Source of the DNA: a virus
Length of the DNA stretch: 47,679 nt
Virus record (IMG/VR): IMGVR_UViG_3300031886_000658
Location: 1-47,679 of that record
Strand: one strand, 5' to 3'
Part shown: positions 1 to 47,679 of the stretch, in pieces
Layout of the letters: the number at the start of each line of letters is the position of its first letter
How positions within the stretch are numbered: position 1 is the first letter of the stretch
The notes under the pieces: model-generated
Told to the model about the DNA's origin: nothing
The model's input: only the letters and a program-made list of their open reading frames with translations
Database searches by the model: none
Translations under genes and position numbers: made by a program

Positions 1-466
1 AAAATTTAAGTTTACCTATAAATTCTTTTTCATTAGAAAATTCTGCATGATAACTTGCTGTTATACTTTTACGATCTAATCCATCTGTTGCTGTTAACCA
101 TTTATTCCACCAATTAAATCCTGGACTAGCATTAGTAGTCATATGTACACTAAGATAATTACTAACCGGATCTTTATATGCTTTAATTAAATCTATTAAT
201 CCTTTATATGCAGTTGGCTCACCGCCACTAAAACTAAAATGAAACTTATCAAACCCTTGAGTTCTAGCTTGACTTTTAATTTCGTCCATTGTACGAATAT
301 ATTGTAAAAGGGGTCGATGGTCTACAACTTTACTTTTAGCATACGGCCAACAATAACTACAATCGTAATTACAAAATCTTCCTAAGATCCAACTAACTGA
401 AAAAACATTATTTTCCAGCATAGTTCGTTGTCCTAGTTTAACTATATTTTCAAATGGTATTGTCAT
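1..466 (-). CDS. Radical SAM protein, N-terminal part (cut by window edge)
   Basis: This is the first 155 residues of a gene that continues beyond the left edge. A CxxxCxxC iron-sulfur motif (C32, C36, C39, in CNYDCSYCW) lies close to the N-terminus, followed by an SGGEP motif near residues 80-84. Both are hallmarks of radical SAM enzymes, which use a 4Fe-4S cluster to cleave S-adenosylmethionine and start radical chemistry. The ATG overlaps the stop of the upstream gene in an ATGA arrangement, so the two are probably translationally coupled. The substrate is unknown. The neighbouring radical SAM, glycosyltransferase-like and dehydrogenase genes suggest a role in a shared modification pathway. 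Whether a C-terminal SPASM/twitch domain exists cannot be seen here. Confidence 0.85.
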   Translation of the reverse strand, partial: MTIPFENIVKLGQRTMLENNVFSVSWILGRFCNYDCSYCWPYAKSKVVDHRPLLQYIRTMDEIKSQARTQGFDKFHFSFSGGEPTAYKGLIDLIKAYKDPVSNYLSVHMTTNASPGFNWWNKWLTATDGLDRKSITASYHAEFSNEKEFIGKLKF

Positions 467-1533
467 GCTATATGCTTTGTTGTATTAAAGATTGTTTTAG
501 AACACGCTTTGACACACGTCATACACTTATTATCACCGTGCCAATAATCCCCCATATGTTCCCATAGTATAATATCTTTACCAAGAACGCCATCTTTACA
601 ATTTGGTACTCCAATATTTTCTAACATATCTTTTGTATTTTGTGCTGTTATATTTCTTAAAGTATGAATAGGTAATGTTTCTTTTAATGGTTGTTCTAAA
701 TAATCGCTACCTATCAAACAACAAGAAAGAATATTTCCATACGGATCAACATATATCCCTTGATCTTCCATACACTTTGGTTTAATAATAGCTTTACTAA
801 TTGCTTCATATCTAACATCTTTATCTAATAAACTTTCTAATGTTGTATTTGGTACTTTTTTATATTCTGGTCGTGTAGCTGGTTCAAGATCGTATTCATA
901 ATTTCCATCTAAGTCTTGAACTGCAAACTTATCCATTTCATAAAATCTTGTAGTACTAACAAAATTTACTTCTTGTACTCCTTTTCCTAATAAAAAATAT
1001 TCAAGTGTTTCAACATCATCTTCATTATGTTTAAAAACTAAACTATCTACTCTTGCTACGCCACCTGCTTTAATAAATGCTTCCATATTGTCAATAACTT
1101 TTGAAAACTTTGTATTCCTTCTGTATAGTTCGTGCTTCCCTTCAAACCCATCTATACCAAATACAACATTACTATTACTAACTGAACCTATTACAGGAGC
1201 AAGTTTACTCCACCACTCTTCGTTACGCATACCACCATTAGTATGAAGTGCTAATCTACAAGTAGGATTTGCATCTCTTACATACTGAAAAATTTCTAAG
1301 CAATCTTTTGCAAATGCAGGATCACCATAATTTCCACAACTATAAAAATTTGTTAACTGAGCTAAAAATTCTTTTGGAAACCATTCTTTAAATTCAGCTA
1401 TACTAATATCTCCATTACGAATAAAAGGTCTTGTAGCACCTCCTGAGAAATTCCTTGCACACATAGGACATTGTGCTTGACACTTGTCTGTTAATTCAAT
1501 ATGAACTGTTTTTATATCCTTAATTCTCTGCAT
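463..1533 (-). CDS. Radical SAM protein with C-terminal SPASM-like cysteine domain
   Basis: The protein is about 356 residues from the chosen ATG. The radical SAM motif CQAQCPMC gives C18, C22 and C25. The usual GGEP motif is replaced by a CGNYGDP stretch. The C-terminal third carries cysteines at about 254, 271-272, 312, 337, 340 and 344, the pattern of a SPASM domain that holds auxiliary iron-sulfur clusters. SPASM enzymes commonly modify peptides or proteins, but some act on other substrates. The frame is open further upstream to 1629. I prefer 1533 because the protein then begins just before the conserved strand leading into the Cys motif, and the overlap with the preceding gene falls to 14 bases. 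It overlaps the next radical SAM gene by 4 bases. Confidence 0.85.
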   Translation of the reverse strand: MQRIKDIKTVHIELTDKCQAQCPMCARNFSGGATRPFIRNGDISIAEFKEWFPKEFLAQLTNFYSCGNYGDPAFAKDCLEIFQYVRDANPTCRLALHTNGGMRNEEWWSKLAPVIGSVSNSNVVFGIDGFEGKHELYRRNTKFSKVIDNMEAFIKAGGVARVDSLVFKHNEDDVETLEYFLLGKGVQEVNFVSTTRFYEMDKFAVQDLDGNYEYDLEPATRPEYKKVPNTTLESLLDKDVRYEAISKAIIKPKCMEDQGIYVDPYGNILSCCLIGSDYLEQPLKETLPIHTLRNITAQNTKDMLENIGVPNCKDGVLGKDIILWEHMGDYWHGDNKCMTCVKACSKTIFNTTKHIA

Positions 1534-2200
1534 TATATTGTTTCTTGAGCCATTCAAAATCATTAATTTTAAATAATGCTTCTCTATTACCTTGGTTCGC
1601 TTCTCCGTATTTTTTACCTGCGTTAGCACCCATTATAGCATAATCGCCATTAGGCTTATCCATACCTTCATTACACCACACCATTAATCGCATTTCAGTT
1701 TCTTCGTCTACCTGTCCTCTAATAAGTCTACTTGATAACTTAACACATTCGCGGAATGCACTTTTCCACGTATTAAAAGGATCTGTATTAAATGCTGTAG
1801 TATTACTAATTTCTTCATGGGCAAAAAATTTATTACTAATACTAGTTGTCATATCAGGATGACTAACATCCATATCTATTGTAAGTTGTCTTGGCAATAA
1901 CTTTACACCACCATGACCGTATTCTAAAAAGTTTACAGGGTTTTGACAACGCCATACATGAACAGCATCATGATCCCATTCACTTGCAATATAATCAAAC
2001 TTCCAATCTTCTTTTAGTTGAGCATCACCATCTACTACCCAAAACATTTTTGTAAAGCATTTCTTGGCCGCGGCTATATGAGCTTGATGTATACCTTTTA
2101 CACCATGAACACGTTTAGCCATGGGAAACCTAGCTTTCAGATCTTCATAAACTTTATCTGCATTAGGTTCTTCATAGCTTATAAAAACAATATCATACAT
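1520..2200 (-). CDS. Glycosyltransferase-like protein (DxD, 226 aa)
   Basis: This 226-residue protein opens with a beta strand, has a conserved AKRVHGVKG stretch, and then VVDGD (D57, D59). The last resembles the DxD metal/nucleotide-sugar site of GT-A fold glycosyltransferases. The 298-residue product encoded at 9450-10346 shares the same order of motifs (F-I/L-SY-x-EPNA near the start, AKRVHGV, VDGD), so the two are paralogues. The rest is rich in aromatic residues with no membrane segment, so it is probably cytoplasmic. It overlaps the upstream SGNH-type gene by 8 bases. The sugar donor and acceptor are unknown. The GT assignment is inferred from the DxD and the context and is not certain. 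Confidence 0.65.
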   Translation of the reverse strand: MYDIVFISYEEPNADKVYEDLKARFPMAKRVHGVKGIHQAHIAAAKKCFTKMFWVVDGDAQLKEDWKFDYIASEWDHDAVHVWRCQNPVNFLEYGHGGVKLLPRQLTIDMDVSHPDMTTSISNKFFAHEEISNTTAFNTDPFNTWKSAFRECVKLSSRLIRGQVDEETEMRLMVWCNEGMDKPNGDYAIMGANAGKKYGEANQGNREALFKINDFEWLKKQYNAEN

Positions 2201-3038
2201 ATGGTTCCAGCTCTTTTGCTAATTGTTCATGAAGCTCTCTACTAGGATGACCATGATCAGGAAAATCAGCTGACTGTTTCATATAATCAAGAAGCTCTTC
2301 ATAAGCATTAACGTGATTTTTAAATTCTTCTGTTTCAGCTAAATCAGATCTTAACGCTGAAACATTATTAATTGATTCCCAAGATGTAATTAACGGTAAT
2401 TCTTTACCTATTATTTTTGTCAACCAATCACGATGAATATGTTTAATAAAAGTATAATCTTTTTCTAAGCCTAACGTACCACTCCACCCCTCAATCAAAA
2501 GCCACGGAATTTTTGTTTCATCATAAACTCTTTGTGCTCCATCAAATGCAACTTTCAGCATAATACGATTTAAGCCTGCAATTGTATCAACTGTATCAAT
2601 ACCTTCTTCATAACTTGCTTCAAAGTGTTTTTCTAAATCACAAAGACCGGCTTTACTTGCATAAGCTCTTTCCTTTACAATTCTTGTATAATTTCTAAGA
2701 GGTTCTGTTAACACCCAAATAATAATATCAGGATTATAAAATACAGACGAAGTAAATGGAGGTGCTAATCCTAATGCTTCTTCTGATTTAAAAATTGCTT
2801 CAAAGTTTCCAGCACCACCAAAACAATGATTAGCTACAGCATGACCGAATAATGTTTCTAAGTAATAACCAAATCCAGGCCACACTAATTGAAAAGGTTT
2901 AGGATGTTTTAACTCAAGATATTTGTCTTGATTAAAAGGCCTAAAAATAGGACTACCATTCGCAACACTAGGTCCAGGAGTAACTGTTCCCCATTCTCCT
3001 AATCCGTTACTATCTCCAACAATTAAAATCTTTTTCAT
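2193..3038 (-). CDS. SGNH/GDSL-type hydrolase-like protein
   Basis: The 281-residue protein starts with a hydrophobic strand leading into GDSN (residues 8-11), the block I signature of SGNH hydrolases with the nucleophilic Ser at 10. FGGAGN near residues 73-78 fits the Gly/Asn oxyanion-hole blocks, and DHGH (D261, H264) near the C-terminus fits the block V Asp-x-x-His pair. Known SGNH enzymes are esterases, O-acetyl esterases or acyltransferases, often acting on acyl groups of glycans. No signal peptide is visible, so action is likely intracellular. It overlaps both neighbours (8 and 4 bases) inside the small (-) operon with a nucleotide-sugar dehydrogenase. A role in acylating or deacylating a sugar is inferred from context. 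Confidence 0.75.
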   Translation of the reverse strand: MKKILIVGDSNGLGEWGTVTPGPSVANGSPIFRPFNQDKYLELKHPKPFQLVWPGFGYYLETLFGHAVANHCFGGAGNFEAIFKSEEALGLAPPFTSSVFYNPDIIIWVLTEPLRNYTRIVKERAYASKAGLCDLEKHFEASYEEGIDTVDTIAGLNRIMLKVAFDGAQRVYDETKIPWLLIEGWSGTLGLEKDYTFIKHIHRDWLTKIIGKELPLITSWESINNVSALRSDLAETEEFKNHVNAYEELLDYMKQSADFPDHGHPSRELHEQLAKELEPYV

Positions 3039-4207
3039 CGTGTATTACCGTAATGAATAACCTTGTGTTTAGTTGACTTATATTTCCTCCAAGGATCTAT
3101 TACGATACTATCGTCATTTAAGAAACAATACAATTCAGAATGTGCTAATAATACTATAGCACTAAATGGTCCTTTCTGCGGACATATCAATGGATCAACT
3201 TGCATACAATGATATCCGACTTCTGAACAATAATGACCAACTAACAAACTATAACTACCATCTATTATATCTACTCCTGGTTTATAACTAATACCATTTA
3301 ATAATATTGGTAATCTAGTTTCTTCGGCTAACCTAATTAATTTCTTAGCCATGTTTTTGGCCTGTACTTCTCTAGCCTTCATTATAGCATCAAACCAATC
3401 ATATTGCAAGTCCAATTTTTGGGCCATATACCGTAATGCAATATTATCTCTTGGATGACATGAACCTCCATCACCCATTCCTGCATTCATATATTTGGTG
3501 CTAATAATTCGTTTTTTACTTTTTGAAAGAGCGCCAGTGACTACATCTACATTTATATTACCTTGTTTTTCGGCAACATCTTGGATCATGTTTACAAATC
3601 CAATTTTCATACTAATAAAAGTATTATAAAAAATCTTGATACATTCAGCTTCGTCCCAAGTACCAACTTCATATCGTGGTTTATTTTCCATAATGGATTT
3701 ATAAAATTCTATTAACTGTTCTGCATCACCAGATAACTTTCCATCTTCAGTTCCAATTATAACCATTTCAGGATTTACCATATCCCAAGCTACTGTACCC
3801 ATAGCAATAAAATATGGATTATAAACAAAACGGGTATTTGTAATTAATGAAGCAAATTCTCTGCGAGTAGTACCTGGTAAAACTGTACTAATAAGAACTA
3901 ATAATTGTTTCTTATTCATATGCTCATTAGCTTCTCGTAAAACATCAACTACAATATCATAAGCAAAATCTTTAGGTTCTAACTGCGAAGTAGGACCTTT
4001 ACCATCATAATCAGGATGATGTGGGGTAGGTACAGCAACAAAAACAATATCTTGATTTTCAACTGCTTCTTTTATGGTGTCTTTAATAGCAACAATATCG
4101 CTGTTTACTTTAGCAATATCATAACCGGTTACATCATGGCCTTTTTCGGCAACTACAGTAGCACATGGTAACCCTAATTTTCCTAAACCAATAAACGCTA
4201 ACTTCAC
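3035..4207 (-). CDS. UDP-glucose/GDP-mannose dehydrogenase family protein (full length)
   Basis: The 390-residue protein begins with a Rossmann GxGxxG (GLGKLG, about residues 7-12). It contains GGSCHPRDN with the expected catalytic Cys at about 250 and ends with a GISYKPG segment of the C-terminal sugar-nucleotide domain. Family members oxidise the C6 alcohol of a UDP- or GDP-sugar to a carboxylate using two NAD+. The usual GGxCxPKD has Arg in place of Lys here. The frame also has an ATG at 4219, but that ATG lacks a ribosome site. The GTG at 4207 has GGAG six bases upstream and places the Rossmann strand at the N-terminus, so I chose GTG. A late-type promoter lies at 4251-4258. The exact sugar substrate is not visible. 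Confidence 0.85.
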   Translation of the reverse strand: MKLAFIGLGKLGLPCATVVAEKGHDVTGYDIAKVNSDIVAIKDTIKEAVENQDIVFVAVPTPHHPDYDGKGPTSQLEPKDFAYDIVVDVLREANEHMNKKQLLVLISTVLPGTTRREFASLITNTRFVYNPYFIAMGTVAWDMVNPEMVIIGTEDGKLSGDAEQLIEFYKSIMENKPRYEVGTWDEAECIKIFYNTFISMKIGFVNMIQDVAEKQGNINVDVVTGALSKSKKRIISTKYMNAGMGDGGSCHPRDNIALRYMAQKLDLQYDWFDAIMKAREVQAKNMAKKLIRLAEETRLPILLNGISYKPGVDIIDGSYSLLVGHYCSEVGYHCMQVDPLICPQKGPFSAIVLLAHSELYCFLNDDSIVIDPWRKYKSTKHKVIHYGNTR

Positions 4208-4233
4208 ACTATTCTCCATTCATTATATGCGTA

Positions 4234-4241
4234 TATAAATA
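4234..4241 (+). promoter_or_regulatory. Late promoter (TATAAATA), rightward
   Basis: An exact copy of the T4 late promoter consensus TATAAATA lies 31-38 bases before the first ATG of the (+) gene at 4272. In T4 this element is read by RNA polymerase carrying gp55, and a gp55 gene is present in this window. It sits nine bases from an opposing copy on the other strand. Confidence 0.7.
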
Positions 4242-4250
4242 CTGATACAA

Positions 4251-4258
4251 TATTTATG
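4251..4258 (-). promoter_or_regulatory. Late promoter (CATAAATA), leftward
   Basis: The (-) strand reads CATAAATA, one base from the T4 late consensus, about 44 bases before the GTG start of the nucleotide-sugar dehydrogenase. It would drive the leftward group of dehydrogenase, SGNH-type, DxD and radical SAM genes. It faces the rightward copy at 4234-4241, so the two predicted start sites fall in nearly the same place. Confidence 0.6.
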
Positions 4259-4271
4259 GCAGATTTTCTAT

Positions 4272-5570
4272 ATGATTCCTTTAACTGACTACATAGGTTC
4301 TAACGTTTTTGTTCGTGAAGTTAAGATGTCTATTGCTACTACAAAGCTACAAGATGCCTTTAAAGAAAACGAAATCTGGGACCAAGATGTGCGATATTTT
4401 CATGCCATGATAAAATATCCAGGCTGGCATAGAGCCATTGATATTTTTAAATTTTTACATAAAAAAGCAATAAAAAAATTACGAAAAGATCCAAAACTAT
4501 TTTATGTCCTAGATGCGAGTACTGAAGGGTTTAGCACAATATATGGCAATACTCCATTCTTTGATATATTATATTTTAATTGTGAAAAATATAGAATTCC
4601 TCCTAAGAAAGTAATATTCTTTTCTTCTAATATGGTTGATGAGGAAAATCTTATTAGATTTAATTATGAAAATAAAATAGAAGCGTCTATTAACGTTTGT
4701 TCTTTCCATAACTTTGAGCATATGCTCTTTGGACTAAAAGACTACACACAAATTTATGGTATGAACTTACCGAAGATTCACGGTTATCATGTTGATGATA
4801 ATGACTTTGTTAATAAGTTAGCAGATGAACGATACCTAGACGTATTAAAACATTCTAAAAGGTTTTACTATGGTGAGAAATATTTCTTAAGCCTTAGTAG
4901 GGTACCAAGACCACATAGGATTTTAAGTGCTTATGATCTCTTTAATAGTGATATCTTTGAAAAAGGTATAGTAAGTTGCGGACCTATTCCAGGGAAAGAT
5001 AAAACAGAACATTTCCATCAAATACTTCCAGAGAATTGTGAAATAACATTAGAGCAATTACAAAAGTTTAGAAAACAATTACCTTTAATTGCAGATACAG
5101 AAGACTTTGATACTAATCATGCTATGAGTTTGCACTCGCATTTGCATTGGTCTACTTTATTTCAAGTTGTAGGCGAAACATTTACAGAAGACTGGCATGG
5201 AACTAGTAGATTCTGGAGTGAAAAAACATTTAGAGCTATATTTCATATGGAACCTTTTATTATTTGGGGACAGCCTAATGCTAATCGAAACTTAGAAAAG
5301 TATGGGTATAAATTATATGAAACAATGTTTGATTATGATTACTTTGATAGCGAACAAGATACTACTAAACGCTGGCACAAACTTCTTGAAGTAATAAAGG
5401 ATAGTGTAAAATACTTAAATAGCTTAGATAAACAAAAACAATTAGAATGGAAATTTAAGGAGCAAGAAGTACTTAGGCATAACTACAAAGTAATGTACTG
5501 TAATACACATACCAGAACTGTTATGTCTGATTTGTCACTTAAACTGAAAGCTATAATAGATGACGCCTGA
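4272..5570 (+). CDS. Uncharacterised protein, possible glycosyltransferase
   Basis: This is a 432-residue soluble protein with many aromatic and basic residues. I do not recognise a named family with certainty. The segment around residues 315-345 (SEKTFRAIFHMEPFIIWGQPN, then a leucine-rich KYGYKLYE) resembles the C-terminal donor-site block of some GT-B-like glycosyltransferases, in which a conserved EKT/F precedes a PFI-x-G-P-like strand. The first ATG (4272) has no clear ribosome site. An ATG at 4326 follows GAAG and is an alternative start that removes 18 residues. It heads a three-gene rightward unit behind a TATAAATA element, and the next small gene overlaps its end by 11 bases. The context supports a sugar-related role. 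Function is inference. Confidence 0.6.
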   Translation: MIPLTDYIGSNVFVREVKMSIATTKLQDAFKENEIWDQDVRYFHAMIKYPGWHRAIDIFKFLHKKAIKKLRKDPKLFYVLDASTEGFSTIYGNTPFFDILYFNCEKYRIPPKKVIFFSSNMVDEENLIRFNYENKIEASINVCSFHNFEHMLFGLKDYTQIYGMNLPKIHGYHVDDNDFVNKLADERYLDVLKHSKRFYYGEKYFLSLSRVPRPHRILSAYDLFNSDIFEKGIVSCGPIPGKDKTEHFHQILPENCEITLEQLQKFRKQLPLIADTEDFDTNHAMSLHSHLHWSTLFQVVGETFTEDWHGTSRFWSEKTFRAIFHMEPFIIWGQPNANRNLEKYGYKLYETMFDYDYFDSEQDTTKRWHKLLEVIKDSVKYLNSLDKQKQLEWKFKEQEVLRHNYKVMYCNTHTRTVMSDLSLKLKAIIDDA

Positions 5571-5697
5571 AGAGAAAAAAGAGAAGAAGAAAAAAGAACG
5601 TGAGGAACTAATGAAAAAGTTTCTTGCCAAGGGTGGAAAAGTTGAAAAAATTCCATACAGCGTAACAAAAGAACAGCTGAAACGAGGACAATTTTAG
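5560..5697 (+). CDS. Small Lys-rich conserved-looking protein (45 aa)
   Basis: This short frame begins at an ATG overlapping the end of the upstream gene and ends in a TAG that shares one base with the GTG of the next gene. The product starts MTPEEKKEKKKKER, continues through a LMKKFLAKGGKVEKIPY segment and ends KRGQF. The N-terminal part is a highly charged predicted helix with alternating Lys and Glu. The tight coupling on both sides makes it a real gene in an operon and argues against chance. I recall similar tiny Lys-rich proteins with a KFLxxGGKVxKIPY-like core in marine T4-like phages, but cannot verify this. No function can be assigned. Confidence 0.7.
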   Translation: MTPEEKKEKKKKEREELMKKFLAKGGKVEKIPYSVTKEQLKRGQF

Positions 5698-6638
5698 TGT
5701 TTAGCAAAAAACAATTAATAACCTTACAACCTAAAAGAATTTTTTGCTTTGGTTGTAGTTTTACACAATACTTGTGGGCCACCTGGGCAGAAATTATAGG
5801 ATACGAATTTCCTGACGCTGAATTTTATAATTTCGGAAAGTCTGGTGCTGGTAATCAATATATTTTTAATATGTTAATGCAGGCTGATTCTGTATATAAC
5901 TTTACTCATGAAGATTTAGTAATGATACAATGGACTAATGTAAGTAGAGAAGATAGATACTTACACGCTGGACATAAAGGACTACTTAATACAGAATCAA
6001 AACACGGAGCATGGTCTACACCAGGAAACATTTATACACAAGGATTTTACGATCATGTATGGTTAAAAAAGTATTTTAGCGAATACGGAGCAATGGTTAG
6101 AGATTTAGCTTTTATTAAAGCGGCTCATCAAATACTTAAACATAAAGCCCAGTGGCATTTCTTACAAATGAATAATTTAGTCATGTATGCCAATCAATGG
6201 GATGTACCAATAAAGATTGAAGATAATGTAAGTCAAAAAAAGCATGGTGATATGTCACGACTACAACAATTAAAAGATATCTATAGTGACACAATTGAAC
6301 ACTTGTCAAACAGTTTTTACGATGTATTATATAATAATAATTGGAATCAAAAATTTAAAGCCGATAGAAAACTAGTTAATAAACAATTCCAAGACGGTCA
6401 TCCACATCCATTAGAACACTACGATTACTTAAAAAGAACTTTTAAACATGACTGGTCAGCACGAACAAACAAAGGTGTTAGTGATTTACAAAAAAAATGG
6501 ATTCAACTTATGAATGATGCTTCACATAATAAAGATAAATTTAGCATTTATAAGGAAGAAAGACGTTGGACAGATATGGCTTTTTATGAATTAAGATTAC
6601 GCAAAACAGCTGATCCGGATTTTAGATTACACCGATAA
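5697..6638 (+). CDS. SGNH-type hydrolase-like protein, GTG start
   Basis: The 313-residue protein begins at a GTG that overlaps the preceding TAG by one base. FCFGCSFT (residues 16-23) is a block I-like strand in which Ser follows Cys, GKSGAGN (47-53) fits the Gly/Asn blocks, MIQWTN (about 76-81) fits the third strand, and DGHPHP (D233, H235) resembles the C-terminal Asp/His block. The spacing matches an SGNH hydrolase fold, although the nucleophile context GCSFT differs from the usual GDS. It is a distant relative of the SGNH-type protein at 2193-3038. Its end overlaps the end of the convergent radical SAM gene by 17 bases. A glycan or lipid esterase/acyltransferase role is inferred. Confidence 0.7.
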   Translation: MFSKKQLITLQPKRIFCFGCSFTQYLWATWAEIIGYEFPDAEFYNFGKSGAGNQYIFNMLMQADSVYNFTHEDLVMIQWTNVSREDRYLHAGHKGLLNTESKHGAWSTPGNIYTQGFYDHVWLKKYFSEYGAMVRDLAFIKAAHQILKHKAQWHFLQMNNLVMYANQWDVPIKIEDNVSQKKHGDMSRLQQLKDIYSDTIEHLSNSFYDVLYNNNWNQKFKADRKLVNKQFQDGHPHPLEHYDYLKRTFKHDWSARTNKGVSDLQKKWIQLMNDASHNKDKFSIYKEERRWTDMAFYELRLRKTADPDFRLHR

Positions 6639-7800
6639 GTTCTGGAAACGTTTCTAAAAAATCTCTATTCCTTATTTTATCATAATGTTCGGTATAAGAT
6701 TTAAACTTAATATGTGAATCAGGATTATATTCTGAATAATCAATATATCTTAAAACTCCATTTAATTGCGATCTTATTCCAAGACCTGTAACAGTTTTTA
6801 AATAATTTGCAATTTTTTGATAAGCTACTTGTTTATACTGGCTAGGTAATACTGCTAAAGTATAATGTTTAGGATCTACAATATTATACAAAATGCCATT
6901 TGATATATCAAATCCTTGACTTTGCATATATTCTAAAAAATCAGTAATAGTTATAATATTAAAAACACTAACAACTGTATTAAAATTTAATTTAACATGA
7001 GGGGACTTTTCTTTTATAATATTTAAATTATTTTCAATATCAGTCCAAACAGTTCCCTCCCTTATATATTCAGCACGATTGCCCCAGCTATCTAAACTAG
7101 CATCAACTTGAACGTTAGCAAATTGATTCCATAATGTAGTAATACATTCTTTTTTATAAAACAAATTACTAACATTAGAATTATATCTTAATGTAACATC
7201 AGTACGATTATTATCAATTAAGTATTCTAAAATATCATAATGCTTATCAGTAAGTAATGGCTCTCCGCCAGCAAAATAAAAAACATCTATATCTTTATAA
7301 TAGGGTTCAAATTGTTCATATAAAGCATCATTATTATCACCACCTGCAAAAAGAAAAATATTTTCCTTACCATCTTCTTGAGCCCAACTAGAACTAAATG
7401 TTGCACTACACGTTCTACATTTAAAATTACAAATATTACTCCAACGCACATCCATATAACGTAATTTCATTTCATCAAGACTACCATCTGGATTAGTTTC
7501 GTCAATAAACGACATATACTTTGCAAACTGTCTATTGTTATGCATACGTGAACTCTTATTACCTGCTTCTTCATGTGTCCAACATTGACGACAAACTTTA
7601 GGCTTCATACCCGAAAGCATTGCCAAACGCATTTTTTTATATTCAGGACTATTCCAAATATCTTTTATAGAATTTGTATGTGTATTTCCTAATGGTTTAT
7701 TATAATCGCCTATGCAACAAGGTAATACTTTACCATCTGCATTGACATACATATGAAGCCACGGAAGAATACATAGTGTTTTAGAGCTGTTTGCAGTCAT
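6622..7800 (-). CDS. Radical SAM protein with N-terminal twitch/SPASM-like domain
   Basis: From the preferred ATG the protein is 392 residues. An N-terminal cysteine-rich domain (C10, C28, C29, C70, C73, with NADGKVLPCC and CRQCW) resembles half of a SPASM/twitch auxiliary-cluster domain but comes before the radical SAM core, not after it. The core motif CNFKCRTC gives C124, C128 and C131, and FAGGEP lies at about 177-181. This order matches proteins named twitch domain-containing radical SAM in phage genomes. The frame is open to 7833, but starting at 7800 places the LCILPW element at the N-terminus. It overlaps the upstream homologue by 20 bases. The substrate is unknown. Confidence 0.85.
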   Translation of the reverse strand: MTANSSKTLCILPWLHMYVNADGKVLPCCIGDYNKPLGNTHTNSIKDIWNSPEYKKMRLAMLSGMKPKVCRQCWTHEEAGNKSSRMHNNRQFAKYMSFIDETNPDGSLDEMKLRYMDVRWSNICNFKCRTCSATFSSSWAQEDGKENIFLFAGGDNNDALYEQFEPYYKDIDVFYFAGGEPLLTDKHYDILEYLIDNNRTDVTLRYNSNVSNLFYKKECITTLWNQFANVQVDASLDSWGNRAEYIREGTVWTDIENNLNIIKEKSPHVKLNFNTVVSVFNIITITDFLEYMQSQGFDISNGILYNIVDPKHYTLAVLPSQYKQVAYQKIANYLKTVTGLGIRSQLNGVLRYIDYSEYNPDSHIKFKSYTEHYDKIRNRDFLETFPELIGVI

Positions 7801-9157
7801 TATAAAATTTTTGTAGTTCTGGAAACGTTTCAACTAAACTACATTCTCTCCTTTTATCAAACTCAGTAAACCAATGATAAAAATCAGTACGAGCTTGTTT
7901 AAGTTTTGCTTCTTCATAATTAGTAGTTCTCATATAATCTACTACACGTCGAAATTTTTCAACTTCTAATATACTGAACTTTGTTCTATCTCCTTCTCGC
8001 TCATTATCTTGTAAAAAATCCAAATGTTGAAACATATACGGCATAAAGTCGTCTTTTGGTAAAATATTCATATCGTATATGCTTGGTTCTTTTAGATGAG
8101 GAGTGTCGAATCTTATACGTTGCCATTGTGTTTCATTCGCAGTGGAGTTATATTTTGTTCTCCACTCAAGAATTTTTTCTAATAATAAAGTAAAACTAGT
8201 TACAGAAAAAATATTAAATGTAATCATAAATGTTACAGGCCAACCTGTGTTACTCAAATAATAATCTAAATTTTCTTCCCATAATTTAATATCTAGCCCT
8301 GTACGAGCATACTCGGCACGAGGTCCCCACGTATCAATACTTGTATAAAGTTTAAAACTTCTAATCTTATTACCTGCCTTTAACATCTTAACCTTCTCTG
8401 TTAACTTATGTACTAACGCAGGCTTAACACCCATATTACTATTAACTTCTATTTGTATATGAGGCTTAGGATCTTCTTCTAACTTATCAAACAAGTCCCA
8501 CAAACTTTTGTGCATTAAGGGTTCTCCGCCAGTAATACGTAATATGTTTAACGTCTTACTAACCGTAGGCCACCATTTCCACCATGCTTCTACATAGGGG
8601 TTTTCTTCTTCCCTATCATACACCTTAAACCAGTCAATATCCTGTCTATGTGTGCTTGACATACTATAAGGACCATGATCTTCTATCTCTTTCCAGTATC
8701 TACTACTGGCTTTGGGGTGACAATATCCGCATTTAAAGTTACATTCGTTTGAAAAACTAATTTCTATGTATTCGGGGTTAATATTAAAGTCATCATCTTC
8801 CTTTTCAATCTCTTGAACACGTTCACGTGTGTATATACTTGCTGTTTTAATATGCCTATCACTAATATATCCATCACCCATTGCTTCAATTTTCCAACAA
8901 TAACTACAACCTTCGGGTTTTTCACCGCAAAGCATTTGTTTACGTTGTGCTTTTTTCTCTTTTGTATTATGTAACGCACTAGGATTGTCTTTTAATTCTT
9001 CTAATGGTATAGGGTGCGGGGCAGGATGATAACAACTATGCGTTTCTCCTGTAGCAAGATAGATAGTAGTATGATGCCATTTAGCTAAACAAAATGTTGG
9101 GCTAAACACCGCATCTGTCATAGGTAGTATTTTTTTAATTTTTTCTATTTCATTCAT
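7781..9157 (-). CDS. Radical SAM protein with N-terminal Cys-rich domain (458 aa)
   Basis: The 458-residue protein has the same permuted layout as the product encoded at 6622-7800. Cysteines at 23, 42, 77, 84 and 87 (ending GCSYCW) form an N-terminal auxiliary-cluster-like domain. The radical SAM motif CNFKCGYC follows (C139, C143, C146), with TGGEPL at about 209-214. The two are tandem paralogues. Both end with a similar ETFPEL segment near the C-terminus, although overall identity looks low. Its ATG shares a base with the upstream stop (TAATG), so translation is probably coupled. The pair may act on the same or successive substrates. That is inference from order and similarity. Confidence 0.85.
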   Translation of the reverse strand: MNEIEKIKKILPMTDAVFSPTFCLAKWHHTTIYLATGETHSCYHPAPHPIPLEELKDNPSALHNTKEKKAQRKQMLCGEKPEGCSYCWKIEAMGDGYISDRHIKTASIYTRERVQEIEKEDDDFNINPEYIEISFSNECNFKCGYCHPKASSRYWKEIEDHGPYSMSSTHRQDIDWFKVYDREEENPYVEAWWKWWPTVSKTLNILRITGGEPLMHKSLWDLFDKLEEDPKPHIQIEVNSNMGVKPALVHKLTEKVKMLKAGNKIRSFKLYTSIDTWGPRAEYARTGLDIKLWEENLDYYLSNTGWPVTFMITFNIFSVTSFTLLLEKILEWRTKYNSTANETQWQRIRFDTPHLKEPSIYDMNILPKDDFMPYMFQHLDFLQDNEREGDRTKFSILEVEKFRRVVDYMRTTNYEEAKLKQARTDFYHWFTEFDKRRECSLVETFPELQKFYNDCKQL

Positions 9158-9453
9158 TATCCTACCCAGTTTAAATCTTTCGCATATTCTTCTCTTTGAA
9201 TTTTTTCTGAAGGCCTAACTTGTGGATACTTTAATTGAAACAATATAGCTTTGCGTTCATCTTTAAATGTTGCATATACGTGACAATGCATTATATCAAA
9301 GTCGTGAGGTACACTTCTTTCTTCCATTAATTCTCCACCATAGATAAATGCATCACTTAATATATCACCCAATTGCTCTTGCATAATTGTATCATGCCAT
9401 ATATCAGAACTTTCATCATCTTTCATACGAAATGTTCCTATATAATATCTCAT
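9157..9453 (-). CDS. Hypothetical protein (98 aa)
   Basis: This is a small acidic soluble protein that I do not recognise. It begins MRYYIGTFRMKDDE, has a central segment with MHCHVYATF and ends in a Trp-containing tail. It sits between a DxD glycosyltransferase-like gene (ATGA overlap of 4 bases upstream) and a radical SAM gene (one-base overlap downstream), so it is certainly translated within the operon. Possible roles include a partner protein of the radical SAM enzyme or a small independent fold. No catalytic motif is visible. Its size is compatible with a peptide-recognition or accessory domain, but it does not show the winged-helix signature of a RiPP recognition element that I can identify. 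Confidence 0.7.
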   Translation of the reverse strand: MRYYIGTFRMKDDESSDIWHDTIMQEQLGDILSDAFIYGGELMEERSVPHDFDIMHCHVYATFKDERKAILFQLKYPQVRPSEKIQREEYAKDLNWVG

Positions 9454-10346
9454 TTTCTACCTATTACCCTATCTGTATTAATATAAACAGTTTTAAAAAA
9501 CTTACTTTGCTCTGCTGACAACGGTTGATGATCCATTGGCAAGCCTAATTCATTTAAGCGCCAACCAAGTTCACCTATTCTATGATATACTTCTTCATCC
9601 GCTACTTTACTATATTTCTCATCCCACATTTTATTAAGAATAGTAAAGTCTCGTGTTTGTGAAATATCCCAATCAGTAAGTGCAAGATGACAACCTTCTC
9701 TAGCACCATAAATTGCCCATATACCATACTCTACATCAACGCCAACATTCATCCATATTAACAATCTATGATAATTTTGCCACCAAACTTCTTTAGCTAA
9801 ATTAGTAACTTTTGCACCCCTGTTAAGACTCATCTTAACACCTTCTCTAAATCCAGCTCTAAAAGCCTGTGCCCGATTTGTGTTAATAATGCTTTCACTA
9901 TAATTGTCATTTAATTGATAATAATTGTCAAAATAACAAAACTCTATCACAGTATCATCATTACCATCAGTATTTTCATGTGTACGCATATTTTTAACAA
10001 AGTCTTTAGTCCACATTTTTAAACTACCATTACCATACATTAATCCATTAATATTAACTTTACCACACCAACTAAATTGATAGTCGTCATCTACACCTAA
10101 CTCATCTAAGTCAAGAACAACATTTAAAAACGTAGGATTAATTATTGTATCTCCGTCAACTGTAACAAAATGTTTAGTTTCAGACAACTCTGCACACGCC
10201 TTATGAGCGGCATCAGATCCTTCAACTCCATGAACACGTTTAGCCCATGGCACTTTTTGCACTAGGTCAACATAATTCTTTTCAGCATTAGGTTCATCAT
10301 AGCTTAAAAATATAATATCTTGTTCTGCAATTTTAATATCAGACAT
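9450..10346 (-). CDS. Glycosyltransferase-like protein (DxD, 298 aa)
   Basis: The 298-residue protein has FLSYDEPNAEKNY near the start, then AKRVHGVEG, then VTVDGD with D64 and D66 as a DxD-like metal/nucleotide-sugar site. It is a paralogue of the 226-residue protein encoded at 1520-2200, with the same motif order and an extra C-terminal 70 or so residues. There is no membrane segment or signal peptide. It overlaps kdsA by 8 bases, so it may transfer a sugar in the same pathway that uses the KdsA product, but no sequence evidence identifies donor or acceptor. The GT-A assignment is an inference from the DxD and the context. Confidence 0.65.
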   Translation of the reverse strand: MSDIKIAEQDIIFLSYDEPNAEKNYVDLVQKVPWAKRVHGVEGSDAAHKACAELSETKHFVTVDGDTIINPTFLNVVLDLDELGVDDDYQFSWCGKVNINGLMYGNGSLKMWTKDFVKNMRTHENTDGNDDTVIEFCYFDNYYQLNDNYSESIINTNRAQAFRAGFREGVKMSLNRGAKVTNLAKEVWWQNYHRLLIWMNVGVDVEYGIWAIYGAREGCHLALTDWDISQTRDFTILNKMWDEKYSKVADEEVYHRIGELGWRLNELGLPMDHQPLSAEQSKFFKTVYINTDRVIGRK

Positions 10347-11112
10347 AACGAGCTTTCACAAATTTTGATGTTTCATACATTACGTCTCTAAACATCGGAA
10401 ACGTTAACATATTAGGACCATCTGACGGTGCATTATCCGGATCATCATGTACTTCCATAAACAATCCATCAACACCAACTGCTACCGCGGCTCTACATAA
10501 CGGTGCTACATGATTTCTGTTACCACCTGTTGATGTACCCATACCTCCCGGTTGTTGGACCGAATGTGTACCATCAAATATAACTGTATATCCTGCTTCT
10601 TTCATTATATGTAAACTCCGCATATCAACAACTAAATTATTATATCCAAAACTACTGCCACGTTCGGTAATCCAGACTTCTTTAGCACCTTTAGTTTTAC
10701 TCATAATACCGTCAACTTCATATGGGGATAAAAATTGTCCTTTTTTAATATTAACAATACATCCCGAGTCACACGCTTCCCTAATTAAATCAGTTTGTCT
10801 ACAAAGAAATGCTGGGATTTGAATTACATCTACTAGCCCAGCAACTTTTCTAACTTGATCTCGTTCATGAACATCTGTAAGTATCTTAAGTTTAGGAAAA
10901 CGTGATTTTATTTCTGCAAAATCTATAAGCGTTTGCTCTAATCCTACTCCACGTTTACTATCAATACTAGTTCTATTAGCTTTATCAAAACTTGTTTTAA
11001 AGTAATAGTCAAACTCTTGGTTAAATGCTGTAGACTTACAATACTCTATAACTTTTAAACTATGTTCTAAACTTTCGTGTTGACACGGGCCTGCTATTAC
11101 TTTAAATTTCAT
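10339..11112 (-). CDS. kdsA: 3-deoxy-8-phosphooctulonate synthase (KDO8P synthase)
   Basis: The 257-residue protein matches KdsA across its length. Visible signatures are IAGPC at the N-terminus, SFDKANR (41-47), LTDVHE (78-83), DVIQIPAFLCRQTDL (95-109), GYNNLVVDMR (156-165) and HDDPDNAPSDGPN near the C-terminus. The enzyme condenses phosphoenolpyruvate with D-arabinose 5-phosphate to give KDO 8-phosphate, precursor of the KDO sugar of lipopolysaccharide and some capsules. C10, H183, E220 and D231 line up with the metal ligands of the metal-dependent class (Aquifex C11, H185, E222, D233), in contrast to the E. coli type with Asn at the first position. No kdsB, kdsC or kdsD is present in this window, so the host probably supplies the other steps. 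Confidence 0.93.
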   Translation of the reverse strand: MKFKVIAGPCQHESLEHSLKVIEYCKSTAFNQEFDYYFKTSFDKANRTSIDSKRGVGLEQTLIDFAEIKSRFPKLKILTDVHERDQVRKVAGLVDVIQIPAFLCRQTDLIREACDSGCIVNIKKGQFLSPYEVDGIMSKTKGAKEVWITERGSSFGYNNLVVDMRSLHIMKEAGYTVIFDGTHSVQQPGGMGTSTGGNRNHVAPLCRAAVAVGVDGLFMEVHDDPDNAPSDGPNMLTFPMFRDVMYETSKFVKARYV

Positions 11113-11378
11113 GCTTTACGCTTTCTCAACCATAAAGGAATGTACCAAACAATCATAAAAACAGGTACCGCTATTAAAACCCAAACATATTTTGCTTCCC
11201 ACAAGTAAATCATTCCAAGAACAGCAAGAATATCAATGGTGCTATGAACAATTAGGAACCATTTCCTAGTCATTCTATCCATAAGACGTTGTCTAACATC
11301 ACGTAGGTATGGACTATAATGACGAATCATACTAAATCCATCATTTAACAGAAAAATTAATAAAAATATATAAAACAT
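11109..11378 (-). CDS. Small membrane protein (89 aa)
   Basis: The 89-residue product has a hydrophobic N-terminus (about 1-16), a basic, arginine-rich loop (RHYSPYLRDVRQRLMDRMTR) and two strongly hydrophobic segments (about 42-60 and 64-84) ending in the basic tail LWLRKRKA. It is predicted to be an inner-membrane protein. It overlaps kdsA by 4 bases and the upstream gene by one base, so it belongs to the same operon. I do not recognise the family. It could anchor or assist glycan-modifying enzymes at the membrane, or be a small flippase-like or superinfection-exclusion protein. These are guesses from topology and context only. Confidence 0.7.
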   Translation of the reverse strand: MFYIFLLIFLLNDGFSMIRHYSPYLRDVRQRLMDRMTRKWFLIVHSTIDILAVLGMIYLWEAKYVWVLIAVPVFMIVWYIPLWLRKRKA

Positions 11379-11941
11379 TATTGTATTACCTCCAAGGCAT
11401 ATTTGTCGAATCTTTTCATTGTATAAATTGAAATGGGCTCACCCCTAAATTCAAAATCATTTGTAAACGGCAGTATCTGATACTTACTGTTTTCTAGCTT
11501 ACTAAAGTCAAGTTGCAAAGTTTTATAAAGAATATTAGGGTCATTTTTTCTAGTAACACTAAAACTTAACTTATTATTAAAACTTACCTGTTGTGACAAT
11601 AAATTAGCTTTAAGATTACCACCTATACTAATTTTCCAACAAGTATCCTTAATATTTTGCGTTATCGTTAAATCTGCATTACTAGTTTTTCTATTAGGGA
11701 CTTCATATATGAGATCATTGACATTATATGAATCTATTTCATCTAGTAAGCGAGATTTTAACTCATATCTCTTTTTGCGTTTAGAGTACTCAACACAATA
11801 ATGAGATAATTGTTCAGCACCTTTTAAAATACCCGCAACACTTCTTGGCTCTACCTCAATAAAACTTCCATCTGTTGGTTTAAAATTAGGTAGTGATAAA
11901 ACTTCACCTGTGTCTGGGTTAAAAATAGCGTAACGTTCCAT
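11378..11941 (-). CDS. Hypothetical protein (187 aa)
   Basis: The N-terminus reads MERYAIFNPDTGEVLSLPNF, an opening that resembles the FDPDSGEIL segment of the 204-aa protein at 21146-21760. The middle is basic and helical (YSKRKKRYELKSRLLDE), and the C-terminal two thirds look beta-rich. I do not recognise a family. It shares single-base stop/start overlaps with the membrane protein gene downstream and the short dehydrogenase gene upstream. The phage-structural flavour of the N-terminus contrasts with its enzyme-rich neighbourhood, so it could be a virion component carried in the operon or an adaptor. No function is assigned. Confidence 0.7.
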   Translation of the reverse strand: MERYAIFNPDTGEVLSLPNFKPTDGSFIEVEPRSVAGILKGAEQLSHYCVEYSKRKKRYELKSRLLDEIDSYNVNDLIYEVPNRKTSNADLTITQNIKDTCWKISIGGNLKANLLSQQVSFNNKLSFSVTRKNDPNILYKTLQLDFSKLENSKYQILPFTNDFEFRGEPISIYTMKRFDKYALEVIQ

Positions 11942-12714
11942 TATATTGTGCCTTCTTCTCTTAATAACTTTAAATCTTTTCTAACTCCACGATTATATTT
12001 TGCAACCTCTACTAATATAGACAAAGTTTCTGGATCTGTATTAAGTAACGCTTCAATATCTTTTGGTAAACAACGACCACCATAGCCTTGCAGACCATCA
12101 TCACCAGGTACTGCGGTATGACTATGTCCTATACGTTTATCTACAGCAACTAAACTATTAACTGTATTATAATCCAACTCGTGTGCTTCACAGTAATCAT
12201 ATATTTGGTTAAAGAAATTTACTTTAGTGGCTAAAAAAGCATTTCTAAATAGCTTTGCAATTATTAATGCTCTTGGATTTTCTACAGTTACCGTAAAATA
12301 AGGATCAAACACCTTTGTCCAAAACTTTGTATAACCACCTCCTATATACATTATACCTTGCTTCTGAAAATCTTCAAGCGGGTTTGCGGCAGTAAGAAAT
12401 TCTGGACTAAAAGTTATAGGCTTATTACCAAACATTGTTACTAATTGTCCCCACCCACGTAAACTTATTGTACTTTTTATTAAAATAGGTATTCTATTAG
12501 GTACTTGCTTTACAACATCAATAACATTTTGCATTTGACAAACACCTTGAAATGTTGGAGTATCTACACATATGATTACTCCGCCCGGTTTATTCCACCA
12601 AGATGATATTATCTCTTTATTATACTTCGGATCTACAATTTTTGCATTTGTTAAAACACTATGAACTGCTTTACCTACGTATCCATATCCTGCTATAGTA
12701 ATTTGAGGTTTCAT
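11941..12714 (-). CDS. Short nucleotide-sugar dehydrogenase (lacks C-terminal domain)
   Basis: The 257-residue protein starts with a Rossmann motif AGYGYVGK (8-15), has a central CVDTP segment, and carries the catalytic-site motif GYGGRCLPKD with Cys at about 215. This is the UDP-glucose/GDP-mannose dehydrogenase signature. It ends about 40 residues after the catalytic Cys, so the C-terminal sugar-nucleotide binding domain found in full-length members (390-450 residues) is absent. Either it works with a partner chain, binds the substrate differently or catalyses something else. The ATG at 12714 overlaps the upstream stop as ATGA. The frame also extends to 12726, but that start is less likely. 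Confidence 0.8.
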   Translation of the reverse strand: MKPQITIAGYGYVGKAVHSVLTNAKIVDPKYNKEIISSWWNKPGGVIICVDTPTFQGVCQMQNVIDVVKQVPNRIPILIKSTISLRGWGQLVTMFGNKPITFSPEFLTAANPLEDFQKQGIMYIGGGYTKFWTKVFDPYFTVTVENPRALIIAKLFRNAFLATKVNFFNQIYDYCEAHELDYNTVNSLVAVDKRIGHSHTAVPGDDGLQGYGGRCLPKDIEALLNTDPETLSILVEVAKYNRGVRKDLKLLREEGTI

Positions 12715-13547
12715 ACTCCTAACCACTTTCTATATTTCTTAATTTTATCATGCGTAACAAAATCTTTCTCAGTATAATGAAAGATTCCTTGTTGCATATG
12801 ATTTCCTATTTTTAATTTTAGGTCTGGAGTCAAATAACTCCCAACACGATTCTGCCATTTACTACTACTGTTTTCCCAACCTTGTACATAAGGCTTCATA
12901 TGTGTAAAACTAGGAAATAAACTTTTATTATTTGTAATCTTCTTATCACAATCAAGTATTTTAGCAACTATTGCCGCACTTAAATCAACACTTAAACTTT
13001 TTTGATAAAGTTCTTTAGCATATTTGCCATAAAACAGTTCCCAATTATTCATTACTAGTTCTAACCAAGTATAAAACTCTTTTGCAAACTCTGATTTTTT
13101 AAAATAATGAAATCCTGCATATAAATCTGGTAACTTATTTGCAGTAAATGTTTTACGATAATAATCGCTTGTTATTAGCTCTCCTCTATACGTATAAACA
13201 TTACTAACAAAAAATAAATCATAATTTTTTAAGAATGTCCACCAATTTTTTAAGTCTTGTAATACTAACATATCTGTATCAAGTACAATTGTTTCGTCAT
13301 ACGGTGATGCATGATATAATTTCCAACGATTATCTACTTTCCACTTTTTATCTTCTGCACTATCTTCCCATGGAATTTCTTTAATGGTATCGAATAGCTT
13401 TTTATACTTTGCTGGAACATCATCATTAGTAATTAAACAAATATTACAGTCTTTTTGAGTTGCTTTTAAACTCATAGCTAATAGACACGCTTGTTTTACG
13501 TAATCATTTTCACTATTTTGTGCTAAAAATACAAAACCTTTACGCAT
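12711..13547 (-). CDS. GT8-like glycosyltransferase (278 aa)
   Basis: The 278-residue protein has an N-terminal AQNSENDYVKQACLLAMSL segment, NICLITND, a YDETIVLDTDML strand with the DxD pair D90/D92, and HMKPYVQGW and FHYTEKD in the C-terminal half. This order (N-terminal strand, central DxD, late His) resembles GT-A fold retaining glycosyltransferases such as family GT8. The gene directly upstream encodes a paralogue with the same YDETxxLDxDY/M block. It overlaps the short dehydrogenase by 4 bases. It is predicted to be cytoplasmic, transferring a sugar from a nucleotide donor. Donor and acceptor are unknown. Confidence 0.7.
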   Translation of the reverse strand: MRKGFVFLAQNSENDYVKQACLLAMSLKATQKDCNICLITNDDVPAKYKKLFDTIKEIPWEDSAEDKKWKVDNRWKLYHASPYDETIVLDTDMLVLQDLKNWWTFLKNYDLFFVSNVYTYRGELITSDYYRKTFTANKLPDLYAGFHYFKKSEFAKEFYTWLELVMNNWELFYGKYAKELYQKSLSVDLSAAIVAKILDCDKKITNNKSLFPSFTHMKPYVQGWENSSSKWQNRVGSYLTPDLKLKIGNHMQQGIFHYTEKDFVTHDKIKKYRKWLGV

Positions 13548-14394
13548 TGTCTATTATCCTATTAAGACTAAACTTGTTTATTACATGAACACTACTACCT
13601 TTAATTTTTAAAGGGGTATATTCTCCTAAAAATTTTTCTTTTTGTATTAAAAATAAAAACTGATCGTCTTTTATTTCCCAACAAATATCCTTATCGCTTG
13701 TAAAGTATAATTTACCAGGTAGCGAATGTGAAAAATCACCTCGTTGATAACCATTCATTATATGTACTGCAATACTAAACACCCAATCATTACGAAAAGT
13801 ACTTCTGTTAACTTGAAAGATACTATTATAATGATACCAATTTTCTTGAATATGTTTTGTTAAGTCAAAAAATATTTTATTAGTTTCTGTCTTCCTAAAA
13901 AATACGCAAGTAGCCCAATAAAAATCAACACTAGTATCACTAATATGAACAAATTGTGGATCATTTCTATAACCACTTAAATCATGTGCATCTTTATAAA
14001 TTAAAAAATCATGATCTTGTGTGAAACAATGCTTGAATAAACTATTACTTACAATGTAATCACTATCTAGCATTAATGTTTCATCATATGGTGTTAAATC
14101 ATATGCACTAGTTCTTAAATCATTCTTAAATTCTAACTGTTTATATACGTTAGTACCATCATAATAACGTTTACTACTAGGAGCACTAGTATACGGCACT
14201 TCTATAACCTGATCAAATACAGTTTTATAATCTGTATAGGTTTCATGTAGGTATTCTACGCTATCCGTAATTATAGATGTAGGAAGATTTAAATATTCCT
14301 TAATACGCTTTGCTAGAAAATGTGCTTGTTTTATATAATCAATTTGAGCATTATTTTTAGCAATAATTAAAATACCTTGCTTATGATTGCTCAT
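13540..14394 (-). CDS. GT8-like glycosyltransferase paralogue (284 aa)
   Basis: The 284-residue protein has the same framework as its downstream neighbour: an N-terminal GILIIAKNNAQIDYIKQAHFLA segment, SIITDS, a YDETLMLDSDYI strand with D110 and D112 as the DxD, and a C-terminal VHVINK. The two are probably an ancient tandem duplication, since the conserved blocks align but most other positions differ. I recall similar proteins beside tail-fibre genes in marine T4-like phages, which would fit a role in decorating virion or host surface structures. It overlaps its neighbours by 8 and 14 bases. The substrate is unknown. Confidence 0.68.
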   Translation of the reverse strand: MSNHKQGILIIAKNNAQIDYIKQAHFLAKRIKEYLNLPTSIITDSVEYLHETYTDYKTVFDQVIEVPYTSAPSSKRYYDGTNVYKQLEFKNDLRTSAYDLTPYDETLMLDSDYIVSNSLFKHCFTQDHDFLIYKDAHDLSGYRNDPQFVHISDTSVDFYWATCVFFRKTETNKIFFDLTKHIQENWYHYNSIFQVNRSTFRNDWVFSIAVHIMNGYQRGDFSHSLPGKLYFTSDKDICWEIKDDQFLFLIQKEKFLGEYTPLKIKGSSVHVINKFSLNRIIDNA

Positions 14395-14740
14395 TCTGGA
14401 CTAACCCATCAACGGTTCTTTTGGTTCTAATTTTTTCGTACTCAGTTTGATATTCGTTAGTAGCTGTAAAATATATGTCTAAAATATCATCAAAAAACTT
14501 AATTAAATCATCAATTTTAATTGGAGTATCATTATCATCAAGCAATACTATATCAGAATCATTACCTTTACTACATAACATATTAACAAACGTAATTAAT
14601 TCTTTAGTTACTGAAAATTGGCCACCATTAAAATAATGAACTGCACTTTCATAATATTTTTCTTTTAAAACACGCTTTTGGTTATTAAGCGTAACCATGT
14701 AATTAGAAAAATCTAATGCTTTGGCTAACCGTTCATCCAT
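14381..14740 (-). CDS. Conserved-looking hypothetical protein (119 aa)
   Basis: This 119-residue acidic helical protein begins MDERLAKALDFSNYMVTLNNQK and contains a VLLDDNDTPIKIDDL segment followed by a helix with YFTATNEYQTEYEKIRTKRT. I believe proteins of this type recur next to tail-fibre genes of marine T4-like phages, but cannot confirm it without a search. It is the first gene of the leftward sugar/radical-SAM operon. It is preceded by a good ribosome site (AGGAG) and a late-promoter-like element at 14764-14771. It may be an assembly factor or small virion protein. No catalytic motif is visible. Confidence 0.75.
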   Translation of the reverse strand: MDERLAKALDFSNYMVTLNNQKRVLKEKYYESAVHYFNGGQFSVTKELITFVNMLCSKGNDSDIVLLDDNDTPIKIDDLIKFFDDILDIYFTATNEYQTEYEKIRTKRTVDGLVQNEQS

Positions 14741-14763
14741 AACTGTCTCCTATACTAGTAGTA

Positions 14764-14771
14764 TATTTACA
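14764..14771 (-). promoter_or_regulatory. Late-promoter-like element (TGTAAATA)
   Basis: The (-) strand reads TGTAAATA, one mismatch from the T4 late consensus, 24-31 bases before the ATG at 14740. It lies in the 56-base gap between the structural module and the sugar/radical-SAM operon, the only gap of any size there. That supports a fresh late start, though read-through from upstream is equally possible. Confidence 0.45.
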
Positions 14772-14796
14772 GTAAAAATGTTTTGGAGAGTTTAAA

Positions 14797-15705
14797 TTAG
14801 GTTAAGTTACTACCTGGATCGGTAGCATAAGTTGGTGTTGGAACTGCAACGTTTACACCAGTTGGACGGAATTGTGTTATAATGCTTGAAAGAGTACCAC
14901 TAACTAATTCATCAGTTGGAGTACCTGGGTCTGTAGGATCATCATCATTAAAATTGATTCTAAATTGCAATACATCAGGATTAGGTGTTGTATTTCCTTT
15001 TACTTCTATAATATAATGGTTTTCTGTATATTGACCTGAACCTGCTTTATCAAATATTGATTGAAAACTTGTAGTAACATCATGATAACCAATAGATGAA
15101 CCAGTACCTGATCCACCAATAGATGCTGTAGCTGTATAGGTAAATTTTACTGTTTGCATATTAGATAATATTGTAGCCCAGTTAATTGATTTAGCTTCAG
15201 CTGGAAATGATGCAAGATTTGCCGAAAAACGGATTTCGCCGCCAGCATTGAAAAAATGTCTTGCGTGATCACTATCTGTAAATGTTACATTTAATAGATG
15301 ATCAAGTTGACCGTTCCAAGAAGTAGTATACTGAGCTTGAATAGCCGCTTCAGCAGTACCTTGATTTACATCAATATTGAATTTTTCATTTTCTAATGTA
15401 GTAGTTAAACTTTCATACTGAGCAACACCTTTTTTATTAATAGCGTTATCATCTTCAATTACATCAGTTGTGGCAATAAGAGCTATATCACTAGGTGCAG
15501 TATTTGTTTGGTGTTTTCTACCTGCGGAAATGTCATTAAAAAGCAACGCCATATGTGTTGCTGTTACTGTTTCAGCCGCGGCAACTTGCGAACTGTTTAG
15601 AGCTTGGCCGTAACCATCGTCTCCGGAACCTGTTCCCATAATGGTTGCAACACGACTCTGTAAATTGTTGTGTCGAGCCGCTGTGATAATATCGCCAACT
15701 GCCAT
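14797..15705 (-). CDS. Virion structural / tail-fibre-associated protein (302 aa)
   Basis: The 302-residue protein begins MAVGDIITAARHNNLQSRV, continues with Ala/Thr/Gly-rich beta-prone sequence containing IMGTGSGDDGYGQ near residues 22-34, and ends in a Pro/Thr-rich tail. Such openings (AVGDxITAxxxNxLQ) are typical of phage virion proteins in marine T4-like phages. It follows the third fibre gene by four bases and is the last gene of the structural module. It may be a fibre-associated adhesin or neck/baseplate decoration. The role is inferred from position and composition. Confidence 0.65.
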   Translation of the reverse strand: MAVGDIITAARHNNLQSRVATIMGTGSGDDGYGQALNSSQVAAAETVTATHMALLFNDISAGRKHQTNTAPSDIALIATTDVIEDDNAINKKGVAQYESLTTTLENEKFNIDVNQGTAEAAIQAQYTTSWNGQLDHLLNVTFTDSDHARHFFNAGGEIRFSANLASFPAEAKSINWATILSNMQTVKFTYTATASIGGSGTGSSIGYHDVTTSFQSIFDKAGSGQYTENHYIIEVKGNTTPNPDVLQFRINFNDDDPTDPGTPTDELVSGTLSSIITQFRPTGVNVAVPTPTYATDPGSNLT

Positions 15706-15709
15706 GTTC

Positions 15710-17218
15710 TTATACCTTTAATATACATTCTACTAGTTTTTCAGAAGTACTAGTATTTGATTCGAGGGCAACACCTACGATCATTGCTGAATTTTCAATT
15801 ATTGTAGTAGCTGTTCCTGAAGGTCCTGCGTAAATATTCATTCCTTTAGTAACTGCGCCAATTACTCTTACTGGAACTCGTCCTTTAAGTGCAACATTTT
15901 GTCCATCAGCATCTGAATTCATTAAGTATGCTGGGTTTTCACTAATAACACCTACTGGTGCTGGTGCAGTAAATCCTAATTCTTTATTTTCGTTTGTTAC
16001 ATTACACGCTTCAAGTTCTGAACCTGTACCGTGTCCTGATACTGAAACTACTGTACCAAACGCATATTCTTGGTCAGTTGTATATTTCTCTGCCAAGTCA
16101 GCATATTGTGCCGCTGTAGCTGTACCTGTGAATAAGTTTGCAAATAAATTACCGCTACCATCTCTAACTGCAACTGTATTATTAGTTGCGGCAGTATCTG
16201 CGGATCTAAAATTAGCACCTACTTTAAGTGTTTCAGCTTGTGAAGCCAATCCTGTAAAAGCAGTTGAATAAACATTTGCAAATTTTAATGTTGATGTTCC
16301 TAAAGTAAATATATCTGTTATTGGTGGATACATTCCTACGGCAGTAATTGTAAGAGGTTCTTTAACAGCTCCTACATCATCATCAACTTTAAATTTAATT
16401 TTTGTACCAACTTGGTTTTGTATAACACCTTCATTATCATTCTCAATATAAATCTTCATGTCATTGGAATCACCAATGGCAATACCAGCATCTGCGAATG
16501 TTGTTAATGATGTAAATGCACCTGATCCTGCAAGAGCAAAATCTGTGTCAGCTTTACCGTTTAATAGTAAGGCGTTACTTGCAGTTCCCCAATAAAAGTC
16601 TGTTGAACTAGTTACTCCACCTGTTGCGTTTGTTGTATTACGTAATGTTAAGCCCTTTTTAATACTATCAAAACCTGTAATAGCGTTAGTTGGGTCTGTT
16701 GAGTCAATTGTAAATGCTACTGAACTAATAATAAAGATTACTTCATCATTTACCGTTGATTTAATAATAATTCTGTTTACACTAGTAGTATCACGAACCG
16801 TTGAAGTAACCATTTGTGAAACAGTAGCGCCAATACCTTGAGGTCCTATTAATACATATCCTGACCCGTTAAAAGCATATAATTGTTCATTTGCAGAATC
16901 CCACCATAAATCACCAGTGGCTAATCCTGCTGGAGCAGTAGTGGCAACTTCAGCACCGCCTGTAGTTCTAAATTTAGAACCATCATAAAATTTTAATTTA
17001 CTTGATGTTGCATCAAACCAAATTTGCCCTGAAATGGCTTTTGGAGGTTGTGCCGCACCACTAAAATTTTCTAGTATATGTAAGAAATTCTCATTTTGAA
17101 TTTCGCCGTATCCTGCATAGTTTTTACCTACTAATTTAATGTCAGTAGTTTGATCAACTGTACCGTCTTCTACGACTACTAGTGTTACACCACTATATCT
17201 ATCTATTGTATATGCCAT
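15710..17218 (-). CDS. Tail-fibre protein, paralogue 3 (502 aa)
   Basis: The first 130 residues match the N-terminal module of the two upstream fibre genes: LVGKNYAGYGE, HILENFS, GQIWFD, KFYDGSKFR, GDLWWDS and LIGPQG in order. A beta-rich shaft follows. The C-terminal 130 or so residues have YADLAEKYTTDQEY, GTVVSVSG, PVGVIS, PAYLMNSDA, VALKGRVPVRVIG and KGMNIY, a domain I recognise from the tips of marine phage fibres and that could be a self-processing or receptor-binding tip. A late promoter and an AAGGGG ribosome site lie just upstream, so this gene and the 302-aa protein can be expressed separately from the other fibres. Confidence 0.8.
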   Translation of the reverse strand: MAYTIDRYSGVTLVVVEDGTVDQTTDIKLVGKNYAGYGEIQNENFLHILENFSGAAQPPKAISGQIWFDATSSKLKFYDGSKFRTTGGAEVATTAPAGLATGDLWWDSANEQLYAFNGSGYVLIGPQGIGATVSQMVTSTVRDTTSVNRIIIKSTVNDEVIFIISSVAFTIDSTDPTNAITGFDSIKKGLTLRNTTNATGGVTSSTDFYWGTASNALLLNGKADTDFALAGSGAFTSLTTFADAGIAIGDSNDMKIYIENDNEGVIQNQVGTKIKFKVDDDVGAVKEPLTITAVGMYPPITDIFTLGTSTLKFANVYSTAFTGLASQAETLKVGANFRSADTAATNNTVAVRDGSGNLFANLFTGTATAAQYADLAEKYTTDQEYAFGTVVSVSGHGTGSELEACNVTNENKELGFTAPAPVGVISENPAYLMNSDADGQNVALKGRVPVRVIGAVTKGMNIYAGPSGTATTIIENSAMIVGVALESNTSTSEKLVECILKV

Positions 17219-17238
17219 ACTTTAACCCCTTGTAAGTA

Positions 17239-17246
17239 TATTTATC
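17239..17246 (-). promoter_or_regulatory. Late promoter (GATAAATA)
   Basis: The (-) strand reads GATAAATA in the 33-base gap between fibre genes, about 21-28 bases before the ATG at 17218 and upstream of the AAGGGG ribosome site. It matches seven of eight positions of the T4 late promoter. Confidence 0.6.
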
Positions 17247-17251
17247 ATTTA

Positions 17252-19108
17252 TTACCATAACCCACCGCTGGATGGCGGTTCATCAAGGAAAACCCATGCT
17301 GTACCTACAACGTGAAATCGTCTTAATCCTCTGTCTAATACCACTTGTACAGTACCACTTGCGGCAGTAAATGCAATATCTTGCAATACACTTTCGTTCT
17401 GTACACCATTTGAGTCAACTGCTATAAATGATTTTGTTAAAACTGGTGTATCTACATTAATTCCGCTTACAGTTGCTCCTGTTATTGAAGAAGTTATTAT
17501 ATAAGCATACGTACCTGGTTTCTTATTTGCCGCTGGATATACATCCTCAATTATTGTAGCAATTTCGGCATTCGTTAATGTTACTCCGCCTGCTTTTGAT
17601 ATATCTAAACTCATAACAACTGGTTCTAAGTTGATCTGATCATCTACATAAAACTTTGTTGCCGCATCTTGATTTAGTGTTGGATCAGCTAATCCTGTAA
17701 TTTTTTGATTATTTGTAATAGCAATAGACCCTGTACTAGTAATTTGTAGTCCACTAGTACTAGTTGAAACAGTATTTCCATTAAGCGTAATATCATCAAC
17801 ACTTAAAGTAGTAAGTGTACCTACTTGCGTTAGGCCAGTTGCTTTAGTTACTGTTACACCTATTTCTGTTTTGTTTATTACTGGTTCACCTTCAGCATAA
17901 TAACCTTTTGTTGCGGCTATATTAAGATTTTCGCTTGATGTCCAAGATCCTTCTGATGCTGGGTCGAAAGGTGAGAGTGAATTGTTTAGCCATACAAATT
18001 CTTTATCTAATTGTGATGATTTAAGTATTATACCTCCACCATCTACTCCAGCATTATCAAGTACAGTACTATCACTCGTTACTGCTAATTCAATATTTTT
18101 ATCTTCTATTCTTAAATTCTGTGTTTCTACAAAAACCGAAGCGCCACCTACTAAAAAGTCGCCTTCAATTTTCATATCACCCCCAACGTGGAGTGCATAT
18201 TGTGGATCTGATTTAAAAACTCCGAAATGCTCTTCTGATGTATCAACTACTAACGCATCAATAAAGCCTGTTGGTTTTCTAACTCTAACTTTCCAATCAT
18301 GATTAGATAATTGATTTTCAGTAACAAACGATGTACCTACTACTTTTAAAATATTATTTTGTGCTAACCCAATAGTAAGTCCACTTGAGTTTTGTATCGT
18401 TAATGCACCAGTTGTAGTTGCTGAAGCATCTGCAGGTAAAAATTGTGACGCTGATTTAACATTTCCAAACGCATCTCTTAATGCACTAGCTTGGTCGGCA
18501 ATTCCTCGATATCTAAAATCCTCAATACTAACAGGCGTAAAACCTTTTTTAATTTCTCCAGTTATACCAGAAATAGCAAATCCTGTTGCCGGTGTAAAAT
18601 CGGAATTACTCCACACACCAACAATAGTTCCTGCAATAAAATATTTCATCACAACATGACTATTATTAAATGTATCTATAAGTGTAGCAATTTCGAATCC
18701 ACTTTTACCTTGTGTTTTAGTATAGATCGGCCCAGCTAATTCTAAATCACTTCCATCATAAAAATAAAGTTGATTATTATCACTATCAATCCAAAGATCG
18801 CCAGCAACTAATGAACTTGGTTGTCCAGACTGAACTGCTGGTGCACCACTAGTTCTAAATCCAGTACCATCATAAACTTTTACTCGTTGTGTTGCTGTAT
18901 CATACCAAAGTTGACCAATTAAAGGATTACTAGGAGCAGATGACTTTGAGAAGTTCTCAAGCATCTTAATTAAATTTTCATTTAATGCTTCACCAAATCC
19001 TGAATAGTTTTTTCCAATTAGAGATATATCAGTTGTTGTAGTATCTAATTGACCGTCAACTAAATCAACTAATAAACTTCCATCGGATTTGTTTAACTTA
19101 TAACTCAT
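17252..19108 (-). CDS. Tail-fibre protein, paralogue 2 (618 aa)
   Basis: The N-terminal 130 residues carry the shared fibre module (LIGKNYSGFGE, MLENFS, GQLWYD, VYDGTGFR, GDLWIDS). The middle holds VGGDMKIEGDFLVGG and the segment RIEDKNIELAV, a motif common in T4-like long fibres and shaft proteins. A later AATKFYVDDQIN segment is a helix found before fibre tips in many phages. The C-terminal 130 residues form a beta domain ending in SSGGLW, with no collar motif. It probably forms a trimeric fibre attached to the baseplate through the shared N-terminal module. Its ATG shares one base with the stop of the collar-domain fibre gene (TAATG), so the two are coupled. Confidence 0.82.
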   Translation of the reverse strand: MSYKLNKSDGSLLVDLVDGQLDTTTTDISLIGKNYSGFGEALNENLIKMLENFSKSSAPSNPLIGQLWYDTATQRVKVYDGTGFRTSGAPAVQSGQPSSLVAGDLWIDSDNNQLYFYDGSDLELAGPIYTKTQGKSGFEIATLIDTFNNSHVVMKYFIAGTIVGVWSNSDFTPATGFAISGITGEIKKGFTPVSIEDFRYRGIADQASALRDAFGNVKSASQFLPADASATTTGALTIQNSSGLTIGLAQNNILKVVGTSFVTENQLSNHDWKVRVRKPTGFIDALVVDTSEEHFGVFKSDPQYALHVGGDMKIEGDFLVGGASVFVETQNLRIEDKNIELAVTSDSTVLDNAGVDGGGIILKSSQLDKEFVWLNNSLSPFDPASEGSWTSSENLNIAATKGYYAEGEPVINKTEIGVTVTKATGLTQVGTLTTLSVDDITLNGNTVSTSTSGLQITSTGSIAITNNQKITGLADPTLNQDAATKFYVDDQINLEPVVMSLDISKAGGVTLTNAEIATIIEDVYPAANKKPGTYAYIITSSITGATVSGINVDTPVLTKSFIAVDSNGVQNESVLQDIAFTAASGTVQVVLDRGLRRFHVVGTAWVFLDEPPSSGGLW

Positions 19109-21141
19109 TATACTTCTTCCACTACACCTGCATATATAATATAATTTACTGCCATATATGGGTTCATAATATCAACAGGTTGCCCCAATGGTACCTGTTG
19201 CGTTGTTAATACTCCACCGCTTGTTGGATATGCTTGTCCGCCTGTGGCTCCGTCTAATGCACCATATACTATTGCTTCTGCATCATTTGGTGATCCAGGA
19301 ACTTTTCTATAAGCATAATATTGGTCTCCACTATCACCTCTTAAATCGTGTTCGTGTTCTGGCAAGTTTCCAAGTCCAACTTCTTGTGTTTCTGATCCTG
19401 CGTGTGTTCCCATATTATCAGCCGCTGAACTTGAAACAGTATTAGCCGCTGTTCCGCCCATGTCGTCAATACCTAATGGAAACCTACCTCTCATATCTGG
19501 TAAGCAGAAAAATCCTGCTGTAACTAATGTTTGATCTTTAAAATTATAACCAATAATACTAAACAAATTTTGATACAATGCAACAGCAACTTCACGTCCA
19601 TCACAAAGTAACCAATCTTGCGGAGCAGTTAATCCACCATATGGACTAATCATTCCAATTGGCATTGTTGGAATTGAAGCAAATAAGTTATTTCTATTAA
19701 CTTTAAATACGCCAGTGTCTCCACTTATTCTATTAATTAATATTTCGTCATCAACTTGACTAAAAGCACTTTCATCTTTATTAGCAATAAAACTATTTGC
19801 AATAGATGTAGTAAATGTTTTAGTACTCTCGTCTTGTCCGTCAAAACTAAACGATGGTGCTGAAACATCTCCAGTCATTTGGAACGTTGTTGGACTTGCA
19901 AGTTTATCTGCTGATCCCGAACGCCCACTAACTGTACCTGTAATATTACCTGTTAAATTACCAACAAATGTTTGTGCATAAACGTTTAACCATTGTTCAT
20001 TTGACGTTCCTAGATTACGTGCTAATGTTAAATTAGGAACAATGTTTTGTGTTGTAAGTAATCCTGCAACATTAGAATCTCCGCCAACAAATAATTTTTT
20101 CGCAATTCCTACGCCGCCTTTAGTTGTAATACTTCCTGTACTAATCGTTGACGCCTCTGTAGTTCCTTCAACTAGTAATGAACTATCAGTTTGAATGTTA
20201 CCAACAACATCTAATGATTGGTCTGGTGATAAATTATTAATACCTACTTTAGCTTGTGAATCAATTCTAATTACTGTTTTTACGTCACCAGCATCATTAA
20301 CCCTAACATCAATATTTGATCCTGAAGTTTGGTGGGCAATGATTCCTGCTTGACCTTCTACGCCAATTGATAATGCACTATCGGCACCAACAATGATACC
20401 TGAATTATTTTTAATTTTAAGTGGAAATAAACTTGTACTGAGTACATCATTTCTTAAGAAACTTGATGCCGGTACGCTATCTCCAAGAACAAGTAAGTTC
20501 TCTGCTTTTTCTGCCGTACCATAATATTTTCCAGTACCATCACCTGTAATGTCTGCTGTACTTAAATTATATCCTGGATTAATTGTAGTAAATCCAGTAA
20601 TAACAATCTTTGGTGTAAAACTATCTGTTGAAATAATTGCAAGTATTTTTGCTCTAACTTCTACTTTTAAAACTGTATAAGAAACATTATCAGTTCCAAT
20701 AAGAACTGTTGGCTTTACGCCAGTTGATAATCCATCACTAAATGACGGACCTACTAATATCCATCCTGAACCTGTATAAAGATAAAGTTGTTGGTTATCA
20801 GTATCAACCCATAAGTCACCTACAACTGATTGATTAGCGGCAGGTTCGTTTGTTGCTTTTTTTAATCCACTTGCAGAAATCCAATTTGTACCATCAAAGA
20901 TTTTTAACTGGTTAACTCCTACTGTAGTATCATACCAAAGCTGACCTTCTACAGGATTTCGTGGTGATGTATTAAAAGCAAAATTTTCTAGTAAGTGTAA
21001 AAAGCTATCTGCAATAGCTGTACCATAAGCCGTAGTATTACGTCCAGGAATATCTAAACTAGTAACCTGGTTAATTGTATTATCTTCAACTGTAATAGTA
21101 CCTTTATTTGCTAGGTCAGTATGTGATACTAGATATGCCAT
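19108..21141 (-). CDS. Tail-fibre protein with collar domain (gp12-like), paralogue 1 (677 aa)
   Basis: The 677-residue protein starts with the shared fibre module (IPGRNTTAYG, LLENFAF, GQLWYDT, GDLWVDT, LYTGSGWILVGP). A beta shaft follows with repeated GGVGIAKKLFVGG-type segments. From about 493 it has a phage tail collar domain: PIGMISPYGG, DWLLCDGREV, LPDMRGRFPLGID, then NLPEHEHDL with an H-x-H pair at about 596/598. T4 gp12 short tail fibres and fibre tips have a comparable collar and metal-binding H-x-H. The role is adsorption, probably as the short fibre that fixes the baseplate to the cell surface. The ribosome site GAGG overlaps the end of the upstream 204-aa gene. Confidence 0.85.
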   Translation of the reverse strand: MAYLVSHTDLANKGTITVEDNTINQVTSLDIPGRNTTAYGTAIADSFLHLLENFAFNTSPRNPVEGQLWYDTTVGVNQLKIFDGTNWISASGLKKATNEPAANQSVVGDLWVDTDNQQLYLYTGSGWILVGPSFSDGLSTGVKPTVLIGTDNVSYTVLKVEVRAKILAIISTDSFTPKIVITGFTTINPGYNLSTADITGDGTGKYYGTAEKAENLLVLGDSVPASSFLRNDVLSTSLFPLKIKNNSGIIVGADSALSIGVEGQAGIIAHQTSGSNIDVRVNDAGDVKTVIRIDSQAKVGINNLSPDQSLDVVGNIQTDSSLLVEGTTEASTISTGSITTKGGVGIAKKLFVGGDSNVAGLLTTQNIVPNLTLARNLGTSNEQWLNVYAQTFVGNLTGNITGTVSGRSGSADKLASPTTFQMTGDVSAPSFSFDGQDESTKTFTTSIANSFIANKDESAFSQVDDEILINRISGDTGVFKVNRNNLFASIPTMPIGMISPYGGLTAPQDWLLCDGREVAVALYQNLFSIIGYNFKDQTLVTAGFFCLPDMRGRFPLGIDDMGGTAANTVSSSAADNMGTHAGSETQEVGLGNLPEHEHDLRGDSGDQYYAYRKVPGSPNDAEAIVYGALDGATGGQAYPTSGGVLTTQQVPLGQPVDIMNPYMAVNYIIYAGVVEEV

Positions 21142-21145
21142 TTAC

Positions 21146-21760
21146 TTACGCCTCATTAAAGCCAGTTAGACTTTGTACCCTTACGGTATAATCTATTTGA
21201 ATTAATCTATTTAAACTCTTTTGCACTGGATGGAAAACTACATGAGTTAATAATCTACCAGTACCTGAAGTTGCATAACTTACAAGTCCTAACTCATCAA
21301 ATACATAAAGGCTTTCACTTCCTGTTGCATTATCAATTGCATCTTGTCCGTTAGGTTCACCATAATCTAATAAACAAGTTGCTAAAATGTCTGTATAATT
21401 TGTACCACTAACATGGCGAGTTTCTAGCTTATTTCTTGTAGGATCTGTATTGTTAATCGAATTATCGTCAATTACTTTAGTATGTGTTTGACTGTATAAA
21501 CTAGCGTTAGTACCTGTTGAATTTGGTGACAAATAGGTAATAATACCAGTTGGATCAACAGATGTTCCTCCGTTGCCAAAAACCATGCTATTAATAAACC
21601 CTTGACCCTGGTTCGCTAGACTTTCAGCTAACGCAAGACTCATGTTTTCATAATGAATTGCATTTCGCTTATTCACTAATATTTCACCCGAGTCTGGGTC
21701 AAAAATCTTAATGTGTCCTTCTAAAAGTACACCGTTTTGTTCATTAAAGTTGTCTATCAT
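21146..21760 (-). CDS. Structural protein (204 aa), baseplate or fibre adaptor
   Basis: The N-terminus contains HIKIFDPDSGEIL followed by RNAIHYENMSLALAESLA, then Asn/Gly/Thr-rich beta sequence and a C-terminal VVFHPVQKSLNRLIQIDYTVRV strand. I believe proteins like this are common between the baseplate wedge and fibre genes of marine T4-like phages, where T4 has gp9 to gp11. It could be an adaptor joining fibres to the baseplate. That is inferred from position. A late promoter (21779-21786) and the GTAGGA ribosome site lie directly upstream, so it opens the fibre transcription unit. Confidence 0.72.
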   Translation of the reverse strand: MIDNFNEQNGVLLEGHIKIFDPDSGEILVNKRNAIHYENMSLALAESLANQGQGFINSMVFGNGGTSVDPTGIITYLSPNSTGTNASLYSQTHTKVIDDNSINNTDPTRNKLETRHVSGTNYTDILATCLLDYGEPNGQDAIDNATGSESLYVFDELGLVSYATSGTGRLLTHVVFHPVQKSLNRLIQIDYTVRVQSLTGFNEA

Positions 21761-21778
21761 ATTAATATCCTACAAGTG

Positions 21779-21786
21779 TATTTATT
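21779..21786 (-). promoter_or_regulatory. Late promoter (AATAAATA)
   Basis: The (-) strand reads AATAAATA, overlapping the stop codon of the 4910-aa gene and lying 19-26 bases before the ATG at 21760. The following leader ACACTTGTAGGA is nearly the same as the leader after the late promoter at 46005-46012, so the promoter and ribosome site seem to form a repeated block. Confidence 0.6.
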
Positions 21787-24700
21787 TAGGTAACGTTGCC
21801 TCTGCACTTCTTAAGAAACGCCCTATGTTATTTTCCTGTCTATGTAACGGAACTCCTGAATCTGTCCAGGTTCTTCCGAGCTTTCTCACCACTATAATTT
21901 TACTATTAATAGCTGGTGTATTTAATAATATTACTGTCGACGTTGTCCCATCTACACTAAATTCAGCAGGTAAAGTGATATCTGCTTCAGGACTGTCTAA
22001 ATCAACAGTTTTATCAAATGAACTAATTGAAACTTTGCGTAATCTCTTGCCTGCTACAAAGATCTCAAATTCATTAACGGTTTTTGGGATAAAATCAACA
22101 GTTACAGCATTCGTTGATCCATCCGCTTCAAAAACCTGCGTTAATATTTCGTCTTTATATGGTACTGTTTGAGTTGCACTCTGATCAAATAAATCTGACC
22201 CTGCTTTGTGTAACTCTGCAACACCTGTACCTAAAGTACCTCTACGTAATTGCCTAATGGCTCCGCCTTCCTTCAAATAGTACTCTATACGTTCGCCATT
22301 TATAAAAATTATTCCTGGTATACCTTTATCCTTATTAGGAAGTGGTAAATTATCATAATTTGTTACATAAATTCGACTATCGTACCAATGTAAATCTTCT
22401 GCTAATGTATATTTATTACTATCTCCAAGACGCTTATAGTGTGTTCGGTTTAACATATCTTTAAAGATTCTGAATCCAAATTTTGGAACAATAACAGGAT
22501 TAGTAAAATGAATCACTTCTATCTTATCATCAGGGTCAATATCACTTACAATTTTAATATGTTTTCTATCATCAGTAACATAATAATCAATACTTGGAGT
22601 TAATAATACCTTATTTAATGTAACCCATACATATTCAGCATCAATGGCTTCTTCACGTAATCTAACTATTCCATTAGTTAATTGATGGAATTCAGTATAA
22701 CCATCTGTTCCAACTGTAACAGCATTTCTAGCCACAACATCAAATGTTTCTCTTTTAATTTTTCTAATATCATGCTTACTAAATTTATATATTGTAAGTT
22801 TTACACCAAAAGGTGGTGGAGTATCTAAATAAACATCATCTGGTGTTTTAACAAATAAACTTGTACCAACATCAAAATATCCAAGTTGATAATCACCACT
22901 ATCAACAATAAACACTTCTAATGTATCTCCATTTACTCCTACATCATCAAACAACACAACCGATCCGTTAAAGGTATCCCAACGCCATTTTGTATTAAGT
23001 TCTATCGCAACACCATTCAAATAGACTAGAACATTATTAGCACCAAATGTTGCTGTTGCAAGTTGCCATTCTCTTAATTGGTATTCACGTTGTGGTACAA
23101 CTGTAAATTGTTGATTATATCCTGCATTCAAAATCTCATTACCAAGTTTAACGATAATATTATGACTTTCTGGTTCACTAGTGAACGGAGTTTGACTTAA
23201 AGTAAATTTAGTCGTTACAGCATTACCAACAAATTCATCTGTTGTTACTTGACTAAACACTTGACTAGTACTATCATAAATTACATACTGAATGATTGCT
23301 CCAGGATCTGGAATCGTTCCTAATTTAAATACTGCCCTACCAGGAACTTCATATGTAGCATCTGTTTCTGATAAATCAGTAGTTACTGTTTCACCATCTA
23401 CTGTTAATGTATATGTTAGTCCTAATTTATAAACTACCGGTGTTACAAATTGTGACGTTGAACCATCACCTATAAACTTATCTAAGTCAAGAATCTTTTC
23501 ACCATTATTAGACATTGTTGAAATATGTACTAGTTCATTAAGCTGTGGTACAGTAACTAATTCTACTTGTTTAGTTTGATAATTTACAGTATATTCTGTA
23601 GTATCTAAAATTATTCCATTTACTTTTACAAATAAATCTTTTTGACTTGCTGGCAATTGGTTAATAGGAAATTTACTAATTGATCCATCCCCAAAGTAAT
23701 TATGACTACTAATAATACACGAGCCATCCGCAGTTCTATCATAAACTCTAAAATCTACAGTATCCATAACTTGTCCTGGAATTAATTCTTCAGGACCTTT
23801 AGAAGTTAATGGAGTAATAAACCCATCACCATCAACAACAATTTCTTCTGACAAAAGTCCTTTAGCTGTTTGGTAAGCTAAATCGCCACCTTGTAATGCT
23901 GTATCATAAGCATCAGGATCTGGAATAAAACTACCGTCACTAGTTGCTTTTCTAATAATAATAACATCACCATCAACTGTTGGTATTAATTCTTCATTTA
24001 AAGTAATTGTTTGTGTAACGCCGTCGCCTGTAATTGTTTGCATAACTGCACTAGGATTACCAGGTACAGTACTGCCATCATATTCTGGATCGTCTACTCT
24101 AACACCATTTTTGTATACATTATAAAGTACACCATCTGCTAATGGTTGAGCAAGATTAAAAATATTTGTGCTTCCATCTAGCTGAAATACTTCGTCTTCA
24201 AATGTATTATCAAAAGTATCCCAAGTTGATGTAAACCAAGGTTCTGAAAACCAACCTGCGCCTCCACCAAAGTCAAAGCTTCTAACTTCTACACCACCAT
24301 AATCAATACCTTCCATTAATTGTGATATATCGTTCCCTAACATTCCGTCAGTTGGTTTATAAAATAAATTAATACGATCTTGTGCCTGAAGCATATCAAT
24401 AGCTTTACTATATTTGACTACTATTGAGGCTAAATTAGCTGGAGGTTCTGTAAAGAATATTTGTCCTCTATATCTTGTATATGATTTGTCTGTATAAGCA
24501 ATATTTTTAAAAGTATATTCGCTTGTTAATAACTCAACGTCATTAATTGTAATATAAATTTGACTAGGTCTTACATCCATTGGCCATTTTAAATCAACCT
24601 TTTGTTTACTTGCATTACCAGTAAAGGATTCTGTTTCTTCAAGAGTAGTAATTAAAAATGCTCCACTAACTCTATCAAATCTTGATATAATGTGAGCACT

Positions 24701-27700
24701 ACGTATTTTTCCATTACCAAGTTTTGCAGAAACAACTGCTGGTTTACTACCTTCTGATTGTGTACCATTAACTGTAACTGTCGGTGCTGATAGATATCCT
24801 GAGCCAACATTTGTTAACTTAATCCAAGTAATTGCTCCGCCGACACCGATATATGCTTGTGCCTTGGCTCCTGTGCCGCCGCCTCCACTTATTGTAATAA
24901 CTGGAACTTCAAGAAATCCTGTGCCGCCATCTTTAATTTGAATCATTACAACTTCATACCCTAAATTATCTTTCCAATGTTTGTTTGGATAATTTACAAG
25001 TCCAGGATCTACACCATATAACACATCATCTTTAATTTTTAATGACGATGGTATAATTTTTCCAGCTTCTGTTTTATAAGCTGGTGGTAAATCAAAATCA
25101 GTTGTTATTGAATTAGTATTATCAAATTTTGTATAAGAAGTTAAGTATTCTCTAATCTTTGTTTTATAAGGTTTAGCTTCTCCAACAAATGCTTCATAAC
25201 TTGGAAGATTATCATTTTGGAAAGTAACTTTTTCAGCTAACTCTCCAATATTATGCTTTGCCTTAATGAAGCTTGTTTTAAATGCCCAATCAACAAATTT
25301 TTGTTCTGAAAATACATAGCGTAAACTTGCTATGAATAATTTATTATATTCTACTGCAAGATCATCTATAAAAATATCATCACGTAATGCTTCTAAAATT
25401 AATCTGAATTCGTGTACTGGTTGATTATCATAATCACTTGTATCATAACTTAAACTATCATAACCTATATTCCAAGTTGGATAATTATATAGACTTGATG
25501 CAAATTTAATTGTTCCGTTCTGTCTACCAACTGTTTCATAATTTGTAGTGTAATCTGCATCTACTACGCTATTAATTTTCTTTAATAATAGCCAACCGCC
25601 TGTACCAACTGTTTTAATTTTAACAATATCACCAATATCATCATCTAAAGATGTTAATAGATAACTTTCATCAATTAGATAATCAACGTTTGTAAACTGA
25701 TTATAATCTATCGCATACCAATCAATATAACCCCAAAAATCAGGAACATTATACGCTTGACTGTCTGTTCTTTCCCATAATGTGTTAGCAGTATTATAAG
25801 CATGAATTGACCATTTACCAGTAATATTTTCATCTGCTTTAACAAGTGTACTATATCTTCTAACTATTAATCCAGTATCGTTAGGATAATTTCTTCCGGC
25901 GTGTTTAACAGTTACACTATTAACTTTTCCTAGAGTATCAATTGTTAAAATAAGTTCTGCGGCAGTACCATTCCCAATGTTAACAAATTCATATGTTGGT
26001 GGTACTTTATATCCTCTACCACCATCAGCAATTTCAACTCGCTCTAATCTGCCATTTAGCCAAATAGGTGTTAATACTGCTTGTTTAATATTTGCAGTAC
26101 CTACATAAACAATTTCTGCATACGTATCAACTGATTGATCGAACTTACCAGAATTTAACGTTGGTATTACATCAACTTCTTTTAACTTACTAAGATCATA
26201 TTCATCAACGATAATATGTTGTTTAAGAACTCTATTAACTCGTTCAATAACTTCTTTTACTGCTTCAAGCCGATTTACAAACCAACTTTGTCGCGGACTA
26301 TTTAATGAACCATATTTTTGTTTAGGACTTAAATCAGTATCAGGTACTGCTCTATAATTTGTATCCCATCCTATTAAACTATCAAACCACTTACGTTCTA
26401 CATCAGCTTTAGGTCTACTTGTGTCTAATCCTTCACTTAAAACTTGATATTCATTATGAATATTATTTGGATTCTCAATAGTCCAGTAACGGAAATTAAC
26501 TGCTGAATTTACATCATTGAATAAAGCATCAGTATTATATAATGCAAATCTATTATCTGCTAATAGAGCCGCGAACTTATATCCTTGAGCTTTAGGATCT
26601 TCAATTAATTGTGCTACATCATATGCACTTGTTTTTCTCCACTCCTTCTCAGAAGGAATAAATTTTCTATTTTTAACCCAATAGTAAAACTTATTTGAAA
26701 AAGACTGTGCCGCTTTATTATAAACTCTAGTTGATACTAAAGTATTATCATCAAACCTAGGTACTCCGCTAATTCCTTTTGATAAACCTTCTTCAGTATC
26801 TGCTTGTTCAAGCCATTGTGAAGGTAACAGCTCTGTTTCAACCCATTCGTAAACATCAATTGAAGAACCTTTAAATAATTTATTCCAATTAGCAGTTTGA
26901 TAAATTATACTTCCTTGATAAGGATTATGATATTTTACTGTACTTAAATCCCACCAAAGTCTTCCAACATAGTTTTTACTCCAATAATTTGACGTATCAA
27001 CATTAGACGGTGCTGTACCAATTGTATATACTGCTGGATCATATAACGTTTTAAATGATATTTCTTCTTCAGCTATACCGGAAATTTTTCCTTGTATTGG
27101 ATCAATATAATCTATTTGAGAACCTAGCTTATTTGTTTCTGTATCGTAAATAAACACGCCTCTGAACTGTTTTAGGTCAACTTGGTCAAGTGGTGAACGT
27201 AAAGTTTGCCACGACAAAACATTTCTTTCGCGTCTAAAATCAATTATTGTTCCCTGAAAATTATCAGTTGGTGTTATAGTTAATTCGGGCATTGCCACAT
27301 AAACATGATTATCTGTAAATAATAAATAATCACCAAAACGTCTTGTTACAGGATTATTAAAAACAAATTTTTCACTATACAATAATGTATTATTAAATCT
27401 TTGGAAAATAAGAACTTGGCCACTATCTTCATTAACAACTTTAAACTGAGTAAGATTATTATCCCAGGACGTAGGTACGATTGTAATATTTGCATCAAAT
27501 GTTGTAGATGCTATAAGATCTCCACCACGAGATGAAACAGCTAAATTGTTTTTATCAAAGTCTAGTGTTGCTCCAAATCTTTCCGCTACATCAGTTTCTG
27601 GACTATAAAGTGTTTGTGACCATATGAAGCTACCTGCCTCTTGTATATAAACATAAACAGCGCCATTATTAGTCTCTACTTCATCTTGGAGTGGTGCACC

Positions 27701-30700
27701 AATGGCAATTAAAGTTCCATCGTCTGAAACTGCAACAGCTGAACCAAATCCTATACCTGCTACCGGTGTTACAATTTGTTGGCTAAATTCATAGTGTCCG
27801 TTGTTTAATCTATAAACAAGTACTTTAGGATCACCACTAGTATATTCAGCTACAACAACTAAAATATTTCCATCTCTATTAGTTGTAAATGGACCAAAAT
27901 TTGCAAGAAGACTTTGATCAAGAATAGTTTCGTCGTCAACTGTTAACCCTAAATCATTAGGAATATATCCTATATAATCTATATGCGATGATAATTGTGT
28001 CCAAAGTGATGGACTCCAAACACCTGCCGGTAAATTAGTTTTACTTTGCCAGAAATATTCATCATATAAAACAATATCATTTTCATAGTATGCTTGAGCT
28101 ACATCAAATACACCTTTATAATCTTTATCTTTTCCAGTTGCATAATCGAATACTTCTCCAGTACTATCAGTACCATGATTAAACAAGTATACCCTACCAG
28201 GTGAACCAAATGACCCTGGATCGTGCGTACCAACATAAAGATAATGTAATAATCCATTTGTAGCAAACTCTATTTGGTCGCCAAATTCTGTACCTGTAGC
28301 CGTATGTTCAGAAATATATCCGTGGTTTAATGAATACTCTCCATTAGCAGTCTTATCATAAGTTAAAATGATACCACAGTCGTCTTTATCATTGACAACA
28401 CCTTCTGCGTGTGCAGGAATATTATATTGTTGTAACCAGTCTTTGTTTAGTGGTGTTGGATAATTAGGTATTCTAGCAATTCCACTAACTTCACTGCTAG
28501 AATAAAAATGTACTTCTAATTCATTTTGAAAACTCGGCGAAGTAACTGGTAACTGAGCTGAATCCGTGTTCTTAACAACCACCATCTTACCTGTAGCCGT
28601 ACTATCCATATCCGCATGATCTAATCTCCCAGATAAACGATTGACGCCAGGGCTAATAGCATCTTTTATACTAATAGTACTTGTTGCACTATTATTAAAT
28701 CCGAAACTAAATGTTCCAGCTCGACCAGTTACAAATACTCTAGCTGTTAATAATTGTTGTTGTATATACGTAACTGTAGCTTCAGCACCTGTAGTATTAT
28801 CAATAATAACTTGATTTTCTAAAGGAACATAAGGATCACCACTTAAATCAAAGTTTGTAAATGTTATATCAATATATCCTGACCATAGATCAAAAATTGT
28901 ATGAGTTGAATCATTGAGATATGTAAATGTTAAACCTAATGACGCAGGATCAAAAACTGAAATAGGATCAACCCCTCCTCTAATAGTATTAACCCACATT
29001 TTAAACTCATCATCTTTATCAGCTAAATCTGTAAAAGTTTTAGGTGCTCTTACAAACCAAAGTTCACTTAAATTCGGTAATCCAAGTTTATCATAATAAC
29101 TTAAATGTCCTAGTCTGCCGCCTCTTGTTGGATCTGTAATAAGACTTAATGCACGAACATCATCCATTGTATTACTAAACGGAACTGGTGATCTTGATTC
29201 ACTTGAAGTTATAAAATCTTGACCTATAATATTTGGTATTGCAATTTCTTGTGCTTCGTTTACAGTTGTAGTAAACGTAGGTATTCCGTCAATCCTCCAC
29301 CATCCGCCAAATACTTCTGGGTGTGTGCCTGGTTGAACTTTTTCAAATGTTCCACAACTTACTGCGTTTAAGAAAATTTCATCTGTAGCAAGAAATTCTC
29401 CACTAACATCTTTCATATAAATTATTGCTTGACTAACATTTTCAATTCGAATATATTGTACTTCACCAACGGCTGTAGCCGACGATAGTGAATCTCCAAC
29501 AGTTGGAATGCGTATTAAATTGTCAACATATAAAATAGCATCAATTTTTGCCGCAATAACTTTTTGACCTTCTATTGCCGCAACACCTGGACCTGTTGCA
29601 CCCCACGGTAAAATACCAGTTGGATAATTTTGTGAAAATTCTTGCCAGTTAATAATTACTTTATCATTTTCAGCTGATCCATTATATTGTTCAACTGGAG
29701 CTCTAATTAATATGTGATCTGTAGTAACATCTAATCCATAATCACCTCTTATAGCATAAACTATTTTTGGATATGAATTGCTTAAGGCATCATAATTTGC
29801 TTCGTGAATAAATGACGTTGAATAAAAACTAGGAAATAATAATGCACCAGTTGCCGCCGCTATATCAAATTGTGCTTCCCAGAAAGCTTCTAAATACCTA
29901 ACAATGTCACCAGTAACATAAGATGTTCCGCCATCAAAGTCACCTTTCCATTTAGTTCTTACATTACTAGCATGGGGAGCCCCAATAACTAAATGATTAC
30001 CATCATCAGTTAATGCAACAGCTTGACCAAACTTTGCTGGTGGATCTCCAACATCACCATACAATTCTGTTGGAGCATCGATTGTTTGTCTATGAGTATA
30101 ATCTACATTATCTGAAACTCTAGTAAACACATAAACTTTTTCGTATTCAGCGGCTGATACAATTAAAATTGTATTTCTTTGATCAGTCGCAATAACTTTA
30201 CCAAATAAATGTCCTTCACCAGTGTTAACATTAGGAATCTGTTGGAATGAACTATATGTTGGTTTATTTTCTAATACAACCCAACGTCCTTGATCATCAT
30301 TATCAATCCAAATTAATTCACCTACGTTTAAGTGACTATTAAGAACTCTAACATTTGCTTCTGCTACCGTGGCAACTCTAGCTGAAATAAATTTAGTAAC
30401 AAATCCATCAGCTATTGGTACATCTTCTGTTGTACCATTTGCATAACAAATAATATTTCCTAGAGAAACACTTTTAACTTTAAAGAATTTTTCTGCACCA
30501 GTAACATCAAGTACACCTATAATTTCATCTGCGTCATATACAGCTTGTTCATTAAGAGTTATTGTTGTTGTTCCGGCGTCATTATCTGAAGTTACTTGTA
30601 CAACTCTGTCTACTGTTCTTACATACTTGAAAACATCCCATGATGTTCTATATTGACCAACCCAAATATAATTACCAACACTTAAATCTGTAATAGAAGC

Positions 30701-33700
30701 ATTAAGAATGTCATCATATTTTGCAACTGTTAATTGAACATCTTCTTCATTAACAAATCCTGCTGTTCGCACATATTCAAACTCTTTTGTATGTGTTGGA
30801 AATGGCTTATGATTATAACCATTTGGTTTTAAATAAACTTCAAATGGTCGTATACGATAAATTAAATCTGTTTCTATTCCTGAAACAGTATCAACTAATT
30901 CGACTGGTTGAGGACTTAATTTAAATTTGCCTTCATCTAATTTAAATTCGATTTCATCAAATCCATCTGAAGACCCATATTGTCCTAACTTAACAGCCCA
31001 CTCTTCATAAAAATCAATACTATCTTTATCTGCATTACTTAAAGCATCAAACAGTTTTGTTAAACTATTTTGTGTACCTTTATCTTGAATAAATCCTTGA
31101 TAAAATTTATACTGACTAACATCGTCATTAATAATGTTTGAAAGATACTCTCTTTTTTGATATCCAATAAGATGTTGGGCTATTACTTGCTGTTCTGTAT
31201 CAAAATTATCTGTATCTAAATCATAATAATCTTTAAATTGTTTTGCTTTATAATCTAAGTTGGGTCTTAATACAGAAGTAGGTTTCTTACTTAACCGCTC
31301 CCATAAAGAAGCATCAAAAGACTCTGCTCCTTCGATTTTTTGTTTAGCAAGATAATAAAATTCTTTATATTTTACTGTATCACCAACAGCATATTTTTTA
31401 TATTCAGCCCATTCAGTACAAATTGCATTATCATAAACAAACCCTGGAATATTTAAACTTCCATTCCAATCATCTGTACGATAACCTATAACTTTAACTC
31501 GTTCTTGTCTATATCCTGGTTCTAAATCATATATTATATCATTAAAAACAGTATGGTTGTCTATTAAAACAACGTGTTCTTTTTGTATTAATGGTAACTT
31601 AACAGCATATACACCATCAGCACTATTTTTTGCTGTAATTTTAAATTCACCTTCAGCACCTCTATAAACATCAATAAATTCTTTTAATAATTTTGTCCCG
31701 TCAGCTTTTAAAAGTGTGTAGTCATAAAAACTATCAAAAATATTATCCGAAACATGAAGTTCTCTTTTAAATGATAAATGATTACCGGCTGGACTTAAAG
31801 TTATTACACTATTATCAGCCCAATTCTGTGTAGTCCAGAATAAAAATTCTTTAGCACTTAACTCCCAATTTTCAACTAAATTAATATCGGGATTAAAGAA
31901 ATTAAAATCAAACCCTTTAGATTTTAACCAATGTCCATAACCTAATAAGAAGTCAACAACACCTTGAATGGTTGTAAATAAAGTACCATACGAAATTTCT
32001 TTTATACTATTAATAAGAGGAGGTGTCTGATCAAACTGACGTCTAAAGAACGCATCACGTCCACCACTTATAGGTAATTCAGCTAATTTAACAAAGTTAG
32101 TAGCTTCAAAATCTACATCAGCATCATGTGATGTCTTAACAGTAAAATATTCATTATCAAATTCAACAATTTGTCCTTCAAGATACTTCTGACCGGCTTG
32201 CCATCTAACAAAACTTTCAGAAACGCCTCCAACATTTACTACTGGATCATCTGATAACTCACGAACCTTAAAATATTTAAAATATGGATTAGTAGAATCA
32301 TACCCTCTTATAACAAATCCAGCAGGTTTCTTTTCAATAATAACTCCGCTATAACTTACTAAATCAATAACTGAACTTGCATTTAAAAATACTTCATAAT
32401 TCTCATCAGGAACAAAAACATTTCCTTCATTAAATGGACTTCTACTATCTAATAATAGTTTAAATTTAGATTTCTGAGTAAACCCAGCAATTTTAAATCC
32501 TAATTGATTTTTAATTTGCTTTAACTCGGTTTTATAAGAAGTATAACTATCTACAGCCTGTGTATTAACAAAGTTAAAGATATAATTGATAAATCCAGCC
32601 GTAGATGATCTATCTACATCTAGATATGTATTTGGAAAAACTATATCTTTAAACCTAATTCTTTTATCAGTATTACTATAAACAATTTCATTTGCTAAAT
32701 TTCTAACAGTTCGCGATCTATCAAACCCTAATCCCATAATTTTAGCTGGTTGATTAAGTATCCAACTTACAATAAATGCAAAAGGATATTCACTACTTCT
32801 ACGCCAAGCGGTTTCAGTTGGTGCTTCGTCACCAAAAACAAAAGCATCATCAGTTAATGCAAGAACATAATTTTTAGCATAGTTACTATCTAACGGACTT
32901 AATAAATTACCTTCACCATCTACTGGAATATGTTTTGTAATATCTTTTCTTGCATACGCTGTAAGATATTTTAATGCTTTGCCAGGTTCTCTAACAATTC
33001 CATCTTCAACATCTTTCCATAAAATTTTATTTTCTCTAGTATATGGAGCTGGTCCATAAACTGTTTGCCACCATGCAGGCTCAATAGTATAACCTAATAT
33101 TTCCCAGGGATGAGTATGCGGACGATCAGTATCATATGCTTCTTTATAAATTGCTCTCCAGTATCCTGCTAATTGATTACCATTCGGAGATGTCATTTTA
33201 CTATAATTAAATGTGAAACTATTTGTTCGTTGATAAAAACTATGATCAGTATAATCTAAATTACCAACATTGTTTAACCAACCTAGGAAGTCAGTAATTA
33301 AAGTCTTATCTCTATTCCATTTACTAAATCCTGTATCTCTACTGTCACCACCAATAAATTCATGAATATCTATTAATGTTTTATCATACTCTACTTTTAT
33401 ATTATTAAAAATTCTTTTTTCTAATTCTAATAAAAGTTCATCTCTATAATCTCCATAACAAACAAAAATATTACCATCATGACCTTGAATAACTTCTGTT
33501 GGTGTTTGATAGGTATTATCAATATATTTCTTTGGTTCATATTTAGGATACAATCCTAATTTAGATGGCGTTTCAGGAATATAACTTCCGTCAGATAACG
33601 GATATTCATAAATTTCAATTATATCATCTACAGCCTTAGTCGCTGTAATTGTAACAAACCCTGGATGATCTGTTTCAAATATATAATCAACACCATGAAG

Positions 33701-36514
33701 TAATTGAACTTTGTTTTTATAAATGTAAACAGACTGTGCTGACAATGATGCTAAATTAAAATCAGTTGATAGTGCATAAAACTTTGTGTCAACATCATCT
33801 ACAGTATGCTTTCCTTTTAATGATGTTCCTGCACCAACCATGTCACTAAAATAAAATGGCATATCATAAGTTTTATTTTTATTAATCTGCTTCATTAAGC
33901 GATCAAAGTGCTCTCTTATTTCTCCATCAAAACCTAATCGTGTTGCTTCTTGAAGAAATATGCGTCTAAACTTTCCGTATTCTTTACTAGCAAATCGAAG
34001 TGCTTTAATAATATTAGAAGTTCTATCAGTAATATGATACAAGGCAAGATTTACTGGGCCACTATGTTGAATAAATTTTGTACCCCAAGGTGCTAAATCT
34101 CCTAAATCTCTTAAATTATTAGGACCAGGAAACGTACCTATAAAATTATCATTATATTCAGTAACAGTTTGTACATGGTCGGTAACTTCGCCTACAGTAA
34201 ATGTAAGAACGTTATCATTTAATGGATTTCTTTCTAAATTCCAAGGAATTTCATAATACCCATTTTCATTTTTGTCAGTTGCACTATGGGTTTTAATTAA
34301 AACAACATCATCTTTTTTTAAGTCTTTTACAAATGTAATATATGCTATACCATTAATTCTATTAATTACGAAATCTGTTAAGGCTTCTTGTCTCTTCCAG
34401 TTAACATAAACTCTAGTCCATAAATCATTTAGATCACCACTTCTATCATAAACATCAATAGCATAATCATTAAATTGAATATCAATTACATATTGTCTTA
34501 TAACAAGCTGACGACTATGTGCAACAGCTTTAACCCAACCAGACTCATTAGTATACGTATTAATAGCAGTATAAACTCGTAATAACGCTATATCAGTTTT
34601 TCCTGTTAATAATGCATTATCTTGTTGATATGTATATTTGTCAGCTAATAAATTAAAATCAAATAAAATGTCTCCTGTGTTTTCTAAAGCTCTATAGCTT
34701 AGAGAAAATCCTAATTCAGGATCATTAACTACTCCAGCACCAAGTTTATAACTGAAAACCTTATTTCCAACAAATGTTGATGATGGATAATAAGTTGTAT
34801 CTGAAAGAGCATATCCATCCTTATCATATAACTCAAATAATGGAGCCTGATTTAAAGCAATTTTATCTTGTCCTGCTTTCCACTCAGTACCATTATAAAA
34901 CCACATCTTACCTTTATAAGTGTCACCATTCCTAACTAATACTGTTTCATTTTCAATTGGACTTGTGTCTGTTTCTTCAACAAGACTAATTTGTCTTACA
35001 AGATTATGTGTAATAAAGTTTACTTTAAAAATTTTACCTGATACTCTACTGTCAGGATCAGCAGTAAACAATATACGCATATTGTCAACAATATCTATAC
35101 CATCAATATTATATCCTATTGCACCTTCAACATCTGAAAACACATCTTTAGTAAATGTATCAAGCAAATCAATATCATTTTTAGCACTAGTACCAAAGTT
35201 ATATAATTTTAATCCTGCTTCAAATTCTATAATAGGACGCTTTGCTCTAAAATTTTGATCTAGTTCTGGAGGCGTTCCTGTAAGTTCAGCTACTTGTTCA
35301 ATAACTTGCTTATGAAACCATCTATTATATCTTGACCAAGGGTTTCGACTTTTAGATGCTTTATTAACTACAAGATAATCTTTTTCACCTGCAAAACTAT
35401 TAGCATTACTATAAGGTAATCTATCAAAACCTACAGTATCAAAAGGTACAGGTTTGTCTGTTGCATACGTAGCCGGAATTTCTAAATCTTTTTCATTAAC
35501 TAAAGTAATTTCGCTTCCTACACCTTCAACATACCACTCGCCTTCAGCATATTTTACTGGAGTTACATCTCCTTGGAAATAAACTTTCATTCCATTTGAA
35601 AAAGCTACTCCGCCAGTACTTGTATAAGTTTTTTTACCTATAATCTCAGCGTCAACATCTATTTCTGTATTATCAATTGCATCTGCAATTTGTATTAGCC
35701 CACTTGCATTAATATCATTGCCATTTACATAAAACAATGTATCAGGTGCATTATCAGGGATTGTCCAAGTAATAGTTCCAACATCAACTGTTTGAGTACT
35801 ATCATCTAATCCTGTAGTAAACAATAAACTAGGATCTAATGAACGTGCAGTTCTAAATGTTAGTGGCATTCCTACTGCATCAATTTCAAAAATGTATGTT
35901 TGACCTCTAAATAATTTTAAAGTTGGATTAGATGTTAATCCGTCAGGTGTGAAAATATAACTGTTATTATCTATATTATCTTTTTTAGTTACTTTGTATG
36001 TGCTTATAACATCTTTGGCGTTACCAGCAATCCCTAGTCCTATTGGACCTCCTGGAAGCCAATAATATTCTCTAAAGTTTACAAACTTGTCCCAATCAAT
36101 ATGAGGGCTCCAAGCATAATATTCAGTACTATTAAGTTTACTATGATTAGTTACATTGCCACCGAATGCTTTTATTTGATTAATGTAGTCATTATAGTCT
36201 TTATAAAATTTTACATTTTCTAAATTATCTTTAACTACTACGGCGGGCTCTAATTGATAATTTTCTCTATCTGGACTATGTTCTTTAATATAAACGTCAT
36301 TGGCTTTATATGCTCTAGCTGTTTCACGGCCAAAGTAGCCGTTTAACTTTTCAGCAACACCTGGTTGTACTAATTGATCTAGAGTTGCGCCTAAAAACTT
36401 TTTATTATGTCCAGTTCTAAAGTATCTAGGAAGTAACTCAGCACTATGTCTTCGTGGTGGCTTCTTGCTATCAGCTGGTAACGGATATTCATTTTGTTCA
36501 TTTGTAAAAGGCAT
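21782..36514 (-). CDS. Giant baseplate/virion structural protein (4910 aa)
   Basis: This is an uninterrupted 4910-codon gene in the place where T4 has gp7, gp8 and gp10. The N-terminus (MPFTNEQNEYPLPADSKK) is not a signal peptide. Residues about 190-275 resemble a cupredoxin-like beta domain (LFRGQTYIFEI ... DAPDTLFYVNG) without metal ligands. Residues about 2140-3100 contain FG-GAP-type propeller repeats at 2162, 2744, 2923, 2980 and 3060 (e.g. FGSAVAVSDDG...IGAP). Gly-rich GxGY repeats occur near 3490-3550 and 3850-3915. From about 4100 to the end there are several copies of a GDGSTxxF...VNG beta-sandwich domain. The reading frame shares one base with the gp6 stop. It is probably a wedge protein fused to cell-surface binding modules. 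The name and role are inferred from position. Confidence 0.85.
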   Translation of the reverse strand: MPFTNEQNEYPLPADSKKPPRRHSAELLPRYFRTGHNKKFLGATLDQLVQPGVAEKLNGYFGRETARAYKANDVYIKEHSPDRENYQLEPAVVVKDNLENVKFYKDYNDYINQIKAFGGNVTNHSKLNSTEYYAWSPHIDWDKFVNFREYYWLPGGPIGLGIAGNAKDVISTYKVTKKDNIDNNSYIFTPDGLTSNPTLKLFRGQTYIFEIDAVGMPLTFRTARSLDPSLLFTTGLDDSTQTVDVGTITWTIPDNAPDTLFYVNGNDINASGLIQIADAIDNTEIDVDAEIIGKKTYTSTGGVAFSNGMKVYFQGDVTPVKYAEGEWYVEGVGSEITLVNEKDLEIPATYATDKPVPFDTVGFDRLPYSNANSFAGEKDYLVVNKASKSRNPWSRYNRWFHKQVIEQVAELTGTPPELDQNFRAKRPIIEFEAGLKLYNFGTSAKNDIDLLDTFTKDVFSDVEGAIGYNIDGIDIVDNMRILFTADPDSRVSGKIFKVNFITHNLVRQISLVEETDTSPIENETVLVRNGDTYKGKMWFYNGTEWKAGQDKIALNQAPLFELYDKDGYALSDTTYYPSSTFVGNKVFSYKLGAGVVNDPELGFSLSYRALENTGDILFDFNLLADKYTYQQDNALLTGKTDIALLRVYTAINTYTNESGWVKAVAHSRQLVIRQYVIDIQFNDYAIDVYDRSGDLNDLWTRVYVNWKRQEALTDFVINRINGIAYITFVKDLKKDDVVLIKTHSATDKNENGYYEIPWNLERNPLNDNVLTFTVGEVTDHVQTVTEYNDNFIGTFPGPNNLRDLGDLAPWGTKFIQHSGPVNLALYHITDRTSNIIKALRFASKEYGKFRRIFLQEATRLGFDGEIREHFDRLMKQINKNKTYDMPFYFSDMVGAGTSLKGKHTVDDVDTKFYALSTDFNLASLSAQSVYIYKNKVQLLHGVDYIFETDHPGFVTITATKAVDDIIEIYEYPLSDGSYIPETPSKLGLYPKYEPKKYIDNTYQTPTEVIQGHDGNIFVCYGDYRDELLLELEKRIFNNIKVEYDKTLIDIHEFIGGDSRDTGFSKWNRDKTLITDFLGWLNNVGNLDYTDHSFYQRTNSFTFNYSKMTSPNGNQLAGYWRAIYKEAYDTDRPHTHPWEILGYTIEPAWWQTVYGPAPYTRENKILWKDVEDGIVREPGKALKYLTAYARKDITKHIPVDGEGNLLSPLDSNYAKNYVLALTDDAFVFGDEAPTETAWRRSSEYPFAFIVSWILNQPAKIMGLGFDRSRTVRNLANEIVYSNTDKRIRFKDIVFPNTYLDVDRSSTAGFINYIFNFVNTQAVDSYTSYKTELKQIKNQLGFKIAGFTQKSKFKLLLDSRSPFNEGNVFVPDENYEVFLNASSVIDLVSYSGVIIEKKPAGFVIRGYDSTNPYFKYFKVRELSDDPVVNVGGVSESFVRWQAGQKYLEGQIVEFDNEYFTVKTSHDADVDFEATNFVKLAELPISGGRDAFFRRQFDQTPPLINSIKEISYGTLFTTIQGVVDFLLGYGHWLKSKGFDFNFFNPDINLVENWELSAKEFLFWTTQNWADNSVITLSPAGNHLSFKRELHVSDNIFDSFYDYTLLKADGTKLLKEFIDVYRGAEGEFKITAKNSADGVYAVKLPLIQKEHVVLIDNHTVFNDIIYDLEPGYRQERVKVIGYRTDDWNGSLNIPGFVYDNAICTEWAEYKKYAVGDTVKYKEFYYLAKQKIEGAESFDASLWERLSKKPTSVLRPNLDYKAKQFKDYYDLDTDNFDTEQQVIAQHLIGYQKREYLSNIINDDVSQYKFYQGFIQDKGTQNSLTKLFDALSNADKDSIDFYEEWAVKLGQYGSSDGFDEIEFKLDEGKFKLSPQPVELVDTVSGIETDLIYRIRPFEVYLKPNGYNHKPFPTHTKEFEYVRTAGFVNEEDVQLTVAKYDDILNASITDLSVGNYIWVGQYRTSWDVFKYVRTVDRVVQVTSDNDAGTTTITLNEQAVYDADEIIGVLDVTGAEKFFKVKSVSLGNIICYANGTTEDVPIADGFVTKFISARVATVAEANVRVLNSHLNVGELIWIDNDDQGRWVVLENKPTYSSFQQIPNVNTGEGHLFGKVIATDQRNTILIVSAAEYEKVYVFTRVSDNVDYTHRQTIDAPTELYGDVGDPPAKFGQAVALTDDGNHLVIGAPHASNVRTKWKGDFDGGTSYVTGDIVRYLEAFWEAQFDIAAATGALLFPSFYSTSFIHEANYDALSNSYPKIVYAIRGDYGLDVTTDHILIRAPVEQYNGSAENDKVIINWQEFSQNYPTGILPWGATGPGVAAIEGQKVIAAKIDAILYVDNLIRIPTVGDSLSSATAVGEVQYIRIENVSQAIIYMKDVSGEFLATDEIFLNAVSCGTFEKVQPGTHPEVFGGWWRIDGIPTFTTTVNEAQEIAIPNIIGQDFITSSESRSPVPFSNTMDDVRALSLITDPTRGGRLGHLSYYDKLGLPNLSELWFVRAPKTFTDLADKDDEFKMWVNTIRGGVDPISVFDPASLGLTFTYLNDSTHTIFDLWSGYIDITFTNFDLSGDPYVPLENQVIIDNTTGAEATVTYIQQQLLTARVFVTGRAGTFSFGFNNSATSTISIKDAISPGVNRLSGRLDHADMDSTATGKMVVVKNTDSAQLPVTSPSFQNELEVHFYSSSEVSGIARIPNYPTPLNKDWLQQYNIPAHAEGVVNDKDDCGIILTYDKTANGEYSLNHGYISEHTATGTEFGDQIEFATNGLLHYLYVGTHDPGSFGSPGRVYLFNHGTDSTGEVFDYATGKDKDYKGVFDVAQAYYENDIVLYDEYFWQSKTNLPAGVWSPSLWTQLSSHIDYIGYIPNDLGLTVDDETILDQSLLANFGPFTTNRDGNILVVVAEYTSGDPKVLVYRLNNGHYEFSQQIVTPVAGIGFGSAVAVSDDGTLIAIGAPLQDEVETNNGAVYVYIQEAGSFIWSQTLYSPETDVAERFGATLDFDKNNLAVSSRGGDLIASTTFDANITIVPTSWDNNLTQFKVVNEDSGQVLIFQRFNNTLLYSEKFVFNNPVTRRFGDYLLFTDNHVYVAMPELTITPTDNFQGTIIDFRRERNVLSWQTLRSPLDQVDLKQFRGVFIYDTETNKLGSQIDYIDPIQGKISGIAEEEISFKTLYDPAVYTIGTAPSNVDTSNYWSKNYVGRLWWDLSTVKYHNPYQGSIIYQTANWNKLFKGSSIDVYEWVETELLPSQWLEQADTEEGLSKGISGVPRFDDNTLVSTRVYNKAAQSFSNKFYYWVKNRKFIPSEKEWRKTSAYDVAQLIEDPKAQGYKFAALLADNRFALYNTDALFNDVNSAVNFRYWTIENPNNIHNEYQVLSEGLDTSRPKADVERKWFDSLIGWDTNYRAVPDTDLSPKQKYGSLNSPRQSWFVNRLEAVKEVIERVNRVLKQHIIVDEYDLSKLKEVDVIPTLNSGKFDQSVDTYAEIVYVGTANIKQAVLTPIWLNGRLERVEIADGGRGYKVPPTYEFVNIGNGTAAELILTIDTLGKVNSVTVKHAGRNYPNDTGLIVRRYSTLVKADENITGKWSIHAYNTANTLWERTDSQAYNVPDFWGYIDWYAIDYNQFTNVDYLIDESYLLTSLDDDIGDIVKIKTVGTGGWLLLKKINSVVDADYTTNYETVGRQNGTIKFASSLYNYPTWNIGYDSLSYDTSDYDNQPVHEFRLILEALRDDIFIDDLAVEYNKLFIASLRYVFSEQKFVDWAFKTSFIKAKHNIGELAEKVTFQNDNLPSYEAFVGEAKPYKTKIREYLTSYTKFDNTNSITTDFDLPPAYKTEAGKIIPSSLKIKDDVLYGVDPGLVNYPNKHWKDNLGYEVVMIQIKDGGTGFLEVPVITISGGGGTGAKAQAYIGVGGAITWIKLTNVGSGYLSAPTVTVNGTQSEGSKPAVVSAKLGNGKIRSAHIISRFDRVSGAFLITTLEETESFTGNASKQKVDLKWPMDVRPSQIYITINDVELLTSEYTFKNIAYTDKSYTRYRGQIFFTEPPANLASIVVKYSKAIDMLQAQDRINLFYKPTDGMLGNDISQLMEGIDYGGVEVRSFDFGGGAGWFSEPWFTSTWDTFDNTFEDEVFQLDGSTNIFNLAQPLADGVLYNVYKNGVRVDDPEYDGSTVPGNPSAVMQTITGDGVTQTITLNEELIPTVDGDVIIIRKATSDGSFIPDPDAYDTALQGGDLAYQTAKGLLSEEIVVDGDGFITPLTSKGPEELIPGQVMDTVDFRVYDRTADGSCIISSHNYFGDGSISKFPINQLPASQKDLFVKVNGIILDTTEYTVNYQTKQVELVTVPQLNELVHISTMSNNGEKILDLDKFIGDGSTSQFVTPVVYKLGLTYTLTVDGETVTTDLSETDATYEVPGRAVFKLGTIPDPGAIIQYVIYDSTSQVFSQVTTDEFVGNAVTTKFTLSQTPFTSEPESHNIIVKLGNEILNAGYNQQFTVVPQREYQLREWQLATATFGANNVLVYLNGVAIELNTKWRWDTFNGSVVLFDDVGVNGDTLEVFIVDSGDYQLGYFDVGTSLFVKTPDDVYLDTPPPFGVKLTIYKFSKHDIRKIKRETFDVVARNAVTVGTDGYTEFHQLTNGIVRLREEAIDAEYVWVTLNKVLLTPSIDYYVTDDRKHIKIVSDIDPDDKIEVIHFTNPVIVPKFGFRIFKDMLNRTHYKRLGDSNKYTLAEDLHWYDSRIYVTNYDNLPLPNKDKGIPGIIFINGERIEYYLKEGGAIRQLRRGTLGTGVAELHKAGSDLFDQSATQTVPYKDEILTQVFEADGSTNAVTVDFIPKTVNEFEIFVAGKRLRKVSISSFDKTVDLDSPEADITLPAEFSVDGTTSTVILLNTPAINSKIIVVRKLGRTWTDSGVPLHRQENNIGRFLRSAEATLPK

Positions 36515-39500
36515 TAGATTAAGTTAGTCCCTGAGCTTGTAATAGTACCTGATGTATATGTACCAGCACTTTGTAAACCTGAATTAGTAGACGTTGCTAC
36601 AGTTAAAACTTTACCTGAAGCTTTTAATCTACTTGCTGTAACGGCATCTATTACTTCAATGTTATCAACTGTAGCTCCACTAATAAAAATTTCATCTGAT
36701 TCAGATTTAATCTCATATAAACTACCAAATCCTTGTAATTCTTGATTAGGAACAATTACAATTGTTACTAAATCCGGAGCAACGGTAGCCATGATAAAAG
36801 TACTCAACTCTGAGAAGTAAAATGTATCGCCAAAATCCCAATTATCTAGAGCAAAGAATTGGTTAATTGCTGAAATAACTTTTGCCTTAATTGCATTAGT
36901 ATTAACAACTTGATCTATATTTTTAACTATTTTAAATGTTGCTTGTAAATCTAAGTCTGCAGAAGCTCCAAATAAAATTTTATATTTTACAGGATGATAA
37001 ACAACTTCATCACTAATAGACTTAATTTTATTAATTTCAGATCCATAGTTATTAAATAAATTATCACTACTTGGAGGCAACGGTTTTTCGTCTACCGTGC
37101 CGTCTAAAAATTCTCTAAACGAAGTATCGTACTCTTTTGTTAAAAGATACGTATCAATAATATTACTACTACTAGGATCAATTCTATTATCATCGTCTGC
37201 CGCATGAATATATTGGAATTTAAGTTTATCACGGCCAGTAAATGCTCTATAATCTGTTGTTAAATCTATAGAAGTTGTTGCATATACATACTTTTTAAAT
37301 ACATTCTCTGTAACTAGATAAAAAATTTGTCCATCACTATATTGACTTAATGCACCTACAAAACTTTCTGCTTGAAGTATTACGATACTTGCACTATCCA
37401 TATAACTATAATCTTCAATACCGTCAGTAGTAATATATTTTTTTTGAAATATAAACTTTGTTAACGGACTAACTGTTTCATTAACAATTTCGATAAATGT
37501 TTCTGGATCATCTACAACACCATCTTCATCTTCATCATAAAAACTTACTTCAATTTTCTTACTATCAACATATCCATCAGCATCTCTATATGCATCACTT
37601 ATTTCCCAATCATGTTGAACTGTAAAAGGTGTCAGTGCATCTGGTTTTAAATTAATAGATAAGACTGCAATTTTGTCTTTAATAATTTGTCCTGTCTTAT
37701 TATCAAAAACTTTATCACTACTATCATAATAAAATCTAATTTCTTCTGCACTTTCAAAAATATATCTTAAACTACGATATGTAATTGTATATTTTTCACC
37801 ATCAGTTTCAAATAATAAAATCCAACTTGCATCTAATTGTTGATTAGTAGTATCTCCGGTTTTACCTAAACTGAATTCTCCAAGAACACTTAAATTATTT
37901 TCTATAATAATTCGCCATTGTCTTAAATTAATATCATATCGTAAACCAAATGTTTTTTGTGCAAATACATGGTCAACTATTTGTGTTTGTACATCAGCTT
38001 CTAATGTTTTAGCAAACTTAGGTACAATTTGACTTAAAACTGCCGTTGATGGAATAACATCATTAAGTATAATAGGTCCTGATCCATCTGTATTATCAAT
38101 AGTACCATCACCTGTAACACTAACAACCTTAACCCACTTATAATCAATTGACCCTGGATGGTCTGCTGAACCTTGCATTAATGTACCATCTTTCATAAAA
38201 TGATATCCTGCAGGTGGAAGGAATTTAATTAAGGTTCCTGATTCAAGAAATCTTAATGCACTACCTGTAAAACTTCCAACTTGAAATCTTGTACCATCAT
38301 CATCTTGGAAATTTCCTGTTGTTAAATTTGTTTCAGTTGTAGTTTGTACCCAATTAGCTCCTAAATCTGCTACAATTGTTTTAGGAAAATTTGTTAGATA
38401 ATAATTTAATAATTGTTTTTCAGCTAAAATTGGTGTTATAGTGTTTACAATAATACCTTCAACATCTGTTTTTGTTGTAAACACAAAATGTTTATATTTT
38501 GTTAACGTTTCTTTATATACAACACCATCATTACCAAATAAGGTTGTACTAGAATATTTTCCTGTACTATCTAGTAAATCAAAATAACGTGAAATACCAC
38601 TTGATGTTCTATTAACACTCTTAACTTTAACAATTTCTTGACTAATACCTAGTGGAGCTACTTGATAGTCTTCACTAGTAACCATTCTGTTTTGAGTATA
38701 ATAAGTAGATGGTGCATTTTCGCGAATACTTAAATTACTTTCTGAAGTACTACTATTATCTACAGTATACTTTAATGTTAATGTTATACTAATTGTTTCA
38801 GCATTTCCTTGAGCAGAAGTATATGGAATTGCTACACTAATTGATGTTAAATCATCTGGAACAATATTATATGATTGATTAATACTTGACCTATAATAAA
38901 CTCTAAAATTACCTTGAGGTAAATTACCAAAGACTCCATCAGAGAAAATTAAGTTAATTTTATCTTGTGTTTTAGTAAGTACTCCATAGATATTTCTAAT
39001 CTTTTTTCTTAAACTATTATAAACAATATTATTACCTTCTACTGCATCAACTTTAGTCCATAACTCAGATTCAGTACCTAATGAATTTAACTTATATAAC
39101 CAAACATCTGTATTATTAATATTTGACGCATCTATGGAAATTGACTGATTAGTACTTGGAGATTCAACTGTAAATTGTCCTTGATCTAAAACACCTTGTC
39201 TAAAGTGACAAAAATATCCAGTATTTTGACTACCTGGTCCACGTCCGTCATCTCTAAATAAAAATGCGAAACTATTACCTGGCAAAGGTGGCTCTTCATA
39301 TATAACACCATCAATAACGTCTGTTGAAACTATTTGGAATTGAATACTTCTTCCATCAATATTTTTCGTAAAAGTATATACTGGTACATCAACGTTAGTT
39401 GCTCTATACCTATATTGATGTGTTAAGATTCCTTCTACTGTATCTTTTTTAATAGGACGTCCTATTGTAGAATTTGGTGGCAATGCCGCGTTAAGAATCT

Positions 39501-39972
39501 TTTCAAATTGTTCTTTCCAATCAGGATTAGTTGGATCATTCCATACAATTGTTTGATTAGATAAATTTGTACCATTTGAGTCTACAACTTCTTCAGATGT
39601 TGTAACAGCTTCAAACTTTATTAACCCATTAGCACACTGATTACGTTTTGGATTATATGATAATAGTCGTGCTAAACGTAATACTGAATCTCTACGCTCA
39701 GCTAATTCAAGAAAATTTTCTCGAGAATTTAAATCAATACGATAAGCAACATTTTGTCCTAAGAATGCAATAAGATCAATTAAAGCTAGATATTCACTAG
39801 ACTCTATATAATCATTAAAATCTTCAGGATAATTTTCTCTTATGTACGCAATCATCGTACGACGTAAACTATCAAAGTCATACGACCTAAAATCTGCATT
39901 ACGAAACGTCTGATATAGACGTTTCCAGTCTTCTGCTAAAAGTAACCTATTTTGTCTATTTGTTGATGACAT
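36514..39972 (-). CDS. gp6: Baseplate wedge protein gp6-like (1152 aa)
   Basis: The N-terminus (about 15-120) has WKRLYQTFRNADFRSYDFDSL, YPEDFNDYIESSEYLALIDLIAFLGQNVAYRIDLNSRENFL and LARLLSYNP, the classic gp6/baseplate J signature. gp6 dimers join neighbouring wedges and form the inner ring of the T4 baseplate. At 1152 residues it is well above T4 gp6 (660), with extra beta-rich sequence in the middle and C-terminal half. The C-terminal part retains an AxFKIVKNIDQVVNTNAIK-like helix and a SELSTFIMATV segment. The order gp25, gp6, giant protein follows T4. The ribosome site AGGAA precedes it, with a late-type promoter at 39995-40002. Confidence 0.9.
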   Translation of the reverse strand: MSSTNRQNRLLLAEDWKRLYQTFRNADFRSYDFDSLRRTMIAYIRENYPEDFNDYIESSEYLALIDLIAFLGQNVAYRIDLNSRENFLELAERRDSVLRLARLLSYNPKRNQCANGLIKFEAVTTSEEVVDSNGTNLSNQTIVWNDPTNPDWKEQFEKILNAALPPNSTIGRPIKKDTVEGILTHQYRYRATNVDVPVYTFTKNIDGRSIQFQIVSTDVIDGVIYEEPPLPGNSFAFLFRDDGRGPGSQNTGYFCHFRQGVLDQGQFTVESPSTNQSISIDASNINNTDVWLYKLNSLGTESELWTKVDAVEGNNIVYNSLRKKIRNIYGVLTKTQDKINLIFSDGVFGNLPQGNFRVYYRSSINQSYNIVPDDLTSISVAIPYTSAQGNAETISITLTLKYTVDNSSTSESNLSIRENAPSTYYTQNRMVTSEDYQVAPLGISQEIVKVKSVNRTSSGISRYFDLLDSTGKYSSTTLFGNDGVVYKETLTKYKHFVFTTKTDVEGIIVNTITPILAEKQLLNYYLTNFPKTIVADLGANWVQTTTETNLTTGNFQDDDGTRFQVGSFTGSALRFLESGTLIKFLPPAGYHFMKDGTLMQGSADHPGSIDYKWVKVVSVTGDGTIDNTDGSGPIILNDVIPSTAVLSQIVPKFAKTLEADVQTQIVDHVFAQKTFGLRYDINLRQWRIIIENNLSVLGEFSLGKTGDTTNQQLDASWILLFETDGEKYTITYRSLRYIFESAEEIRFYYDSSDKVFDNKTGQIIKDKIAVLSINLKPDALTPFTVQHDWEISDAYRDADGYVDSKKIEVSFYDEDEDGVVDDPETFIEIVNETVSPLTKFIFQKKYITTDGIEDYSYMDSASIVILQAESFVGALSQYSDGQIFYLVTENVFKKYVYATTSIDLTTDYRAFTGRDKLKFQYIHAADDDNRIDPSSSNIIDTYLLTKEYDTSFREFLDGTVDEKPLPPSSDNLFNNYGSEINKIKSISDEVVYHPVKYKILFGASADLDLQATFKIVKNIDQVVNTNAIKAKVISAINQFFALDNWDFGDTFYFSELSTFIMATVAPDLVTIVIVPNQELQGFGSLYEIKSESDEIFISGATVDNIEVIDAVTASRLKASGKVLTVATSTNSGLQSAGTYTSGTITSSGTNLI

Positions 39973-39994
39973 ATTGTTTTTTTCCTATTAATAC

Positions 39995-40002
39995 TATTTA
40001 TT
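39995..40002 (-). promoter_or_regulatory. Late promoter (AATAAATA)
   Basis: The (-) strand reads AATAAATA in the 50-base gap between gp25 and gp6, 23-30 bases before the gp6 ATG. This is the only sizeable gap between gp25 and the fibre region, and it would drive gp6 and the giant gene. Confidence 0.6.
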
Positions 40003-40022
40003 TAAACTAATTAACCACTTAC

Positions 40023-40472
40023 TTAACTACTAAATGAAGATGCATCTTCATCGAATGTTAAACGCATTTGTTCAGAGATATTATACGGTAGATATGTTAA
40101 TGTACAATCAATTATAATTCCTGATTCGTACTGATCAATAAGGATACTGTCTACATTAACCCTAGGATCTGCATTAACAATCTCTGTAACATTCTCAGCT
40201 ATAAGTGTTTTTAACCCTTCTGTTAGTGGTTCATAAATTGCTTCCCAAATAATAGTTCCAAATGTTGGATTTTCCAATTTTTCACCCTGTCGTATATGAA
40301 AATGATTTATAATATCTTGTTTAATTAATTCAATATCATAAAGCACTTTACTTGAGTTAGCTGGATTAACTGAACTTAAACCACGATACGCTCTACTTTT
40401 AACTATTGACGGATCTTTAGCGGCTGTAGTTACTTTTATTTGTTTGTATAATTCTCTATCAGATTTGCTCAT
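40023..40472 (-). CDS. gp25: Baseplate wedge protein gp25-like
   Basis: The 149-residue protein shows the gp25/GpW fold signature: DIELIKQDIINHFHIRQGEKLENPTFGTIIWEAIYEPL at about 46-83, followed by a helix with ENVTEIVNADPRV and a C-terminal strand pair. gp25 is a lysozyme-fold-like sheath-initiator/wedge component that contacts the sheath and gp6 in contractile tails. The length is near T4 gp25 (132). It lies between the gp5-like spike and gp6-like genes, as in T4-like phages. The ribosome site is the AGG just before the ATG, in the six-base gap after gp5. Confidence 0.92.
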   Translation of the reverse strand: MSKSDRELYKQIKVTTAAKDPSIVKSRAYRGLSSVNPANSSKVLYDIELIKQDIINHFHIRQGEKLENPTFGTIIWEAIYEPLTEGLKTLIAENVTEIVNADPRVNVDSILIDQYESGIIIDCTLTYLPYNISEQMRLTFDEDASSFSS

Positions 40473-40478
40473 ATTAAC

Positions 40479-42065
40479 CTACTTTGATGCTTCTTTCTTA
40501 AACGGATCTGCTGTTGGTACAAATTCAAGGTCATTCTTGACTGTTATCACGTTATCTCTGTCTGTGACTCCAACTTTAAATGCTAATGGATTTAAATTTT
40601 CATGATCCTTCCAAGGTTCATGTTGTGGTGCTCTTTGTGATAATATTCCTAACGCATTATTTGTTGGAATACCAGGTAGAATATGTGTATTAAGAGCTGT
40701 AACAAGTTGAGCGGCTGATGCCGCTGGACCATTCATATGAATTTGCGGAGCAGTTTCTAAATGCTGACCGCCTGACTTAATATGAGATGTTCCACCTGAT
40801 GTAATTTTAGTTTCACCATTTGTTTTATACTCAGTATTACCTATTGTAGTAACCCAAAGATTTTGACCTACTAACATTTTAGTATCTTTTTGTGATTCTA
40901 ATTGTATTCTACCTTTAATAATTTTAGGCTCTTCTACATCAAGATAAGTACCACTTGCTTTCATGGCTATATTAGCTCCAGCTTCTATGGTAATATTTCT
41001 ATCTGCTGTTAAATTAAAATCAGCTTCAGTATGCATACTCATACTGTCTTTTGCATAAATGTCTATTTTTCCATCTGATGTTAATTCAACCCATGCTGAT
41101 CCTTTTGAATTAGCAATATATATTAAATCTTCTGTATTATGTAATAAAATTTGATGACCAGTTCTAGTCCGTATCCTAACTAATTCATTATGTGGTAATT
41201 CACGTAGTCCATCTAATTCATTCTTAGCAACATTAGAATATTCTGGTGGTCCTTCACTTGCTGATGTTTTTCGTAAAAGTTTATCATTACCATCATCCAT
41301 TACAAATGATGTTCCACCTAATCTGCTTCTAAATACATTAGCTGGTGCATCAGAAACTCCTACAAGTCCTTTCGGTGCTCCAGGAGTTTTATCAACTGGT
41401 CCTGGTGTACTAATACCAAACACTGAACTAGGAAGTTCACGTCTAGCACTAGCCGTTGTTATTCCCCTAAATTCATCTATAAATTCTTTTGTAACTAATC
41501 CTTGTTCTAATAATGTATTAAGAAGTCTTAATTGAAAAGGTTTTAAAAATTTTGTTGGGTCTTGTGCAATACCCGATTCATTTTGTTTATTATATTCACT
41601 TGCAGGAATTTTTTTACCTTTAAAGTCTGCAGGTGTTCCATCAGTTGTTAACGACGTTGAAGCATTGCCAGGAACAGCAAAATTTTGATACTGGTCCCAA
41701 ACACAACCTAACCAATAACATTGATTAGGATTACTCTCAGCAAAAATTACTAATACATTTGTTCCTGCATCAGGCGGAACCATCCACATACCATAACTTT
41801 GTTGGCTTTGTCTATAATCATCATTTTTTCCTGTTGACCAAACTGGCGTTTGTCCAGCAAAAGGTGATAGATACCTTGCTGTAAATAATTGTCCATCTTT
41901 TTGTGGTTCATTTCCTGATGTTGTTGATTTTAATAACTCAACTTGAAGATTACCCATAAAAGAAGGATCTTGATGACTAACAACTTTAGCTAGATATGGT
42001 CCTGGGTCTTTAGGTGCTGGCCCGTCGGCTTGAATAAGATTTAAAAATTGTTCTGTTAATGACAT
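40479..42065 (-). CDS. gp5: Baseplate hub spike gp5-like, no lysozyme domain
   Basis: The 528-residue protein begins with an OB-fold-like domain (about 15-130: GPYLAKVVSHQDPSFMGNLQVELL, ARYLSPFAG, SYGMWMVPPDAGTNVLVIFAE). The C-terminal third is a VgrG/gp5-type triple-stranded beta-helix with regular 8-residue-like repeats (MHTEADFNLTADRNITIEAG). gp5 is the membrane-piercing needle under the tube. In T4 a lysozyme domain sits between these parts. Here residues about 150-290 are a linker with no recognisable lysozyme motif. The ATG shares a base with the stop of the 890-aa gene. Confidence 0.85.
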   Translation of the reverse strand: MSLTEQFLNLIQADGPAPKDPGPYLAKVVSHQDPSFMGNLQVELLKSTTSGNEPQKDGQLFTARYLSPFAGQTPVWSTGKNDDYRQSQQSYGMWMVPPDAGTNVLVIFAESNPNQCYWLGCVWDQYQNFAVPGNASTSLTTDGTPADFKGKKIPASEYNKQNESGIAQDPTKFLKPFQLRLLNTLLEQGLVTKEFIDEFRGITTASARRELPSSVFGISTPGPVDKTPGAPKGLVGVSDAPANVFRSRLGGTSFVMDDGNDKLLRKTSASEGPPEYSNVAKNELDGLRELPHNELVRIRTRTGHQILLHNTEDLIYIANSKGSAWVELTSDGKIDIYAKDSMSMHTEADFNLTADRNITIEAGANIAMKASGTYLDVEEPKIIKGRIQLESQKDTKMLVGQNLWVTTIGNTEYKTNGETKITSGGTSHIKSGGQHLETAPQIHMNGPAASAAQLVTALNTHILPGIPTNNALGILSQRAPQHEPWKDHENLNPLAFKVGVTDRDNVITVKNDLEFVPTADPFKKEASK

Positions 42066-44737
42066 TAGAAAGGTCCTGTTAATCCTGGATGGACAAAACT
42101 TCCAGACGATCCATTACCAATTTTATCATACTCAGTCTTTGGTTGAGTTGGTAACGGACTAAATGCGTTAGCTTCACCTTGTTGGTTGTTTAATCTAATT
42201 AATTTTAATTCCTGTTGAAACTTTCCTTGATTAAAATTTGACGTAACCTCTCTTACCCAATAAAGTCCGCTAAAGTGTTCTAACTTTGTTCCGTCTCCTA
42301 ATGTTGGAAATTGCATTGTTCCATCTTGATTATAATCAAACGGTGTTCTAAAATTAAGATCAATATAAACTTTTTTATCTTGATATCTCATTTGCCCTCG
42401 ATCATCTATTGATTTTTTAAAAGTCCCTGGACTATTATAATTTCCTAGTCCACTATCAGAAATAAAATAAGGATCACCCCAAATTGTTAACGAGGCGTGC
42501 ATCAAATCTACTGGGTGATTAACTGTAGCATCATGAAATTGTCTTGCAAGTTCATCAGCCTGCCCTGATGCTATTGCTCGCATTCCACCTGAATAATTTA
42601 CTAAAGCCTTAACACCTTGTTTTTTCCAAATCTTTTGTGCAGGAATAGATAATTGAGGTGGCGCAGTTTGTTGCGTATTTGTAATGTGTGCTAACTCGGC
42701 TTGAGTTGCATGACTTCCTGGATTATTGAGATCTTTTGTATTTTCACCTTTGTCTGGTGTTAGTCGAGTTAAAAATCTATATTCAAATTTAATATCAAAA
42801 TTTATAACATCTTTGTTTTTGCCTGTATAAACATAATTGTATTGTTTACAAGTTGTATCTTTTATCTTTACGACTCCTTTTGAAATCTCAGTAGGGGTTG
42901 TCCACGTTGATGCAGGCTCTTTATATGGGACAACTCTAAAAACATATAGCTTTGGAAATCTACCTTTCTTTAATTCCATTTCATATACAGGTATATTAAA
43001 AACTTGGGTTTCAATCTTAAACCATTCTCTATTTCCTTCAGCATCTGGTTCTCTTTGTGCTAAAGATCTTCCGAAGTCACTAATAAGAACTATTTCTTCA
43101 ATAATTTTATTAACATGAGTTTTTTCTTTAAAAGTAATATCTCTACTCTTTGTAGAAATCTTGGCAAGAGATGTTAGCCAAATACCTTTCTCTGCATTGT
43201 ATACATATTTTGCAGGTGGTAACGGTGTTGCGCCTGCTTGTAATGCCGAAAACATTATTGTTGAATTACCAATCGAATTAATATTTTCTTTTTTAGTCAT
43301 AAAGTCTTTTAATGATTCACTAGTGGCACTTCTTACTACTGAGATTCCTAAAATCTTTTTAGCCCATGTATCAAAATCAAATGTATTCAAGTTTATAGCT
43401 TCAGCAAGATCTTCTTTTCTACTACTACTTTCAGGATGAAGATTATACAATCGTCTTGCTTCTGAAAGCGACCTAGCAACACCTTCTGTAGTAGCATTTT
43501 GTTCATTAGGATTAGAAGTTGTTACTTCACTTGCTCGTTCATTTGGAAAAGTAATCATATATTCATCAGCAAATGAAACTGTATCTTTCGATTCACGTTT
43601 TAGCAACGTGGTATTAAGTTGAGTTGTTAAACTATGTGATCCTGATTGTAAAAGTTCATGTACAGATCCTCCTGAAAGTGTAATATCTGTCGGTATTTGT
43701 TGAACTTCAGCTGTTAATGCCTGATCATTAAAAGCAATACCTCTCATATTATATTCTGAACCACTTTGCGTAACTGTAAAATCTGCATTAGTTAACTGAA
43801 TAGGTAAGTATCTTTTTGATTGTCCTTCTACTTGCGATAGTCTACTTACCTTACCATCATCGTCATAGCCTACCCAATCTAGTATTAAAAGAAATGGAGC
43901 ACCAATGTAATTCCCGTGTCCAGCTTTAATACTTGCAACTTGTAATGTTTCTAAAAATTGTCCCATACTATAAGGTTCTATAACTTTAAAAGAAAACTTA
44001 TTATATGATGCAGTTCGTGTTTGTGGGTTAGGTGCAACAACAGAATTAATTTCTAGGTCTTCAATAAAATATTCTATTCTTCCTCCAGCGTCTACTCGTT
44101 CAAATGCAGTTAAGGCTTTTCTCTCTTTAAGTGTCCGTGTTCCACCTCCAGACCTAAGTATCATTACTAGTGGCTCACCATCTTTAATATAAGTATTATC
44201 AGGGTCAGCTAATTCTTCATTTGACAATACACCCAGTGAAATTTGATAATTAGCACTAATAAATTTTTCTAATGGATTTTTAAGATATCTAGCTGGACCA
44301 AGTCCAGATTCTTCGTCTGGGACGATGTAAGCCTCATCGACGTGCGGATTGCCTGATGTTTCTTTTGGATCAATATCTAATAAGTCTCTAGTTTTAGTTA
44401 AATCTTGTACTTGGTCTTGAATGGTATTTACAATATTGTTACTTCCTAGTGTGGCGTGAATGTCTTTAGCTGTAGCTATAGAGGCTACTTTAACCGCACT
44501 AACTAATTTTTTAACTTCACCAGAATTTGCAAAATCACTAGCAAATGTAGTAGCTGTATTTTTAAGGTTTTCAAGTTCACTACCAATTGCGCCACCTTCG
44601 ATTGAACCTTGTAAATCGGCCGCGGCATTTTCTACTGCAATTTTACTTTCTTGAAAACTATCAAGTAATTGCGTTTTGCGTTCGGCTGATAAATTAACCT
44701 TTGTAAAATCATTTAAAAAGTCACCTAAATGTAACAT
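42065..44737 (-). CDS. Baseplate hub-like structural protein (890 aa)
   Basis: The first 130 residues are helical, alanine-rich and coiled-coil prone. The middle contains SANYQISLGVLSNEELADP and a series of beta segments, and near residue 770 there is DLMHASLTIWGDPYFI, a segment resembling the hub-domain strand of gp27/gpD-like proteins. The position between gp53 and gp5 is where marine T4-like phages carry a large hub-type structural protein. T4 gp27 itself is 391 residues, so this is more than twice the size. It probably forms the central hub that holds the spike. Identity with gp27 is inferred and not certain. Confidence 0.68.
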   Translation of the reverse strand: MLHLGDFLNDFTKVNLSAERKTQLLDSFQESKIAVENAAADLQGSIEGGAIGSELENLKNTATTFASDFANSGEVKKLVSAVKVASIATAKDIHATLGSNNIVNTIQDQVQDLTKTRDLLDIDPKETSGNPHVDEAYIVPDEESGLGPARYLKNPLEKFISANYQISLGVLSNEELADPDNTYIKDGEPLVMILRSGGGTRTLKERKALTAFERVDAGGRIEYFIEDLEINSVVAPNPQTRTASYNKFSFKVIEPYSMGQFLETLQVASIKAGHGNYIGAPFLLILDWVGYDDDGKVSRLSQVEGQSKRYLPIQLTNADFTVTQSGSEYNMRGIAFNDQALTAEVQQIPTDITLSGGSVHELLQSGSHSLTTQLNTTLLKRESKDTVSFADEYMITFPNERASEVTTSNPNEQNATTEGVARSLSEARRLYNLHPESSSRKEDLAEAINLNTFDFDTWAKKILGISVVRSATSESLKDFMTKKENINSIGNSTIMFSALQAGATPLPPAKYVYNAEKGIWLTSLAKISTKSRDITFKEKTHVNKIIEEIVLISDFGRSLAQREPDAEGNREWFKIETQVFNIPVYEMELKKGRFPKLYVFRVVPYKEPASTWTTPTEISKGVVKIKDTTCKQYNYVYTGKNKDVINFDIKFEYRFLTRLTPDKGENTKDLNNPGSHATQAELAHITNTQQTAPPQLSIPAQKIWKKQGVKALVNYSGGMRAIASGQADELARQFHDATVNHPVDLMHASLTIWGDPYFISDSGLGNYNSPGTFKKSIDDRGQMRYQDKKVYIDLNFRTPFDYNQDGTMQFPTLGDGTKLEHFSGLYWVREVTSNFNQGKFQQELKLIRLNNQQGEANAFSPLPTQPKTEYDKIGNGSSGSFVHPGLTGPF

Positions 44738-44741
44738 ATTA

Positions 44742-45041
44742 TTATCCTAGTACACTTTTTACATCTGCTGGCTTTGGTAGAAATATTTCTACACCAACTT
44801 CAAAATCGTAAATGGGGTCTTCAATAACATCCATATTGCGTTGAGCAAAGATCCACCAAAATTTTGACGAGCCATATATATCGTGTGCAAGAAGATCGGG
44901 TCTATGATTATATTGAGGTTCAATTACATATGGCGGATCATCAGGACTTGCTGGAACGGCTCTAATTCTAAAATGACTAAGACGTTCCCCATCTGCTGAA
45001 TACTTTGTAGTATGCCAAGGACTTGATGCTTGATATGCCAT
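44742..45041 (-). CDS. gp53: Baseplate wedge protein gp53-like (short, 99 aa)
   Basis: The 99-residue protein contains PPYVIEPQYNHRPDLLAHDIYGSSKFWWIFAQRNMDVIEDPIYDF, which fits the gp53 core pattern (YRPDLLAYDxYG, WW-x-FA-x-RN, DPI-DF). gp53 clamps wedges together in the T4 baseplate. T4 gp53 is 196 residues, so this is a compact form with only the core. It overlaps the neighbouring tail-tube cap gene by one base and precedes the hub-like gene by four bases, with a ribosome site inside its own end. Confidence 0.85.
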   Translation of the reverse strand: MAYQASSPWHTTKYSADGERLSHFRIRAVPASPDDPPYVIEPQYNHRPDLLAHDIYGSSKFWWIFAQRNMDVIEDPIYDFEVGVEIFLPKPADVKSVLG

Positions 45042-45985
45042 TAAATAAATCCTCCGCCTTTCTTACTAACATATTCACCTCTAACAAATCTCTCAAGACT
45101 GAATGCTTCAAGAGCCCGTCTGCTGTAAAGCGGTTGACAAGTAACTGAAAATAAACTTTGTGCAGGTGCCCAGCCATGCCTAGCATCTTTTTGAGAACCT
45201 TGTTGATAAAATTGACTAGAAGCATACTCCGGCGTATTATATGGTTTAGCTGTGTCAGTTACTGGTAAAGTTTTTTTATCAGCTTGTTTTGCCGTTGTTC
45301 CAGTAACAACTTCTGTTGCAATATAATCAACAGAATCAGGTAAATCAATTGTAAATGTTGTTATAACTACAGGAACCCTATTAAACACATAATCTCCATA
45401 TCCACTTAGATAAACAATCGGTGGTGGAGCACCTTGATTTTCTCCTTCGCCACCATAAAACATTTTTGTAATACTTCTTAAATAATGAAGTGCCGCTACC
45501 CAATATTGTGCCTCATGGCCATTTTGTACAAAAAAGTCTCCAGTAATAACTAACTGATCCACTTGTGAATTTGCATATACTTGGAACGGATAATTACTAT
45601 GTGTAGGCTGTAAGGCATTGTAACCTGCACTATGTGACATTAATATCGCTGGCGTAAAAGGAAAAACTAAACCGCCTGTCGTATGAAGAGGATATAGTAG
45701 ACGTGATTCGCTGGCAAAAGGCTCTATGGTAGGCAGGCTTAATTTAACTCGCCAATCTTGTTCTACGCCTGTTGGAAATTTCGCCGCGGTATCTGTTTTT
45801 CGTACATCCAATAAACTATCAAATGGAATATTTCGTTTACGGACTTCTTCCATTACCTTTTTAGGGTCTTGGACTACTTCTAAAACCTTTTGTGCTTTTT
45901 TAACTCCCGAATTTGCAGATTTTAAAAGTGAACCTGCTCGATCTGCCGCAAAAGCTACTGCTTGGTCAATAAATGATGATGCCAT
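45041..45985 (-). CDS. gp48: Tail-tube cap/baseplate protein gp48-like (or gp54)
   Basis: The 314-residue protein has an Ala/Lys-rich helical N-terminus (to about 60), then a WRVKLSLP strand and a segment with VITGDFFVQNGHEAQYWVAALHYLRSITKMFYG and PPIVYLSGYGDYVFNRVPVVITTFTIDLPDSVDYI. This layout matches the homologous T4 pair gp48/gp54, which cap the hub and start tail tube polymerisation. I cannot tell the two apart with confidence; gp48 is chosen from gene order beside gp53. It is the first gene of the leftward late module, with AGGAG nine bases before the ATG and a CTAAATA element upstream. Confidence 0.75.
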   Translation of the reverse strand: MASSFIDQAVAFAADRAGSLLKSANSGVKKAQKVLEVVQDPKKVMEEVRKRNIPFDSLLDVRKTDTAAKFPTGVEQDWRVKLSLPTIEPFASESRLLYPLHTTGGLVFPFTPAILMSHSAGYNALQPTHSNYPFQVYANSQVDQLVITGDFFVQNGHEAQYWVAALHYLRSITKMFYGGEGENQGAPPPIVYLSGYGDYVFNRVPVVITTFTIDLPDSVDYIATEVVTGTTAKQADKKTLPVTDTAKPYNTPEYASSQFYQQGSQKDARHGWAPAQSLFSVTCQPLYSRRALEAFSLERFVRGEYVSKKGGGFI

Positions 45986-46004
45986 TTGGTTATACTCCTA
46001 CAAG

Positions 46005-46012
46005 TATTTAGT
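46005..46012 (-). promoter_or_regulatory. Late-promoter-like element (ACTAAATA)
   Basis: The (-) strand reads ACTAAATA 20-27 bases before the ATG at 45985 and is followed by the leader ACTTGTAGGAG, shared with the late promoter at 21779-21786. It probably starts the whole virion transcript. Its first base is the first base of the opposing sigma70 -35 box. Confidence 0.5.
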
Positions 46013-46040
46013 TGACTTTATTAAGTACATAGTTTATAAT
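46012..46040 (+). promoter_or_regulatory. Sigma70-type promoter for gp55
   Basis: TTGACT at 46012-46017 and TATAAT at 46035-46040 are separated by exactly 17 bases, a near-consensus host sigma70 promoter. Transcription would start near 46047, after which a GGAG ribosome site and the ATG at 46064 follow. This is a classic phage early/middle promoter and contrasts with the late elements elsewhere in the window. Confidence 0.8.
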
Positions 46041-46063
46041 AAGCTACTACCATGGAGAATTCA

Positions 46064-46927
46064 ATGAGGAAAGTAAACTATTTAAACAACAGAGATCTTT
46101 TAGCAGAGATCCACAAATCAAAAAACACATTTAGCAGTTTTACAGATGAGGGGTACGATCAATTTGATGTAATTTTACCGAGCATTGATAAGATTAACAT
46201 ACGTACAACTGCTGAGGCAAAACGAAACAAGGCTAAAAGACTTGGTCAAAAAGACTATGAACGACGTAAAGCTGACGGCGAAAAAATAAAACAATCAGAA
46301 TGTGAGATAGACTATAAAAAAATAAACAAAACAGACGTTATTTTTAGAATAATGATGTTTGATCATATACCTGACGATAAAGGCCGTAAAAAGAAACCAA
46401 AGACTATTGCTGATACTAAAGAAAAGCTAAACTTCCCACCATTTCAACATTATAAGTTTAACGAAGAAGGCCAACTACAAGTTGTTGGCAAAAGCCATTG
46501 GGTTGGGGGTATGGAAAATGGCTATTATGATAAAGGCTGTGGTCAAGCAACTAATAAACTAGCTATGATGTGGATGAAACTATGTGAACGATACGCAACT
46601 AGAGGCAATGTTAGAGGATATACGTATAATGATGAAATGAAGGGACAAGCAATTTTACAACTTGCACAAATAGGCTTACAATTTGACGAATCTAAATCAA
46701 ATAACCCATTTGCATATTATACTGCCGCAGTTACAAACTCATTTGTTAGAATTATTAACATTGAAAAACGTAATCAAAATATTAGAGACGATATTTTAGA
46801 AATGAATCATATGAACCCATCCTTTACTCGACAAAATCAAGGAGCGTGGGAACGAGAAATGAAGGAACATAATAAAAACTGGAAACCGCCGGAGAAAAAG
46901 GTAAAAGCAACGAGTGACAAAAAATAA
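46064..46927 (+). CDS. gp55: Late sigma factor gp55-like
   Basis: The 287-residue protein carries a sigma region 2-like segment from about 160 to 245: KLAMMWMKLCERYATRGNV, DEMKGQAILQLAQIGLQFDESKS, NPFAYYTAAVTNSFVRIINIEK and QNIRDDIL. This is the gp55 signature. gp55 directs host RNA polymerase to TATAAATA promoters. T4 gp55 is 185 residues, so about 100-150 residues are extra, mostly N-terminal, including NNRDLLAEIHKSK and a Lys/Arg-rich region. I chose ATG 46064 because GGAG lies six bases before it and the predicted transcription start would leave almost no leader for the in-frame ATG at 46052. The divergent position opposite the virion genes fits its regulatory role. Confidence 0.9.
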   Translation: MRKVNYLNNRDLLAEIHKSKNTFSSFTDEGYDQFDVILPSIDKINIRTTAEAKRNKAKRLGQKDYERRKADGEKIKQSECEIDYKKINKTDVIFRIMMFDHIPDDKGRKKKPKTIADTKEKLNFPPFQHYKFNEEGQLQVVGKSHWVGGMENGYYDKGCGQATNKLAMMWMKLCERYATRGNVRGYTYNDEMKGQAILQLAQIGLQFDESKSNNPFAYYTAAVTNSFVRIINIEKRNQNIRDDILEMNHMNPSFTRQNQGAWEREMKEHNKNWKPPEKKVKATSDKK

Positions 46928-46928
46928 A

Positions 46929-46944
46929 ATATAGTATACTATAT
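46929..46944. other. 16-bp perfect palindrome between gp55 and gp47
   Basis: The sequence ATATAGTATACTATAT reads the same on both strands and sits two bases after the gp55 stop, just upstream of the gp47 ribosome site. It has no GC stem or T run, so it is not a standard terminator. It could be an operator or have arisen by chance in AT-rich DNA. Confidence 0.4.
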
Positions 46945-46961
46945 GTTAAGAGGATATAAAA

Positions 46962-47679
46962 TTGTTTAAAAAGGCCGCCGTCTTTACGGATATACACTTT
47001 GGATTAAAGTCAAACAGCAAAGTACACAATGATGATTGTGAAGAATTTATAGATTGGTATATTAACCAAGCTAAAGAACATAATTGTGAAACCGGTATCT
47101 TTATGGGTGACTGGCATCACAATAGAAATAGCTTAAACATTACTACCATGGATGCTACTATCCGAAGTTTAGAAAAACTTGGGAAAGCATTTAACCAATT
47201 CTTTTTCTTTCCTGGTAACCACGACTTATACTATAAAGATAAACGTGATATTCATTCCATAGAGTTTGGTAAACACATTCCTGGCATTACTATTGTTAAT
47301 AAAATTACAACAAAAGGTGACACTACTTTAGTACCTTGGCTTGTAGGTGACGAATGGAAACAGATTTCAAAGATTAAAAGCAAATATATATTCGGTCATT
47401 TTGAACTTCCAACATTTTATATGAACGCTATGGTGCAAATGCCTAATACTGGTGAGCTACAACCTGATCATTTTAAACATCAAGAGTATGTATTCTCTGG
47501 TCACTTCCATAAAAGACAAGTTAAAGGGTGTATCAATTATATAGGTAATGCTTTACCTCATAACTATGCTGATGCTTGGGACGATGAACGAGGTATGATG
47601 ATATTAGAGCACGGCGGCGCTCCTGAATATCTTAACTGGTGGAATTGTCCCAAGTATCGCACAGTTAAACTATCAAGGT
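46962..47679 (+). CDS. gp47: Recombination endonuclease subunit gp47-like (SbcD/Mre11 family), partial
   Basis: This is the first 239 residues of a gene that runs off the right edge. Metallophosphoesterase motifs are visible in order: FTDIHFG (D-x-H), GDWHHNR, PGNHD, GHFELP and SGHFHK (G-x-H-x). gp47 pairs with gp46 (Rad50-like ATPase) to process DNA ends for recombination-dependent replication. The start is a TTG at 46962 with AAGAGGA seven bases upstream. No in-frame ATG precedes it, since the ATG at 46943 hits a stop after eight codons. It follows gp55 by 34 bases and is probably co-transcribed from the promoter at 46012. Confidence 0.92.
   Translation, partial: MFKKAAVFTDIHFGLKSNSKVHNDDCEEFIDWYINQAKEHNCETGIFMGDWHHNRNSLNITTMDATIRSLEKLGKAFNQFFFFPGNHDLYYKDKRDIHSIEFGKHIPGITIVNKITTKGDTTLVPWLVGDEWKQISKIKSKYIFGHFELPTFYMNAMVQMPNTGELQPDHFKHQEYVFSGHFHKRQVKGCINYIGNALPHNYADAWDDERGMMILEHGGAPEYLNWWNCPKYRTVKLSR

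Follow-up and report, generated by a model that had tools for sequence, protein, structure and literature searches.

The stretch of DNA analysed here, called the window throughout, is a 47,679-base virus record with a GC content of 32.8%. Two sets of genes diverge near one of its ends: a string of virion genes lies on the - strand, and the genes for a gp55-type late sigma factor and a gp47/SbcD-like nuclease lie on the + strand. The features of the locus are as follows.

40023..40472, - strand: gene of 149 aa, putative late operon; weak GPW_gp25 match
40479-42065, - strand: gene of 528 aa, putative late operon; Phage_base_V
42065-44737, - strand: gene of 890 aa, putative late operon
44742-45041, - strand: baseplate wedge gene, putative late operon
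40023..45041, - strand: remainder of the putative late operon after its first virion gene; the next late boxes are at 39995-40004
45041..45985, - strand: structural gene of the virion that opens the operon; ATG at 45985; PHROG 12050, E 1.8e-47
45986..45999, - strand: predicted leader of the late transcript, 14 nt, opening with AGGAG (45999-45995); placed by the T4 rule
46005..46012, - strand: T4-type late promoter box ACTAAATA, assigned by position, avoidance elsewhere, retention in 77/78 loci and the Aeh1 form of the consensus
46012..46017, + strand: -35 element TTGACT of the gp55 promoter
46018..46034, + strand: 17-bp spacer of the gp55 promoter, unusually conserved
46035..46040, + strand: -10 element TATAAT of the gp55 promoter; RNA start predicted near 46047
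46064..46927, + strand: gp55-type late sigma factor; PHROG 12791 E 2e-71, PHROG 234 E 9.3e-23
46962..47679, + strand: gene for a gp47/SbcD-like nuclease, following gp55 and truncated where the window ends; PHROG 100 E 7.6e-56

The gp55 protein belongs to the late sigma family by its sequence matches to PHROG 12791 and 234; a Pfam search with it gave no match. Alignment with relatives places its start at 46064 (MRKVNYLNN) and not at the first ATG, at 46052, and a GGAG lies at 46054-46057. Within the virion gene cluster there is also a single reading frame of 4910 codons (21782-36514).

The gp55 promoter, TTGACT-17-TATAAT (46012-46040, +), and the box ACTAAATA (46012-46005, -) have base 46012 in common; read on the + strand, the box is TATTTAGT (46005-46012). 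A preliminary description of this DNA had placed the promoter directly against an opposed late element, and the shared base confirms that placement. With 11 of 12 consensus bases and a 17-bp spacer, the gp55 promoter has the sequence of a host-type (sigma70) promoter. It is one of two 11/12 sites in a scan of positions 40000-47679, which returned 34 promoter-like sites against 32.6 expected and hence no overall enrichment. On the opposite strand, 19 nt containing the AGGAG separate the late box from the ATG of the first virion gene (45985, -), and the late RNA would start near 45999, since the T4 rule puts the box at -13 to -6.

Neither half of this arrangement is rare by composition. TTGAC-N17-19-TATAAT occurs once in the window against 0.31 expected (at least once in 26 of 100 shuffles), and TATTTA-N0-5-TTGAC occurs once against 0.72 expected (58 of 100 shuffles). 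Taken in the window alone, the pair is not beyond chance and proves little.

Identity of the late promoter box

The hexamer TAAATA is found 18-31 nt upstream of 7 of the 31 gene starts in the window, 10-45 nt being the range tested. Random positions gave a mean of 0.46 gene starts with TAAATA upstream, and none of 2000 trials reached 7. Elsewhere in the window the hexamer is avoided (46 occurrences against 127.8 expected); its ratio of found to expected, 0.36, is the lowest among the 15 orderings of its letters, and the ratio in related loci is 0.50 (387 kb). This avoidance apparently keeps stray late promoters out. A T4-type late promoter is recognised by a box close upstream of late genes that is TATAAATA-like or, as here, ACTAAATA. 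The latter is a known form of the late box, because the late consensus of Aeh1 has a/gC at -13/-12 followed by TAAATA (PMC2988020). In the relative CBB, ATAAATA is predicted before structural genes (PMC5259590).

At 4236-4256 two further late boxes stand face to face with 9 nt between them, serving the divergent genes at 4272-5570 (+) and 3035-4219 (-, UDP-glucose dehydrogenase-like). With the boxes facing at this distance, the 5' ends of both transcripts should overlap.

We also looked for the box at promoters other than that of gp55. TATTTA was present within 20 nt of none of the 19 other distinct TTGAC..TATAAT promoters on the same contigs of 30 fetched loci, and at none of the 14 gp47-side promoters (a promoter was found there in 14 of the 48 representative loci described below). 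The late box is therefore specific to the gp55 site and is not a part of early promoters. These counts bear on another reading of TATTTAG, as an UP-like upstream element of the early promoter and not a late promoter. The AT-richness of TATTTAG and its constant distance from the -35 element are what such an element would show, and the RpoD-like promoters of CBB have been described with an UP-like element before them (PMC5259590). That reading nevertheless appears highly improbable: besides the missing TATTTA at the 19 and 14 other promoters, the exact hexamer marks other late gene starts, nearly all representatives have a Shine-Dalgarno sequence and a start codon after the box on the - strand, and in sister loci the box sits 36 bp from the -35. 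The two promoter identities given in the preliminary description are supported, that of the box by its position and avoidance and that of the early promoter by its 11/12 consensus bases.

Conservation of the promoter pair among relatives

A search for similar gp55 proteins matched at least 600 stretches, and the best 80 of these were taken as related loci. Three of them (L066, L068 and L073) were left out for upstream sequence that was too short, and the count comprises the window and 77 others, 78 loci in all. Measured to the nearest TATTTA box, the gap between TATTTA and TTGAC among these gp55-selected loci (from the best of at least 600) is 1 bp in 68, 0 in nine and another value in one, L031. 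Box and -35 element touch, with 0 or 1 bp between them, in 77 of 78 loci chosen from the best of at least 600 by gp55 similarity alone. Loci added from a pattern scan were selected by motif, so the figures free of selection bias are those for the 78 loci; with the scan loci included (n=92) the gap is 1 in 80, 0 in 10 and another value in two. Among 48 representatives sharing less than 90% gp55 identity, the corresponding figures are 40, six and two. TTGAC is present in 48/48 representatives, but the search pattern demanded it (all 92 loci met the pattern). As read from these relatives, conservation excludes chance as the source of the pair.

A scan of the collection that allowed gaps of 0-30 returned at least 120 stretches, and 80 loci were read. 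Among the matches listed, the gap is 0-1 in 14 of 14 gp55-adjacent cases versus 6 of 71 others, five of the listed non-gp55 matches being at gap 1; at least one scan locus is a duplicate (L186 is the same contig as the earlier L053).

In 46/46 representatives a divergent ORF lies beyond the late box, at a median of 20 nt. The distance from late box to start is mostly 16-31 nt, as taken from ORFs, with four of 46 values (0, 0, 1 and 5) probably reflecting spurious starts that have no Shine-Dalgarno; at the same loci the distance from the -10 element to the gp55 start is 5-44 nt. Leader lengths vary and the gap between the boxes does not, which means that insertions and deletions are frequent around the pair but missing within it. 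Mean pairwise identity among the 17 representatives below 80% gp55 identity is 33% for the virion-side flank, 71% for the late box, 65% for the spacer and 34% for the leader.

The spacer, with a consensus of about WTTAASTRCGTAKWT ahead of TATAAT, is strongly kept across the clade. Compared at the same loci, spacer identity is 67% for the gp55 promoter versus 37% for gp47-side promoters. By this measure the gp55-promoter spacer is conserved beyond that of an ordinary promoter, which suggests a further regulator and makes the spacer a possible regulator site. A palindromic operator for a dimer was considered and rejected: AACTACGTAGTT forms a perfect dyad in some relatives, yet the inner pairs fail overall, the six of them matching in 59% over 48 representatives with no covariation. 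A search for a regulon sharing the spacer motif, on 19 contigs with at most 2 mismatches, gave numbers like those of the reversed control except for the gp55 promoter itself.

In a tree of 61 rows the window's clade consists of 28 rows with 100/100 support, all of them touching; for the tree L171 was labelled by its upstream promoter, two rows outside the clade (Atu_ph07 and SCTP-2) were labelled 'abutting' by hand, and an 85% filter removed L031. The locus L171 has two tandem TTGAC-17-TATAAT promoters before gp55, and the late box still touches the upstream promoter, at gap 1. In L031, a close relative, the touching arrangement has been lost. This locus carries CATAAATA on the gp55-sense strand together with TTGACT-17-TATAGT, as if a separate late promoter had been acquired for its gp55.

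The wider group shares the gene arrangement: PA5oct, 121Q, GAP32 and RaK2 all have gp55-gp47-gp46 in this order and a virion operon diverging from it. Among 48 loci found with the PA5oct gp55, the box lies exactly 36 bp from the -35 in 28, at 8 to 72 bp in 15 others, and five are without a gap value. The 19 loci found with the GAP32 gp55 use a different -35, and the gap is 5 in 11, 6 in four, 4 in one and 3 in one, with none in two; these non-TTGAC forms were picked after the sequences had been viewed, and the gaps of 3-6 in these enterobacterial relatives are descriptive only. Sister clades keep other distances, so exact contact is unnecessary in the wider group. The PA5oct-like environmental loci L249-L277 show a conserved stretch between box and -35, with TCAnGG, TAAAC, TTTTAT and GAAA words. 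A nucleotidyltransferase gene separates gp55 from the virion genes in Atu_ph07 and Phosso. Two genomes on long tree branches look like partial cases: Atu_ph07, which has TATTTAGTTGACA but lacks a good -10 at 17 bp, and SCTP-2, with AATTTATTGACA and a weak -10.

Another possibility is a neutral, ancient and compact pair, in which each promoter persists for its own function and their spacing is a matter of inheritance. The pair is indeed old, divergent gp55 and virion genes being found also in PA5oct, 121Q, GAP32 and RaK2; the distances are clade-specific, and phage intergenic regions are short. We consider this explanation possible though doubtful, as room for change exists: leader length differs by tens of bases among loci whose boxes remain together, and an insertion should be neutral, yet there is none above 1 bp in 46 of 48 representatives. 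The other two are L171, which keeps the pair in its upstream promoter copy, and L031, which has lost it.

Probable mutual exclusion and its proposed regulatory consequences

An early (sigma70) polymerase complex is expected to cover about -55 to +20, and a late complex about -40 to +20. T4 late complexes form without a -35 element, and activation extends the basal complex upstream by 13 bp (PMC2988020). From these limits the early complex is predicted to span 45992-46066, and the late complex 45980 to 46039, or to 46052 with the clamp. The two footprints would overlap by roughly 48-61 bp, which makes joint occupancy unlikely, and probably only one of the two promoters is usable at a time. This mutual exclusion, which we infer from the T4 and sigma70 footprints, agrees with the earlier proposal in so far as that proposal has one polymerase exclude the other. 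The overlap supports exclusion, not its direction.

The same proposal held that host polymerase on the gp55 promoter could bar the late polymerase from the virion promoter up to the point at which host-type initiation falls off. Overlap and conservation fit this equally, and gp55-polymerase alone binds promoters weakly and opens them slowly (PMC2988020), so that a strong sigma70 promoter could outcompete it. Yet gp55 supply already gates every late promoter, and none of the other six late promoters in the window overlaps a TTGAC..TATAAT promoter. With only one of seven touching such a promoter, the overlap cannot set the timing of virion genes as a class, and we regard a timing switch of this kind as unlikely. 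In terms of sequence, the evidence would fit equally well with late polymerase covering the gp55 -35 as with early polymerase blocking late. Feedback on gp55, late over early, is ranked slightly above early over late because late promoters need gp55 first and the other six lack such a partner.

With moderate confidence, we propose that the segment is a conserved bidirectional promoter at which two holoenzymes exclude each other and the late complex turns down early transcription of gp55. On the + side, a strong host-type -35/-10 promoter would make gp55; on the - side, a gp55-dependent late box would start the baseplate/virion operon. Early in infection the segment would be usable by host-sigma polymerase alone, and gp55 would be made. 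The sigma factor, with the replication machinery as in T4, would then arm polymerase, and late complexes would start the virion operon. Positioned on the - side, these complexes would cover the -35 of the gp55 promoter, and early transcription of gp55 would be turned down. The proposal builds on the elements, conservation, spacing and late-box status documented above and on gene functions assigned by homology; the net effect, whether hand-over or feedback, is what we infer.

Several points weigh against the proposal. Exclusion alone needs no exact touching, and sister gaps are 3-6 or mostly 36 bp. The related loci are non-independent events, and the close relative L031 no longer has the pair. 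The conserved spacer suggests a regulator outside the model. Use of sigma70 is assumed from the consensus, and the gp55 promoter could be a middle promoter, since that of CBB belongs to a separate, non-TTGACA class (PMC5259590). The pair is real and conserved, and it is probably regulatory; a timing switch is one of several possible outcomes.

Known systems offer partial parallels. The A2c/A2b-A3 region of phi29 likewise combines host-type early promoters with a late promoter on the complementary strand in one regulatory segment, an early gene product turns early transcription off and late transcription on, and p4 sites overlap early -35 elements (PMC3100819). In phi29, however, the agent is a DNA-binding regulator (p4 with p6); in the window the early product is a sigma factor, and occlusion would be by the late polymerase, the conserved spacer being the one hint of a regulator that binds between the promoters. 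Overlapping divergent promoters of unequal strength also act as a switch in pLS20 (Pr/Pc), although that system concerns plasmid conjugation and relies on a repressor and DNA looping instead of a sigma factor (PMC4207663). The T4 gp55/gp33/gp45 system shares with the window a sigma factor of the gp55 family and an 8-bp late box without a -35 element (PMC2988020). The gp55 of the window differs from the T4 protein: it is about 287 aa in length, and its N-terminal part is long. We know of no T4 case in which a late box is joined to the gp55 promoter.

Promoter classes have been described for vB_PcaM_CBB and GAP32 as well. Those predicted for CBB comprise late promoters with ATAAATA and a TGAAACG/-10 class to which Porf_244, the promoter of its gp55 gene, belongs (PMC5259590). 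By our own reading of the sequence, a CBB late box lies 5 bp from the Porf_244 -35, which, unlike that of the window, is not TTGAC. The main-text section on CBB promoters does not mention that two promoters adjoin (PMC5259590). Literature searches, covering listings and the starts of abstracts with most subscription journals outside their coverage, found no paper on the promoter pair.

The 36-bp cassette of late box, -35, spacer and -10 is kept across the window's clade of the jumbo T4-like group, and a looser form is found in enterobacterial members. We tentatively suggest that the sigma factor may shut its own early promoter by guiding polymerase to the late promoter joined to the -35, the cassette acting as a self-limiting, one-way early-to-late switch tuned by a regulator that reads the spacer. 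For a late sigma that is more competitive, dosage and timing relative to replication would be critical (PMC2988020). How T4-like phages control the amount and timing of late sigma is not well described. The signature TATTTA-N0-1-TTGAC-N18-TATAAT can serve to find gp55 loci of the group in uncultivated viruses, and a conserved early/late promoter pair at gp55 itself offers a clear place to test late sigma control.
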